From Sabellastarte sp. h YS-2021 (Eukaryota > Annelida > Polychaeta > Sabellida > Sabellidae), in assembly GCA_964017235.1 (NCBI GenBank), contig OZ024936.1, positions 88,324,537 through 88,388,536 of the forward strand: DNA of 64,000 nt, in the 5' to 3' direction. How positions within the stretch are numbered: the stretch's first letter is position 1; each line of letters opens with the position of its first letter. Position numbers and translations under genes: made by a program. A model generated the notes under the pieces. That model saw only the letters and a program-made list of their open reading frames with translations, was not told where the DNA came from and did not search any database. This document shows, in pieces, positions 1 through 64,000 of the stretch.

Positions 1-2640
1 TTTCAGACCCATAGCTAATTACTCACCTACTCAAAATGAGTAAATGCGAATTATCTCTAAAAGTATTGCAGATAGCCAATTTTTCTCAAATAACTCATTC
101 ACCTACTTTTGGGAGAGCTTTCACTCTGTGAAGTTTCAGACCCATAGCTAATTACTCACCTACTCAAAATGAGTAAATGCAAATTATCTCTAAAAGTATT
201 GCAGATAGCCAATTTTTATCAAATAACTCATTCACCTACTTTTGGGAGAGCTTTCACTTGGTGAAGTTTCAGACCCATAGCTAATTACTCACCTACTCAA
301 AATGAGTAAATGCAAATTATCTCTAAAAGTATTGCAGATAGCCAATTTTTCTCAAATAACTCATTCACCTACTTTTGGGAGAGCTTTCACTTGGTGAAGT
401 TTCAGACCCATAGCTAATTACTCGTCTACTCAAAATGAGTAAATGCGAATTATCTCTAAAAGTATTGCAGATAGCCAATTTTTCTCAAATAACTCATTCA
501 CCTACTTTTGGGAGAGCTTTCACTCTGTGAAGTTTCAGACCCATAGCTAATTACTCACCTACTCAAAATGAGTAAATGCAAATTATCTCTAAAAGTATTG
601 CAGATAGCCAATTTTTCTCAAATAACTCATTCACCTACTTTTGGGAGAGCTTTCACTTGGTGAAGTTTCAGACCCATAGCTAATTACTCACCTACTCAAA
701 ATGAGTAAATGCGAATTATCTCGAAAAGTATTGCAGATAGCCAATTTTTCTCAAATTAATCATTCACCTACTTTTGGGAGAGCTTTCACTTGGTGAAGTT
801 TCAGACTCATAGCTAATTACTCGTCTACTCAAAATGAGTAAATGCGAATTATCTCTAAAAGTATTGCAGATAGCCAATTTTTCTCAAATAACTCATTCAC
901 CTACTTTTGGGAGAGCTTTCACTTGGTGAAGTTTCAGACCCTTAGCTAATTACTCACCTACTCAAAATGAGTAAATGCGAATTATCTCTAAAAGTATTGC
1001 AGATAGCCAATTTTTCTCAAATAACTCATTCACCTACTTTTGGGAGAGCTTTCACTTCGTGAAGTTTCAGACCCATAGCTAATTACTCACCTACTCAAAA
1101 TGAGTAAATGCGAATTATCTCTAAAAGTATTGCAGATAGCCAATTTTTCTCAAATAACTCATTCACCTACTTTCGGGAGAGCTTTCACTTGGTGAAGTTT
1201 CAGACCCATAGCTAATTACTCGTCTACTCAAAATGAGTAAATGCGAATTATCTCTAAAAGTATTGCAGATAGCCAATTTTTGTCAAATAACTCATTCACC
1301 TACTTTTGGGAGAGCTTTCACTCTGTGAAGTTTCAGACCCATAGCTAATTACTCGTCTACTCAAAATGAGTAAATGCGAATTATCTCTAAAAGTATTGCA
1401 GATAGCCAATTTTTCTCAAATAACTCATTCACCTACTTTCGGGAGAGCTTTCACTTGGTGAAGTTTCAGACCCATAGCTAATTACTCGTCTACTCAAAAT
1501 GAGTAAATGCGAATTATCTCTAAAAGTATTGCAGATAGCCAATTTTTGTCAAATAACTCATTCACCTACTTTTGGGAGAGCTTTCACTCTGTGAAGTTTC
1601 AGACCCATAGCTAATTACTCACCTACTCAAAATGAGTAAATGCGAATTATCTGTAAAAGTATTGCAGATAGCCAATTTTTCTCAAATAACTCATTCACCT
1701 ACTTTTGGCACAGCTTTCACTTGGTGAAGTTTCAGACCCATAGCTATTTATTCACCTACTCAAAATGAGTAAATGCGAATTATCTCGAAAAGTATTGCAG
1801 ATAGCCAATTTTTCTCAAATTAATCATTCACCTACTTTTGGGAGAGCTTTCACTTGGTGAAGTTTCAGACCCATAGCTAATTACTCGTCTACTCAAAATG
1901 AGTAAATGCGAATTATCTCTAAAAGTATTGCAGATAGCCAATTTTTCTCAAATAACTCATTCACCTACTTTTGGGAGAGCTTTCACTTGGTGAAGTTTCA
2001 GACCCATAGCTAATTACTCACCTACTCAAAATGAGTAAATGCGAATTATCTCTAAAAGTATTGCAGATAGCCAATTTTTCTCAAATAACTCATTCACCTA
2101 CTTTTGGCACAGCTTTCACTTGGTGAAGTTTCAGACCCATAGCTATTTATTCACCTACTCAAAATGAGTAAATGTGAATTATCTCTAAAAGTATTGCAGA
2201 TAGCCAATTTTTCTCAAATAACTCATTCACCTACTTTTGGGAGAGCTTTCACTCTGTGAAGTTTCAGACCCATAGCTATTTATTCACCTACTCAAAATGA
2301 GTAAATGCTAATTGTCTGTAAAAGTATTGCGGATACCCAATTTTTATCAAATACTCATTCATCTACTTGTGGGAGAGCTTTCACATGGTGAAGTTTCAGA
2401 CCCATAGCTAATTACTCACCTACTCAAAATGAGTAAATGCGAATTATCTGTAAAAGTATTGCAGATAGCCAATTTTTCTCAAATAACTCATTCACCTACT
2501 TTTGGGAGAGCTTTCACTTGGTGAAGTTTCAGACCCATAGATAATTATTCACCTACTCAAAATGAGTAAATGTGAATTATCTCTTAATAGTATTGCAGAT
2601 AGCCAATTTTTCTCAAATAGCTCATTCACCTACTTTTGGA
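1..2640. repeat. 133-bp satellite array, about 20 copies
   Basis: Head-to-tail units with a 133-bp period (for example TTTCAGACCCATAGCTAATT at 1, 134 and 267). Copies differ at a few positions, mainly TTGG/CTCT before GTGAAG and ACC/GTC after TTACTC. Variants recur at intervals (for example the TATTTATTCACC type at about 1744, 2146 and 2277), which suggests duplication of multi-unit blocks. The array is cut by the left edge of the window. Confidence 0.97.
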
Positions 2641-3154
2641 AGACCTTTCACACACGAAAATGAAAAATTGTGAATATCTCGGAAAAGCTATTTCTTCTGC
2701 TTTAATGCTCGGCGGGAGATACACACCACGGCAGTGGTCTTGACAAAAATTTTTGTCTCCCCAAAAATGGTGGCCATTTTGAATTTTCAAAGTTTTTGCA
2801 AAACACAAAAATGCTTATATCTCGAAAACTGTGCTATATGGAGCGAACTCAACAAAATTTGGGACCTGCTGGGTATCTCTGCAGAGTAGCCATGCCAATT
2901 TTCAAAATATTTTTGTCTCGCCAAATATAGCAGACATTTTTAATTTTTTTATTTTTTGCAAAACACAAAAATGCTTATATCGTGAAAACCGTGCTAGATA
3001 GAGCAGACTGCGCTGACTTTGGTTGCCGCAACAGTATAAGGCTAGAAACGAAGCATTTTCTTAATACTTTAGCACTCACCTTTATATCCTTTTCGGGACG
3101 CTTTGTTTTTGCTATGCAAAAACATTATCTTTTTTTTTGCGAGCGATCCTCTAG
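1..3154 (+). mobile_element. Helitron-like element C (AAGCGTCCC subfamily), 5' end outside the window
   Basis: The 133-bp satellite at 1-2640 is followed by a 0.5-kb tail that matches, almost base for base, the tail of the element at 46194-49768. The tail ends with GGGACGCTTTG, a hairpin of TTTTTGC and GCAAAAA at 3111-3127, a spacer and CCTCTAG at 3148-3154, followed by TT. The inverted motif, hairpin and CTAG|T end are those of Helitron/Helentron 3' termini. Relative to the sister element it lacks about 36 bp between CGGCG direct repeats (near 2705). No transposase or helicase frame is present, so it is non-autonomous. Confidence 0.72.
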
Positions 3155-3175
3155 TTGTAGTTGTTTCTGTTTCAG

Positions 3176-3255
3176 ATTCTGGTTCTTTAAGTTCCTCATC
3201 CTGTTTGGTATCTGTGTGGGTGCCTTCTTCATCCCACAAGGACAATTTGAAACAG
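3176..3255 (+). CDS. SERINC exon: early transmembrane helix ending in the FFIPQG motif
   Basis: An 80-bp internal exon after TTTCTGTTTCAG and before GTGAGA. It enters at codon position 3 and leaves one base. It reads FWFFKFLILFGICVGAFF then IPQGQFET, the conserved SERINC segment in which a hydrophobic helix is followed by IP(R/D)G. Its final G joins CC of the next exon to encode Ala, giving ETAWMW. The preceding coding exon is not in the window: the sequence to the left is satellite and transposon. The exon is unusual in that a Helitron-like terminus ends 21 bp before it and another element starts 45 bp after it. Confidence 0.9.
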
Positions 3256-3300
3256 GTGAGATTACATAGACCTATTCTTCTTCCCATCAGAGTTATAATT

Positions 3301-4898
3301 AAGCGTCCCTGAAAGGGCGCTTATTTGTTTTCGCCTCAGTTTCCTCGCTGCCGCCGCATTATGGTTTCCCTTGAATATCCCCCTTATTATTAAAAGGTTT
3401 CAAACCATATTTGGCAGTTATATATCTTAGGTGTGGGAAAATTTTTCTGCATGCTTAAATTTGACCTTTGACCTTTATGAAGGTCACATGATCAAAAACT
3501 ATTTTTAAAGTACACCCCCCCGTCATCACAGTTCAGGTAAAAATACTTGCTACAGAGCCTTATAATTTGACACACCTGTTTATACTATCGAAAACGCGAG
3601 CTGATTAGATTTTGGGAGCAATCCCTTCAAAAATGTCTCATTTATGAGTGATTTTCTGACACCTTCCAATCTGAAAGCCTTAAATTTAGGTCAACCCCCC
3701 TATTATCTTCTTAAGTATTGCATTTAGAGCTATAAAATGTATTGGGAGGTAATAGGAAACCATATGTGGAGAGTCTAAATAGCTGGTCATTTTTACCCCA
3801 CGGCCCCCCTTATGGGTCAAACTGGGGTCATAAAATAGCCGATTTTGAGTTTTTGCCTTATATCTCCGTTATTGTTGCTTTTATAGCTTCAGAATGTATT
3901 AAGAGGTATTGGGAAAGCTTATATGGAGAATCTAAATAGCCGGTCAGTTTTACCCCCCGACCCCCCCTTATGGGTCAAACTGGGGTCATAAAATAGCCGA
4001 TTTTGAGTTTTTGCCTTTATCTCCTTTATTGTTGCTTTTATAGCTTCGGAATATATTAAGAGGTATTGGGAAAGCATATGTGGAGAGTTTAAATAGCCTT
4101 TATCTCCTTTATTGTTGTTTTTATAGCTTCGGAATATATTAAGAGGTATTGGGAAAGCATATGTGGAGAGTTTAAATAGCCGGTCAGTTTTACCCCCTGG
4201 CCCCCCCTTATGGGTCAAACTGGGGTCATAAAATAGCTGATTTTGAGTTTTTGCCTTATATCTGCTTTATTGTTGCTTTTATAGCTTCAGAATGTATTAA
4301 GAGGTATTGGGAAAGCATATATGGAGAGTCTAAATAGCCGGTCAGTTTTACCCCCGACCACCCCCTTATGGGTCAAACTGGGGTCATAAAATAGCCGATT
4401 TTTGAGTTTTTGCCTTTATCTCCTTTATTGTTACTTTTATAGCTTCAGAATATATTAAGAGGTATTGGGAAAGCATATGTGGAGAGTCTAAATAGGCGGT
4501 CAGTTTTACCCCCCGACCCCCCCTTATGGGCCAAACTGGGGTCATAAATAGCTGCTTTGGAGTTTTTGCCTTATATCTCCTTTATTGTTGCTTTTATAGC
4601 TTCAGAATGTATTAAGAGGTATTGGGAAAGCATATGTGGAGAATCTAAATAGCCGGTCAGTTTTATCCCCCGACCCTCCCATATGGGTCAAACTGGGGTC
4701 ATAAAATAGTTGCTTTGGAGTTTTGCCTTATATCTCCTTTATTGTTGCTTTTATAGCTTCAGAATGTATTAAGAGGTATTGGGAAAACATACGGTGCAGC
4801 TTTGTGCATTCTTAGCTTTACAGCATGCTTATTAAAACCACAAAGCATTTTAAACTTTAAGGGACGCTTTGCTTTTGTTAGCAAAAGCATTCCTCTAG
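3301..4898 (+). mobile_element. Helitron-like element A (AAGCGTCCC subfamily), complete
   Basis: It begins AAGCGTCCC (3301) with a near-perfect hairpin to GGGCGCTT, then a GC-rich leader with GCCGCCGC, then a tandem array (3720-4790). It ends with GGGACGCTTTG, the hairpin GCTTTTGTTAGCAAAAGC (4871-4888), ATTC and CTCTAG at 4893-4898, followed by TT. The terminal motifs are inverted copies. Size 1.6 kb and no coding capacity. Confidence 0.72.
3720..4790. repeat. 158-bp tandem array inside element A
   Basis: The marker AGCTTC(A/G)GAAT occurs at 3885, 4042, 4125, 4283, 4441, 4598 and 4755. Spacings are 157-158 bp except one of 83 bp where half a unit was lost. Units carry poly-C tracts (ACCCCC..ACCCCCC) and TTATATCTCC.TTATTGTTGC. 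Confidence 0.93.
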
Positions 4899-5260
4899 TT
4901 TCTGTGATACTTTTAGTCCCAATTCTGAAATGTGTTGCATAGATTCCAACTGGAGTCTTTGCTCATACTTTCACTTTATACTTTCACTTTCTAATTTTAG
5001 TCCAATATCAGGTAGCAGGCCAGGGGTGAATGATAAAGCCAGGTAGAATGCCAAGCTTGAATGATATCAAAAAGTTTGTGATTTAGTTTTTGATTTTTAT
5101 TCTCTGACAATACTAATGCAAATTTATATGAATTCCAACAGCTTCTGGTTTTCTATTTAAACCTTATAGATTTTAAAGCCATCAGAGTGACTGTGTGAGT
5201 CTGTGCTGTGTGACTGACTGTGAATTAAGCTAAGGCTGTGACTTCATTAGAAAAACGACA
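4899..5260. other. SERINC intron, no recognised feature
   Basis: AT-rich intron sequence between two mobile elements. It holds a small duplication (ACTTTCACTTTATACTTTCACTTT at about 4968-4991) and nothing else I can assign. Confidence 0.5.
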
Positions 5261-6540
5261 CCGGTGTAAAAGTAAATCTTCCCCCCCGTAAAATCTCCCC
5301 CCCCAGGGGACAAAATGTTCTAGAAAATAGTCCCCCCCCGCCATGAAAATTTACCCCCCCACCTGTGATAATGATAAAAAATTATTAATATTTTCAAATC
5401 GTCTTTATTTAAACAGTGTACAAAGAATACAAGGGAAGTCAATAATTTCTACAATATAAAAGCACCATAAAAGGTAATATAAAATGAAGATTACAAAACA
5501 TCTAACCTCTTTATGCTAACTGTATTATAGATTACTGACATTGATCACACTTTAGATTCTGCCATAAGCTGGCTATGTGTGTTTTCTTTGAACATTTTTT
5601 ACAGTTTTTCATAGATCTGTTGTTTGGCTGCCTACATAAACAGTCTATTTCAATTGAAAATGTCCTTTCTTCAAGAGTGGTTACTTTACACTCAGTTGTT
5701 GGAAATGGACACATTTCACCCTTTTCTAGGCAATCTCTGAGATGGGGCCGGAGTCTTTTACTGTCCAGCCTTAATGTCTTAACATCTATACCATTTAAAA
5801 TGGCTGTTGAAAAGACAATATCAAATTCTAAATTACTGTTGAAGATTACACTTTTGAAATATCTTATTTAAATTTCAATGATTAGAAGTTATACAAAAAG
5901 TAAACCTGAAAGTTTGGAATGCAAGTTATTATTATAATATACCTAACCAAAAGAAAAGATCAAACCCTAAAATACTGTGCTGTTTAATGGGTGTTCATTC
6001 CATTCATAGAATTCACACCATAAGTGACCATGATAGATAAAAATAAATGTTAGGTAATGATGATATTAGAAGTAATCTGAAGTAAAACCATACACTGATA
6101 AAGTACAGGTCTGCATAATGAGTTTAATGATTTTTTATTTCATTCAAAGAAGTTATACAACAAGTAAAACTAATGGATCTTCCAAAATGGAAGGTATTAT
6201 TAATGAAATAAACATATACAATGCTAAAGTACAGGTACAGGTCTGCATATGTGTCATGTTTTTGTTTCATTCAAATAAGTGATGCAACAAGGAAACCTAA
6301 TAGTTCCACCAAAATGGAAGGTATTATTATCACAAATCTAAAAGGATAGCAAAATATGAAATGGCAAACAGCAGGTCTGTATGACAGATATTCTAAAAAC
6401 TAATAAAGTACAAAACTAACAGTTCAAGATTAATGTCCTTAGGTGGGGGGGGAAAATTTTCAGGCGGGGGGTATTATTTTCTAGAAAATCCTCCCCCCGG
6501 GGGGAATATTTTATGGGGGGAAGATTTACCATTACACCGG
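5261..6540. mobile_element. 1.28-kb inverted-repeat element with poly-C termini
   Basis: The left end (5261-5365) and right end (6430-6540) are long inverted repeats. Both start CCGGTGTAA..GTAAATCTTCCCCCC when read inward and contain two or three more C-runs and TTCTAGAAAAT. The interior is AT-rich. On the minus strand, 5532-5714 encodes a short Cys-rich piece (CLCRQP...CKKCSKK...CDQC) reminiscent of a zinc-finger/PHD-like tail of a transposase, but too short and isolated to name. Best read as a non-autonomous DNA transposon or foldback element. Confidence 0.7.
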
Positions 6541-7053
6541 GTATTCACCTTGAAAGAACCGATCCGAATTTGGGTAACCGTGTTTTAGTTGTCACCCAGT
6601 GGAAGTATCAGAGAATCAAATATGACGGATGATGTAAACAAATTCTTATAATAATAATGTTTAATATCTGTAAGAATAAGGAAAATTAAGTGAAAAACTA
6701 ATATCACAATCTGACAGAATAGTAAAGTTTGTCCGAGTATTTCATTGATTTACGTTATATTTCACATTTTTTCGGTTAAATGCTTTGCCAGTTTGTACCC
6801 GGATTCTTAAGGAATTCGGACTGTTTTCGGGTAACCTATCACAGCCTTAATTATTAAGCCAACCTCTGCAAACTTATTGTTGGGCCATTATATATAGTAA
6901 TAGTTGACATAATGTAAAATATGATGAGCTTATGTTATTGGTTGGACTGGATTTGAAAACCAAATCCAGTTTCCGGGGCTTTGAAACCAAACGAAATCCA
7001 AGATTTTGTTTGTTTACAATAAGATGATAAAAATTAAGCTGTGCATATGTTAC
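6541..7053. other. SERINC intron, no recognised feature
   Basis: AT-rich intron. A short palindrome occurs around 6952-6971 (GGATTTGAAAACCAAATCC). No exon, RNA gene or repeat that I can name. Confidence 0.45.
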
Positions 7054-7210
7054 AGTGAATATGTGTAATCAGGGAATACGTGTATTCCCTGAAAATTTCA
7101 GTGAATACGCGTATTCCCTGAAGTGGTCAGGGAATACGCGTATTCCCTAAAAATTTTAGTGAATACGTGTATTCCCTGGTTTTGATGACCAGGGAATACG
7201 CGTATTCCCT
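7054..7210. repeat. Cluster of 20-22 bp perfect palindromes (GGGAATACGCGTATTCCC)
   Basis: Five copies of a palindrome with an ACGCGT or ACGTGT core lie at 7070-7091, 7099-7120, 7129-7148, 7158-7178 and 7191-7210, spaced about 29-33 bp apart. A degenerate copy precedes them (from 7054). Spacers are short and AT-rich. A sixth copy with the same preceding AGTGAATATGTG text lies at 12410-12429. Confidence 0.93.
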
Positions 7211-7776
7211 AACTAGAAATTGTTGAGAATGCAGCTTTTTATTCTTATAATATATAAAAAATAACTTTTGCTATGGACTCTTGTGTGTTTATGTACTATA
7301 ACCATTAAAATATCCCACCATGATTTTACATAACTTTTACTGTACCATAACAACAACAACAACAACAAAAAATTAAAAAAAAACAAAAAACACAAAAAAT
7401 CACTTTGCCAAAAGGCAGTATTCATGTCTGTTAACATGGAGCTCTGCAACTAACTTTTATGTAGTTGTGAAGACAAGACAAACTGCAACTGGTTTAAAAA
7501 AAAGCTAAAGAAAGATTTTCAAGAACAGTGTATTATTTTGTAAATATTAAATGATGTTTTAATAGGTTAGAAAATGACACATCTCAATCTGTTTGGTTTC
7601 CTAGTCCTTTGATTTAACTGTATAAATGTCCAGTATACAGGTCAATAATAGCCAATAATGATGATTGTGTTGAGAGTAGGGGGAAGCAACGTAGCTTGGT
7701 ACTGAATTTAAAATTTAAATATATTTTGACAAAATATAATACAAGAAGCTGACTATTCACAATACTACATATTTAT
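7211..7776. other. SERINC intron, no recognised feature
   Basis: AT-rich intron with a short (CAA)n / poly-A stretch at about 7348-7396. Nothing else identifiable. Confidence 0.45.
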
Positions 7777-7805
7777 TATCTCCCGGAGATTATGAAATGA
7801 TGCCT

Positions 7806-7845
7806 GTGTGTGCGTGCGTGCGTGCGTGCGTGTGTGCGTGCGTTA
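7806..7845. repeat. (TGCG)n/(TG)n microsatellite
   Basis: TGTGTGTGCGTGCGTGCG-type run with interspersed TGTG units, just inside the left end of the composite satellite element. Confidence 0.9.
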
Positions 7846-7989
7846 GTTAGTCTCGCAGATTCCTCCAAAACTACTACAGCTACAGATTTTTTGTAAATTA
7901 ATTGTCCCAATGAATTTTCACGCCCTCGAAAATTTTTTTGGTTTTATGGACTTAGGCCTAAAGATAACTGAGTAATAGCTATCTTAGCT

Positions 7990-10075
7990 ACTTGGAGTAA
8001 AGGGCTCATAACTCAAAAACTATTGCAGTTACAACTTTTTCTTCAAATATGTTGTTCAGCTACTTTGTCCTTAGCTATAAGATGGTACATAGTTTGGGGT
8101 CCCATTGCATGCCATAAGTGAGTAATAGCTATTTTCTCATTTGTAGCTAAATAACAAAAGGAGTAAATGTCAAATATCTTCAAAAGTATTAGAGTTACAG
8201 AAATCTTTTCAAATATGTTGTTCATCTACTTTTTGGTAAGCTATCACATAGTAAAGTTTCAGACCTGTTGCACCTTGGATAGCTGAGTAATAGCTACTTT
8301 GAAATTCTGACTGTTGAGTAAAGCCATTGTAACTCCAAAACTATTGCAGTTAGAGTGTTTTCCTAAAATATGTTGTTCAGCTACTTTGTCCTTAGCTATA
8401 AGATGGTACATAGTTTGGGGTTCTATTGCATGCCATAAGTGAGTAATAGCTATTTTCTCATTTGTAGCTAAATAACAAAAGAAGTAAATGCCAAGTATCT
8501 TCAAAAGTATTACAGTTACAGAAATCTTTTCAAATATGTTATTCATCTACTTTTTGGTAAGCTATCACATAATAAAGTTTCAGACCTGTTGCACCGTGGA
8601 TAGCTGAGTAATAGCTACTTTCAAATTCCGACGGTTGAGTAAAGCCATTGTATCTCCAAAACTATTGCAGTTAGAGTGTTTTCCTAAAATATGTTGTTCA
8701 GCTACTTTGTCCTTAGCTATAAGATGGTACATAGTTTGGGGTTCTATTGCATGCCATAAGTGAGTAATAGCTATTTTCTCATTTGTAGCTAAATAACAAA
8801 AGAAGTAAATGCCAAGTATCTTCAAAAGTATTACAGTTACAGAAATCTTTTCAAATATGTTATTCATCTACTTTTGGGTAAGCTATCACATAATAAAGTT
8901 TCAGACCTGTTGCACCGTGGATAGCTGAGTAATAGCTACTTTCAAATTCCGACTGTTGAGTAAAGCCATTGTATCTCCAAAACTATTGCAGTTAGAGTGT
9001 TTTCCTAAAATATGTTGTTCAGCTACTTTGTCCTTAGCTATAAGATGGTACATAGTTTGGGGTTCTATTGCATGCCATAAGTGAGTAATAGCTATTTTCT
9101 CATTTGTAGCTAAATAACAAAAGAAGTAAATGCCAAATATCTTCAAAAGTATTAGAGTTACAGAAATCTTTTCAAATATGTTATTCATCTACTTTTGGGT
9201 AAGCTATCACATAGTTAAGTTTCAGACCTGTTGCACCATGGATAGCTGAGTAATAGCTACTTTCAAATTCCGACTGTTGAGTAAAGCCATTGTATCTCCA
9301 AAACTATTGCAGTTACAGTGTTTTCCTAAAATATGTTGTTCAGCTACTTTGTCCTTAGCTATAAGATGGTACATAGTTTGGGGTTCTATTGCATGCCATA
9401 AGTGAGTAATAGCTATTTTCTCATTTGTAGCTAAATAACAAAAGAAGTAAATGTCAAATATCTTCAAAAGTATTAAAGTTAGTGAAATCTTTTCAAATAT
9501 GTTGTCCATCTACTTTTTGGTAAGCTATCACATAGTAAAGTTTCAGACCTGCTGAACCTTTGATAGCTGAGTAATAGCTACTTTCAAATTCCGACGGTTG
9601 AGTAAAGCCATTGTAACTCCAAAACTATTGCAGTTAGAGTGTTTTCCTAAAATATGTTGTTCAGCTACTTTTTCCTTAGCTATAAGATGGTACATAGTTT
9701 GGGGTTCTATTGCATGCCATAAGTGAGTACTGGCTATTTTCTCATTTGTAGCTAAATAACAAAAGAAGTAAATGTCAAATATCTTCAAAAGTATTAAAGT
9801 TAGGGAAATCTTTTCAAATATGTTGTCCATCTACTTTTTGGTAAGCTATCACATAGTAAAGTTTCAGACCTGTTGAATCTTTGATAGCTGAGTAATAGCT
9901 ACTTTGAAATTCTGACTGTTGAGTAAAGCCATTGTAACTCCAAAACTATTGCAGTTAGAGTGTTTGCCTAAAATATGTTGTTCAGCTACTTTGTCCTTAG
10001 CTATAAGATGGTACATAGTTTGGGGTTCTATTGCGTGCCATAAGTGAGTAATAGCTATTTTCTCATTTGTAGCTA
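7990..10075. repeat. 321-bp dimeric satellite array, about 6.5 copies
   Basis: Period 321 bp, shown by the identical CATCTAC...AAGTTTCAGACCTG junctions near 8259, 8580, 8901, 9222 and 9543. Each unit is itself two diverged ~160-bp halves: both contain GAGTAATAGCTA, GAGTAAA, AAAA(C/G)TATT(G/A)CAGTTA, AATATGTT(G/A)TTCA and AGCTAT. The minus strand of each unit is open for 95 codons because 321 is divisible by three; this is not evidence of a gene. Confidence 0.95.
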
Positions 10076-11333
10076 ATTGAGAGCTTTCACTTGGTGAAGT
10101 TTCAGACCCTTAGCTAATTACTCACCTACTCAAAATGAGTAAATGCGAATTATCTCTAAAAGTGTTGCAGATAGCCAATTTTTCTCAACTCATTCACCTA
10201 CTTTTGGAAGAGCTTTCACATGGTCAAGTTTCAGACCCGTAGCTAATTACTCAAAATGAGTAAATGCTAATTATCTCTAAAAGTATTGCAGATAGCCAAT
10301 TTTTCTCAAATAACTCATTCACCTACTTTTGGGAGAGCTTTCACTTGGTCAAGTTTCAGACCCGTAGCTAATTACTCACCTACTCAAAATGAGTAAATGA
10401 GAATTATCTCTAAAAGTATTGCAGATAGCCATTTTTTCTCAAATAACTCATTCACCTACTTTTGAGAGAGCTTTCACTTGATGAAGTTTCAGACCTGTAG
10501 CTAATTATTCACCTACTCAAAATGAGTAAATGCAAATTATCTGTAAAAGTATTGCAGATAGCCAATTTTTCTCAAATAACTCATTCACTTACTTTTGGAA
10601 GAGCTTTCACTTGGTGAAGTTTCAGACCCGTAGCTAATTACTCACCTGCTCAAAATGAGTAAATGCGAATCATCTCTAAAAGTATTGCAGATAGCCAATT
10701 TTTCTCAAATAACTCATTCACCTACTTTTTAGAGAGCTTTCACTTGGTGAAGTTTCAGACCTGTAGCTAATTATTCACCTACTCAAAATGAGTAAATGCT
10801 AATTATCTCTAAAAGTATTGCAGATAGCCAATTTTTCTCAAATAACTCATTCACCTACTTTTGAAAGAGCTTTCACTTCGTGAAGTTTCAGACCCGTAGC
10901 TAATTATTCACCTGCTGAAAATGAGTAAATGCTAATTATCTCTAAAAGTATTGCAGGTAGCCAATTTTTCTCAAATAACTCCTTCAGGTACTTTTGGAAG
11001 AGCTTTCACATGGTGAAGTTTCAGATCCGTAGCTAATTACTCACCTACTCAAAATGAGTAAATGCTAATTATCTCTAAAATTATTGCAGATAGACAATTT
11101 TTCTCAAATAACTCGTTCATCTACTTTTGGGAGAGCTTTCACTTGGTAAAGTTTCAGACCCGTAGCTAATTATTCACCTGCTGAAAATGAGTAAATGCTA
11201 ATTATCTCTAAAAGTATTGCAGGTAGCCAATTTTTCTCAAATAACTCCTTCACATACTTTTGGAAGAGCTTTCACATGGTCAAGTTTCAGATCCGTAGCT
11301 AATTACTCACCATAGCTGAGTAATAGCTACTTT
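10076..11333. repeat. 133-bp satellite array, second locus (diverged)
   Basis: About nine copies of the same 133-bp unit as at 1-2640 but more diverged (CCCGTAGC variant, GAGAATT, missing blocks). It joins the 321-bp array directly at TTGTAGCTAA|TTGAGAGC, at a point where the two repeats share the word AGCTAA. Confidence 0.93.
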
Positions 11334-11341
11334 TGCCTTTG

Positions 11342-11388
11342 CCGGTGGATACATTTTGCATCTGGCCACAGATGCATCCTTGGTCTAG
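11342..11388 (+). mobile_element. Solo Helitron-like 3' end (CCGGTGGATA subfamily)
   Basis: CCGGTGGATA at 11342, hairpin GCATCTGGCCACAGATGC at 11358-11375, then CTAG at 11385-11388 followed by T. The same arrangement ends the elements at 19587-21676 and 25485-26497. Satellite text resumes immediately after CTAG, and no TATCCACCGG 5' partner is found upstream in the window. Confidence 0.7.
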
Positions 11389-12690
11389 TCTCTAAAAGTA
11401 TTACAGGTGGGCAATTTCTTCTAAATAAGTCATTCACCTACTTTTGGGTGATCTGCCACATAGTGAAGTTGCAGAACTGTAGCTCTTTAGATGGCAGAGT
11501 AATAGCCACTAAAATAAGTAAATGTCTTGTATCTCTAAAAGTAGTACAGATAGGCTATTTCTTCTAAAGACGTGCTTCCCTACTTTGAGTTGATCTGCAT
11601 AATGAAGTGGCAGAACTGTAGCTCTTTGGATGGCAAAGTAATAGCTACTAAAATGAGTAAATGCCTTTTGTCTTTAAAAGTATTGCAATCAAACATTAAA
11701 CTTGTCACTTCTACATGTGCCTCCATCTCGCAGGAAAATTTATATTCCACTATCTTTAGGACATCTAATTTATACGGCGGGAGATAAATGCATGCGTCAG
11801 AATGCTTGTTTATTAAACAATATCAATGCTTATAATTTATTAGACACCAACTTGTCATAGCAGTTTTCTCTCAAAATTAAAGTATTAATTAAACAATCTC
11901 AGTTAATCCAATTGGCTTCCCAGTCCTGTGATTTGTCTTTATTTTGCTCTTTGATCTTTAATACTTTCAATTACAGAGAAGTCATCCATTCTACAGTGGT
12001 CAAACAGGTGGGTAAGGTTAAAGAAATAATCCCTTTGTTATTTTAAATTCAAGGGAAGCCATTCAGTCTGCAACTAAATATGTGTTTTGTGTCAAAAATA
12101 TTTGTCAGGGATCCATAACTAAAAATTCTATTAATTCAAAGCAACCGTCTATTTCAAATATTCTAAAATAGACAACTGTGTCAAACTAAAAGTTAAAGTT
12201 AAGACTTTTTGAGCAGGATATATAAACATGAAATTTAAATCACAACATTCATATAATCTCTACCCAAAGGTTAATTATTTTAAAAAGCAATTTGCATATA
12301 ATCTCTACACAAAAGTTCAATATTTAAAAGCACTAAAAACAGATGACCCATTACACATATTCACTGATTTCAGTTCAGTGAATATGTGAAGCTATTACTT
12401 GACAAAACCAGTGAATACGCGTATTCCCTAAAATTTTCATGAGCCATAATTCACAAACTGTCTATTGGAGATTTTTTTTGGAGCTGCTTCTGTATCCAGG
12501 ATGAATTTGCTTGTACAGTTCAAAAACGCTGTGTAAGACCAGGTTTGGGAAATGAGAAATATCTCAATATAGATTTTTAAAGACAATTTTTGGATTGCCT
12601 GATGTTTCAGATTGTTAACTGTAGCAATACTAAAACTAGATGTGGATTTGGGAATATTTTCAAGATTTCAGTTTCACTTTCTATTTTTAG
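11389..12690. other. SERINC intron: decayed satellite, then unassigned sequence
   Basis: 11389-11700 holds two or three strongly diverged satellite units (AAAGTA.TACAGATAGG, CACCTACTTTTGGGTGATCTG). After 11787 the sequence is AT-rich with one extra copy of the AATACGCGTATT palindrome at 12410-12429. No other feature seen. Confidence 0.5.
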
Positions 12691-12828
12691 CCTGGATGTG
12701 GATTGGGATGATTGGAGGGTTTGTCTTCATCTTGATTCAGCTGGTTCTGATTGTGGACTTTGCTCATGCCTGGAATGAGAAATGGCTGGAGAATTATGAG
12801 GAGTCACAGTCGAAGTGGTGGTTTGCTG
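12691..12828 (+). CDS. SERINC exon: TM helix with the DFAHAWNE motif
   Basis: A 138-bp exon after CTATTTTTAG, with donor GTGAGT. The first two bases complete an Ala codon. It reads WMWIGMIGGFVFILIQLV, LIVDFAHAWNEKWLENYEES and QSKWWFA. This is the most recognisable SERINC signature: a helix ending in QLVL(I/L)(I/V)DFAH.WN. It ends with one base of a Gly codon completed by the next exon. The intron before it is 9.4 kb and almost entirely repeat. Confidence 0.95.
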
Positions 12829-12869
12829 GTGAGTTATGCCATTTATAAGTTATAAATTATAACTAAGGA

Positions 12870-13400
12870 TGGGTTGGCAGGCCCAGTGTCTCGGTATCGA
12901 GAGCATTTTACTGAAATACCATGACCAGACTTTAGAGCTGCTTCTTCGTTTGTCAACGCATATAACAGAAGGAAAATTTAAAATGCTGGAAACAAACCCC
13001 CCAAAAATGAAGAAATTGCTAACATTTATGCCATAACTTTGTGCATTTGTAGCCTTTTATACATTAGCAATTTCATAGTTAATAAGTGACAACACTTTAG
13101 AACATCCATCTCCCTCGTCAACATATATAATGGAAGGAAAACTTATAATATTGGAACCAAAATAGAAATGTGAAGAACGTACACACTTTATCCCATATTT
13201 TTGTGCATTTGGGCACTTTTATTTCTATTTTGTTGAGGGAAAACGTCCATGATTTGATTTCACAAGTTTCATGTCCTCTGTTTTAATGGGGTGTACTAAA
13301 ACACGGAGTCCCAGAATCACGATAGTTTTACATTGGCAACCTCCCAATCTGCACTTTTGTGATACTCTTTTCCATCCCTATTTATAATACACCTCTGGTG
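12870..13400. repeat. Dispersed repeat related to 27890, 28110 and 54850
   Basis: GGTATCGAGAGCATTTTACTGAAATACCATGACC... aligns with segments at about 27900, 28125 and 54880 (GGTATCGGGAGCATTTTTCTGAAGTACTGTGATG and similar). The copies continue with CTTTA(C/G)A.CT and (T/G)GTCAAC...ATA. A second, partial copy follows at about 13080. The class is unknown. Confidence 0.55.
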
Positions 13401-13679
13401 TTGAAATCGGACACCATTTCCAAAGATTGAGCCTCGTATCGGCAAAATGAGTTGTAATTGAGTTATGCTCGTGTTGGCAAACTGTCAGACTATGTCAAAT
13501 TGTATAATGTTGTGTTATATTATAGACTAAGAAGTATTTGCATAAATTACTCATTTTATGAGTAATTCTGTCTTTCCAAATCCTTAATCATCACAGATTG
13601 TTCAACAGATTTATATGTCGAGATGTATATGAAATTGATGAAATGTTAGTTGGTTTTCCCCGGGTTGAAATATTTGTGT

Positions 13680-14040
13680 TAATTTTAATTCCAATAGTAT
13701 TTTTATAGCGCTTAATCTCCATCTAAAGACAGACTCTAGGCGCACCAAACAGAAAGGCAAAAAACTATGATCATTAACCTGAGACATAGCAGGGGTCAGC
13801 GTCACGGAGAGAAACCAGGAAAAAGGAGAAATTAGGGTGGATATGCTTGTGCAAAGAGAAAGGTTTTGAGCTTCATTCTGAATGAATGGAGAGAAGTGAC
13901 AGAACATACATCATCATCAGGCAAATCATTCCACACCTTTCGTTTGTCATAAGCAAAGCTGAGGCCAATATGCTTCGGAGACTTCTTTGCCGAAGTGTCA
14001 AAAGTGTGGGACCTTACGGAACACACCATCATCAGTGTTA
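13680..14040 (-). mobile_element. 3' end of a LINE (non-LTR retrotransposon), 5'-truncated
   Basis: On the minus strand, 13832-14032 encodes SFAYDKRKVWNDLPDDDVCS then VTSLHSFRMKLKTFLFA. That is the usual C-terminal block of LINE reverse-transcriptase proteins (.LWN.LP....S...FK..LKT.LF). It is followed by a 3' tail (GATTAAGCGCTATAAAAATA) that also occurs at 52850-53055 and in part near 59820. The copy is truncated and dead. Confidence 0.7.
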
Positions 14041-14132
14041 CTGTCTAGTTGCCATCAACTCATCCATTGGCTCGTCCCAGCAATTCCTGTTTACAAAAAA
14101 AAATTAAATACATTTACTTTTTACATTTTCAG

Positions 14133-14306
14133 GCCTGATGTTCTTCACGGTATTCTTCTACCTTCTGTCCATCACGATGGTCGCGCTGTTCTACGTGTTT
14201 TACACGACCGGGGCACCATGTCATCTGCATAAGTTCTTCATCAGTTTCAACATGATCCTCTGCGTCATCTTCAGCATCATGTCCATCCTGCCCAAAATAC
14301 AGGAAG
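14133..14306 (+). CDS. SERINC exon: two TM helices ending MSILPKIQE
   Basis: A 174-bp exon after TACATTTTCAG, with donor GTGGGT. It encodes two hydrophobic segments separated by a short loop with one Cys ([16 protein letters not shown]), then [19 protein letters not shown]. The ISxNMxLC...MSILPKIQE block is diagnostic of SERINC. It leaves one base, G, that pairs with CT of the following exon to give Ala. The exon is GC-richer than its introns, as the other SERINC exons are. Confidence 0.95.
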
Positions 14307-14619
14307 GTGGGTACTGCTGGTGGAACAATTTGACGGGCACTTGTAGTGATGTCACAGTGTTTGTAGGAGTTTTTGATAATTTGTCCTAAAAAAACAAAGT
14401 TTGTTTCAAATGTTTGAAGTTCATTTTGTGCAAAAAATGGTTTCTAATCGGATGTCATAGCTCATATACAGAGATATCTACATTTCTCAGAACCAGTGAC
14501 AAACCAGCAAAGTACAGGATTTTGGCTTTTTTCAAGGCCCTGGAAATTTGTGTATTGAGTTTTGTAAATATTTACACCACTTATTAACCTTATGAATTGT
14601 TTGTATGTTTATCAAAGTG

Positions 14620-14880
14620 TTTAACTTGAAAACTATTAATCAAATCGGGGTCAATTTTTTCACACAAGGTAGGGGGGTGGGGTGTCTATCCCTGGCTCTT
14701 TAACCCTCAAAAAGGATCTATATTGAGTCAATATTATTGAAAATCGAGAAATTTTTAGGGGTTTTTGACAATGTTTGCCCCATAACTCAAAAACTATTAA
14801 TTGCATTGGGGTGTGACACAAGGTGGTTTTACCCCTACCCTGGTTCTCCTTAAAGATGAAAAGGATCCACATAGTGACAT
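14620..14880. repeat. Two diverged ~167-bp repeat units
   Basis: TAACTTGAAAACTATTAATC..GGGGT..(A)CACAAGGT and TAACTCAAAAACTATTAATT..GGGGTGTGACACAAGGT recur about 160-170 bp apart, each followed by CCCTGG(C/T)TCT and AAAGGATC. The wording is that of the element-borne satellites elsewhere in the window. Confidence 0.6.
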
Positions 14881-15281
14881 TGATGGATGCAAGCTTCACT
14901 TGTCTTTTTATTATCCACCACGCAATGTATTTGGCCTAAATACGGGGAAATACAGACCAGGATATATTTTTTTATTTTTTTCGTATACAACGGCACCCCA
15001 GTGCTATGGATAATGAGTGTGAATAACCTTCATTTTTCAACAATATCTCGGAAAGTATGTAGCTTACAAATATGTATAATATATAACGGTATTCTTACAG
15101 TGCATCTGCTCATTTGCATTACATAAAAATCCCTGCAGAAATTATTGAAGTTTTTATATTCAAAAGATTGCCTGTGCTTTTTGACAGCCTTTTCACATTC
15201 TCTCATTAAATATTCATGCTATTTTACCCATAAATTGTACAAAATGGTGGATAATAAACTAAAACATCCCTCATCAGTCAT

Positions 15282-15382
15282 ATACAGAAAAATATATCAT
15301 TCATGAAGATTAACAATATAATACTGGTGCTACACACTCATATAATATTGTTATCTTCATTCATGATATATTTTTTCTGTAT
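15282..15382. mobile_element. 101-bp hairpin MITE
   Basis: ATACAGAAAAATATATCATT... and its near-perfect inverted copy ...GATATATTTTTTCTGTAT form ~45-bp arms, including TCATGAAGAT/ATCTTCATTCATGA, around a short loop. Confidence 0.75.
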
Positions 15383-15764
15383 GTGTCATTCGGGAAGTTC
15401 TCCTATTATATATTTTCTGTTGTCTGTCCATGCTCAGAGAGTAGCCATTTGATTGGATACTGGCAGCATTTTAAAATGGCATATAAGTATGAAACAGTGG
15501 GAAAATACAAATTTGGGAGGCTTGACATGTGGCCATAAGCTTGAGGAAAAAGGCAACAATGAAAATGGTGATTTATAGTTACTGTGGTAATTGGGATAAT
15601 CAGAAAATATATGGAGCAGTGTTCAAAACTGCCTCAGTTCAGCTCTGTCATTCATCATCAATATATCCCAACTGTGAGAGCCCTGGGCACACACCTTACT
15701 GATCTTGGTAAAACCCCTTTGTAACGAGTTATGCAGTTTGTGTGTTATTTTTACCAGTTACGTT

Positions 15765-16156
15765 CAGGGTGTATCCAGTCATGGAAAACCTGGAAAAGTC
15801 ATGGAATTCCATTATTTTTTCCCAGGCCTGGAAAAGTCATGGATATTGACTCCAGGTTTTTGAAAATTCATAAAAAGTCATCCTTTCTTTCATCAGCATT
15901 TCAATACAAGGATACGTTTATGTAATCAGATCAAATTTTGGAGTCTTCCACATCTTCCTGTACTTTAACTGGAACCTTGTGAGTGGTTCTCAAAAGAAAA
16001 AAACCGGTGGGAGCTCATGGCCTCAGTACAGCTCATGGCCTCAGTACATACCACTTTCATGCCACAAAGCATGTAAAAGGTTGAGGTTCTTAATTTTAAA
16101 GTTTTGGTCATGGAGAAGTCATGAAAAAAATATTGAAATTTAGTGGATATACCCTG
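15765..16156. mobile_element. hAT-like MITE with CAGGGTRTATCCA ends
   Basis: It starts CAGGGTGTATCCA and ends TGGATATACCCTG, 13-bp inverted termini with one mismatch. CAGGG termini are typical of hAT-type elements. The interior repeats GGAAAAGTCATGGA and CTCATGGCCTCAGTAC. The flanking 8 bp are similar but not identical, so the target duplication is uncertain. Confidence 0.6.
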
Positions 16157-16247
16157 ATTATGTGTTATTTTGGGGGGAATGGAGAACCAGTATTGTAAAA
16201 TTAAAACCAACTACAGCTCTAATGTATGTTATGTGTTGTCCTCGCAG

Positions 16248-16397
16248 CTAATCCCCGCTCTGGGTTACTGCAGTCCTCCATCATGACTACCTACGTGATG
16301 TATCTGACCTGGTCCGCCATGACGAACAACGAGGATCACCGCTGTAACCCAACCATAGGCGAGATTCTCAACAAGACCAACATACCGATTGACGCTG
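16248..16397 (+). CDS. SERINC exon: RSGLLQSS / YLTWSAM segment
   Basis: A 150-bp exon after GTTGTCCTCGCAG, with donor GTAAGT. It reads ANPRSGLLQSSIMTTYVMYL then TWSAMTNNEDHRCNP, followed by an extracellular-type loop containing NKT, a possible N-glycosylation site. RSGLLQ(S/A)S and YLTWSA are near-invariant in SERINC proteins. Phase 1 in, phase 1 out. The preceding intron carries two MITE-like elements. Confidence 0.95.
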
Positions 16398-16439
16398 GTA
16401 AGTCAGGGTCCAAAAATTGGCAGGAGGCTAGATGTAGTA

Positions 16440-17400
16440 TGACTGGATTGTATCTAAGATAGTTTTATGAATTAATAGCTGATGTCTAGTGTGTCGTCTT
16501 TTTACACGAGTATGTCTAGTGGTGTGAACAATAAACAATTTCGAATTTTCCTTTCGTTGAGGCAGAAACAATGAAATCCCCCCAAAAATATTTGGGAACC
16601 ACTTATTGAAAACATTATTATTTTAGGCTTTCTAATGGCTGATTCTTCTTTGAAACAACAAAAAGTGTACATATTTGATGAAACATGTCACATTTTGATT
16701 TTAACAAAAATAAAAAAAAAGATGTTTTTGCGCTTAATAATATCTTGCAAAAGACATTTCCATTTGTAAATTATGGATCATGTACGCTTGCAGTTAATTT
16801 TCACCATCATCAGTGAGAAACATACAAAATACCGGATTTCATGTATTTCAAAGCCCTTTTAACCAGTTGTGATTTTGGTAAATGATTTTTGCCCCTTCCA
16901 TGAGAATTGATAAGGAAGTGTGTGTGTCAAAGTTTATTAAAAACATTGCTTGTAAAACAGAATTTTGTTTAATTATGATGAATATATAGTCCACTAGTCA
17001 GAGTGGTTATTGATTCATTTTATATCATGCATCGTTCTGTTGGACTTAGTTTCAGGTGATTTTACAGTTTTAATTTTAATCCTTCGATCATAGCGTGTGT
17101 CTGACTTCATCATAACTCTTAAGGTTGAGCGAACTGTTTTTACACAGTAAACTCTGGCACAGTACTTCATCTAAGTAAGGGTGTAATAGGCTTTCAATAT
17201 AAACTGTATTTTCCATATCACTATAGCAGTAATCTTCTATCTGAATAAAGATCTATCTAAGTAATACAAAAGTCCCAATTCTGAGATGCACAAAAAAATG
17301 AGTGTTTTAGTATTGTCCGAAATGACTAAGCCTACTGAGAGCACATGAATTTAATAGAAACGAGAGTGCTTGGGGAACACAAACATCCGCCAAAGCCCAA
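16440..17400. other. SERINC intron, no recognised feature
   Basis: AT-rich intron without clear repeats or exons. Only short low-complexity stretches are visible. Confidence 0.4.
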
Positions 17401-17419
17401 CGCTTATGAGTGCAATGAT

Positions 17420-17580
17420 AATAATAATTTAAAATATCCAGAATATCACCACCAAAAAGAGTCATCCTGTTCCTTGGGCCATTGTCAACATTTCCTGAAA
17501 AATTCATCAAAATCTGTTCAAGCTATTTTTGTAATCAGACAAATGCACGTCGCCCAAAACATAACTTCCTTTTTCAGAAA
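17420..17580. repeat. Fragment of the ATAACCTCCTT dispersed repeat
   Basis: CCAGAATATCACCACCAAAA...TTCCTTGGGCCATTGTCAACAT.TCCTGAAAAATTCATCAAAATC...CAAAACATAACTTCCTT. This is the same text as the multi-copy array at 50880-51470, and as fragments near 28555 and 33370. It resembles a LINE 3' region. Confidence 0.6.
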
Positions 17581-17738
17581 AAAGTAGCTTCTACTCAAGT
17601 TGATGCCTCTAAAATTATTTCATGCAAGTTTATATATTCTAAAGATTCTTGGGTTGTGTTTAATATTTAAGTTACACCACTCTTATATGTGCTGATAATC
17701 TGTAGGGTTGAATTTCATGTTTGTTGATTCCATTTCAG

Positions 17739-17817
17739 CGGGTTCTACTGGTGTATCCTTTGACTGGGCGAGCGTGGTTTCTCTGGTAATCTTCCTGGTC
17801 TGTGTCCTGTATGCCAG
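17739..17817 (+). CDS. SERINC exon: TM helix before the variable cytoplasmic loop
   Basis: A 79-bp exon after ATTCCATTTCAG, with donor GTAGGT. It reads AGSTGVSFDWASVVSLVI then FLVCVLYA, a single helix. It ends with AG, the first two bases of a Ser codon. Each of the four alternative downstream exons begins with one base (C or T) that completes AGC or AGT. This is the fixed 5' partner for all four alternatives. Confidence 0.92.
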
Positions 17818-17890
17818 GTAGGTGCTTCACACATCATCTTAATATCAGTTCTGTTGATGAACTACTGGGGCCATATTCACAAATGGTATC

Positions 17891-18011
17891 TGGGCTGGTA
17901 TTCACAAAAGGGATCAAGCTCAAGTTGGGCTCAAGTTCACAGCTGTTTATACCGTAGTTGAGCTGATTTTTGGCTCTACTTGATCTTGATCTCTTTTGTG
18001 ATTACGGCCCA
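17891..18011. mobile_element. Palindromic MITE, GGTATTCACAAAAGGGATCAAG family, copy 1
   Basis: Starts TGGGCTGGTATTCACAAAAG and ends CTCTTTTGTGATTACGGCCCA. The interior repeats CTCAAGTTG(G/A)GC and AGCTGATTTTTGGCTC in inverted form. Homologous to 18863-18985 and 60087-60219. Confidence 0.75.
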
Positions 18012-18138
18012 AAGGAAGAATGACCCAGAGGTCGGGTTAAGAACATTATAAAAAATCTCTCTCTCAGTGCTTTGGCCATTCCTATTTTGTGAATACCTGT
18101 GCCCCTAGAAAACCCCACCCCGTGAAAATTCTTCCCCA

Positions 18139-18784
18139 AGGGCCGGATTCATGAAAGGTCTTAGCCAAATCGTACTCTTAACTTGGCTATATTCGGGTTA
18201 CAAATGTCATTTCATTCAAGTAAATTGAACTTCAACAAAATCTAGTACATAATTTTTTTATATACTTAGTTTGAAACATTTGAAACTGAAAGTTATAGTT
18301 AACAGAAAGACTTTGAAAATGTTTAGATGAGAGTAAATAAACACATAACATGAAAATTGATAAAATATGCAATAATAGAAATGACTTCTTTTTAAACTGC
18401 TAAATCTTTTCAAAATGCAAGGGGCAGCAGTTGTCTAACTTTTAAACAGGTAATTTGAAAATTAGCTGCTACAATAGAAAACCATTTTTGGTTTTGACAG
18501 ATGTTTAACATCATTCCATGTACCAGTAACTCACTGGCAGCATATTTTGAAAAAAAATAATAGATTTGATTTTGTCATAGTTAATTGTGATCAAAGTTCT
18601 TACCCTCTCTACATGCCTTTACTGTGAAGTCAGGCTTGTAATATTGAACAGGATTAAAAGGCCATTGCATACTTTTGTGGGGGATGTATTGACAAAAGGG
18701 TCTTATCCAAATCTTAGGCTTAATATTGTCTGTATTTGTTTACAAAAGTTAAGCGTGGGTAAGACCTTTCTTGAATACAACCCC
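18139..18784. mobile_element. MITE with GGCCGGATTCATGAAAGGTCTTA ends
   Basis: The left end reads GGGCCGGATTCATGAAAGGT and the right end AGACCTTTCTTGAATACAAC, imperfect inverted repeats that extend inward through CTTAGCCAAATC / AGCGTGGGTAAG-type text. About 650 bp and non-coding. Confidence 0.6.
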
Positions 18785-18862
18785 TGGTATTATTTTTAAA
18801 GTATGTCTCCCCTCTCTCCAACCTTTGAGTGAAAGTATTTAAAAGCAACTCGCCTTAAATTA

Positions 18863-18985
18863 TGGCGCCATATTCACAAAAAGGATCAAGCTCACGGTGA
18901 ACCAAAAATCAGTTCAATCTTAGTATAAACCTGAGCTGATTTTTGGCTCAACTTGAGCTTGATCCCTTTTGTCAATACCAACCCA
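18863..18985. mobile_element. Palindromic MITE, same family as 17891, copy 2
   Basis: CCATATTCACAAAAAGGATC at the left and GATCCCTTTTGTCAATACCA at the right, with AAAAATCAG(T/C)TCAA and GAGCTGATTTTTGGCTCAAC inverted inside. Confidence 0.75.
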
Positions 18986-18989
18986 GATG

Positions 18990-19135
18990 GTTCATAGGTA
19001 TGGCATTCGGTCACTTTACTGTCACCTTAGTGGTTGTGGGTTCGAGTCAAGCTTATCACAACATGCTGGATGCACTGAGAGGGCTGTTGAGATATGACTT
19101 TATCTGTTAAAAAGAATGACCTTGAAAAAAATTAT
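18990..19135 (+). mobile_element. Possible tRNA-derived SINE fragment
   Basis: GTGGTTGTGGGTTCGAGTC is a good pol III box B, and a weak box A-like GGTATGGCATTCGG lies upstream. It resembles the tRNA-headed SINEs at 39390, 52183 and 61294 in spacing but its tail is not recognised. Confidence 0.4.
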
Positions 19136-19586
19136 TATTGAAAGTATATTAATCCAAAAATATAGTCTCTTTTTGTAAACTTTTTCAAATAACAGATCTG
19201 TTTTGCTCGGCATAAGGGGCCGGATTCACGAAAGGTCTCAAGTCTCAAATCTGAGATTTTTGTCTCAAATCTAAGATTTATCTTAGATTTTTCTCAGATT
19301 TGAGACCTTTTGCTCAGCTGGGATTCACAAAAGATCTCAGGCTGAGATTTGGCTCAGATTTGGTCTCAAATCTAAGACTGCCTAGGGGTAAGTTTTCATA
19401 AAATAGAGTATATGTAGTTACAAGTCTCAAAACAAAATGAAAATTGCCAAGTATGACATATTTATATTTTTAACACAAAAACATGAATATTTACTAAAGA
19501 GTTTGTATGAAAACAACAGTAATACATTTACATTCAATTTAGTAATTTACATGAATGGTTGCTTTTGCTGTTTTAATCAGTTATTG

Positions 19587-21676
19587 TATCCACCGGATGC
19601 TTTGGTTTAGCGTCCGCTACGCCGCCGCGCGCAGAGAGATTTTCGGCGTTAACGCTCTAAGAGGAAAACAACAGCAGCTAGGTTCACCAAATTTGCAGGA
19701 TATCTTCATTGGGGGGTAAGCTTCTCTGGGAAGGAAAATAGCCTCATTCTGAAAAACAAGATGGCCGCCACGGGCATTTCTTTGAAAATAATCTACATTT
19801 TTCTACTGGCTGTTCCTCATAGGTAGAAGGTTGAATCTCTTCATAGGTGATATGTATGACACATATACATGTCCTCTATAACCTTGCACACATTTGACCT
19901 TGAAGGTCCTAATTCAAGGTCATCCACGGAGTGCCGAAGTAACCCACATAGCGGACTTTAAAAGTGCCTATATCTCCCTTATTATTGGTCCTAGAGGTTT
20001 GCAATGTGAAGCCAACCTATAGGAAATCATGTGCTGCGAATCTTCTGATGTGGTCACATTTGACCTTGGGCCCCTCCTTCAAGGTCAAACGAGGACAGCC
20101 AAACTTAAAAGTGCTTATAACTCGCTTATTATTGGTCCTAGAGGTTTGGGATGGTAAACCAGCATACAGAAAATCATGGGCTGGGAATCTTCTGGTGTGG
20201 TCGGATTTGACCTTAAACCCCTCCTTCAAGGTCAAATGAGGACAGCCAAACCTAAAAGTGCTTATAACTCGCTTATTATTGGTCCTAGAGGTTTGGTATG
20301 GTAAACCAGCATGTAGAAAATCATGGGCTGGGAATCTTCTGGTGTGGTCGGATTTGACCTTGGGCCCCTCCTTCAAGGTCAAATGAGGATAGGCAAAGGT
20401 AAAAGTGCTTATAACTTGCTTATTATTGGTCCTAGCGGTTTGGGATGTTAAACCAACCTATAGGAAATCATGGGCTGGGAATCTTCTGGCGTTGTCGGAT
20501 TTGACCTTGGGCCCCTCATTCAAGGTCAAACGAGGACAGCCAAACTTAAAAGTGCTTATAACTCGCTTATTATTGGTCCTGGAGGTTTGGGATGGTAAAC
20601 CAGCATATAGAAAATCATGGCCTGGGAATCTTCTGGTGTGGTCGGATTTGACCTTGGGCCCCTCCTTCAAGGTCAAACGAGGATAGCCAAAGGTAAAAGT
20701 GCCTATAACTTGCTTATTATTGGGCATAGAGGTTTGGGATGGTAAACCAACATATAGAAAATCATGGGCTGGGAATCTTCTGGTGAGGTCGGATTTGACC
20801 TCGGGCCCCTCATTCAAGGTCAAACGAGGACAGCCAAGCTTAAAAGTGCTTATAACTCGCTTATTATTGGTCCTGGAGGTTTGGGATGGTAAACCAGCAT
20901 ATAGAAAATCATGGGCTGGGAATCTTCTGGGGTGGTTGGATTTGACCTTGGGCCCCTCCTTCAAGGTCAAACAAGGACAGCCAAAGGTAAAAGTGCCTAT
21001 AACTCGCTTATTATTGGTCCTAGAGGTTTGGGATGGTAAACCAACATATAGAAAATCATGGGCTGGGAATCTTCTGGTGAGGTCGGATTTGACCTTGGGC
21101 CCCTCATTCAAGGTCAAACGAGGACAGCCAAACTTAAAAGTGCTTATAACTCGCTTATTATTGGTCCTAGAGGTTTGGGATGGTAAACCAGCATATAGAA
21201 AATCATGGGCTGGGAATCTTCTGGTGTGGTCGGATTGGACCTAAAACCCCTCCTTCAAGGTCAAATGAGGACAGCCAAACCTAAAAGTGCTTATAACTCG
21301 CTTATTATTGGTCCTAGAGGTTTGGGATGGTAAACCAACATATAGGAAATCATCTGCTGGGAATCTTCTGGTGTGGTCAGATTTGACCTTGGGCCCCACG
21401 GTCAAGGTCAAATGAGGACAGCCAAACTAAAAAGTGCTTATAACTCTCTTATTATTGGTCCTAGATGTTTGGGATGGTAAACCAACATATAGGAAATCAT
21501 GCACTGGGAATCTTCTGGTGTGGTCGGATTTGACCTTGGGCCCCCTTTCAAGGTCAAATGAGGATAGCCAAACTTAAAAGTGCTTATAACTCGCTTGTTA
21601 TTGGTACTAGAGGTTTTGGTGCATTGTCTTTACGGTGGATACAATTTGCATCGGTTCTCCGATGCGCTAGGTCTAG
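19587..21676 (+). mobile_element. Helitron-like element (TATCCACCGG subfamily), complete, nested
   Basis: 5' TATCCACCGG (19587), a leader with GCCGCCGCGCGC and CAAGATGGCCGCCACGGG, an eleven-unit 147-bp array, the inverted motif CGGTGGATA (21633), the hairpin GCATCGGTTCTCCGATGC (21648-21665) and GGTCTAG followed by T. The leader is shared with 25485-26497 at high identity. No coding region. This fits a non-autonomous Helitron/Helentron (HINE- or pearl-like) with a central minisatellite. Confidence 0.75.
19970..21612. repeat. 147-bp tandem array, about 11 copies
   Basis: CT(C/T)GCTTATT starts at 20121, 20268, 20415, 20562 and 20709, exactly 147 bp apart. Two alternating unit types are visible (GACAGCCAAACTTAAAAGTG and GATAGCCAAAGGTAAAAGTG), hinting at a two-unit higher-order repeat in part of the array. 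Because 147 is a multiple of three, both strands stay open over long stretches. Confidence 0.96.
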
Positions 21677-22061
21677 TTTTGTATGCCAGTACAAATTATA
21701 GTAAAAAGAAAACATTTTACTTGATAGAATATATTATAAAATGTGAGTACATGTGGTACAGCTGTAAATATAAATGTGTATGCTTGACACTGATCTCAAC
21801 AGAATGTTACATCAATTTTGATTGGCTCAGACTCAAAACATGTCTGAGATTTTGGTCTCAGCTAAGATCCCTTTCGTGAATCTCAACTTGAGCAGAATCT
21901 CAGCTGAGACAAAAATCTCAGATTTGAGCAAAAATCTGAGATTTGGCTAAGACTTGAGACCTTTTGTAAATCCGGCCCCAGGATGTTATAGTTGTTAATG
22001 TCTTTGTTAGTATTATATACCATCTTTTATCGTACAGTACCTTTTTACATATTTAGTACGA

Positions 22062-22162
22062 GGGGATATATTCACCGAAAGTCTTAGCCAAATTGCAGGT
22101 TTAAGTTTGTGTATAAAAGTTAAGCCTAAGAATTGGCTAAAGACCTTTGGTGAATACTGCTG
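22062..22162. mobile_element. Short palindromic MITE (ATTCACCGAAAGTCTTAGCC)
   Basis: ATATTCACCGAAAGTCTTAG and its inverted partner CTAAAGACCTTTGGTGAAT flank AATTGCAGGTTTAAGTTTGT / AAAAGTTAAGCCTAAGAATT. Related to the ends of 18139-18784 and to 54389-54805. Confidence 0.65.
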
Positions 22163-22356
22163 CAGATTCTTGTCTAATTTCAGCATGCTTTTGTTATAGA
22201 AAAAGCGCTATATAAGAACTATGTAATAATGTAATAATATAACTTATATGACTTAGACTGTGCCACAGCAATGATAAAGTAAAGTTTTAAGTTAATTAGA
22301 GTGTATTGTAATGGCCTTCACATTTGACCTGTGGTGACCTTTTCCCTTTCTTAAAG

Positions 22357-22436
22357 CGTCCGTTCTAGCGCTTATAGTCAAATTGGAAAGCTGACCTTGT
22401 CTTCAAGTGAGAAGACATTAATGGAGTCTGCTGCGG
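22357..22436 (+). CDS. SERINC alternative loop exon, copy 1
   Basis: An 80-bp exon after CCCTTTCTTAAAG, with donor GTGAGT. With the upstream AG it reads SVRSSAYSQIGKLTLS then SSEKTLMESAAG. It matches the cytoplasmic loop after the upstream helix in other SERINCs (a Ser-rich stretch, then KLTL). It needs two bases from the previous exon and gives one to the next, as the copies at 24688, 29503 and 31167 do. Its length is 2 mod 3, so including a second copy would shift the frame. Inference: it is one of a mutually exclusive set. Confidence 0.85.
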
Positions 22437-22994
22437 GTGAGTGCAGAGTACATATGTACCTAAGATAAAGTGCACATGTCCCCATGTAAAGTGCATGTTT
22501 CTGACCTGTTCATTGGCACCCAGAAAAGAGCACGTGTTTTTGATGTTATTGAATAAATGTTTTTCTCGTGTTCATTTTATATTTGTTTTTCAAAATTGTT
22601 GTAAGGAATGTTTTTGAATTTTTACTTCTGCGTGTTTTCCCTAAAACAGTTGTCTGTTTATTGTTGTCGTTAAGTTGCAGGAAGCAAAAGAATGTATACA
22701 CTGTCCAAAAGTTGTAGGACTTTTTGTGTTGTTCAATTTTTTTTATGTCAGCTGACATTATGGCATCACTCTGCGGCATCTGTGTATGCGTTTACCTAAA
22801 CAACTTATCCTCCGAAACTACAAGGCCCAGAGACATGCTGTTAATTTTGAAAGATACCTTATCTATCTGGGATGAAAAACTGTTCAAGGCCTGCAGATGT
22901 GTTTGTTCGTCTGTTCCCCAGAACCATTACAATTGAGGTACCCCCTACCCAAAGTGTCAAAATTTTCTCATTGACTATTGCAGGGTATGAGTAT

Positions 22995-23128
22995 CAGGCC
23001 TGGATCTGTGTTAGTTATTTTTTTATGAATTTTTAAAATAATTTTTAATGGATTAAAATTCAGGCCTGGATCTGTGTTAGTTATTTTTTTATGAATTTTT
23101 AAAATAATTTTTAATGGATTAAAATTCA
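22995..23128. repeat. Exact 66-bp tandem duplication
   Basis: CAGGCCTGGATCTGTGTTAG... at 22995 is repeated at 23061 with no visible difference over the whole unit, so the duplication is recent. Confidence 0.93.
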
Positions 23129-24280
23129 TGAAATCATGGACTAAATCACTTATAACTTCAAAAGTATTGCATTTAGAGCATTTTGTTAAAATATGTTATT
23201 CAGCCACTTTTTCTATGGCTACAACTTGATGAATAACTTGGGTGTCTATCCGAATAGCCAAACGAGTAATAGCTACATTATGACTTTTCAATACCTTCCA
23301 TAATGAGTAAAATCATTTGTAACTTGAAAACTATTGCATTTAGAGAATTTTGTATAAATATGTTATTCAGCTACTTTTGGGTCAGCTTTAACATAGTAAA
23401 ATTGCAGACCTGTAGCTCACGGCATAGCAGAGTAATAGCTACTTTGAGGTTTTCATTGTTGAGTAAATCAGTTGTAACTTGAAAACTATTGTAATTTAGA
23501 GAATTTTGTTTATGTTATTGATCTACTTTTGAATCAGCTAAAACATAGTAAAATTACAGACCTGTAGCTCATGGCATAGCTGAGCAATAGCTGTTTTCAG
23601 GTTCTCACTGTTGAGTAAATCAGTTGAAACTTGAAAAGTATTGCATTTACAGTATTTTGTTTAAATATGTTATTCACCTACTTTTGGGTCAGCTACAACA
23701 TAGTAAACTTGCAGATATGTAGCTCATGGCATAGCTGAGCAACAGCTACTTTCAGGTTCTCAGTGTTGAGTAAACCAGTTGTAACTTAAAAAGGTATTGC
23801 ATTTACAGTAGTTTATTTAAATAGGTTGTTCACCTACTTTTGGGTCAGCTACAACATAGTAAAATTGCAGACCTGTACCTCATTCCCTAGCTGAGCAATA
23901 GCTACTTTGAGGTTCTCACTGTTGAATAAATCAGTTGTAACTTGAAAACTATTGCATTTAGAGTATTTTGTTTAAATAAATTGTTCACCTACTTTTGGGT
24001 CAGCTATAGCATAGTAAATTTGCAGACCTGTATGTCATGGCATAGCTGAGTAATAGCTACTTTGAGGTTCTCACTGTTGAGTAAATCAGTTGTAACTTGA
24101 TAACTATTTCATTTACAGTATTTCTTTAAATATGTTATTTACCTACTTTTGTGTGAGCCATACCATATTAAAATTGCAGCCCCTTAACTGATTGCATAGC
24201 TGAGCAAAAGCTACTTTGAGATTCTCACTGTTGAGTAAATCAGTTGTAACTTAAAAACTATTGCATTTGCATGTTTTTAA
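23129..24280. repeat. ~155-bp satellite array, about seven copies
   Basis: GTTGAGTAAATCAGTTGTAA recurs near 23457, 23610, 23765, 23924, 24075 and 24231. Units contain TGTAACTTGAAAACTATTGC, TTCACCTACTTTTGGGTCAG and GCAGACCTGTAGCTC, and so are homologous to both the 133-bp unit and each half of the 321-bp unit. It lies in the intron between alternative SERINC exons 1 and 2. Confidence 0.92.
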
Positions 24281-24687
24281 TATACTTTTTACACCAAAAC
24301 AGTTACCTTATTACTTAACTTCTGAATACCATTAGCAGGACACAACTTTTGTGTCCTTTTCTTCTGCCACTTCTACTCTGAAACTCGAAACACACAGTCA
24401 GCTGACACAGAGCCCATTCACAGGCACTGATTGCTTGTTTTTTATTAATATTATATTGGTTTTGTTACTCATTTAACAGAAAACAACAACACACTACATA
24501 CTGTAGAAATTTCAAATAAAAAATTGTGAATCACCAAATTTAAGTCTTAAATGTTGAATATCTGAAAAATACACAAATAGTTGATGACTGTTTTCATCTT
24601 TGCTTTCAGCTATGGGTCTGAAAGAATAAACTCATTGGGTTTTTTTAAAAAAAAAACCCTCAAAAATTATGGTTATTTTGTTTCCAG

Positions 24688-24767
24688 CATTCAGTCCAGC
24701 TCTCACACCCATGTGGGCAAAATCACGGGTCAAGATTACATAGAGAACACAACAATCGATGAGAAGG
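24688..24767 (+). CDS. SERINC alternative loop exon, copy 2
   Basis: An 80-bp exon after TTTTGTTTCCAG, with donor GTGAGT. With the upstream AG it reads SIQSSSHTHVGKITGQ then DYIENTTIDEKG. It aligns at its start with the other three copies (S-[VI]-x-[ST]...K-[LI]). Its end, IENTTIDEKG, resembles copy 4 (IEETTIIDKDENKG), so copies 2 and 4 look like the closest pair. If it were joined after copy 1 the frame would break within the exon, so it must replace copy 1. Confidence 0.83.
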
Positions 24768-24829
24768 GTGAGTCACCCCGTAACCATGGTTACCAGATGT
24801 TCAAGGGGATTTTTCTTTATACAGGATGA

Positions 24830-25484
24830 GTGATCATAAAGATGCAACACAAAATATATTCTTTGATTTGTATTGGGCATGACATTGGCTTAGGCTACCA
24901 TTGGGAAACACTGTACATAAAAACGGGGAAATGATGAGGGTTATACATAGGAAAACTGGGGTTGGGGTTGAATAGTGTTTTCTGTTGTTTTTTTTTTATC
25001 AAATGTTTTGTAAAGCTTCTCATAAAATTAGCCAGAGTAATAGTTTTATGTATAAGACATGCACCAAATTCTGATTGAATCCATTTTCAATTCTAAATCT
25101 TTTTTTTATGCCGGATTTTTGCATTTGGCCATGTAAAATAGTTAGATAGTTGTTAGTAAGAGGTCCCAAGCAAAAACAAATTCAAATTTCTAGTCTGAGA
25201 TAACAAATAGCATAGAATGATAAATGTAGCAGGGAAATATGTAAAAATGTCAAGGAATATTTTGTGGTGCATTTTTTGTGGCTGAAATCAAGTTCCTTAT
25301 GTTACAGGGTAGGTGTATTTACAAAGAGGAAGTTTATTTAAAATATGGACAAGTTAACTGACTGAGTATACAAAATTAACATTTACCCCCTGTCTGACTT
25401 TTAACTGTTCTCATGGACCTTCATCTTTCTGGAGTTACAAGTCCAGATGTTATGTAACATCAGCAGGCTGTTAATATATATTTT
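24830..25484. other. SERINC intron, no recognised feature
   Basis: AT-rich intron downstream of alternative exon 2. No exon copy, repeat or RNA gene recognised. Confidence 0.4.
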
Positions 25485-26497
25485 TATCCACCGGAAGCTG
25501 GTCGAGGCTACCGCCGCCGCGTGCAGTGAGATTTTCGGCGTTCACGGTCTCAGAGGAAAACTACACCAGCTAGGTTCACCAAATTTGCAGGATATCTTCT
25601 TTGGGGGGTAAGCTTCTCTGGGACTGAAATTAGCCCTCATTCTAAAAAACAAGATGGCCGCCACGGGCATTTCTTTGAAAATGATCTACATTTTTCTACT
25701 TTCTGTTTCTCATAGGTGGAAGATTGAATCTCTTCATAAGTGATGTGTCTAACAGATATACATGTCCTCTACAAATTTGCAGACATTTGACCTTGAAGCT
25801 CTGAATTCAAGGTCATCCACGGAGTGCCAAAGTAACCCACATAGTAGACTTTAAAAGTGCCTATATTTCCCGTATTATTGTTCCTAGAAGTTTGCAATGT
25901 GAAACTAACGTATAGGAAATCATGTGCTGTGAATATTCTGATGTAGTCAGATTGGACCTGGGACCCCTCCTTCAAGGTCAAACGAGGATAGCCAAACTTG
26001 AAAGTGCTTATAACTCGCTTATTATTGGTCCTAGTGGTTTGGGATGATAAACCAACATATAGGAAATCATGGGCTGGGAATCTTTTGATGTAGTCAGATT
26101 TGACCTTGGACCCCTCCTTCAAGGTCAAACGAGGATAGCCAAAATTAAAAGTGCTTATAACTCGCTTATTAATGGTCCTAGAGGTTTACAATGTGAAACC
26201 AACCTATACGAACTCATGGTCTAGGAATCTTTTGATGTGGTCAGATTTGACCTTGAGCCCCTCCTTCAACATCAAATGATCACGGCCAAACCTAAAAGTG
26301 CTTATAACTTGCTTATTATTGGTCCTAGAGGTTTGCAATGTAAAACCAACTCATAGGAAATCTTGGGCTTGGAATCTTCTGATGTTAGATTTGACCTTTG
26401 GCCCCTCCTTCAGGGTCAAATGATGGTTCACTGGCTTTGGTGAGTTGTCTTTCCGGTGGATAGAAAGTTGCATCGGTTCTCCGATGCGTAGGTCTAG
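25485..26497 (+). mobile_element. Helitron-like element (TATCCACCGG subfamily), complete, second copy
   Basis: TATCCACCGG at 25485, the same leader as 19587-21676 (AGATTTTCGGCGTT, AACAAGATGGCCGCC), a shorter array of about four 147-bp units (25850-26430), CCGGTGGATA at 26453-26462, the hairpin GCATCGGTTCTCCGATGC (26470-26487) and GGTCTAG followed by T. Its 3' hairpin is identical to that of its sister element. Confidence 0.75.
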
Positions 26498-27110
26498 TTT
26501 TTATTTGAATTACCAAAATTGGTGTGATATTTTTTTACTTCTGCCATCTTTATTCTTTAGCACTTGCCGCTGGTTCAGATTTGAGATTCAAAATTGATAT
26601 TAACTTACACTGAAATACAGACTGGCATCTTTTGCTCTAGACCTGTAACACTTTTGAGTTGCAGGTCAGGTGGAAAGGTTTTCCATAGACTTCGTACACT
26701 GCATATGTATATTCTTGAATTAATTCTCACCTTCTGTGAAGGTCAAATGTGGGTTTTGACAGCATATTTGAAACAACTTGTACAGAAAATCATTATTTGC
26801 ACTTTATATATAAATTGACTTGAATTTCTGTTGATTATGATATTCATTTCCACAAGCGCAGGACATAGATGCACTTTTTACTCTTTACTGGATGACAATA
26901 CAATTTTTACATGAAGTCGGTACCCTAAATTGATATATCACACAATCAGCATCCAGCGTACAAACCATAATTTTGTATCAGAGATCCTAATTAAGTTGAC
27001 TTCACTGTTTTTGGTACATGTGAAATAAATACTAGCAACCTTTTGCAATAAAGTCTTTTAAGTAAAGTTCCTCAAAAAAATTAAGTTCAGATCAAAATGT
27101 GCACACTCTA

Positions 27111-27519
27111 CAGTGGAACTTGTATTATACATCCATGTTGGGGAAGAAAGATTTTGTTTAAATAAAAGAAAATTCATAATACTATAAGAGGTATAGTTAC
27201 AGGCGGTTACAATCTACACAAAATTTAGAGCATGAATTAGAGGCTTATGTCACCACAGGTGTAACATGACAGAATGATTATATAAAATCAACTCAACTTT
27301 ATCTGTGAATAATATTGCTGTTTTAATGGTTGTTTGGGGAAATTACAAATTAAATGGCTGTTCACAGAACAACCATAGTTTTCAGCCAGTCCAATTCCAG
27401 AGACTGCATTATTGTGTTTATGGTATATTACAAATAATATTCCATTTTGGGAGGGTGGAAATGATGGCACAAAAGCAATGTCCGGATAACAGAAGGATAG
27501 TATAATAAAGGTTCCGCTG
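27111..27519. mobile_element. Tc1/mariner (pogo-like) MITE with TA target duplication
   Basis: Starts CAGTGGAACTTGTATTATAC and ends TATAATAAAGGTTCCGCTG. The inverted ends match over about 24 bp with a few differences, and TA lies on both sides (27109-27110 and 27520-27521). 409 bp with no transposase. Confidence 0.72.
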
Positions 27520-27879
27520 TAAGATACCCTACCCTCCAGAAGTTTGAAGCCACAGCTAAAATCGTGCGTATTAATCTTTTTTTAAAATTTTCTTTCTTTA
27601 CTTCAGTAGTGTGGAAACAAGCTAGACACAAGCTTCCATCAGAGGGTGTCTTATAGTGTCACTAACCTTGTGCAGTTATCAGTGCACAAAACACAACCCT
27701 GTTCTTGAATTTTACAGAGTGTATTAACCAAAAACATTTTCACAACACATGGATTGAAAACAAATACATTGTACAATAGAACTTCTTAAATCTGACCATT
27801 TTTTGGACAGCAAGATTTTTGGTCGGGTAGTAGAAGAGTGTTAAAATAGGAGAGGTAGCCAAGTATGAGACAGAAAGAA

Positions 27880-28620
27880 ACTAAGGATTGGTCGTTGGAT
27901 CCGGTATTGTGGTATCGGGAGCATTTTTCTGAAGTACTGTGATGACACTTTACAACTAGCATTTCGCTTGGCAACAAATATAATTGACGAAAAATTTAAA
28001 TAGAAAAACAAATGCTTTTAGACTGCTCCTTTCGCAGTAGTGTACTCTAGAAATAATTGTTAGCCAAACTTTTTGTTGAGTAAGAGGGAGTAAGGAAACT
28101 AGTCATAGGTCAGTGAACCCGGTATCTTAGTATCCAGGACATTTCACTGAAATACTGTGATGACACTTTACAACTGGCATCCTCACTTGTCAACACAAAA
28201 AACTGAAGGGAACTTAAAAATAGTAATATAATTAGACCTTAAATCTGAAGAAAATGTGAACTTTTATCACACATTTTTGTGCATTCGGAATCTGTTGTAG
28301 TAATTTGGTTGTGCAGAACTGCCATGGTATGGTTTCATGAGTTTCACTTTCTATTTTTGGGGGGATGTACCCTGACACATCATTTTCAGGAATTCTGATA
28401 TTGCAATGGTTTTGCATTGATGAGATACCAACATGAAAGATATGCGGACTGATCTGTACTGAAAACAAATGTTTGAGAGAGTGGGCGAGATGACAACACC
28501 TCCAGTATTGCTTTTGAGTGCAGTGATAAATTGCGTACAAATTCCTGTATCCAGACAGTCATTCAGATCACCACCAAAATGTAATCACATGTTCCTTAAA
28601 TATTTCAAAATCTTCATCTT
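27880..28620. repeat. Two tandem-like copies of a dispersed repeat, plus a LINE-3'-like fragment
   Basis: GGTATTGTGGTATCGGGAGCA at about 27901 and GGTATCTTAGTATCCAGGACA at about 28121 start two homologous stretches (..TACTGTGATGACACTTTACAACT). At about 28550-28618 the CCAGACAGTCATTCAGATCA text belongs to the ATAACCTCCTT family. Related copies lie at 12870 and 54850. Confidence 0.55.
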
Positions 28621-29340
28621 AGAAATGAATTGGAAATAAATATGTAATACTGCATTTGTCAATATTGTTCACTCTAGGTCTCAAACGTGAACCAATAATA
28701 AATACACAGTACGCTATAGAATGTCTGCAAATATAAATTATTGTCAATCCCTGTTTTGTGACAAGGGTTAATAAATCCACATTGGACTTAACGATAATAT
28801 TAACATCCATGGAAATATTTGCAGCCAATTGTGAAAAGCCGATCATATTTACTGTTACAATTTTTCAAAGACATGTTAGCCAACCAGTCTATTGTGCACA
28901 TTTGGTGCAAGCAATCAAATGACCTGATTTTGAATGCACAAGGTTGTGAATGTTTTTGTCCATGGTGCTGATTTTACTAATACTTCTTTGCTTTCTTCCC
29001 ATTAACATGATGATATTATCCCTGTAATTGTCACTCCAATAAGTAAAAGCTACATTTATTAAATCACATTCTTTACAAGTAACTATGATAACATTCTGCT
29101 GTTCCGGTCTACTTTTTCCTCAAAGTATTTCAAAATTTAAGAGTGGAGAGAAAAAGGCAACATAAACAGTGGTGGATTATATCATTGTGTGGATGGAATT
29201 TCATAAATACAGCAAGGGTACTACTGATACTAACTTTCTGTGCATGTCAGTAAAATTTTGTGAATATATTGATGTTGTTGTGTGTTACAAAAACAGACTT
29301 TTTATTTTCTTTTGTTTGTCCTGTTGATTTCTTGTGTTTG
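28620..29340. other. SERINC intron, no recognised feature
   Basis: AT-rich intron; no exon copy or repeat recognised. Confidence 0.4.
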
Positions 29341-29343
29341 TCC

Positions 29344-29396
29344 CCTGTATAAGGATTAGTGGAAATTCTGATAAAAAACTCACAGTCATAAGGAAG
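29344..29396 (+). pseudogene. Vestigial fifth copy of the SERINC alternative exon
   Basis: This resembles the first half of the exon at 29503: TATAAGGATTAGTGGAAATT against TATAAAGAGCAGTTCCGACT, then GATAAAAAACTCACA against GATAAACTGACATTA. The upstream flank is also shared (TTGATTTCTTGTGTTT in both). The acceptor CAG has become CTG and a stop (TGA) follows KLTVIRK in frame. If a shifted AG (29352-29353) and the GTGAGT at 29396 were used, the exon would be 42 bp and the following exon would be read into a stop. It is therefore either dead or a frame-breaking exon. Confidence 0.6.
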
Positions 29397-29502
29397 TGAG
29401 TGCTAATAGGGTATCGTTCATGTTTTATTAGGGGCTCTCAATTCTTGTTTTTCAATTTTTTGGCATCTGGTTGATTTCTTGTGTTTCTCAATTCATCCCC
29501 AG

Positions 29503-29591
29503 TATAAAGAGCAGTTCCGACTTAGATAAACTGACATTAAGAGGCAGTGATTCAGAGGAAGTATTCATTGCTGATCCTAAAAGTAATGCGG
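29503..29591 (+). CDS. SERINC alternative loop exon, copy 3
   Basis: An 89-bp exon after ATTCATCCCCAG, with donor GTGAGT. It reads SIKSSSDLDKLTLRGSDS then EEVFIADPKSNAG, three codons longer than copies 1 and 2 but with the same entry and exit phase. KLTL-x-GSDS resembles the vertebrate SERINC3-type loop. A degraded partial copy, including its upstream intron flank, lies about 150 bp to the left. Confidence 0.83.
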
Positions 29592-30600
29592 GTGAGTAAT
29601 AATAGGGCACAGTGAGTGATAATAGGGGATATTGAGTGATAATTGGGAACTTGAGTGATAATAGGGGATATTACTGTATGCACTGTATGTTTAGAGTCTG
29701 CATATATAAATTTCGGTTTTCTTTGTGACCAAAAGGACTGAACAATATCGACTATAATTGTAAAAATATTTATAAAATTTTGTTTGACAATTCTATTGTA
29801 AAAATGCTTTCAAATTTCTAGATATACATAGTGCAGTTATACAGTTGTATAAAATTAGCAAAGTGTTATTGAACAAGACTTTTTTTGCATTGAAGCCTTG
29901 TATTATCCAAATATCATGTGACATTTTACATTGTACGAGAGAAGTACACGCTAGACTTCCTAGGCTTAATTCCACTGTATTTTTATACCAAAATGAAAAG
30001 CCCACAACTTTTCCAAGCCGTTTCATGAGTACCACCCCAGGATCAAATTTTTCCTTTTATCTTATTTTATGTTTGGATAAACTAATAAAGTCATAATCAA
30101 AAAAATATATTTAAAGCTAGGAATACATGACAATATCTTTGTAATTTCTGCCTCAGGCTATCAGAAACTAAGTATATAACTGGAAATTTTTTCAAATTCC
30201 TGGTGCATTTAAAGTTTGTATATATCTTTACTGTAAAAAACTGAAAAATTAAGCAAAATTTTCTTCAAGCTAAAGTTTGCACTTATACAGTGTCTTGTGT
30301 CACATTTGATACAAACGACAACAAATAATTGTTCCTCGCATGTTTTTACTAACAAATCCTCCTTGGGTGGGATTTTTGCTATATTTTGTTGATTTCTGTT
30401 GATATTTGGATATTGCTACAACAGTTAACAGCATTTAGAGATGTGCCATGAAGAATACTGTGTTAGCAAGTTCCAAGTTTTTTATTGTCCCCTATATACT
30501 TTCTCACAGTGCATGTTGGTTTTGATTTTTTGATTCACCGGCACATTTGTCACTTTGTGTATTTTTCTTACTATATACACCACAGTACATATTAGAACTA
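29592..30600. other. SERINC intron with a short TGAGTGATAATAGGG repeat
   Basis: Immediately after alternative exon 3, GAGT(G/A)ATAATAGGG(G/C)A(T/C)A is repeated four times (about 29593-29670), starting within the donor sequence GTGAGTAATAATAGGG itself. The rest is unassigned AT-rich intron. Confidence 0.6.
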
Positions 30601-30603
30601 CGG

Positions 30604-30943
30604 TAGACTCTGTATAACTAGATCTCACTTTCCTCCTATTTTTGAAAAACCAGGAAAGTTTAGGCCATTTTGTTATGTCAAAGAGAGACTACATATTATT
30701 TACAGAAATCTAAATTCAGATGCATTTTGTCTAGCCCTAAAGGTAAGGTATGTTTAAAAAATAGGAAATTGTAAACCAGTGGAGTTTTTCTACACAGGGT
30801 ATGACATTACACCCATGTGATTCTACCATTCAGATTCAGCCTTACTGTTTACTTTACCTAGATGTGCTGTGGCTTCTGATACTGATACAGTGCTTGTTAC
30901 ATCAGTATCAATGCTCACCATAGTTCGAGTTATACAGAGTCTA
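30604..30943. mobile_element. pogo/Tigger-like MITE
   Basis: TAGACTCTGTATAACT at 30604 and AGTTATACAGAGTCTA at 30928-30943 are perfect 16-bp inverted repeats of the kind seen in pogo-related MITEs. The outermost bases and the TA duplication are eroded. Confidence 0.65.
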
Positions 30944-31059
30944 ACAGAATTTCCAGGATTTTACCATTTTGCTCTCAATGTTGTTCTTGTTTCACCTAAT
31001 AATAATACACTTGGAACAGGTATGGTTTAGTGACTCTAGGCTGTGATGAGGGCCAGAAA

Positions 31060-31082
31060 TTTTTTTTTTTTTTTTTTTTTTT
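31060..31082. repeat. Poly-T tract (23 nt)
   Basis: Uninterrupted T run about 85 bp upstream of alternative SERINC exon 4. Confidence 0.9.
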
Positions 31083-31166
31083 GAATTTCCAGCCTTGGAA
31101 AAAAAAATTATAGTTTATTGGATAGCACTTACAACGAGCATCGGCTCATTGTTGTGTATTCTGCAG

Positions 31167-31264
31167 TATCATGACGACCAATGCCAGTTCTATGGGCAAA
31201 CTCATGATGAAGTCAGATCCTGATATTGAGGAAACGACCATAATAGACAAAGATGAAAACAAAG
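31167..31264 (+). CDS. SERINC alternative loop exon, copy 4
   Basis: A 98-bp exon after GTGTATTCTGCAG, with donor GTAGTC (a weaker donor than the others). It reads SIMTTNASSMGKLMMKSD then PDIEETTIIDKDENKG, the longest and most acidic of the four. Phase 2 in, phase 1 out, 98 = 2 mod 3. The acidic cluster (DPDIEE, DKDENK) would give this isoform the most negatively charged loop. A long poly-T run lies about 85 bp upstream, separated from the acceptor by other sequence. Confidence 0.82.
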
Positions 31265-33323
31265 GTAGTCCAGGCTTTGTGCAACAGGAAATTAAAATGA
31301 CATCATGGCTTACTATGTGCACTAAACATAGTTTTTCCAAGTCTTGATTGATTTTAACCCCTGATGATGCTGTAGTATTTAGAAACCGGCCAATCTAGAA
31401 GTTGGGGCCGTGCTATCTGCTTCTGTACAAATTGAAATTTTAGCTATTTTAGTGAAAATTAATTCCCAGTAAAATTTTAAATATATATGGATTTTCTTAA
31501 GTAGAAATGGGCCGTTATTGAAAGTTTAATTCTAGTGAACTGCCCTTCGATTAGTCAAGATTGACTCCAAAGAGAAATTTATAAATTGTATTTTGCTCCC
31601 CTCAGAAAGTTTTTTGCATAAAGGTAGGCAATCATTTTCATCCCATCCGAGCTCTAACTGCGAATTTGTTCATAAGCTTTCAGAAAATAGAAAAGCAATT
31701 AAACTATAGCATAGTGTTGAAGATGGTAAACTGGAAATCTATTTGCCGAAAGACACTGATCCGGTTACATTTCGTTTTCTTTTAACAAAAACCGGTTTCA
31801 TGACATATTCATTATTTTATCTTAAGTTTACCAAAATATTCAACTACAACAATATACGTCACAGTATTTGATAATATTCTATAAATATATCACATATTTT
31901 GTGATCGAAAGTCTTCAAAAAGCCTGTCATGGTTCTTATGTATATGCGAGTTATCGCTCATGTATGCAAACTTAAGTCTTCGCGTTTTAATAGATCAAAT
32001 GCACCCGGTTTTTTTTGCCGAATTTCCACTTTTGGAAACCGGTTCTAAAATTTGCATTTAACCACAACACTGCTATAGCATTTAACAGTTTCTTCATTTA
32101 TTATAACCTTTATTATGCACCACGCACCATACATGTCCAATATAGGTGGGGGGTGGGGGGGGTCAGCATGATACATTTTTTATGTCAGCTGACTTGTTTT
32201 ATATGGTAGCGCCACCTTGCGATGGATGATTTTTATAAACAAGTGGTGATTTTTCATTAATATTTCAGAAACTATGCAACCTACAAATATCTTATGTACA
32301 TGATTAGAAAGGTATTTTTACAGTGCTTAAAAATCCATGCAGAAATGCCACATGACATGGTTCATAAAAAATTTAAAAAAAAAAACATATCACAAATGAA
32401 GATGACATCCACAGCCATGGCTTAACCAGTGAAGTGGTTATTGGCTGGCTAGTGACAGACTGAACTTCTGTTATGTAAAGCCATGTTCTTGTTACAAATC
32501 AAATATAAATTGAAGATGCAGTTGAGACTCTGTCCTGGTTATTGCTTAGACAGCCCCCAACTAAACTGTCACAATAGGACAAACAGGACACGTGGTGGAT
32601 GAAAAAAGCATGTGAAAGAAAATTCATATTTTGATATGACTAATGATTGACTTATTGTTGTTTAATACAGTCCCTTCAGTTATTATAACCGCCATTGTCC
32701 AACCACGGTGGGAGGGTGAAATATTGACAGACGATGTCCCGGTCAAATAAAAGTGGCATTCTTAATGTAAGACACAAAGGAAATCAAAATTTGGAAGAAT
32801 GAAAATAAGAATACAGTGAGCATAATTAGTAATTTAGAATTTAGAAGGTTGAGTGATGGAGGTTATACTGTACATATTAACTCTTTTTGTTGGTGTTTAT
32901 TGGCTATATGTGTAGGAATTTGGATTAATGTGTATTAATTTTTCTTATAACTTAGATGCATGATTGTTATATATATATATTTAACACTCTGCAATATTAT
33001 TTAATTAAATTACTTGTTCTGATTACTGCTTCCTGTTATAACTTAGCACGTTTTTAAAAAGCACATTCTTATTTGTGGTATTGGCACAAGTGCAAGTTAC
33101 CAGTTGACTTCACCCACAAAGTTTATATCAAAAAAGAACACTCGGAGATTGCATACTTCCATGAAAGCCCAGAGCCTCAAATATTGCTCATGAGTGCAAT
33201 GTTAGATAAGACCACTGCTGCAGTGGTAGTCTTCTGCCACGTGTTACACAAAAGTGGAAGTAATAGGACCTGTACATGCGCAGACATGCACGGAAGGCAT
33301 TTCATACTCTGACTCTGAGGAGT
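31265..33323. other. SERINC intron, mostly unassigned
   Basis: AT-rich intron after alternative exon 4. It contains a MITE-end-like stretch near 32669 (CAGTCCCTTCAGTTATTATAA) and a TA microsatellite near 32970. I found no fifth intact alternative exon on either strand. Confidence 0.45.

Positions 33324-33355
<32 letters not shown>
33324..33355. repeat. Poly-G tract (32 nt)
   Basis: Uninterrupted run of 32 G on the + strand, followed by TTAAGATCCC. Able in principle to form G-quadruplexes; the exact length is prone to sequencing error. Confidence 0.85.
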
Positions 33356-33359
<4 letters not shown>

Positions 33360-33693
33360 GATCCCATTATGAAGCTCCTGGATCCAAATGATGATCCAGA
33401 TCACTACCAAAATGGAGTTATCTGTAAACGTACGCTGCTCAAAACATAACCTCCTTCGTGTATGTAGTAAAAACTTTCAGGCTATTTTTTCTTATATGAT
33501 GATATAATTTCCACTTAAAGTCAGTGTTCAGAATTTTGAATCCATGCTTAGAAAATTTCTGAATATTATCCAGGTATACTTGAAATCAGCTCCCCATATT
33601 GTCACAAAACTCCTCAAATCTGCATTAGGAAAATATACAAATTTAAAGTTATCAGTGCATTTGTATCATCACTTAGTCTATTATCAATTGTTT

Positions 33694-33869
33694 GTCAAAT
33701 GTATGTGAACAGTGCCCTTATTTACAAGATTCTCAGACTTTTCTTAAAACTCATTGATTAACTCATTTTTATGATTATGTCAAATGCATGTGAACAGTGC
33801 CCTTATTTAGTATACAAGATTCTCAGACTTTTCTTAAAACTCATTGATTAACTCATTTTTATGATTTTA
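33694..33869. repeat. 85-bp tandem duplication
   Basis: GTCAAAT(G)(T/C)ATGTGAACAGTG...ACTCATTTTTATGATT occurs at 33694 and 33779. The second copy has five extra bases (TAGTA). The copies are otherwise nearly identical. Confidence 0.9.
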
Positions 33870-35736
33870 TGCTTAAACTCAAACTTATCATAATATGGAA
33901 AATTCTTAAACTCGTCTTAAAAGTCCCACATAACTCATTTTCTGAGTTAAAACTAAAATTCAAAGAGAAATTTGGCTTCCTTTGTTTTCTTTGTTTTGCT
34001 TCTCTATGTGTGTGTATTTATAATCAAAGGCCCTTAACACAAACAACTCACAAACAACTTTTTGACCAGAAATAAAAACAGGACTGTGGTATTGACAAAA
34101 AAAAACAAAAAAACACTTGAGTTTAAGCATAAACTTAGAGGTTGATTTTTTGCTCATGTGTAAATTCTTTTGATTAATACTAATTTCAACATAATCTCAG
34201 ATAAGACAAAGACTGAGATTGTGTGTCTGAATTAAAGTGATCTTTGTAAATATGGGCCAAGAAATGCAGTGCAGACAAGTTCTCAAATTGAAATGTCCAA
34301 GTCTTGACAATGACAAAGTGTTGATTGCTATTCTGTATAAAGTTTTGTGCCAATTTGAGTTGTATGTTTAATTACCAGGCAATCAAGGCTGAAACTCAGA
34401 TATCAGAGATTCCTTACGCATTATCCAGCAGTACTTAGTCATTTAAATATCATGTGACAACAGCCAATATCTGGTACATTTAATTTGCCTCTAAATTAAA
34501 AACCTTCAATGTACAAAAAAAATCAATAATGAAATAAATAACTGTGCTTCAACAAATTTTCACTGTTTTATTGGGTTGTCTTTCTTTCAGCTTTGATTAT
34601 GAAATTCAAATTTTTTGTTATTGAAAAATTTTCTTGAGTGCCAGCTTTCTCTAGCTAACAATCAACTGCATTAATGTAGATATTTAAAAATTAAAAGTAT
34701 GTCAAATATTGTTTTGTGATGAATGTTCTTGTATAGATATGAGTAGTGAATGGTTGATATCTATAGACTTTCTTAAAGCCTGTAGTGCAGAGATCAGAGA
34801 GTATTTAATATCACTCATTACTCTGTTAGTTGTGATGCCAAAGTAGAAGTTTGTAACACAATCCTGTAATACATCACCAGCCTATTGGGTTTGTTTGTTT
34901 TTATAAATGAGACCTCTAATTGCATCAAAAGTGAGATTTAATGCGATTTTCATCTGGGAAGGAAAAGTTTGAATTGTGAATAACCAGGGGCCTATTTCAC
35001 TAAAGGACTTAAACTAAGTCCCTTTATTGGCTAAGCCAGGGACTTAAATCTAAGACTTTGGTCTTAGCTAGGTCTTGCACTTAAAATGGATTTCACAAAA
35101 GTGACTTAGCTAAGTCCAAGCTTATCAAATAACCACAGTGGTTTTTAGTCGAATCTTTGATTCGAGTTATGTACTGAGTTGCGGCCACGATTTTAAATTG
35201 GCCGTTTAAGCCCTTAAATACCAAATTCTGCATAATATTTCTTCACATATCTGTACATTAAGGTGTATATTATACACTCTGCCATTTTGAAGATTTTTAA
35301 TGCCTTTATTAAGTTATATTTTATGAAGTAAAAAGCATGTCTGGCACTTCGTCTGGCTTTCTCCAAGGACCCGTATGTCCTAGAACCTATTGTATTTCCA
35401 TTGTGATTTTCTACTCGAACGAGTCTTTTTTAACGGTTTCGTCTGCTGGTTTCTAGAGGTGAAACCCCAATTAATTTATTCGTCTGCAGGGTTTACCACG
35501 CAGTCACTGTTAATGTAAAATTGCTGTCTGCGCATCTACGTGTACTCAATTATTTGTCAAACAAATAAACCGCAAAGAAATTAATGAATGAAGTGACGTC
35601 ACGGTAGTACTACACATTTGTTATTAAGCCAATCAGAATCGAGAGCACGTCTGGCAGAGACAATGAAAATATTCAAACTCCGTAGTTCTACATTCAACCA
35701 CCAGAAGGCGCTTTTGTATGTTCTAGAAGTTATCAC

Positions 35737-36412
35737 GATGGGGTTTCTAACAACATTTTACAAATGTATAATCCAGCAATATTTTACTGTCACCGCCCCT
35801 CACTCTGTCTTCTCGCAATATTTAAAACAAATAAAATATCAAATGCTGGTAGTTGTACACCCACAGAGTGATGAAAACGTGAGGCTGCAATGGCGTTTCT
35901 AACAACATATTACAAATATATAATCCAGCAATATTTTACTGTCACCGCCCCTCACTCTGTCTTCTCGCAATATATAAAACAAATAAAATATCAAATGCTG
36001 GTAGTTGTACACCCACAGAATGATGAAAACGTGAGGCTACAATGGGGTTTCTAACAATATTTTAAATATATATAATCCAGCAATATTTTACTGTCACCGC
36101 ACCTCACTCTGTCTTCTCGCAATATTTAAAACAAAATATCAAATGCTGGTAGTTGTACACCCACAGAGTGATGAAAACATGAGGCTACGATGGGGTTTCT
36201 AACAACATTTTACAAATATATAATCCAGCAATATTTTACTGTCACCGCCCCTCACTCTGTCTTCTCGCAATATTTAAAACAAAATATCAAATGCTGGTAG
36301 TTGTACACCCACAGAGTGATGAAAACGTGAGGCTACAATGGTGTTTCTAACAATATTTTACAAATATATATAATCCAGCAATATTTTACTGTCACCGCAC
36401 CTCACTCTGTCT
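35737..36412. repeat. 148-152-bp tandem array, five copies
   Basis: TTTCTAACAA(C/T)AT starts at 35744, 35896, 36048, 36196 and 36344 (spacing 152, 152, 148, 148). Units contain GTCACCGC(C/A)CCTCACTCTG and GTAGTTGTACACCCACAGAG. Confidence 0.95.
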
Positions 36413-36413
36413 T

Positions 36414-36507
36414 GCGGGAGATAATACCAAGTTTACAGATTTCAACACCCACTGCTGTCCTAAGATTCGACGCTGTGGTTGGCAAAAAGCCAACCACTTC
36501 GCCCTAG
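36414..36507 (+). mobile_element. Helitron-like 3' end (GCGGGAGATAA subfamily)
   Basis: GCGGGAGATAA at 36414, then a perfect hairpin GTGGTTGGC..GCCAACCAC at 36475-36497 and TTCGCCCTAG ending at 36507, followed by T. The 5' partner TTATCTCCCGC was not found upstream within the TIR element, so this copy is probably 5'-truncated. Confidence 0.65.
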
Positions 36508-37070
36508 TCTGTGTCATGTGACCTTTTATATCTATTCAAAATATAATATTGGTGCCATATATCCTTCATGTGATGTATTTTATCTAAGGATAAGGGCTGT
36601 TTTGAAATGGAGAACCTTGTTGCCACATATAAACTTCCCAAAGACTACTTTAGTGAGGTGTTCTGTGTAATTATACTTTATTTACAGCCATTTCAAATTT
36701 TGAAGTGGAGAAAAGTTTATGGTGGCCATATTTAAGTCCTCTTTACAACATTTAAGCCCACTGCCTACCAGACTTAAAGTTAAGTCCACTTAAAGTTAAG
36801 TCTAAATCTGGACCTAAGTCCCTTTGTGAAATCGGCCCCAGAGTTACATACTATTAGATAAGATAAATCAATAGCAGATATCAGTCATTGCCCTATATGG
36901 TTATACTTTCAAAATTTCCTGTAAAATTAAAAACATGTCTTAATAATTAAATTTTTGTTATTCTTTTAAATTGTCTTCTTGGTAAAGAGCTGCTTTAGAA
37001 AATTCTAAGAATAATAATGATGTTTAGTATGCGCCCTGATATCAGTCAGTGTTTTTCTTTTCCCCTGCAG

Positions 37071-37212
37071 GCTCGTCAGATGATTCTGAACAGGCGGGTC
37101 AGAAGGTGTGGGACAATGAGGAGGAACAAGTGGCCTACAGTTACAGCTTCTTCCACTTCATGTTTACACTGGCCTCACTCTATGTCATGATGACACTGAC
37201 TCACTGGTACAA
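37071..37212 (+). CDS. SERINC exon: acidic loop end and YSFFHFM helix
   Basis: A 142-bp exon after TTTTCCCCTGCAG, with donor GTAAGT. The first two bases complete a Gly codon begun by whichever alternative exon is used. It reads [19 protein letters not shown], then [20 protein letters not shown] and MTLTHWY. The acidic segment followed by V.YSYSFFH(F/L)M...LASLY.MMTLT.W is strongly SERINC-like. It ends AA, completed by G to Lys. Confidence 0.95.
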
Positions 37213-37470
37213 GTAAGTGGACACTCAGCCATACACACAGCCATACAGTTAGCCAGACACTGACTCACTGGCACAATAAGTGTACAAGTCCTACGCTCAG
37301 TCACACAACTGTGCAGGTAGCCACGCACTGGCTGGTTCAAGTGTGCAAGTCATACACTCAGCCATACACAACCATACAGATAGTCATCACACTGACTCGC
37401 CCCTATGAGTAAGTGTAGAAGTCTTACACTCACCCATACACCTAGCCATTCAGGTAGACACTCTGGTACA
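37187..37470. repeat. Minisatellite seeded by the SERINC exon end and splice donor
   Basis: ACACTGACTCACTGGTACAA at the end of the exon (from 37193) recurs in diverged form at about 37257, 37322 and 37388, spaced 64-67 bp. Copies include (A/G)TAAGTG after the TGG/TAT.. position, so degenerate donor-like sites follow the real donor at 37213. CAGCCATACAC and TCACACAAC fill the rest of the unit. Confidence 0.7.
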
Positions 37471-37499
37471 GATAAGTCACATCAGTCATACAACCACAC

Positions 37500-38161
37500 A
37501 TACAGTATTGGGGTGATTTTACTTTACCAGTTCGGAATCTGCCATATTTGATAATTACTGGAAATTGTCAAGCAAATATGAAATTAAATTAACTGAATTA
37601 TAAATGGGGGCAAGCCCACAACCCCCATAAATAGTGCATGTGAAGCATCGAATACAGTTTGTAGGGGATTTGGAAAGTATGCCAATATGGATTATGAAAA
37701 ACCAAAATATATTGCGCATTTAACAGTCTGACCCCTAATTGAAACAATATTAAAAAATATCTATCTTTAGAATACAGATCCACAAACCCTGGCTCAGTGC
37801 ATCTTTCTTGGGAACATACTCCTATGTTTTATTTTGTGCAATAATCTCAAATATTTAGCATAAATATGTTGCTACAAATTGTTACAGTATTTATTACATA
37901 TAATAATACAAAGATAAAACTACATCTTGTAAACATTTGGAAATCAAAAGTTAAGTGAAAATTTGATGAGAAATAATTATTTATCCTACACAAAAGTACA
38001 AAAATAAAATTGCATGTGTAAATTATTAAATTGCTCAAAGCAGATATAATGAAAACCTTCATAATGAAAATAAAATCGTGAAATGGTTACAAAAGTCAAA
38101 TATGTATATATTATAGATAAACATATAAATATCGGTTGATATTATAATTGCTTTTGTTCAG
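37500..38161. other. Last SERINC intron, no recognised feature
   Basis: AT-rich; no repeat or exon visible beyond the minisatellite at its start. Confidence 0.4.
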
Positions 38162-38300
38162 GCCGGCGGACTCCTCCGACTACCTAAAACCCAACCAGCC
38201 GTCGATGTGGATTAAAATCGCCTCGAGCTGGCTGTGCATTGCGCTCTATGGGTGGACCCTGATCGCGCCGATAGTCCTGAAAGACCGAGAATTCAACTAG
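38162..38300 (+). CDS. SERINC last coding exon with stop
   Basis: A 139-bp coding part after TGCTTTTGTTCAG. It reads KPADSSDYLKPNQPSMWIKI, ASSWLCIALYGWTLIAPIVL and KDREFN, then TAG at 38298-38300. W.KI.SSW.C..LY.WTL.AP..L..R.F is the conserved C-terminus of SERINC proteins. No intron is needed after the stop. Confidence 0.95.
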
Positions 38301-39300
38301 CGACAAGAAATATGAATCTTCATAACAGATGAATGGACAGAAACAGAGAAACTAATAGTATGTTGAACATACACAACACACATTTTAATTAGCTGTGAAA
38401 AATGTGAATCTTTAGAAGGGATATATTAAATGTGAATCTTCAGAAGGATATATTAAATGTGAATCTTAGGAAGGGATAATTTTTTTTTTTTTTTTTTCAA
38501 ATTTAAAGTTTTAGAACTGCTACGAGTTTTAATGTTTTATACTGATGTTATACTTCAGTGTTAAAGGCCCACCCACTGTTGAGATGTAATGGCAGTATGA
38601 CGGGTATTAAATTTGACTGGGAACTTATTTTTAATCTCTGTGGGCATCGGATAAAATAGCGCAAACTAATGCTAATAACATAATATATAGGTATATATTG
38701 CAATTAAAAACCATGTAGGCATTTATAAAATGGAAAGCTGCTTAGTCCAAGAAAATGTTTCAGATCACAAAATGTGCCATACATCCCTAAAAATTAACAG
38801 AAATTGGCTCATTTTTATGTCAGGTTTCATGTGAATATATTGAAAAAAAAATTCCAATATTCCTTTTGAAAAAGGTAGTTAAACTTGTACTTAGGATAAT
38901 CGATCAGTACTCCCTTTTTTAACGAGTACTCAAGTACTGCTTAACAACCTTCTTGAGATTTATAAGTTATGGAAAGACATTATAGATGTTGTTGTTTTTT
39001 TTGCGTGTATAAATATGGACAAGATTTCTGTGTAAAAAAGTTCTGTAATTTATATTGTGTATCAAGTAGAAATTTAAAAAAAAGGAAATGTTATTTCAAA
39101 TATAATTTTTATTCTGGTGAATACAGTTGATCTGGTCAAATGGCGTCATTGTGATATGTTGTTTTTGTCTTAAAAAATTAACCAGTAATTGTATTGATTT
39201 ATTTTTCTGATTAAAATAGACACCTGCAAATTTGATATTAGGGACACGATTTAAGAAATGCATTGCTTTGCTTTAAAAATGGGAACTTGAGTGATTTTTG
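38301..39300 (+). other. Probable SERINC 3' UTR
   Basis: AT-rich sequence following the stop with no open frame. A 27-30 bp unit (AATGTGAATCTT...GGGATAT) is repeated three times at about 38400-38478. Candidate poly(A) signals are ATTAAA at 39210 and around 39316; a strong AATAAA is first seen near 40052. The true cleavage site cannot be read from the sequence. Confidence 0.45.
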
Positions 39301-39384
39301 TATCACAAATATGTAAATTAAACCAGATTAGAATACCCCGTAGTCAATTTTGCACTCCTGATTACTCGGTTTTCTTAAAGAAGT

Positions 39385-39600
39385 CATGTTTGACAGCCCT
39401 ATGGTGGTAAGACACTCGCCTCCCACCCCTCAGTATGCGAGTTCGAATCTTGGCCACTATCTTACACAAGACAGTTACTTGCTGATGTCAGATGGTTTTT
39501 ACTGCAGAGTGGTGACCAACTAGTATGCACAAGTCTCCTCCATCGCCTTGACTACCTTTCTTGTGAAGACAAATACAATATTTTTATTAAAGTGGCACAA
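39385..39600 (+). mobile_element. tRNA-derived SINE (TGCTGATGTC family)
   Basis: Box A-like ATGGTGGTAAGACACTCGCC and box B GAGTTCGAATC, then GTTACTTGCTGATGTCAGAT, GGTGACCAACTAGTATGCAC and CCTCCATCGCC. The body matches the SINE at 52183-52422 (TTACTTGCTGATGCCCAATG, TTGACCAACTAGTATTCAC). Confidence 0.7.
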
Positions 39601-40494
39601 AAACCAGGCCATTCCACCTTGATAGACCCAATTCAGACATACGGTAGATTTAAGGTTCTAAAATAAATTGGTTGTTGATAAAAAGAAAATACAGCTTAGT
39701 CTCCGTCAGGCTTTTTGGTTTGTGGAATATTATTGTTAGTAAAATGTCTATAGTTTCTTATAGTTTCCATAGAACTAGCATATTATAAATATTGTGGCTT
39801 TTGTATAACACCAGTGGAATGAAAGTGTTAGTGTTTTATTCGCTATATTATCTACCTTATTGGAAGGCATACCTGTCAAAAGAGAAATGTTAAAGTAGAG
39901 GTATTGTTAATACTGAAAGATTAATTAAGTACACTGAAGAAAATTTATTTAAGTTTATGGTGGCATAAGATACATACAGATCTGATGAAATATCAAATTT
40001 TATCTGTGTCTAAGGAGACTCTCTTTTAAAATTGCAATTAACAGAACTGACAATAAAAAAAAATAATACACACTGACACAAGCTCAGTTTATGAAATTTG
40101 CTGGATAAGCAAATAGTAAATTAATTGTCCTAGAAGCATGTAATCTTCTTGAGTGACCATAATCCAATTTCTAGATGAAATCAGCACCGCAGTTGGGCAC
40201 AGTAGAATTAAAAAAACACCTTACAGATTTAAATTTTTATCTAGGATTGATGCATGCATTGCAGCCCTTGTTACTGTTGGGAAATGTGCAGTCCCTAAAT
40301 TGGCACAGTAATTCTGTCAAAAGGGCTAGGTACTCAAGCTTTCAAAAGGTACAAAAGAAATAATCACACAAGGCATTTAGTTTAATTAGAAGAAACAGTT
40401 TTGTGCCTATCTAGACTGGCAACAGTTTGAATTGATTTTACCAACATCATTTTGTGCTGAATTTAGGTGTGTGCCAAATTACCATGCCTAGAAC

Positions 40495-40911
40495 TGGGCT
40501 TGTATTCACATAATTTCTCAAAGTCAAACTCAGTCTCAACTCAAAGTCAGTCATATCAAGTGGTCAAAGTTAGCATTCTCAAGTGAAATGCTACCTTAGT
40601 AGTATATGCTAAAACTTCAATTAAAAATATGGTCAACCAAATTAATACAGCCATAATCTCGAGAACTCAAGACTCCTTAAAGGCAAACTTAAGTAATCCA
40701 TAAATATAGCAAGGATAAATGATTTAGTCCCCGAGTTTAATTATATACTTACTTGAGAATAGGTACTATATTTGAGTTTGAGTTTAAACTCAAATTTAAG
40801 TTTGAGTTTGAGTACAATCTCAAATTTAGAGTTTAAACCCTTCATTATAGGGAGAATATTTGAGTTTGAGTCTGAGACTGAGTTTGAGATTTTTTTGTGA
40901 ATACCAGCCCA
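40495..40911. mobile_element. MITE with TGGGCTTGTATTCACA ends, GAGTTTGAGT-rich
   Basis: Left TGGGCTTGTATTCACATAAT and right TTTTTTGTGAATACCAGCCCA are inverted. The subterminal parts are AAACTCAGTCTCAACTCAAA and GAGTTTGAGTCTGAGACTGA. It belongs with 17891, 19216, 34987 and 60087 by its ends. Confidence 0.68.
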
Positions 40912-41479
40912 GGTGTAAGTCTGAAGGGAAAACTAATAGCCATGTGTGATTACATATTTTAATCCTCATACCACTTTGGACTTATCTCGACATTGTTCTT
41001 GCTTCCTGGTATTAGGTTTTTTTTCAAACACAATCCTGAAGATGTGACCCTTTCATTCAGTCACTGATTACTTGCTTATGTGTATAATGTCATTGGTGTG
41101 TAATCTTATGATGTATTTCAAATTCAAAAGTGATTTGAAGGTAAGATTTGTATTGGCCTTTGAGTTCAGACATTTTTAAACATTTATTGAGCATGGAATA
41201 TCAACATTTTATTTTGACGTTTGTCGTTGGTGAAAAAAGAACTGAGAAAAATTACTTGTGCATTTAAAACTACATTTTGAAAAATAACTCTTTGTATGTG
41301 TTTTATAAATAAAATGTGAAAAAAATACACACAATTTCCTTTCTGTGTTGACAGTTGGCCAGTAAATTGATCTTACTGATTTCTCATATGGTAATGCTGA
41401 TGGGTGTTTGATAGTTTGGATGGATTTCTCTATTGCCAAAATTATAAATAAATAAAAAGACTTGAGAATAGTTTTACCT

Positions 41480-41610
41480 AAGCTACCCCAATTCACTGGA
41501 ATGAACTGCCCTTTGATCTGTATTGCTTCCAGTCATATCTGTTTCAAGAAAAGGCTTAAAACCTGCAAATGTGGCAGGGCTTTTCAGACATATGTTGGTG
41601 GTTCCCCAAC
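41480..41610 (+). mobile_element. Possible LINE reverse-transcriptase C-terminal remnant
   Basis: CACTGGAATGAACTGCCCTTTGATCTG can be read as HWNELPFDL, followed in frame by YCFQSYLFQEKA. This is the .WN.LP...F...LK order seen at LINE C-termini. Very short and decayed. Confidence 0.35.
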
Positions 41611-41804
41611 ATCTCGTTTACAACCCACGCATTTTACAGTATCATCACATATATTGGGTATATTAACAATTGGCCTGGTGTGGATTCCCTTTTAGCTCAG
41701 CTAGTTAAAGAGTCGGACTTGTGTTCATAGTATTTCTGGAGAAAAGTCAGGATACTTAGGTTTTTGGAATGGTTATGCTGCCACTGCAGAGATTTTTATA
41801 ATTA

Positions 41805-42925
41805 TGTCCACCCCACTGGGGGGTGGACATATTATTTTTGCTTTTTCCGCCGTCCGGTGTCCCACTTGGTTTCCAGACATTTTAGGCAACAGTTCTTATC
41901 CTATCTTTACCAAATTTGGCATGCAGGTTTATTGGGTTAATAGCTTGTATGGGATTGCTTTTGGTGATGATAGCTCTATAGCTAACTGAGTAATAGCTAC
42001 TTTACTACTTTTGAGTAGCTCTTTGGTTTCCAGACATTTTAAGGAATGCTATTAAGCCTAGCTTTCTGAAATTTGGTATGGAGGTTCATTGGGTTAATAG
42101 CTTGTATGGGATTGCTTTTGGGGGGAATTGCTTCATAGATGAGTGAGTAATTAATTAAATAAATGAGTAATTGGCTATTTTGAATACTGAAAAAGGCAAA
42201 TGTGCTCATATCTCCTTAACCGTGCGAGATAGAGCGATTTCGTCGAAATTTTCAACCCACAGGGTATCTAAGGAATGTACTCTTTGCAATTTTCAAAAAA
42301 TGTTCTGCTCCCCAAAAATGGCGGCCATTTTGAATTTTCGAATTTTTGCCAAAAATGGCAAAACACAAATTTGCTTCTATCTCCTTAACTGTGTGAGATA
42401 GAGCGATTTCGTCGAAATTTTCGACCCACAGGGTATCGAAGAAATGTACTCTTTGAAATTTTCAAAAAAATTTCCCCTCCCCACATATGGCGGCCATTTT
42501 GAATTTTCGAATTTTTGCCCAAAATGGAAAAACACAAATTGGCCTTAACCATGCAAAATCGAGTTATTTCGTTGAAATTTTCGACCCATAGGGTATCTAA
42601 GAAATGTACTCTTGGCAATTTTCAAAAAATTTTCCTTTTCCCAAAAATGGCGGCCATTTTGAATTTTCAAATTTTTGCCAAAAATAGAAAAACAGGAATT
42701 TGCTTCTATTTTCTTAACTGTGCAAGATAGAGTGATTTCGTCAAAATTTTCGACCCAACCAATGCAAAAAGGCATGAAGCTGAAATAATTTACATCTACA
42801 CTAATAAATATTTAGGCATCATTGATATATTTTACAAATGAAACAGCGTCTTGTAAGACTACTGTACAATTTTGGCAAAAGGTTCATGGGGTGGACATTA
42901 CACATGATAATGTGTGTTCTTCTAT
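41805..42925 (+). mobile_element. Helitron-like element (TGTCCACCCC subfamily)
   Basis: TGTCCACCCCACTGGGGGGT forms a terminal hairpin at 41805; a leader with TTTCCGCCGTCC follows, then AGTAATAGCTAC satellite text and a ~165-bp array. GGGGTGGACA at 42888-42897 is the inverted partner, followed by the hairpin ACACATGATAATGTGT (42900-42915). A CTAG end is not obvious within the expected 10 bp, so the right border is provisional. Confidence 0.5.
42180..42770. repeat. ~169-bp repeat array (ATGGCGGCCAT family), about 3.5 copies
   Basis: Units contain TATCTCCTTAAC.GTG, GATAGAGCGATTTCGTCGAA, CGACCCACAGGGTATC and AAAAATGGCGGCCATTTTG. It is the same family as 46612-47931, although the host element has different ends. 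Confidence 0.9.
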
Positions 42926-43369
42926 GCTATCCTGTTTCTATTCGCATCTAATATCAACAGGGCGTCCTATTTCTAGTTTTATATACAATAACTTCGATAT
43001 TTTACATAAGTCAGTGTCATTTGGTATGTAGGTTGTCCTCCTTTCTGTGGCCTTGGTAGAAGTGTAGCTGGCCGGGATCAACCAAGGGGAGTCACCAATA
43101 AGTCTCTTGTTTACACAAGTGAAAAATTAATAGTAGAGTTGATGTATTTTATTACAAAAACTGTCCCCACTTCCAAGTTAACACAACTGGGTTCAAGACA
43201 AGGTATATATGGACAAGGCCTCGCCATTCCACTCTTAAGATCTATGGCGACCTGCTTAAAGTGAAACGTGGCTATTTACATTTTGGCTTGGTTCTTGCAT
43301 ACATGACAGATCATCCTATGGCTGATATATATAACTTACGTGTACGTCTCCCGTAAGCATATTGACATT

Positions 43370-43920
43370 TTACCTTCGACCTCTTTATACTTGGTCATGA
43401 TTGGCTTATAAACAATGCCATGTCAGCCTTTTTTCCTATACTTTTTAGATATTGTCATTTATAACTCCTTTATTATTGGTTGTAGAGCTTTGTAACATTA
43501 ATTCAGTTTATAGAAAATTAGGGGCTGAGAATCATCAAGGGTCAGATTTAACCTTTGACCCTGCTTCAAGATCAAACTGTGATTGATTACAGAAAGGCCA
43601 TATATCTTCTCAGAGATTTCTGAGATGTCTTTTTACATAGACCTTTCAGATTTTTTCTGTGGACATAATGGGTTAGGCCTCGGAACCTATTGTTTCATAG
43701 CTAGGCCTTCCTCTATAACACCAATGACTGCCTTGTAGAGGTCAGATGTGGGGCAGATTTGACCTCTGACCCCATGCTATTCACAGATCTTTATATCTCA
43801 CTTCTTATTTTCCCTAGACTTCCATTATACTTTACCATGTCCTGTCCTGCATTACATTGCATTAAATTGATGTAAATTCTACTTTCTGAGTGTGACCCTA
43901 ATAGACCAGGATTAACTCCC
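43370..43920. repeat. Decayed satellite-like units (TATAACTCC.TTATTATTGG)
   Basis: TTTATAACTCCTTTATTATT GGTTGTAGAGCTTTGTAACA-type text and TTTATATCTCACTTCTTATT recur with CCTTTGACCC phrases. They resemble the 147- and 158-bp units, without a regular period. Confidence 0.45.
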
Positions 43921-44299
43921 AGCAGAGACAGTTTATTGGACATTTACCTGATAGAGAGTCTCAAGAGCCCCCTCTTACAGACAGGCAAGTTGAAGAGTAA
44001 TAGTGTATTCACATAGACCCTTAACGGGGAGGTATACAATATCCGGTTGTGTATCCGCTCTGTTGACCCCTAGATTCCCAGGGTAGTATAATTAGATTAT
44101 ATTAGAGTTGACACATTTACAAGCACTTTTAGATATGCAAATTCAAAATATCTTGTGTTTAGATTATAAAATACCCCTTGTGAGTGTGTAAGTTTGTGCT
44201 TGTGCCAAACATACAGTTTTCTCTGAAGCTATGGGCTGTGGGATCATGTGATTAAACAAGTGTTTCTTACATACTTATGTCCTCCATTACTTTTATTCT

Positions 44300-44760
44300 T
44301 TTGCAAACCTAGGTCCATAGCCAAGTGAGTAATAGCCTTGGTAAATACTTTGAACATCTTGCTTATAACAACAAATTGAGTGAATTTGCAACATTTTTTT
44401 GCTAAAATATGTTGTTCACCTACTTTCTCACTGCTTACAAAGTGGCACCCATTGTGGTCTGTCTCATAAGCTAAGTAAGTAAAAGTTATTTCTGAGTTTT
44501 CAGCAGTGAACAAATTGAAGAAATGGCTTTAATTTGCATAACTATTACAATATTTTTTGTCAAATATTTCAGTTACGTTTTCATGAACTCTATCATAGTG
44601 AAGTTTCAAAGCTCTGGAAATGTAACTGAGTAATAGCCACTTTAACATTTCACTGTTGAGTAAATCATATCTGATGCCCAGGTCAGACAGTGGTGGTATT
44701 ATGAGGTGAATATTTGTGATTATCACTTAAGTAGCTCTTAAGGAACAGTGTGTTCTAGAT
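44300..44760. repeat. Decayed units of the GAGTAATAGCTAC satellite superfamily
   Basis: CCAAGTGAGTAATAGCC, AATATGTTGTTCACCTACTT, CAAAGTGGCACCCATTGTGG and ATAGTGAAGTTTCAAAGCTC follow the order of the 321-bp dimer (two halves), but strongly diverged and single copy. Confidence 0.6.
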
Positions 44761-44998
44761 ATTATAAAGTAAAGGAGGCCAATACATAACTATTTAAACT
44801 GTTTTACGGTTTTATCCCCCTTCATGCCAGTCTTAAATTTAAGCGAAAACCAAGGTTATTGAGAAAGGGCTCAGCACTTTTGTAAATCAAAAAAAAAAAA
44901 AGCCAACTGAAGTCTGAGAAAAAAGTCATTAGTGGAGACAAAAGTCTTAAACTTAAGTCAAAAATGGACTTAAGTCCTCTTTTTATTACGCTACAATA

Positions 44999-45195
44999 GC
45001 TTACCATGTGGGACTGATTGCTGTTCTCAGATGGCCGCAGGCCCGGCCAACGTCTAAGAAAAAGTAGGACAAGATTTTGTAGAGTACCATGAGAAGGCAA
45101 CCTGAGGCTACAGCCAACTACAAATGTCTATTTTTCTTAGACGTTGGCCGGGCCTGCGGCCATCCGAGAACAGCAATCAGTCCCACATGGTAAGC
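44999..45195. repeat. Near-perfect 65-bp inverted repeat with a 67-bp loop
   Basis: Arm 1 at 44999-45063 (GCTTACCATGTGGGACTGAT...) and arm 2 at 45131-45195 are reverse complements with one clear mismatch (CTCAGA against TCCGAG). GC-rich compared with its surroundings. A long hairpin RNA could form if transcribed. Confidence 0.9.
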
Positions 45196-46027
45196 TTGTA
45201 GCTTATAAAAGCTACATTTATGTAATCAGATGTAGCAGAACCTCTTGTTTTCCAACATTTTGTTTGCTATGTATACCATTTTATGATCTCTCGCTTTTCC
45301 TAGATGTTGCTTTTCTATGCACTATAAAAAAGACAAACACAAATGGGCCTGTCAGTTCATGAGACGTAAGTTTCAAATATGTGCTTCATGAGGTAAATAT
45401 AACGAACAACATATTGGAAAAAAAGCATCATCCATAAATGTCAGTATTCAGGTACCAATTTAACAGTGAATTTTTATTGTTTTATACTAATTGTAATTTT
45501 TAGCAAACACTCAAAAATGCTTGTATGTTTAAATTGTTAGAATTTGTGTCAACCCTTCAGTTTACGAAAGGACTTGTTTATATTTAAGCCACTGTTCAGC
45601 AGGCAGGTGTCCTTTCAGTCTCTTATCACTTGTCTTTGTTTGAGCCAGGTCTTCTGTCTCATGATAGTTCTATGTAAATAAACTACAACTTAGGTATCAT
45701 TCAGAAGTGAAGACAGAAAATGTGCCCCAGCAGACAAAATTCGCCTCTGGGGCTATCTATTTTAAAAGTAAGCAACAATGTTCACTAAAATACAGTAACA
45801 CACGCAATAAATGGCTTGTTTATGGTTAGAGAAACGACAGTTATTTTTAAAGTGTATCGGATAATATTAATATAAATTAGTGTGGCATGTCCTCACTTGG
45901 ACAATTTTACTGTGGCAAATTTTACAGTTGTTATTCTGTGAGACACATACACTAACTTTAATCGCAGTCTGCAAGTAAGGTTTCAGTATAATTTTTATTG
46001 TGAATAAAAGCGGAGTATTAACCAAGA

Positions 46028-46070
46028 ATGAGCAAGTCCATTCCAAGAGCCACAAAGAAAGGCCTTGTGG
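46028..46070 (+). CDS. PhyH family gene, proposed first coding exon
   Basis: ATG at 46028 opens MSKSIPRATKKGLV and leaves one base, G, before a consensus donor GTAAGC at 46071. That phase is exactly what the next exon needs (AA then TAC), giving GLVEYQYSDKF. No other short ATG exon with a matching phase and a good donor stood out in the non-repetitive sequence between 43000 and 52000. The assignment rests on phase, donor and position. A 3.6-kb Helitron-like element begins 124 bp downstream in intron 1. Confidence 0.6.
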
Positions 46071-46611
46071 GTAAGCATCATGTTTACTATATATATATAT
46101 ATACTGCTTCTTGACATAATTTGGCAATCTCCATCAGTTGGCACAGGTAGGAATAAACAATAAATGCCCACTCTAACCAACTCATGATTAATTAAGCGTC
46201 CCGCAAGGGACGCTTGTTTGTGTATGGGAGAGCTTCAGGCTCCGCCGGCTCCGGCGGCTCCGCCGGCTCCACCGGCTCTGCCGGCTCCGCATTTTGTTTT
46301 CCTTATAACTCTGTAACCGTTAGGCAGATTCTTTTCAAATTTGGCAGGTTTAGGCAGTAGCCTTGGGGAATTTTTTTGAATATGCTGCAGTGACATTTCA
46401 ACCAATCAGAGAGGTCACATGACCAAAAATGTCTTTTTTCGATGGGGAAGCTTGTCCGGATGATAACTTGAAAGGAATTTCATCAATTCACCTGAAACTT
46501 GGCAAATACATTCATTCTATTAAAATCTGGAAATCATTAGATTTTGGCATTGATTGGTCAAGAAATGGCCGAGTAATTAATGATTAATTAATCATTACGA
46601 ATTTTCCAAAT

Positions 46612-47931
46612 AAGGAAAACACAAAAATGCTTATATCTCGAAAACCGTGCTAGATAGAGCGATTTCGACGAAATTTTTGACCCACAGGGTACGGCTGCGG
46701 AGTAGTTTTCCCAATTTTCAAAAAATTTTTGTCTCGTCCAAAATGGCGGCCATTTTGAATTTTCGCAAAAATTGCAAAACACAAAAATGCTTATATCTCA
46801 AAAACCGTGCTAGATAGAGCAATTTCGACAAAATTTTTGACCCACAGGGTATCTCTGCGGAGTACTTTTCCCAATTTTCAAAAAATTTTTGTCTCGCCAA
46901 AAATGGCGGCCATTTTGAATTTTCGAAATTTTCGTAAAAATTGCAAAACACAAAAATGCTTATATCTCGAAAACCGTGCTAGATAGAGCGATTTCGACGA
47001 AATTTTTGACCCACAGGGTATCTCTGCGGAGTAGTTTTCCCAATTTTCAAAAAAATTTTATCTCGTCCAAAATGGCGGCCATTTTGAATTTTCGAAATTT
47101 TCGTAAAAATTGCAAAACACAAAAATGCTTATATCTCGAAAACCGTGCTAGATAGAGCGATTTCAACGAAATTTTTGACCCGCAGGGTATCTCTGTGGAG
47201 TAGTTTTCCCAATTTTCAAAAAATTTTTGTCTCGTCCAAAATGGCGGCCATTTTGAATTTTCGAAATTTTCGCAAAAATTGCAAAACACAAAAATGCTTA
47301 TATCTCAAAAACCGTGCTAGATAGAGCGATTTCGACAAAATTTTTGACCCACAGGGTATCTCTGTGGAATACTTTTCCCAATTTTCAAAAAATTTTTGTC
47401 TCGCCAAAAATGGCGGCCATTTTGAATTTTCGAAATTTTCGTAAAAATTGCAAAACACAAAAATGCTTATATCTCGAAAACCGTGCTAGAGCGATTTCGG
47501 CGAAATTTTTGACCCACAGGGTATCTCTGCAGAGTAGTTATCCCAATTTTGAAAAAATTTTTGTCTCGCCAAAAATGGCGGCCATTTTGAATTTTCGAAT
47601 TTTTCGCAAAAATTGCAAAACATAAAAATGCTTATATCTCGAAAACCCTGCAAGATAGAGCGATTTCGACGAAATTTTTGATCCACAGGGTATATCTGCA
47701 GAGTAGCCATGCCAATTTTCAAACAAAAAATTTCTCGCAAAAAATGGCGGCCATTTTGAATTTTCGAATTTTTCGCAAAATTGCAAAACACAAAAATGCT
47801 TATATCCTGAAAACCGTGCTAGATAGAGTGATTTCGACGAAATTTTTGACCCACAGGGTATCTCTGCAGAGTAGCCATGCCAATTTTCAAAAAAATTTTA
47901 TCTTGCCAAAAATGGCGGCCATTTTACTCAC
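46612..47931. repeat. ~169-bp tandem array (ATGGCGGCCAT family), eight copies
   Basis: TTATAT(C) starts at 46631, 46791, 46960, 47129, 47298, 47467, 47632 and 47800 (spacings 160-169). Each unit has CTCGAAAACCGTGCTAGATA, GACCCACAGGGTATCTCTG and AAAATGGCGGCCATTTTGAA. The last unit is interrupted after GGCGGCCATTTT by the 133-bp satellite. Confidence 0.96.
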
Positions 47932-49228
47932 CTACTCAAAATGAGTAAATGCGAATTATCTCTTAAAAGTATTGCAGATAGCCAATTTTTCTCAAATAAC
48001 TCATTCACCTACTTTTGGAAGAGCTTTCACATGGTGAAGTTTCAGACCCATAGCTAATTACTCACCTACTCAAAATGAGTAAATGCGAATTATCTCTAAA
48101 AGTATTGCAGATAGCCAATTTTTCTCAAATAACTCATTCACCTACTTTTGGGAGAGCTTTCACATGGTGAAGTTTCAGACCCATAGCTAATTATTTACCT
48201 ACTCAAAATGAGTAAATGCTAATTATCTGTAAAAGTATTGCGGATACCCAATTTTTATCAAATAACTCATTCATCTACTTGTGGGAGAGCTTTCACATGG
48301 TGAAGTTTCAGACCCATAGCTAATTACTCACCTACTCAAAATGAGTAAATGCGAATTATCTCTAAAAGTATTGCAGATAGCCAATTTTTCTCAAATAAAT
48401 CATTCACCTACTTTTGGGAGAGCTTTCACTTGGTGAAGTTTCAGACCCATAGCTAATTACTCACCTACTCAAAATGAGTAAATGCGAATTATCTCTAAAA
48501 GTATTGCAGCTAGCCAATTTTTCTCAAATAACTCATTCACCTACTTTTGGGAGAGCTTTCACTTGGTGAAGTTTCAGACGCATAGCTAATTACTCACCTA
48601 CTCAAAATGAGTAAATGCGAATTATCTCTAAAAGTATTGCAGATAGCCAATTTTTGTCAAATTAATCATTGGCCTACTTTTGGGAGAGCTTTCACTCTGT
48701 GAAGTTTCAGACCCATAGCTAATTACTCACCTACTCAAAATGAGTAAATGCGAATTATCTCTAAAAGTATTGCAGATAGCCAATTTTTCTCAAATAACTC
48801 ATTCACCTACTTTTGGGAGAGCTTTCACTTGGTGAAGTTTCAGACCCATAGCTAATTATTCACCTACTCAAAATGAGTAAATGTGAATTATCTCTAAAAG
48901 TATTGCAGATAGCCAATTTTTCTCAAATAACTCATTCACCTACTTTTGGGAGAGCTTTCACTCTGTGAAGTTTCAGACCCATAGCTATTTATTCACCTAC
49001 TCAAAATGAGTAAGTGCTAATTATCTGTAAAAGTATTGCGGATACCCAATTTTTATCAAATACTCATTCATCTACTTGTGGGAGAGCTTTCACATGGTGA
49101 AGTTTCAGACCCATAGCTAATTACTCACCTACTCAAAATGAGTAAATGCGAATTATCTCTAAAAGTATTGCAGATAGCCAATTTTTCTCAAATAACTCAT
49201 TCACCTACTTTTGGGAGAGCTTTCACAC
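47932..49228. repeat. 133-bp satellite array, third locus, about ten copies
   Basis: Same unit as at 1-2640. The array ends with the same truncated unit (AGCTTTCACACACGAAAATG) as the first array, showing that the two host elements share a common parent. Confidence 0.95.
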
Positions 49229-49795
49229 ACGAAAATGAAAAATTGTGAATATCTCGGAAAAGCTATTTCTTCTGCTTTAATGCTCGGCGCTGAACTTTGA
49301 ACATTTGACATTTCTGGCCGAGTCGGCGGGAGATACACACCGCGGCAGTGTTCTTGACAAAAATTTTTGTCTCCCCAAAAATGGTGGCCATTTTGAATTT
49401 TCAAAGTTTTTGCAAAACACAAAAATGCTTATATCTCGAAAACCGTGCTATATGGAGCGAACTCAACAAAATTTTGGACCTGCTGGGTATCTCTGCAGAG
49501 TAGCCATGCCAATTTTCAAAATATTTTTGTCTTGCCAAATATAGCGGACATTTTTAATTTTTTTATTTTTTGCAAAACACAAAAATGCTTATATCTTGAA
49601 AACCGTGCTAGATAGAGCAGACTGCGCTGACTTTGGTTGCCACAACAGTATAAGGCTAGAAACGAAGCATTTTCTTAATACTTTAGCACTCACCTTTATA
49701 GCCTTTTCGGGACGCTTTGTTTTTGCTATGCAAAAACATTATCTTTTTTTTTGCGAGCGATCCTCTAGTTAATGTAGAGCTTGAAAAGCATTTTT

Positions 49796-50452
49796 AGGCG
49801 GGTTGCGTGTAACCAAACTGCCTATTAGATTGATGTGTCCGACATTCGTCTGTCCGTCCACATTTTCATTTCTGGACTCTAACTCAAAAATGCTTTGTCC
49901 AATCGAATTCAAACTTGACAGGGACATAGATCACCATCACAGCTAGGTTCCTGTCGAAATTGGTGTAATTCCATCCATTCGTCTGTCAAAATTTCTGTTT
50001 CTGGACTCTAACTCGAAAACAGTTTGTCCAATCGAATTCAAACTTGACAGGGAGATAGATCACCATCATAGCTAGGTTCCTTTTGAAATTGGTGTAATTC
50101 GGTCTGTTCGTCTGTTTTTGTCCATTTGTCTGTCCGTCAACATTTCTGTTTCTTTACTCTAACTCGAAAACGCTTTGTCCAATTGATTTCAAACTTGACA
50201 GGGAGATACATCACCATCATGGCTAAGTTGCTTTCGAAATTGGTGTAATTCCGTCCTTTCGTTTGTCTGTTTATAGCATAGATACAATTATGTAACCCAG
50301 ATTACAAGTTTTACATTTCTTAGCACGTCTAAGACATTCACCTTAACTGGGTGACCTAATATTTCTTTCCTTGATCTAAATGTAATTACAGCAGTCGCGA
50401 ACCTTATTGCTGCCTGCACAACCCGCCTTTTGGGGCATCTTTGACCCTCTTG
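49796..50452. mobile_element. Probable satellite-bearing element with GGCGGGTTG / CAACCCGCC ends
   Basis: AGGCGGGTTG at 49796, adjacent to a hairpin (GGTTGCGTGTAACC), and CAACCCGCCT at 50419-50428. The interior has three ~130-150-bp units at 49857-50270 with TCTAACTCGAAAAC.(G/C)TTTGTCC and TTCAAACTTGACAGGGA. The 3' terminus is not resolved. Confidence 0.5.
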
Positions 50453-50574
50453 TTTTTGTAACAGTGTGTCTGAGTGGCTAGAGTTTGAATATATTGTTTA
50501 GTATTTTGCTAATTTGAAATATGTGCCAAATTACTCTTCCAAACAATGAGTAAGCACTTGTTATTTTCTAGAAA

Positions 50575-50860
50575 TCCCTCCTGGTTCTAATATATCTACA
50601 CTGGTTGCCTGTTGAACACACTACAAATTCAAAAACCTGACTCTGGCGTACACTGGTTTTCCAAAGAGTTTCAGCTCGTATTTACTCATGCATTGTACAA
50701 ATACAACACCAGATGCAGCAAACCTAAGAGGATGTATCAATGTTCCGCAGTTTACGTCTCCAGTGCACAAATCAAAAAGAGCATTCAGAGAGCGCAGACC
50801 TCCGCCAAGGCAGCTCAGTCCCCCAATGCTGTGTCTACTCCATAAAATAATTCCTAGGCA
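50575..50860 (+). mobile_element. Decayed LINE reverse-transcriptase C-terminal region
   Basis: In different frames, the + strand gives LHWLPVEHTTNSK and then INVPQFTSPVHKSKRAFRE, with frame breaks. LHWLPV...(I/Y)(K)FK is the well-known block of LINE reverse transcriptases; the following V....K...RAF is their C-terminal block. The expected WN.LP is missing. Confidence 0.55.
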
Positions 50861-50869
50861 TTGAAAACC

Positions 50870-51475
50870 TACCGTTAGCATTGATATTGTATTTTTTATG
50901 CTTTGTTCCTTGTCCCATTTCAGACATTTAATAAAAATTTCATCCAAATCCATCCATAACTTTTTGAGTTATCTTCCTTAAAAAAAATACCTAGATCCAG
51001 AAGATCTAGACAATGATCCAGATCACACCCAAAATCTAATCACTTCTTCCTTGTCCCATTTTGGACATGTCCTGAAAATTTCATCGGAATCCATCTATAA
51101 TTTTTCAAATAATCTTCCCTTAAAGAATTCAGGGATCCAGAAGATCCAGACGGTGATCTGGATCACTCCCAAAATCTAATCACTTCTTCCTTTACCAATT
51201 TCTCACATATCCTGAAAATTTCATCAAAATCCCTGCATAAGTTTTTGAGCTTTCTTTCTTTAAAAATTAAATTTCATGGATCCAGAAGATCCAGACAGTG
51301 ATCTGAATCACTCCCAAAATCTAATCACTTCTTCCTTTTACCATTTCGGACATATCCTGAAAATTTTATCAATGTCTGTCCATAAGTTTTTGAATTATCT
51401 TGTTCACAAACAAACAGAAGCACAGACAAACCCAGGCGAAAACATAACCTCCTTGGCGGAGGTAAAAAACACTTT
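50870..51475 (+). repeat. ATAACCTCCTTGGCGGAGG-type repeat with ~125-bp tandem units
   Basis: GGATCCAGAAGATCCAGAC, CCCAAAATCTAATCACTTCT, TCCTGAAAATTTCATCAAAA and CATAAGTTTTTGAGTT recur four times. The array ends CAAACAAACAGAAGCACAGA...AAAACATAACCTCCTTGGCG GAGG. Probably the repeated 3' UTR of the LINE remnant just upstream; scattered fragments lie at 17420, 28555 and 33370. Confidence 0.65.
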
Positions 51476-51779
51476 AACCACAGTTTTGTGCATGGTGCTC
51501 CAACTTTTTGGAATGTGCTCTTTGATGATATTGTTTGATGATAGTTTCTCTGTCATCTTTCAGGTGACAATTGATGTCATACCTCTTTAGTAAAGCTTAC
51601 CTTCCATCAGCCTTCCATCTCTTGGGCATCTCTAGTGTTGGCCTGCTATGTCCCTGGACTCTGATTTTGTTTTTTCTCCCTTTGTGGCTCTGCCACCTTA
51701 GAGTCTACCACATATAAAAGTACTCATTCTGTTATATTTTTATAAGATAAAACAAGGCCAAAAGGGGTTTCGGTCTACT

Positions 51780-51905
51780 AGCGCGAGCCACAAAGCCATC
51801 AGAGACACGAGTAGTGCACCAAAACCGTCACCCATCCCAGTACTAACGTAGCCCATTGCCACATAACTTCAGAGAACAGATATTTGTCCGCTGCACCATG
51901 ATTCA
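51780..51905 (-). mobile_element. 5S-rRNA-like SINE sequence
   Basis: Read on the minus strand: TCTGTTCTCTGAAGTTATGT, then GGGCTACGTTAGTACTGGGA and TGGGTGACGG. This follows the order and spacing of the 5S rRNA promoter region (box A TCTCGGAAGTTAAGC; box C GTTAGTACTTGGATGGGTGACC). The terminal stem is not preserved and the 3' part (TTTTGGTGCACTACTCGTG) is not 5S, so it is a 5S-headed SINE or pseudogene, not a functional rRNA. The element may extend to about 52020. Confidence 0.55.
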
Positions 51906-52038
51906 TGAAAGTCCGGAGACATAAAAAAGTGATCTGTAGAAGCCCGAGCCTCGTTAGAGCTCGTGCTTGAAAATTGATAACATTGGTGATCAGAAATAAT
52001 AAGTTCTCAAACAATAGCCACACATTTTTCTCTTTCAG

Positions 52039-52117
52039 AATACCAGTACAGTGACAAGTTCAAGGTCACTGATGAAGTGAAGGAAGTCTTCAAACAAGAT
52101 GGAGCTTTTATGGTCAG
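52039..52117 (+). CDS. PhyH exon 2: N-terminal helix region
   Basis: A 79-bp exon after TTTCTCTTTCAG, with donor GTAAAG. It reads EYQYSDKFKVTDEVKEVF then KQDGAFMVR. The pattern F..DG...(V/I)R is the usual start of the PhyH fold. Phase 1 in, phase 2 out. A 5S-like SINE-type sequence lies just upstream and a tRNA-derived SINE 65 bp downstream. Confidence 0.88.
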
Positions 52118-52182
52118 GTAAAGACATTATGTGAAATTTGTCCATGAAATTTGTCCATGAAGAAACCAACTTCTATTTCAGT

Positions 52183-52422
52183 GACAAGGCGCTCAGTGGT
52201 GTAGCAGTTAGAGTGCTTGCCTTCAACTTCTGAGGACGCTGGTTCAAACCTCAGCCTGTGGACTTTATATTGCAAAATTGGTAGTTACTTGCTGATGCCC
52301 AATGATGGTTTACAGTGCAGAATCTTGACCAACTAGTATTCACTGGTTCCTCCACCTGAAAACTACCCATTGCAATATGACCCTGGCTGTTGAACGCAAC
52401 GTAAAACATAATTTAATCTAAA
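52183..52422 (+). mobile_element. tRNA-derived SINE with target duplication
   Basis: Box A TGGTGTAGCAGTTAGAGTGC and box B GGTTCAAACCTC, then the TTACTTGCTGATGCCCAATG body and ACGCAACGTAAAACATAATT tail. TCTATTTCAGT flanks both sides (52172-52182 and 52423-52433). Confidence 0.82.
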
Positions 52423-52844
52423 TCTATTTCAGTAACTTGTTGGAATTTCTTTTTGCATCTGTAATTTGTCTGACTTTACATGAGGCCTCTGGTCTTCCCT
52501 TAAGTAAAATTGGTATAACGGGGACAAGCATCTTTGATCACCATGTTAACACTTGTGACCTTTGCGACTGAAAAGATAAATCATATGGCCAATAAATTTA
52601 CCTTACAGACTACATTATTGGAGCAATCCGGAAGCAAATTCGAAACAGTGGAACTGAGGAATTAATGAGACAATTTTATCACATTCAATCATTATTCATT
52701 ATTTTTCAGAACTATTTTTAATTCTAACCATGGATTTGTTCAATATTTGTACAACCTGTGAGATGGATGCAACCTCTCCCATATCTGGACAGGGTGTCTA
52801 TAAAAGTTTTAATAAAGGGAATTAAACCTACATAAAAATAATTG

Positions 52845-53060
52845 TGATAGTATTTCTATAGTGCTTAATCTCCATCTAAAGACAGACTCTAGGTGCACCA
52901 TACAGAAAAAGCAAAACTATAGTCATTAACCCAAGACATAGCAGAGGGTCAGCATTATGGAGAAATTAGGTTGGATATGCCTGAGCAAAGAGATCGGTTT
53001 TGAACTTCTTTCTGAATAAATGGAGAGAAGTGGCTGAACATACATCATCTTGCAATTGTC
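52845..53060 (-). mobile_element. LINE 3' tail, same family as 13680-14040
   Basis: The + strand text TAGTATTTCTATAGTGCTTAATCTCCATCT, AAGACAGACTCTAGG.GCACC and GAACATACATCATC matches 13695-13915 closely. The reverse-transcriptase C-terminal coding part is missing here. Confidence 0.62.
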
Positions 53061-53209
53061 TTAAATTATCAAGATAGAAAGTTGCTAAATGGGATAAGTA
53101 TCTGGATCTGGATCAACATCAAATCAAACAGTCAGAGACAATTATTTTTTGGTTCTAGACATACTACTCACCTGTCCAATTCAGACTTTGAATATTGATT
53201 TTCTTTTAG

Positions 53210-53288
53210 AAATCTCCTTTCTAAAGAAGAGATAGCACTTGTGCTTAAAGCACTGGAAGGAAATGAAGTTTTGGACAAAGCTTGGGAG
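53210..53288 (+). CDS. PhyH exon 3
   Basis: A 79-bp exon after ATTTTCTTTTAG, with donor GTGAGT. It reads NLLSKEEIALVLKALEGN then EVLDKAWE, continuing the R-N-L-(L/F)-S-x-E-E motif of the family. It ends on a codon boundary. Rich in Lys/Glu with a helical pattern and no catalytic residues. Confidence 0.88.
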
Positions 53289-54388
53289 GTGAGTAAAGTC
53301 GAATGTACAATCTGCATCGATACAATTACAACTGAATCCTGTTGAAGGTGAAAATGGAAGTTAAAGCAGATTTAGAATCATTGATTCCTCTGTAAAATGT
53401 AATGCTAAAATAATCATATTGACCACACAAATCACCTTAAATATGCATCTTGACATATATAATTTTGGTAACTGTCTCACAATTAGTTCACATATCAGGA
53501 ATATAAATTAGGTTAACCCAGATTTTCAAATAATCTGCATTTGCATAGTTGAGTGTGAACCATGTATATATTTCATTTCTTTTAAATACAAAATGAATAT
53601 GAGAAATCCTTTCAGAATAAAACACTTGTTCCTGGGAAATATTGTAATTTTCACAAAGAATGTTTGTGGCCATGAACAGTTGTCTGTAAAAACATTTGGC
53701 CTCATTTTAACAAAAAATTAGTTGCCATAGCCGATTATCAAAAATCACCAACTTGAAGATGTTCTAAACCTTAAAATATTGTAGGCAGCTTTATCAGATA
53801 TACACAAAGTGTATTTTTGTAGGACAACTTAACTGGTAGTAATTTTCGTTAGGTTTTGAAAAATATATCCTTCATTATTTCTGCTAGGTCTTCAAAATGC
53901 GAAAACAAATTATGGGAAGCCTTGGCCTGCTAGTCTTTGCTGATTGTTGAATTTGACCTTTGACCCGTGCTTCAAGGTCTAGTTTATCATTACATGAACA
54001 AGCCTTATAACTCCCTTATTATTTCTCCGAGTGTTTTGAAATGTGAAAACTTAGAAGTTTAGGAACTCATAGAATTCATCGAATTCTCAGTCAGATTTAA
54101 CTTTGAGCCCAAGAATTAGCCAAGAATTAGGCTTACTTGCTTTGAGAAATTCACTCAGTCACAGATCCAGACTCATTTTAAGACAAAAGTCATAAGTCTG
54201 GTGCAAGTGTTTTTTGTGAAACCAGCCCCAAGATTTAGTTCTAGCTGTAGCTGAATTCTATTGATGCCTTCAAATATTTTTCTTTTATATTTAAGTCACT
54301 AACTGGATCCACTTAAACCTAGATAAAATTTTTGCTCATCTGGTTGCTCACTTACACAGGGCCTGACTAAGTGCTGATATTATGCATC
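53289..54388. other. PhyH intron 3, partly decayed repeats
   Basis: Mostly unassigned AT-rich sequence. At 53880-54120 there is diverged satellite-like text (TATAACTCCCTTATTATTTC, TTTGACCTTTGACCCGTGCT TCAAGGTC) resembling the 147-bp unit. At 54120-54235 a decayed CTTA.AC/ GACAAAAG MITE-like stretch ends in TGTGAAACCAGCCCC. Confidence 0.45.
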
Positions 54389-54805
54389 AGTGATTGTATT
54401 CATGAAAGGTCTTAACCAAATCATGTGGGCCATGGTGGCAGAGTGATAACACTCTCGCCTCCCACCTCTGAGGCCTGGGTTCGGTCCCGGCACGCCTCAA
54501 GTGGGAAAGCTGGTGGTTGCTTTCCGTTGTTCGGCAGTTTACAGTAACCCTGATGAACTGTATGTACTAGTTTCCTCTGCCCTTTTAACTACCTATCGTG
54601 ATATGACCTGTACAGTGTTGAAGACGACGTAAAACTCCAAATAAATAAATTAACCAAATCATAGGCTTAAATCAATTATATTTGTATACAAAAGTTAAAC
54701 CTGACACCTAAAAGGTCTTATTCAAATCCCAGATCTGAGTTGGCTATATTTGTATACAAAGTTAACTCTAAGAATTGGCTAATAATTTTCCGCAAAAGGG
54801 CCCAG
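54389..54805. mobile_element. MITE (GTATTCATGAAAGGTCTTAACC) interrupted by a SINE
   Basis: TGTATTCATGAAAGGTCTTAA at the left and AATTTTCCGCAAAAGGGCCCA at the right, with GTATACAAAAGTTAA(A/C) repeats inside. Same family as 18139-18784 and 22062-22162. A SINE sits at 54425-54649. Confidence 0.6.
54425..54649 (+). mobile_element. tRNA-derived SINE (GGCAGAGTG family), copy 1
   Basis: Box A TGGCAGAGTGATAACACTCTC, box B GGGTTCGGTCCC, body GGAAAGCTGGTGGTTGC and TGATATGACCTGTACAGTG, tail CTCCAAATAAATAAA. A 13-bp target duplication TTAACCAAATCAT lies at 54412-54424 and 54650-54662. Confidence 0.9.
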
Positions 54806-55729
54806 TATTTTAATATTGATGGATAATGATTCTGAGCTTCAGTGTCAATGAGGGATGAAATGGTATATTCTGTATCACAGTATTGAGATTATTTTACTGA
54901 AATACTGAAATATATTGCATAATGACATCTCAATTGTCAGCCCATAAGATGAAGATGAAAGCTAAAAATTAAAGATTTTAAGTTGTAAGCTAAGGTTTTA
55001 TAGTTATTTTGATGTACATGGTTTAGTTTCAATAACTCCACTTCCTGTTACCAGGCCTATTTGATAGAGACTACACACACTTTAGTGCTTTTAATTACAA
55101 TCATGTTTTCGTTTGACTATTGTGTAAATCTGAATTTAAATGTGTTTTTGATAAATGTTATTCTACATGTGGCATAATGAGTGTGGATGAAAAATATAAT
55201 GACAGCGGATAAACACATGCATGCTATACCTATTAGAAGTAATATACAAGTTTATCAATAGTTTCAATAGTACGCGGCTTTCCCCCTCTACATTTATGTA
55301 CATAACAAAAATATAGTGAGCCAAAGGAAAATGTCACCAACAGTATAGTATGAGCATAAATAGAATGTTCATGAGAGTCACATAACACAGAAAGCCACTG
55401 TGGACATCAGTTTTAGCTTGGTCTTAGCTAAGTTACCCTGTGAGAAATCCATTGAAGCCCCAGACTTAGCTAAGACAAATGGTTCCAAAACATCTGGGCT
55501 AAGTCTAAGATCCTTTGTGAAACCTGCACCTGGAACACAACCTTTTAGGTAAATAGCAACAGTTTTGTATCAATAAGTGGCCCCAGTTTGACTGGATACT
55601 GATATGTCAATATATAACCAACCAATGCATATCTTTTAAATATACTGATACACTACCATCCAATTTTGTCTGATCATAGTGGTATTCTATGTAGAAGGAG
55701 GAGTAGCAGTATTTCTAGTGATTTTACAG
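54806..55729. other. PhyH intron 3, remaining part
   Basis: 54850-54930 is a decayed copy of the dispersed repeat at 12870/27900. 55415-55535 is a MITE fragment with TAGCTTGGTCTTAGCTAAG and AAGTCTAAGATCCTTTGTGAAACC. The remainder is unassigned. Confidence 0.45.
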
Positions 55730-55840
55730 TTACCAGACGGGAAGGGAAAAGGTGCCCGTATGTTGCTTTGGAATCACCCTGGCCATGACATCACTGGCAT
55801 GATTGTCAGGTGTAAGAAAGTAGTGGATATATGTGAAGAG
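55730..55840 (+). CDS. PhyH exon 4: LWNHPG motif
   Basis: A 111-bp exon (37 codons, phase 0 on both sides) after AGTGATTTTACAG, with donor GTAAGA. It reads LPDGKGKGARMLLWNHPG then HDITGMIVRCKKVVDICEE. LWNHPG.D..G is the characteristic central motif of this PhyH subgroup. The acceptor at 55730 is the only one nearby that keeps the frame; the AGs at 55694, 55708 and 55736 do not. A 3.3-kb Helitron-like element starts 115 bp after the donor. Confidence 0.87.
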
Positions 55841-56109
55841 GTAAGAGCTGACTTTATTGTAGATAAACTACTGAAATTTGTTACCAAAATAAATAACAGT
55901 CACCCCCGCCCCTCCCTGGGGCAGAAAAGTAAGTCTGCGGAGCATCTGGTTATTATATCCCCAGACGAAAGTCGGGGATATATTGGATTCAGGTCCGTCG
56001 CGCCGCCGCCGCCGCCGCCGTAGAAATTTCCTTGTGGACGCGATAACTCAAAAACAAATTAATATTTTTTTTTCAAACTTGGTACACATGTTAAGGGTGC
56101 CCAAAGGAA

Positions 56110-57990
56110 GATCCCTATTTTAAGGTGACCTTAAACTCCCAGTAAAAAAGAACTTATGGCCACCTTAAGGTCAGAAATTGCACTTTTGGCCACTTAGAGC
56201 CCTGTAGGTCACAAACTATGATGCTCAGCTGGCTGAAATTTTACCTGACAACACATTAATATGTTCTTAGTACATGTGCCGATAATCATGACTTTAAGTT
56301 GAGGAGAAAATTGTGTTTGAGGCCCATAAATACCCCCACTTAGGGATTTTTTGCTATACTTTACACATATTTTGCCCTATAATTTGGAAGTGATAATTCT
56401 GATGAGTCTCAAACTGCGCTAGGTATAACTTTGATATGTAATCCTTGTCTGTAGAAAATTTTAGGGCTGTAGGTTTACCCAAAGGGGTCGACTTAAGGTC
56501 TCAAAAGTGCCCACAGAGACCCAATTTATGCACTTTTTGCCACTTTCAAGCACTGTAGCTTTCAAACTATGTCTCTCATCTAAGTTAAATATCATCTGGG
56601 AATATATCTATGTGTTTTCTTATATGTGCCCCAACATTTAGGCCTTTAATAGACAGTTAACCTGTGTATCAGGACCATAAACACCCACCCGAGTGACCCT
56701 TATAAGACATTTTTCACATCTTTTTCCCTATAACTTGGAAATGGTAAGTCTGAGAAGTTTCAAACTGTATTAGATATATATTCTGTGTGTAATCTTAGTA
56801 TGTAACAGATTTTAAGTCTGAAGCTTTAATTTTGAAGGTCAAATTGAGGTCTCTAAAAGGCTCCCAAAGACCCAATATTTGGACTTTTTGCTACTTTTAA
56901 GCCCTGTGACTGTCAAACTATGTGACTGATAGAGCTCAAATCCTATCTGAGAAGATATTAGTATGTTATTTTTATATGTGCCAAAAATTAAGGCTTTAAG
57001 AAGACATTTAACCTGTGTATGAGGACCATAAATCCCCACCCGAGTGACCATTTTTAGACATTTTTCACATATTTTTCCCTGTAACTTGGAAATGGTAAGT
57101 CTAAGAACTTTCAAACTGTATTAGATGCATATTCTATGTGTAATCTTAGTATGTGACAAATTTTAAGTCTGAAGCTTTAATTTGAAGGCCACATTTAGGT
57201 CTCTAGAAGGCCCCATAAAGACCCAGTATTTGGACTTTTTGCCAATTTTAAGGCCTGTGACTGTTAAACTATGTGACTGATAGAGCTGAAATCTCATCTG
57301 GGAATACATTATTATGTTCTTTTTACATGTGCCAAAAATCAAGGCTTCAAGTAGACATTTAACCTGTGTATGAGGACCTTTAACACCCACCTGAGTGACC
57401 CTTTTAAGACATTTTTCACATATTTTGCTCTGTAACTTGGAAATGGTAAGTCTGAGAAGTTTCAAACTTTATTAGATACATATTCTATGTGTAATCTTAG
57501 TATGTAACAAATTTTAAGTCTGAAGCTTTAATTTGAAAGCCACATCGAGATCTCTAAAAGACCCACAATGACCCAATATTTGGACTTTTTACCACCTTTA
57601 AGCCCCGTAACTGTTAAACTATGTGATTGATGGAGCTGAAATCCCATCTGGGAATGCATTATTATGTCCTTTTTACATATGCCGAAAATCAAGGTTTTTA
57701 GTAGACATTTAACCTGTGTATGAGGGCCATAGACACTCGCCCAAGTGCCTTTTTTGACATTTTTTCCGTATTTTGCCCTGTTATTTGGAAATGCTTAGTG
57801 TGACAAGTCTTAAACTGTATTATATATGATTTTTGGTTGTTATGTATGTCCCCCCAAAAAGTTTCAGATCTGTAGTTTAATTGCTAAGGTCTCTTTAACA
57901 ATTGTAAAATGCCCACAGAAACCCAATTTATGGATATTATGCCACTTTAAAGCCCAGTAACTGTCAAACTATGTGGGTTATAGAGCTCAA
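56110..57990. repeat. ~350-bp tandem array, five to six copies
   Basis: ACCCA(A/G).(T)TT.TGGACTTT recurs at 56519, 56870, 57221, 57571 and 57921 (spacing 350-351), with an earlier diverged unit near 56170. Each unit is two half-units with GTAACTTGGAAATGG.AAGTC and GTGACTGTCAAACTATGTGA. Confidence 0.94.
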
Positions 57991-58753
57991 ATCTTTGAAT
58001 TTTTAAAAGGAAATGCCTGTCTATTTAAATTTTGAATATTAATAATGTTATGGCTATCTTAGTCTTTTAAGAACTTATTTTTGTGTGTTATACCTCTGCT
58101 TGCTGAGTTTTTCACTTTTTAAAATGAAACTGGTGAAACATATTGAAGTAGACAAAATGGACACTTTAAGTGAGCTTTAAGTCCCAATATTAATGAAATT
58201 ATATCCTTATGTAGTAAAACTAGGGGATTTTTAACCCTCAACTAGCCCAGTTTTATTCAACTTGCCTCAGTTAATTTTGGCACAGCTCCTACAGTTATGA
58301 ACTCATTTCAGTTGATAATCACATACTTAAAATTCTCAATTCTTTTTGTATTTGAGTACCCCTTTTATATAGATTGTTTGTTTACCATTTATGCTCAACC
58401 CACATCCCCCACCCGGATTCCCCCCACCCACCTCTGGGACCTCCAGCTATATTGAGTGACACTAAATAAACAAAGGTATTTAATGATATCAGATGAGAAA
58501 CAAAGAACTCAATGGGGTTGCAGATCTTGTGTAATAGTGAGAGAGGTGTGGAGAAGGGGAGAGGGGTGGGGGTGGGAGGTGGTGGGCTTCATTACATATA
58601 ACACAAAGGGGAGTCAGAACTGAGATTGTGTCACATATTTAGGTTGCATATATATGGACCACATATATAGGTATAGAGGAAATGAATAACTGAAAACAAT
58701 TTGCAAATTCTAAAAATAATATAATAAAATAATAATATAAATAATTTTTTTTT

Positions 58754-59020
58754 AAATAATATTTTATTTGTGAACAAATATAGAAACAGATATGCGCTTT
58801 TGGGATTATGAATTTTAGAATGGACATTGAATCATCAATCATTTAAATACTTTGAAGGAAGATTGAAAAATATGATGAGTTGAGTTAAAAATAATATTTT
58901 ATTTGTCAACAAATATAGAAACAGATATGCTCTTTTGGGATTATTATTTTAGAATGGACATTCAATCATCAATCATTTAAATACTTTGAAAATAGGTTTA
59001 GAGTTATCATTGCAGGAAGA
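58754..59020. repeat. ~130-bp direct duplication
   Basis: AATAATATTTTATTTGTGAA...ATCATTTAAATACTTTGAA occurs twice (from about 58756 and 58889) near the 3' end of the element above. Confidence 0.85.
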
Positions 59021-59305
59021 TTGAAAATATAATTTGAGTTATGTATTCGGCGTCTGGGGATACACCATCTTCCTTGGGGAGATATAAACAGAGTAGATTG
59101 ATGTGCTGAAGTTCATATAATAATGGGTAATTATGTTTTAAAAAATTCCCGATCAAAACCTGTGGCGTGAGTGATGACCTGTCTGGGGATATGTTGGCGC
59201 CGAGTTGGCCCAATCTAGTTATCATTTAGCAATATGTATATATAAATGGATGTATAAACTATATAGTATATAAATGGTTATTATGAAAAAGAAATAAACT
59301 AATAA

Positions 59306-59515
59306 CTATAGCAGATAAACTACAAAGATTTATTACCAAAATAAGTAACAACTCCCCACCCCACTTCCCCCCACCCCTCTCCCTAAGCAGTAAAGAAAGT
59401 CTGGCGAGTATCTGGTTTATTGTAACAATATGTAAATGCATGTGTATAATAAAATATAAATGTGTATAATAAAATATAAATGGTTGGTACAACTAATGAC
59501 TATTTCTATATGTAA
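59306..59515. repeat. Duplicate of the insertion site of the 55956-59218 element
   Basis: CAGATAAACTAC...TTATTACCAAAATAAGTAAC...GTATCTGGTTTATTG TAACAATATGTAAATG matches 55858-55955 joined to 59219-59305, but without the 3.3-kb element. It continues with a short ATAAAATATAAATG(T/G)GTAT repeat. Confidence 0.75.
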
Positions 59516-60086
59516 ACTATTTACAGTCCATCAGCATAATACCAGGGTATATAATTCATAAAGCAATACAGGGCAAGGCTGAAATTAACCTGAGGTTAAA
59601 GTATACTTAATATTCACAATTTTTAGAAGTTAGCTGAAATACTAAAATACTGACATACTAGAATAATTAATGTCTAATCCAGTATTACTTGGGACATCAC
59701 AGGAATGACCTAGTTGGCATTAGTCCTCACATATTCCTTCTACCTTTACTAAAAATCACATTCTCTATTGTAATATGCTCATCACTCCACAACAAACTTT
59801 AGTCTAATTCTAATTGGACTTTTATATCGCTTAATCTCCCCATACAAAGAGGACTCTAAGATGCAAGGTTTGAAAGTTATGCAAAGTTATGTTTGATAGC
59901 AAACTCATAAGATTACTGAGCAGTCCACTGAAATCTTCAAATTTTAATAAATTAGATTTTAACATGCTTACTTACTTTTCAAGCTGTTTTGTCCTTGGCT
60001 TCACCCCAGGTCAGTCCTATTTCTTGTGGCTCTGCCGCCTTACTTCTTCTCCAGGTCATCTTTGGCATTCCTGTCTTCCTATGTGA
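59516..60086. other. PhyH intron 4, unassigned
   Basis: AT-rich intron. CTTTTATATCGCTTAATCTCC near 59819 is a fragment of the LINE tail seen at 13700 and 52860. Nothing else recognised. Confidence 0.45.
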
Positions 60087-60219
60087 GGGTTGGTATTCAC
60101 TAAAGGGTTGAAGCTCAAGTTGAGCCAAAAATCAGCTCAAGTTTACAGCTGTTTATACTACACTTGAGCTGATTTTTGACTCAACTTGAGCTTGATCCCT
60201 TTTGTTGATACCAACCCAG
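60087..60219. mobile_element. Palindromic MITE, same family as 17891, copy 3
   Basis: GGGTTGGTATTCACTAAAGG and CCCTTTTGTTGATACCAACCC are inverted ends; the interior carries TTGAGCCAAAAATCAGCTCA and GAGCTGATTTTTGACTCAAC. The most complete of the three copies. Confidence 0.8.
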
Positions 60220-60347
60220 GAGAATTCCATCTCAGGGCATTCTAAGTACATTCTAAGTACATAACCAGGCCATTTTAATTTCGTGGTTTGAATTTTTTTA
60301 GTAGTTTGACATGCAGTTTTTTAAGCATTTTATGCCAATCAATTTAG

Positions 60348-60439
60348 GTAATGGGAGGGGAGGTGTATCACTACAACACTAAACTGATGATGAAGGAAGC
60401 CAAGTTTGGAGGGAAGCTCAACTGGCATCAAGATTTCGG
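60348..60439 (+). CDS. PhyH exon 5: HxD iron-binding motif
   Basis: A 92-bp exon after ATCAATTTAG, with a non-ideal donor GTAATA. It reads VMGGEVYHYNTKLMMKEA then KFGGKLNWHQDFG. H131 and D133 of the W-H-Q-D-(F/Y)-G motif are two of the three iron ligands. G-E-V-Y-H-Y...K-(L/M/V)-M-x-K-E-x-x-x-G-G is typical of the family. Phase 0 in, phase 2 out. Confidence 0.94.
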
Positions 60440-61021
60440 GTAATACAAAAAATATCATAAATGAAGATGAAAATATTATACGAGTGTACATTTAGCATGG
60501 GTATTACATTGTTTATCAGTGATGTATTTTTAGTATATATCTGCTGGGGGATAAATTTCTTGTATTATTATTAACTCTTTTCAACCTTCCTAACAATGTA
60601 TCTGACTTATTATTATACCTTGGGTGAGTTTCAGCCAGTCAGATTGTCAGCATTTGCCTTATTTGGAAAAAGAAATATCACTTAGATACCCGCTTTGTAA
60701 ACTGCTTGCAATTCATTTCATTAAAAGAGAAATAAACAAATTCCATTTACAGTAAAAAATATTTTTAGCAGCAGTTTGCACCCATTTTGTTTTATGGACT
60801 AGCAGCAAAGTGTTATATTTCAAAGTCAGAGTCACTTGTTTGAGTCGAATCCACACAGAGGTGACAGCCTTTGTTTAGATATCAAATCTGCTAACCCACT
60901 AGGTGACCTCGGACCTCAAGTGTGTCATGAACTCATAAGCAATATTGGAGCTGGTGGGTCTTGGTGAAGGTATGTAGTCCCTAAGTGCTCTTGTTATAAT
61001 AATTTGTATTTATTTCTTCAG
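60440..61021. other. PhyH intron 5, no recognised feature
   Basis: AT-rich intron without recognised repeats. Confidence 0.4.
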
Positions 61022-61112
61022 CTACTGGTACAAAAATGGCTGCCTTAAACCAGACATGTTGACTGTGTTCATCCCACTGGATAAGTGCACCCGAAGTAAT
61101 GGTTGTCTTCAG
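61022..61112 (+). CDS. PhyH exon 6: YWYKNGCL strand region
   Basis: A 91-bp exon after TATTTCTTCAG, with donor GTAATA. It reads YWYKNGCLKPDMLTVFIP then LDKCTRSNGCLQ. GYWY.NGCL.PD.L.V.I.LD..T..NGCLQ is highly conserved and forms the core barrel after the HxD motif. It ends on a codon boundary. Confidence 0.95.
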
Positions 61113-61293
61113 GTAATATGGCAACCTCAGTATTGTGTTAGAAGTGTTATTGAGTGTTTAATGTCCACAAAACTCACTTTGGTAGTGAGTTAGTACTTTA
61201 TAGTTGCCTGTTGCTAAACAATGGCTGATCAATTTTCTTTGTATATGTTTAATGAGATTATGAAAATAAGTAAAATAGCTCCATGTTTAAAGA

Positions 61294-61533
61294 GGAGGCC
61301 ACGGTGGCAGAGTGGTAACACTCTCGCCTCCCACCTCTGAGGCCGGGGTTCGGTTCCCGGCACAGCCTCAAGTGGGAAAGCTGGTAGTTGCTTGCCGTTG
61401 GTCGGCAGTTTACAGTACAGAACCCTGACGAACTGTATGTACTGGTTTCCTCTGCCCTTCCAACTACCAGTCATGATATGACCTGTACAGTGTTGAAAGT
61501 GACGTAAAACCCCAAATAAATAAATAAAAATCT
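61294..61533 (+). mobile_element. tRNA-derived SINE (GGCAGAGTG family), copy 2
   Basis: Box A TGGCAGAGTGGTAACACTC and box B GGGTTCGGTTCCC (a better tRNA match than copy 1), the same body as 54425-54649, tail CCCCAAATAAATAAATAAAA. Target duplication ATGTTTAAAGA at 61283-61293 and 61534-61544. Confidence 0.92.
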
Positions 61534-61861
61534 ATGTTTAAAGACAAAATGCAGAAAAAAACTGTTATAGGCACCATTGAATACAAAAGCTTGATTTTTA
61601 ACTTGAGATATTTCCACTATTTCTGCATGGATTTTAATGCAACATAATTGACCTATGTAGAAATACATTTTTAATGATGTGTGAAACATACTTGTAGGTC
61701 ACAGTGTTTAAAAATATTAATGAAAAATTGTCAATTGCTGACAAAATTATACTTTTGAAAACTAAGTACAAAAAAAAATAAACATTGATCCCTGCTTGAC
61801 TGTCCTGTTATTCAGGACAAATGACGTAGATGGTGAATGATAAATATGGTTTTTGCCACAG

Positions 61862-61997
61862 ATGGTTCCTGGGACACATCGCTGTGGGAGAATTGAACAT
61901 GAAATGATTGCTGGACAGACGGTGACCAATCAGGAAAGAGTAAACCTTATCCTTCAACAGGAAGAGTTCCCACTCCTACATCTGGAGATGAATCCAG
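61862..61997 (+). CDS. PhyH exon 7: GTHRCGRIEH segment
   Basis: A 136-bp exon after TTTTTGCCACAG, with donor GTAGTC. It reads MVPGTHRCGRIEHEMIAG, QTVTNQERVNLILQQEEF and PLLHLEMNP. (V/L)-x-G-(T/S)-H-x-x-G-R-I-E-H is a family block following the NGCLQ strand. It ends with one base of the Gly codon that starts the GD.(A/L).FH block. Confidence 0.95.
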
Positions 61998-62039
61998 GTA
62001 GTCTTGCCTTAATGGCTGCTTACACCTATATATTTGAAT

Positions 62040-62370
62040 AGCCTGGTCCTGTCACACTTACCAGTACGAATGGTTTTGTTTTGCCTTAAGGGCCGATCAC
62101 ACTTATTAGGTCAAATGATCTTGTTGTGTCTTTAGTGTTGGTCATAGTTAGATTTATGAATAGTTCTGTCTTGTGTTAAAGGGCCAGTCACACTTACCCA
62201 TTGAACAGTTTTTTCTTGTCTTAAAGGCTGGTTCCACTTATCTGTGTGACTGTATCTCACCTTGACTTAAGGGCCTATCCCACTTTTCCATTTGAATGGT
62301 GTTGCTGTGACTTAAAGACCAGTTCCACGTATCAGTTTGTTTAAATGGTTTTATCTTGTCTTAGAGGATG
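62040..62370. repeat. ~60-bp degenerate tandem repeat in PhyH intron 7
   Basis: (C/T)CACACTTA(C/T)C and CTTAAAGG(C/G)C(A/T)G phrases recur about every 60 bp, five times, with GAATGGTTTTGTCTTG-like text between. Confidence 0.7.
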
Positions 62371-63242
62371 TTTCATATCCATTTAATGTTTTGTAAGTTT
62401 TTTTCATTCCTTTTATTTAAATACCTGAAAACTAAAAGTATCACTCATGTCACACCCTTACAATATATAGGTAATCATTAACTGGCCAGCAACCTCTAGT
62501 TTACTTGATTTATTATAATTGTTAATTCTACCCATTCTAAATAGTCACTACAGATTACATGAGATAGAGAATGTTGAGAACAGAGTCAGTTTCTGGTTTG
62601 TTGTTACCCAGTGTAAATGTGTTTTTATCCTGAGTGTGTGCAAATGTGTTCATTCTGGGAATATATTCCAAGAAAATGTTCTCAATTTAAGAACATTTTC
62701 TTCGATACAATTCATTGGATATTCTGTTCATTTGAGTATTGCTCAAATTGTTTTTAACTTGATATTTTGACTGTTTGTACTACAAACTGTAAAAGAGTAA
62801 TTTTTTTTATTTATTTGCGCAGTGATCATTCAAGCATGTACAATAAAACTACAAATTGAACAAAGAACACAGGAAAAAGAAAACATGAAAAATTGAATGT
62901 ACAGCCAATGCGATTAACTATATATTTTACATATTATCTGCAAATAACTTAGAGCTGAGAAAATCTATAATTTGAGATTTGTTATTTTTGTCACTATCAG
63001 GAAGTAGAATACAATCTCTCATTTTAATAAAATCTTCAATAGTACCGGCTATGGCAATGTCTTGTTCACTGAGAACTTTGAAGCATTTGATTCTGTTGTA
63101 ACAATACAGATGATATTTGTCTAATGAATATTGTGAACTTAGGTAGTTTAGACTACTAGATACCTCAGGTTTACTCTGTCTATCTTCAACTGTACTGTAG
63201 TTGTGATATTTAAATTACTATCAATGTTCATCACTTCCTCAG
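62371..63242. other. PhyH intron 7, unassigned remainder
   Basis: AT-rich intron. 62800-62880 begins with a poly-T/ATTTATTTGCGC stretch that could be the 3' end of a minus-strand retroelement, but no coding match was seen. Confidence 0.4.
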
Positions 63243-63460
63243 GGGATGCAGCCATCTTCCACTGTAATGTCCTGCACCAGAGTGACCCCAATGAGAGTGA
63301 TAGCCGGAGATGGGCCTTTGTGATTGCCTACAACATGGCTAGCAACAACCCAGTGCTGGAGCATCACCATCCCCAGTATACACCGCTCAAAAAGGTGGGG
63401 AAATGTAAACACTGTCCAAAATATACACCACTCAGAAAGGCTGGTACACCCGTGTTGTAA
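63243..63460 (+). CDS. PhyH exon 8: third iron ligand, 2OG Arg and C-terminus
   Basis: A 218-bp coding part after TCACTTCCTCAG, ending in TAA. It reads GDAAIFHCNVLHQSDPNE then SDSRRWAFVIAYNMASNN. H222 (in VLHQSD) is the third iron ligand and R233 the likely 2-oxoglutarate anchor, matching the eleven-residue spacing of human PHYH. The tail HHHPQYTPLKKVGKCKHC then PKYTPLRKAGTPVL contains an approximate repeat of the (Q/K)YTPL(K/R)K motif, which may reflect a short local duplication near the C-terminus. Confidence 0.95.
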
Positions 63461-64000
63461 ACTCGGGACACTTTTATAACAAATCACACGAATACACAAT
63501 AAAGAAGATTCTAAAATGGTAGGCTGCGCAGTGAACTTAGACATGTCTTTTGTGCAATTCTGAAATCGGGACTACAGCACTAGCTGTAAATAAAGTAATG
63601 CTGTTGAATTCTGTGTACATTGTCCCTTAGCATACAGATGTAAACAAACAAGTCGTGGTAATATAAAGCACATAATTCTGTGGGGTTTCCTATCAATACT
63701 GTATTTGAAGAAACCGTGAATTTTGTAGGGGGTTTCCCAACAATATTTTAATAAAAAAGCTACTTCAAATACTTAAATTCGCAGACGGACCAAGCACACT
63801 CGCCACTATGTATGTTTCATTGATGGAACAGCCAACATAACCTTGGATTTGTTTTGATTTTCAAGTAAGATTTACATCTTATTTTGATCATAATATTAAT
63901 TCAACCATTTTAGAACGTTCGATAAAATGCCTCCTTGTCAAATAAACAACAGTAAGTAAGTATTCCTGTGATTTTCATTTTATTTTTCACTGGAGTTAAA
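63461..64000. other. PhyH 3' UTR and downstream sequence
   Basis: Non-coding. Contains the poly(A) signals noted above and a short inverted duplication of GGGGTTTCC(T/C)A(T/A)CAATA (63683 and 63730). No further gene is visible before the window ends. Confidence 0.45.
63498..63594 (+). promoter_or_regulatory. Candidate poly(A) signals of the PhyH gene
   Basis: AATAAA occurs at 63498-63503, 38 bp after the stop, and again at 63589-63594. Either could direct 3' end formation. The second, followed by a T/G-rich stretch (GTGTACATTGT), is the better-placed candidate for a normal-length 3' UTR. Confidence 0.5.

Follow-up and report, generated by a model that had tools for sequence, protein, structure and literature searches.

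A probable array of four mutually exclusive loop exons in an annelid SERINC gene

A SERINC gene of the annelid Sabellastarte sp. h YS-2021 probably carries a true array of mutually exclusive exons. Four homologous exons, m1 to m4, lie in one 19 kb intron of this gene, within the window of 64,000 nucleotides that was analysed (Table 1). As read from the sequence, such an array would allow four forms of a lipid-scrambling membrane protein, with a control loop as their sole difference. With everything constant but the first half of intracellular loop 4 (ICL4), it would be a natural experiment with four loops on one scaffold.

Table 1. Exons of the SERINC gene, in window positions
Feature	Position	Strand	Remarks
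Exon e1 (FWFFKF...)	3176..3255	+	First gene exon within the window; earlier exons upstream on the same contig
Exon e2	12691..12828	+	
Exon e3	14133..14306	+	
Exon e4	16248..16397	+	
Constant exon U, 79 bp	17739..17817	+	Helix 8 (VSLVIFLVCVLYA); 3' end in phase 2, YA-AG/
Variable exon m1, 80 bp	22357..22436	+	Peptide SVRSSAYSQIGKLTLSSSEKTLMESAAG; nearest to most loops of other animals
Variable exon m2, 80 bp	24688..24767	+	Peptide SIQSSSHTHVGKITGQDYIENTTIDEKG
Variable exon m3, 89 bp	29503..29591	+	Peptide SIKSSSDLDKLTLRGSDSEEVFIADPKSNAG; no clear orthologue
Variable exon m4, 98 bp	31167..31264	+	Peptide SIMTTNASSMGKLMMKSDPDIEETTIIDKDENKG; weak donor GTAGTC
Constant exon D, 142 bp	37071..37212	+	Starts G/GC; rest of ICL4 with acidic SSDDSE cluster, then helix 9
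Last coding exon	38162..38300	+	Carries the stop codon

The spliced gene model matches the Pfam Serinc family (PF03348; E=1.7e-121) over profile positions 112-434 of 434, and SERINC3 and TMS1d are the closest solved chains to its product. The match and the alignment to these chains support the first-pass annotation, which had read the locus as a SERINC gene with four alternative exons for ICL4. The gene groups with annelids (support 0.886 and 0.943) in a tree of SERINC proteins that used 146 of 152 rows, isoforms m2-m4, P0004, and two short rows having been dropped. A Pfam search of four other open frames in the window returned no family. A paralogue on C2 has the same phases at the end of its U exon and the start of its D exon as the window gene. 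No exon array is visible there; two loop-like stretches score 33.8 and 25.6, and the good donor of the second gives the wrong phase.

The four exons stand out from chance. A gapped scan of the intron considered 206 phase-correct candidate exons with AG and GT borders, and the m1-m4 group scored 67.8, 53.3, 40.2, and 37.6. Sub-stretches of m1, m2, and m3 fill the remaining four places among the eight best candidates. The highest control scores were 22.1 on the minus strand (216 candidates), 21.9 downstream (252 candidates), and 35.2 among 25 dinucleotide shuffles (4215 candidates). Thus, m1-m4 are the only independent candidates above every control, and m4 tops the highest of these narrowly, by 2.4. 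In an ungapped scan, m3 is not distinct, scoring -2.7 against -3.9 for an intron stretch and -3.2 for a downstream control. Neither scan of the intron revealed a fifth copy.

The arrangement has the features of a mutually exclusive cluster. The exons are internal neighbours within one intron and have valid splice sites, the m4 donor being weak; they are homologous and of similar length (28, 28, 31, and 34 residues), and have equal phase at both ends, so that only single inclusion keeps the frame. Their coordinates, lengths of 80, 80, 89, and 98 bp, and AG/GT borders had been annotated exactly to the base, and the first base of each completes a Ser codon and the last opens a Gly codon, as claimed. 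Since U ends in phase 2 and D begins in phase 1, the slot admits exactly one exon, whose length must be 2 mod 3. The first-pass annotation had argued from length that exactly one copy keeps the frame. This rule holds for all 16 inclusion sets; the length argument is incomplete, as four copies in series amount to 347 nucleotides, also 2 mod 3, yet meet a stop. Exclusivity through codon phase is borne out: the native C-terminus arises only from the four single sets, and the 12 other sets are all truncated.

In these 12 sets, the stop codon sits 132-356 nucleotides upstream of the last junction. By the distance rule for nonsense-mediated decay (NMD), the early stops that follow from skipped or joined exons should trigger this decay. 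Cells may select one exon at a time. The position of the stops also agrees with a quite improbable reading in which the extra exons are mainly poison exons, their peptides are of minor importance, and double inclusion or skipping reduces SERINC output by NMD. Poison exons would not have to encode anything SERINC-like, yet each of the four scores as a loop peptide, and an m2-type peptide is present in the open frame of the homologue P0017. Serial joining of the exons into long loops in some transcripts is scarcely credible for the window gene, where any combination of two or more exons meets a stop. It finds a parallel in the Dimorphilus gene model P0066, which carries three loop copies in one reading frame, the last of them m4-like. 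P0066 is, however, a gene prediction, and the MTLFYYP run between its copies looks, from its sequence, like a read-through intron.

Another explanation, judged unlikely, is that only some copies work (m1, perhaps m2), m3 and m4 being old duplicates that are rarely spliced or decaying. The m4 donor would fit this, scoring 4.2 bits by a donor matrix against 9.0-11.9 for the other donors of the gene. So would the loop typing of 38 annelid-clade loops from the listed matches, in which only m1 (14 loops) and m2 (one loop) win by at least 10, and no clear m3- or m4-type loop is found. Homologues were taken from the best 120 of 2842 and the best 120 of 285 matches; as the ranking followed resemblance to the gene carrying m1 or m4, their loop types are a biased sample. 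No clear m4 orthologue occurs among the best 120 of the 285 protein matches, and querying proteins with the loop region of m4 gave one candidate, with none scored. The best partner of m3 is Capitella P0020 (56), which itself prefers m1 (70). Against decay, all four exons are open and in the right phase at both ends, although identical residue pairs among them use different codons in 24 of 33 cases. Moreover, the third loop copy in P0066 matches the m4 tail better than 2000 of 2000 shuffles; the m2 tail also matches this copy somewhat (p 0.025).

A working array of four exons, the favoured reading, would be old, with m1 as an ancestral-like default. With other loops cut by pattern and the window exons entered as typed peptides, m1 scores 89 with P0001 and 41 with m2, whereas m2 scores 88 with P0017 and 41 with m1. 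Both are far nearer to loops of other species than to each other, which is counted as evidence of age, as is the match of the m4 tail to the Dimorphilus model. Recent duplication was considered and rejected: strong m1/m2 and m3/m4 hits in the 1500-base flanks consist of overlapping windows and tandem repeats, and apart from these the best flank match, linking the m1 and m4 windows, spans 18 bases (E 0.003). A more tentative proposal, possible but rather less than even in probability, is that the array is an ancient annelid splice switch. Several exchangeable exon types for the helix-8-proximal half of ICL4 would predate the divergence of the Sabellastarte lineage from those of Dimorphilus and the P0014/P0017 worms, and the chosen exon would determine helix 8 conformation and hence the lipid-scrambling or partner-binding state of a protein that is otherwise fixed.

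Separately, the serial three-copy prediction from Dimorphilus, if real, contradicts exclusivity in that animal.

At equal flank identity, loops from annelids mostly vary more than loops from other animals. Between 0.7 and 0.8 flank identity, ICL4 similarity has a median of 0.34 for 190 annelid pairs and 0.78 for 1076 pairs elsewhere, the pairs being non-independent; a control variable loop gives 0.29 and 0.31. The gap is smaller at 0.75-0.8 (0.60 in 12 annelid pairs vs 0.78), and at 0.9-0.97 the single annelid pair gives 0.89 vs 0.90. The annelid set comprises 38 proteins, the clade of 40 minus the window gene and P0066. P0013 and Owenia P0057 were counted as other animals in the diversity and loop-typing comparisons, as was Lamellibrachia P0122 in the close-pair bins and loop typing, but not in the 0.7-0.8 comparison. 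Rapid evolution of the loop, or paralogues, could likewise account for this clade signal.

In the protein, each variable exon corresponds to the cytosolic end of helix 8 plus the first half of ICL4, a flexible loop. An acidic sorting motif had been placed in them and m4 described as strongly acidic; neither description held. The SERINC3 stretch SDEED, named in a passage of PMC10359404, aligns with SDDSE of constant exon D, and an acidic Nef/AP2-type cluster within m1-m4 was rejected on this alignment. Net charge is -6 in the 21 residues at the start of D, compared with +1, -2, -2, and -3 for m1-m4, so m4 is only mildly acidic (seven acidic and four basic residues). The constant acidic cluster would be retained in every form. 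ICL4 determines sensitivity to Nef and influences the order of helix 8 (PMC6117100, PMC10359404); it is the loop through which Nef proteins of viruses act on human SERINCs, and helix 8 turns ordered in a delta-ICL4 SERINC3 mutant (PMC10359404). In chain 7rug, a delta-ICL4 SERINC3, the stretch following KLT is missing; this stretch aligns to the variable tails and the acidic cluster. In the model of the homologue P0017, helix 8 (256-285) runs on through the exon head (from 273); confidence drops from 73 to 50 over the exon-head block, and pLDDT is below 50 at 285-287, 289-300, and 302-310. Exon choice may tune the control that helix 8 and ICL4 exert on SERINC conformation, lipid scrambling, or partner binding.

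Comparisons of tiles and of the region after U did not establish a competing RNA pairing peculiar to the array. Tile 36811-36850 pairs with all four upstream exon flanks (-21.5 to -24.3), which beats 12 of 12 shuffles, 15 control sets, and 25 random sets, but it pairs about equally well with three of six other exons of the gene. Within 300 nucleotides after U, no pairing signal was detected, 9 and 12 of 12 shuffles being equally good. Competing RNA structures have not been found in every mutually exclusive cluster (PMC3923563).

No earlier description of such a SERINC array was found in open-licence papers. The array would show a single-slot codon-phase design kept in a common membrane-protein gene across long annelid evolution. 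The Dscam and muscle myosin heavy chain clusters likewise place homologous exons side by side, with similar lengths and the same frame, as outlined in PMC3228551; in the SERINC array, the frame permits exactly one exon. The SERINC array differs in its gene family and in being known here from DNA alone. Human SERINC5 is also alternatively spliced, and its isoforms are said, in PMC10085909 and PMC9851522, to vary at the C-terminal end and transmembrane domains rather than through swapped homologous ICL4 exons. In human SERINC3 and SERINC5, ICL4 occupies the same site between helix 8 and helix 9, and each solved chain compared has a single loop sequence, unlike the four exons of the window gene. 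ICL4 of Drosophila TMS1d (6sp2) contains VLTEALS, which the fly sequence in PMC8316019 lacks, and Crassostrea virginica SERINC forms have short inserts after the part that corresponds to the loop exon. Judging from the proteins, these variants are probably short in-frame inserts, not exchangeable homologous exons.

The SERINC gene carries four alternative loop exons, m1 to m4, within a single intron, between a constant exon U before the array and a constant exon D after it. The borders, lengths and phases assigned to all six exons in the first-pass annotation are confirmed on the sequence. When all 16 inclusion sets were translated, the native C-terminus was reached from four, each with a single exon, and the other 12 met an early stop 132-356 nt ahead of the last exon junction. 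The annotation had derived the rule of exactly one exon from length alone; the rule stands, but the argument overlooked that m1-m4 in series keep the length frame and yet meet a stop. Among 206 candidates scanned with gaps allowed, m1-m4 are the only independent stretches that beat every control, the lowest-scoring of them at 37.6 against 35.2 for the best of 4215 shuffled candidates; in an ungapped scan, m3 is not distinct from background.

Coordinates of SERINC features (window positions; paralogue in genome coordinates)
Feature	Position	Strand	Loci
SERINC exon	3176-3255	+	
SERINC exon	12691-12828	+	
SERINC exon	14133-14306	+	
SERINC exon	16248-16397	+	
SERINC exon U	17739-17817	+	
SERINC exon m1 (alternative)	22357-22436	+	
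SERINC exon m2 (alternative)	24688-24767	+	
SERINC exon m3 (alternative)	29503-29591	+	
SERINC exon m4 (alternative)	31167-31264	+	
SERINC exon D	37071-37212	+	
SERINC exon after D	38162-38300	+	
Divergent second SERINC gene (paralogue)	G000:C2:98629971-98672614	-	L009-L013

The window (C14:88324537-88388536 in an assembly of 1.79 Gb and 647 contigs) holds the larger part of the gene on the plus strand. Its initial coding exons are found farther upstream on the same contig, with an ATG near 88282036, which gives a gene span of ~81 kb. Spliced with m1, the model hits the Pfam Serinc profile at 1.7e-121. In a tree built without the loop, the gene groups with Capitella, Helobdella and Dimorphilus proteins (support 0.886 for 37 proteins, 0.943 for 40); Lamellibrachia is attached by a weak node only (0.089), and Owenia falls outside the clade. 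The source animal is very probably an annelid. When the whole genome was searched at the protein level with U-m1-D, five matches came up: three in this gene (D, m1 and U), D in the paralogue and a weak one (E 0.067), with no further m1-like copy within the sensitivity of the search. Invertebrates are said to have a single SERINC gene (PMC8316019); this genome has two SERINC loci. The phases at the end of the helix-8 exon and at the start of the next exon agree between the paralogue and the window gene; in the paralogue, no loop-exon array is visible.

Helix 8 ends in exon U, and the variable exons align to a 30-residue stretch of SERINC3. The acidic start of D, part of intracellular loop 4 (ICL4), aligns with SDEED of SERINC3; PMC10359404 names both SDEED and EDTEE. 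Net charge is +1 for m1, -2 for m2 and m3, -3 for m4 and -6 for the first stretch of D, so the acidic cluster is common to all forms. In the delta-ICL4 SERINC3 chain 7rug, residues after KLT through the acidic cluster are absent; in this mutant, helix 8 becomes ordered, which its authors take to mean that ICL4 communicates with the helices (PMC10359404). The AlphaFold model of P0017, a homologue with an m2-type loop (mean pLDDT 78.9), extends helix 8 over residues 256-285, across the conserved exon head that starts at residue 273. Block confidence is 73 at 271-280 and 50 at 281-290, and pLDDT is below 50 at 285-287, 289-300 and 302-310. Together with the SERINC3 alignment, this model indicates that the variable exons swap the cytosolic tip of helix 8 along with the flexible tail next to it. 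In human SERINC5, L350/I352 and S360 of ICL4 matter for Nef (PMC10085909).

On exon choice, the sequence shows that the phases leave a single slot and that wrong sets stop early. Wrong splice products would be degraded by NMD, choice among m1-m4 may be regulated, and the chosen exon could tune helix 8. Steric blocking is an unlikely exclusion mechanism, since by their coordinates the introns flanking the copies are 1.6-5.8 kb long. A 40-base tile before D (36811-36850) pairs at -21.5 to -24.3 with the sequence upstream of each of the four variable exons, better than all 12 shuffles, all 15 sets made of other exons and all 25 random sets, yet it pairs about equally with three of six further exons in the gene, so the pairing may not be specific to the array. 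For the downstream flanks, the tile that pairs best is D's own acceptor tract, and the 300 bases that follow U give no pairing signal. The m4 donor (GTAGTC, 31265-31270) scores 4.2 bits against 9.0-11.9 for the other scored donors, which could mean that m4 is used rarely or depends on an activator.

Among the homologues compared (P0001-P0148, from the best 120 of 2842 and best 120 of 285 matches), m1 and m2 are much nearer to loops of other species (89 and 88) than to each other (41). The source of P0017, a 1436-base contig whose open frame runs to 388 residues, is probably a spliced transcript. The Dimorphilus model P0066 contains three loop copies in series, probably because a gene predictor fused alternative exons. 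Copies 1 and 2 are nearest m1 (53, 58) and copy 3 is nearest m4 (51, versus 38 for m2); against copy 3, the m4 tail beats 2000 of 2000 shuffles, the m2 tail gives p 0.025, and the m1 and m3 tails give no match signal. Among 38 annelid-clade loops listed, the best match is m1 for 30, m2 for three, m4 for three and m3 for two; margins of at least 10 are found for m1 (14) and m2 (one) and for neither m3 nor m4, and there is no clear m3 orthologue. Of 33 residue pairs that are identical between loop exons, 24 are encoded by different codons. The exon flanks show no visible likeness other than short matches (best 18 bases, E 0.003), tandem repeats and overlapping windows. Within the big intron, a 147-base tandem repeat forms two arrays whose units are similar, one before m1 (19958-21616) and one after m2 (25851-26420); arrays of other periods occur at 1-2651, 8009-10076, 46616-47925 and elsewhere in the window. 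GKITG, as in m2, recurs in many nematode loops among P0126-P0148, versus the GKLT..SEKT type of m1 and molluscs, either by common ancestry or by convergence.

Loop diversity was compared across the listed homologues as median ICL4 similarity binned by flank identity, with another variable loop as control; the pairs are non-independent. At flank identity 0.6-0.7, the ICL4 median is 0.32 in annelids (479 pairs) versus 0.51 in other animals (2022; control 0.27/0.25); at 0.7-0.8, 0.34 (190) versus 0.78 (1076; control 0.29/0.31); and at 0.8-0.9, 0.46 (24) versus 0.83 (136; control 0.55/0.43). In finer bins, some small annelid bins lie near other-animal values. These sequence comparisons fit a picture in which, across many annelids, transcripts draw on one or another of several alternative exons; the same diversity could also come from fast loop evolution or unrecognised paralogues. 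Close annelid pairs range from almost identical to entirely unlike loops, with intermediates: P0029/P0125 (flank 0.896, loop 0.86, control 0.67), P0005/P0025 (0.873, 0.33, 0.78), P0012/P0008 (0.901, 0.29, 0.63) and P0084/P0125 (0.892, 0.18, but control low as well, 0.20).

Arrays of mutually exclusive exons are already known (PMC3228551); none in a SERINC gene turned up among the matches listed from the open-licence literature on SERINC and its alternative splicing, SERINC5 isoforms, TMS1d and annelid or Drosophila mutually exclusive exons. The Kassiopeia database, per its own paper, covers 12 Drosophila species, Arabidopsis, C. elegans and human. The Crassostrea virginica forms P0053, P0069, P0073 and P0074 are 0.998-1.000 identical outside ICL4; their three types differ by short inserts directly behind the loop-exon part, a further and separate way in which this loop varies. 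Drosophila TMS1d (PDB 6sp2) has VLTEALS in ICL4 and the fly sequence in PMC8316019 is without it, a difference that points to splice variation of this loop in flies as well.
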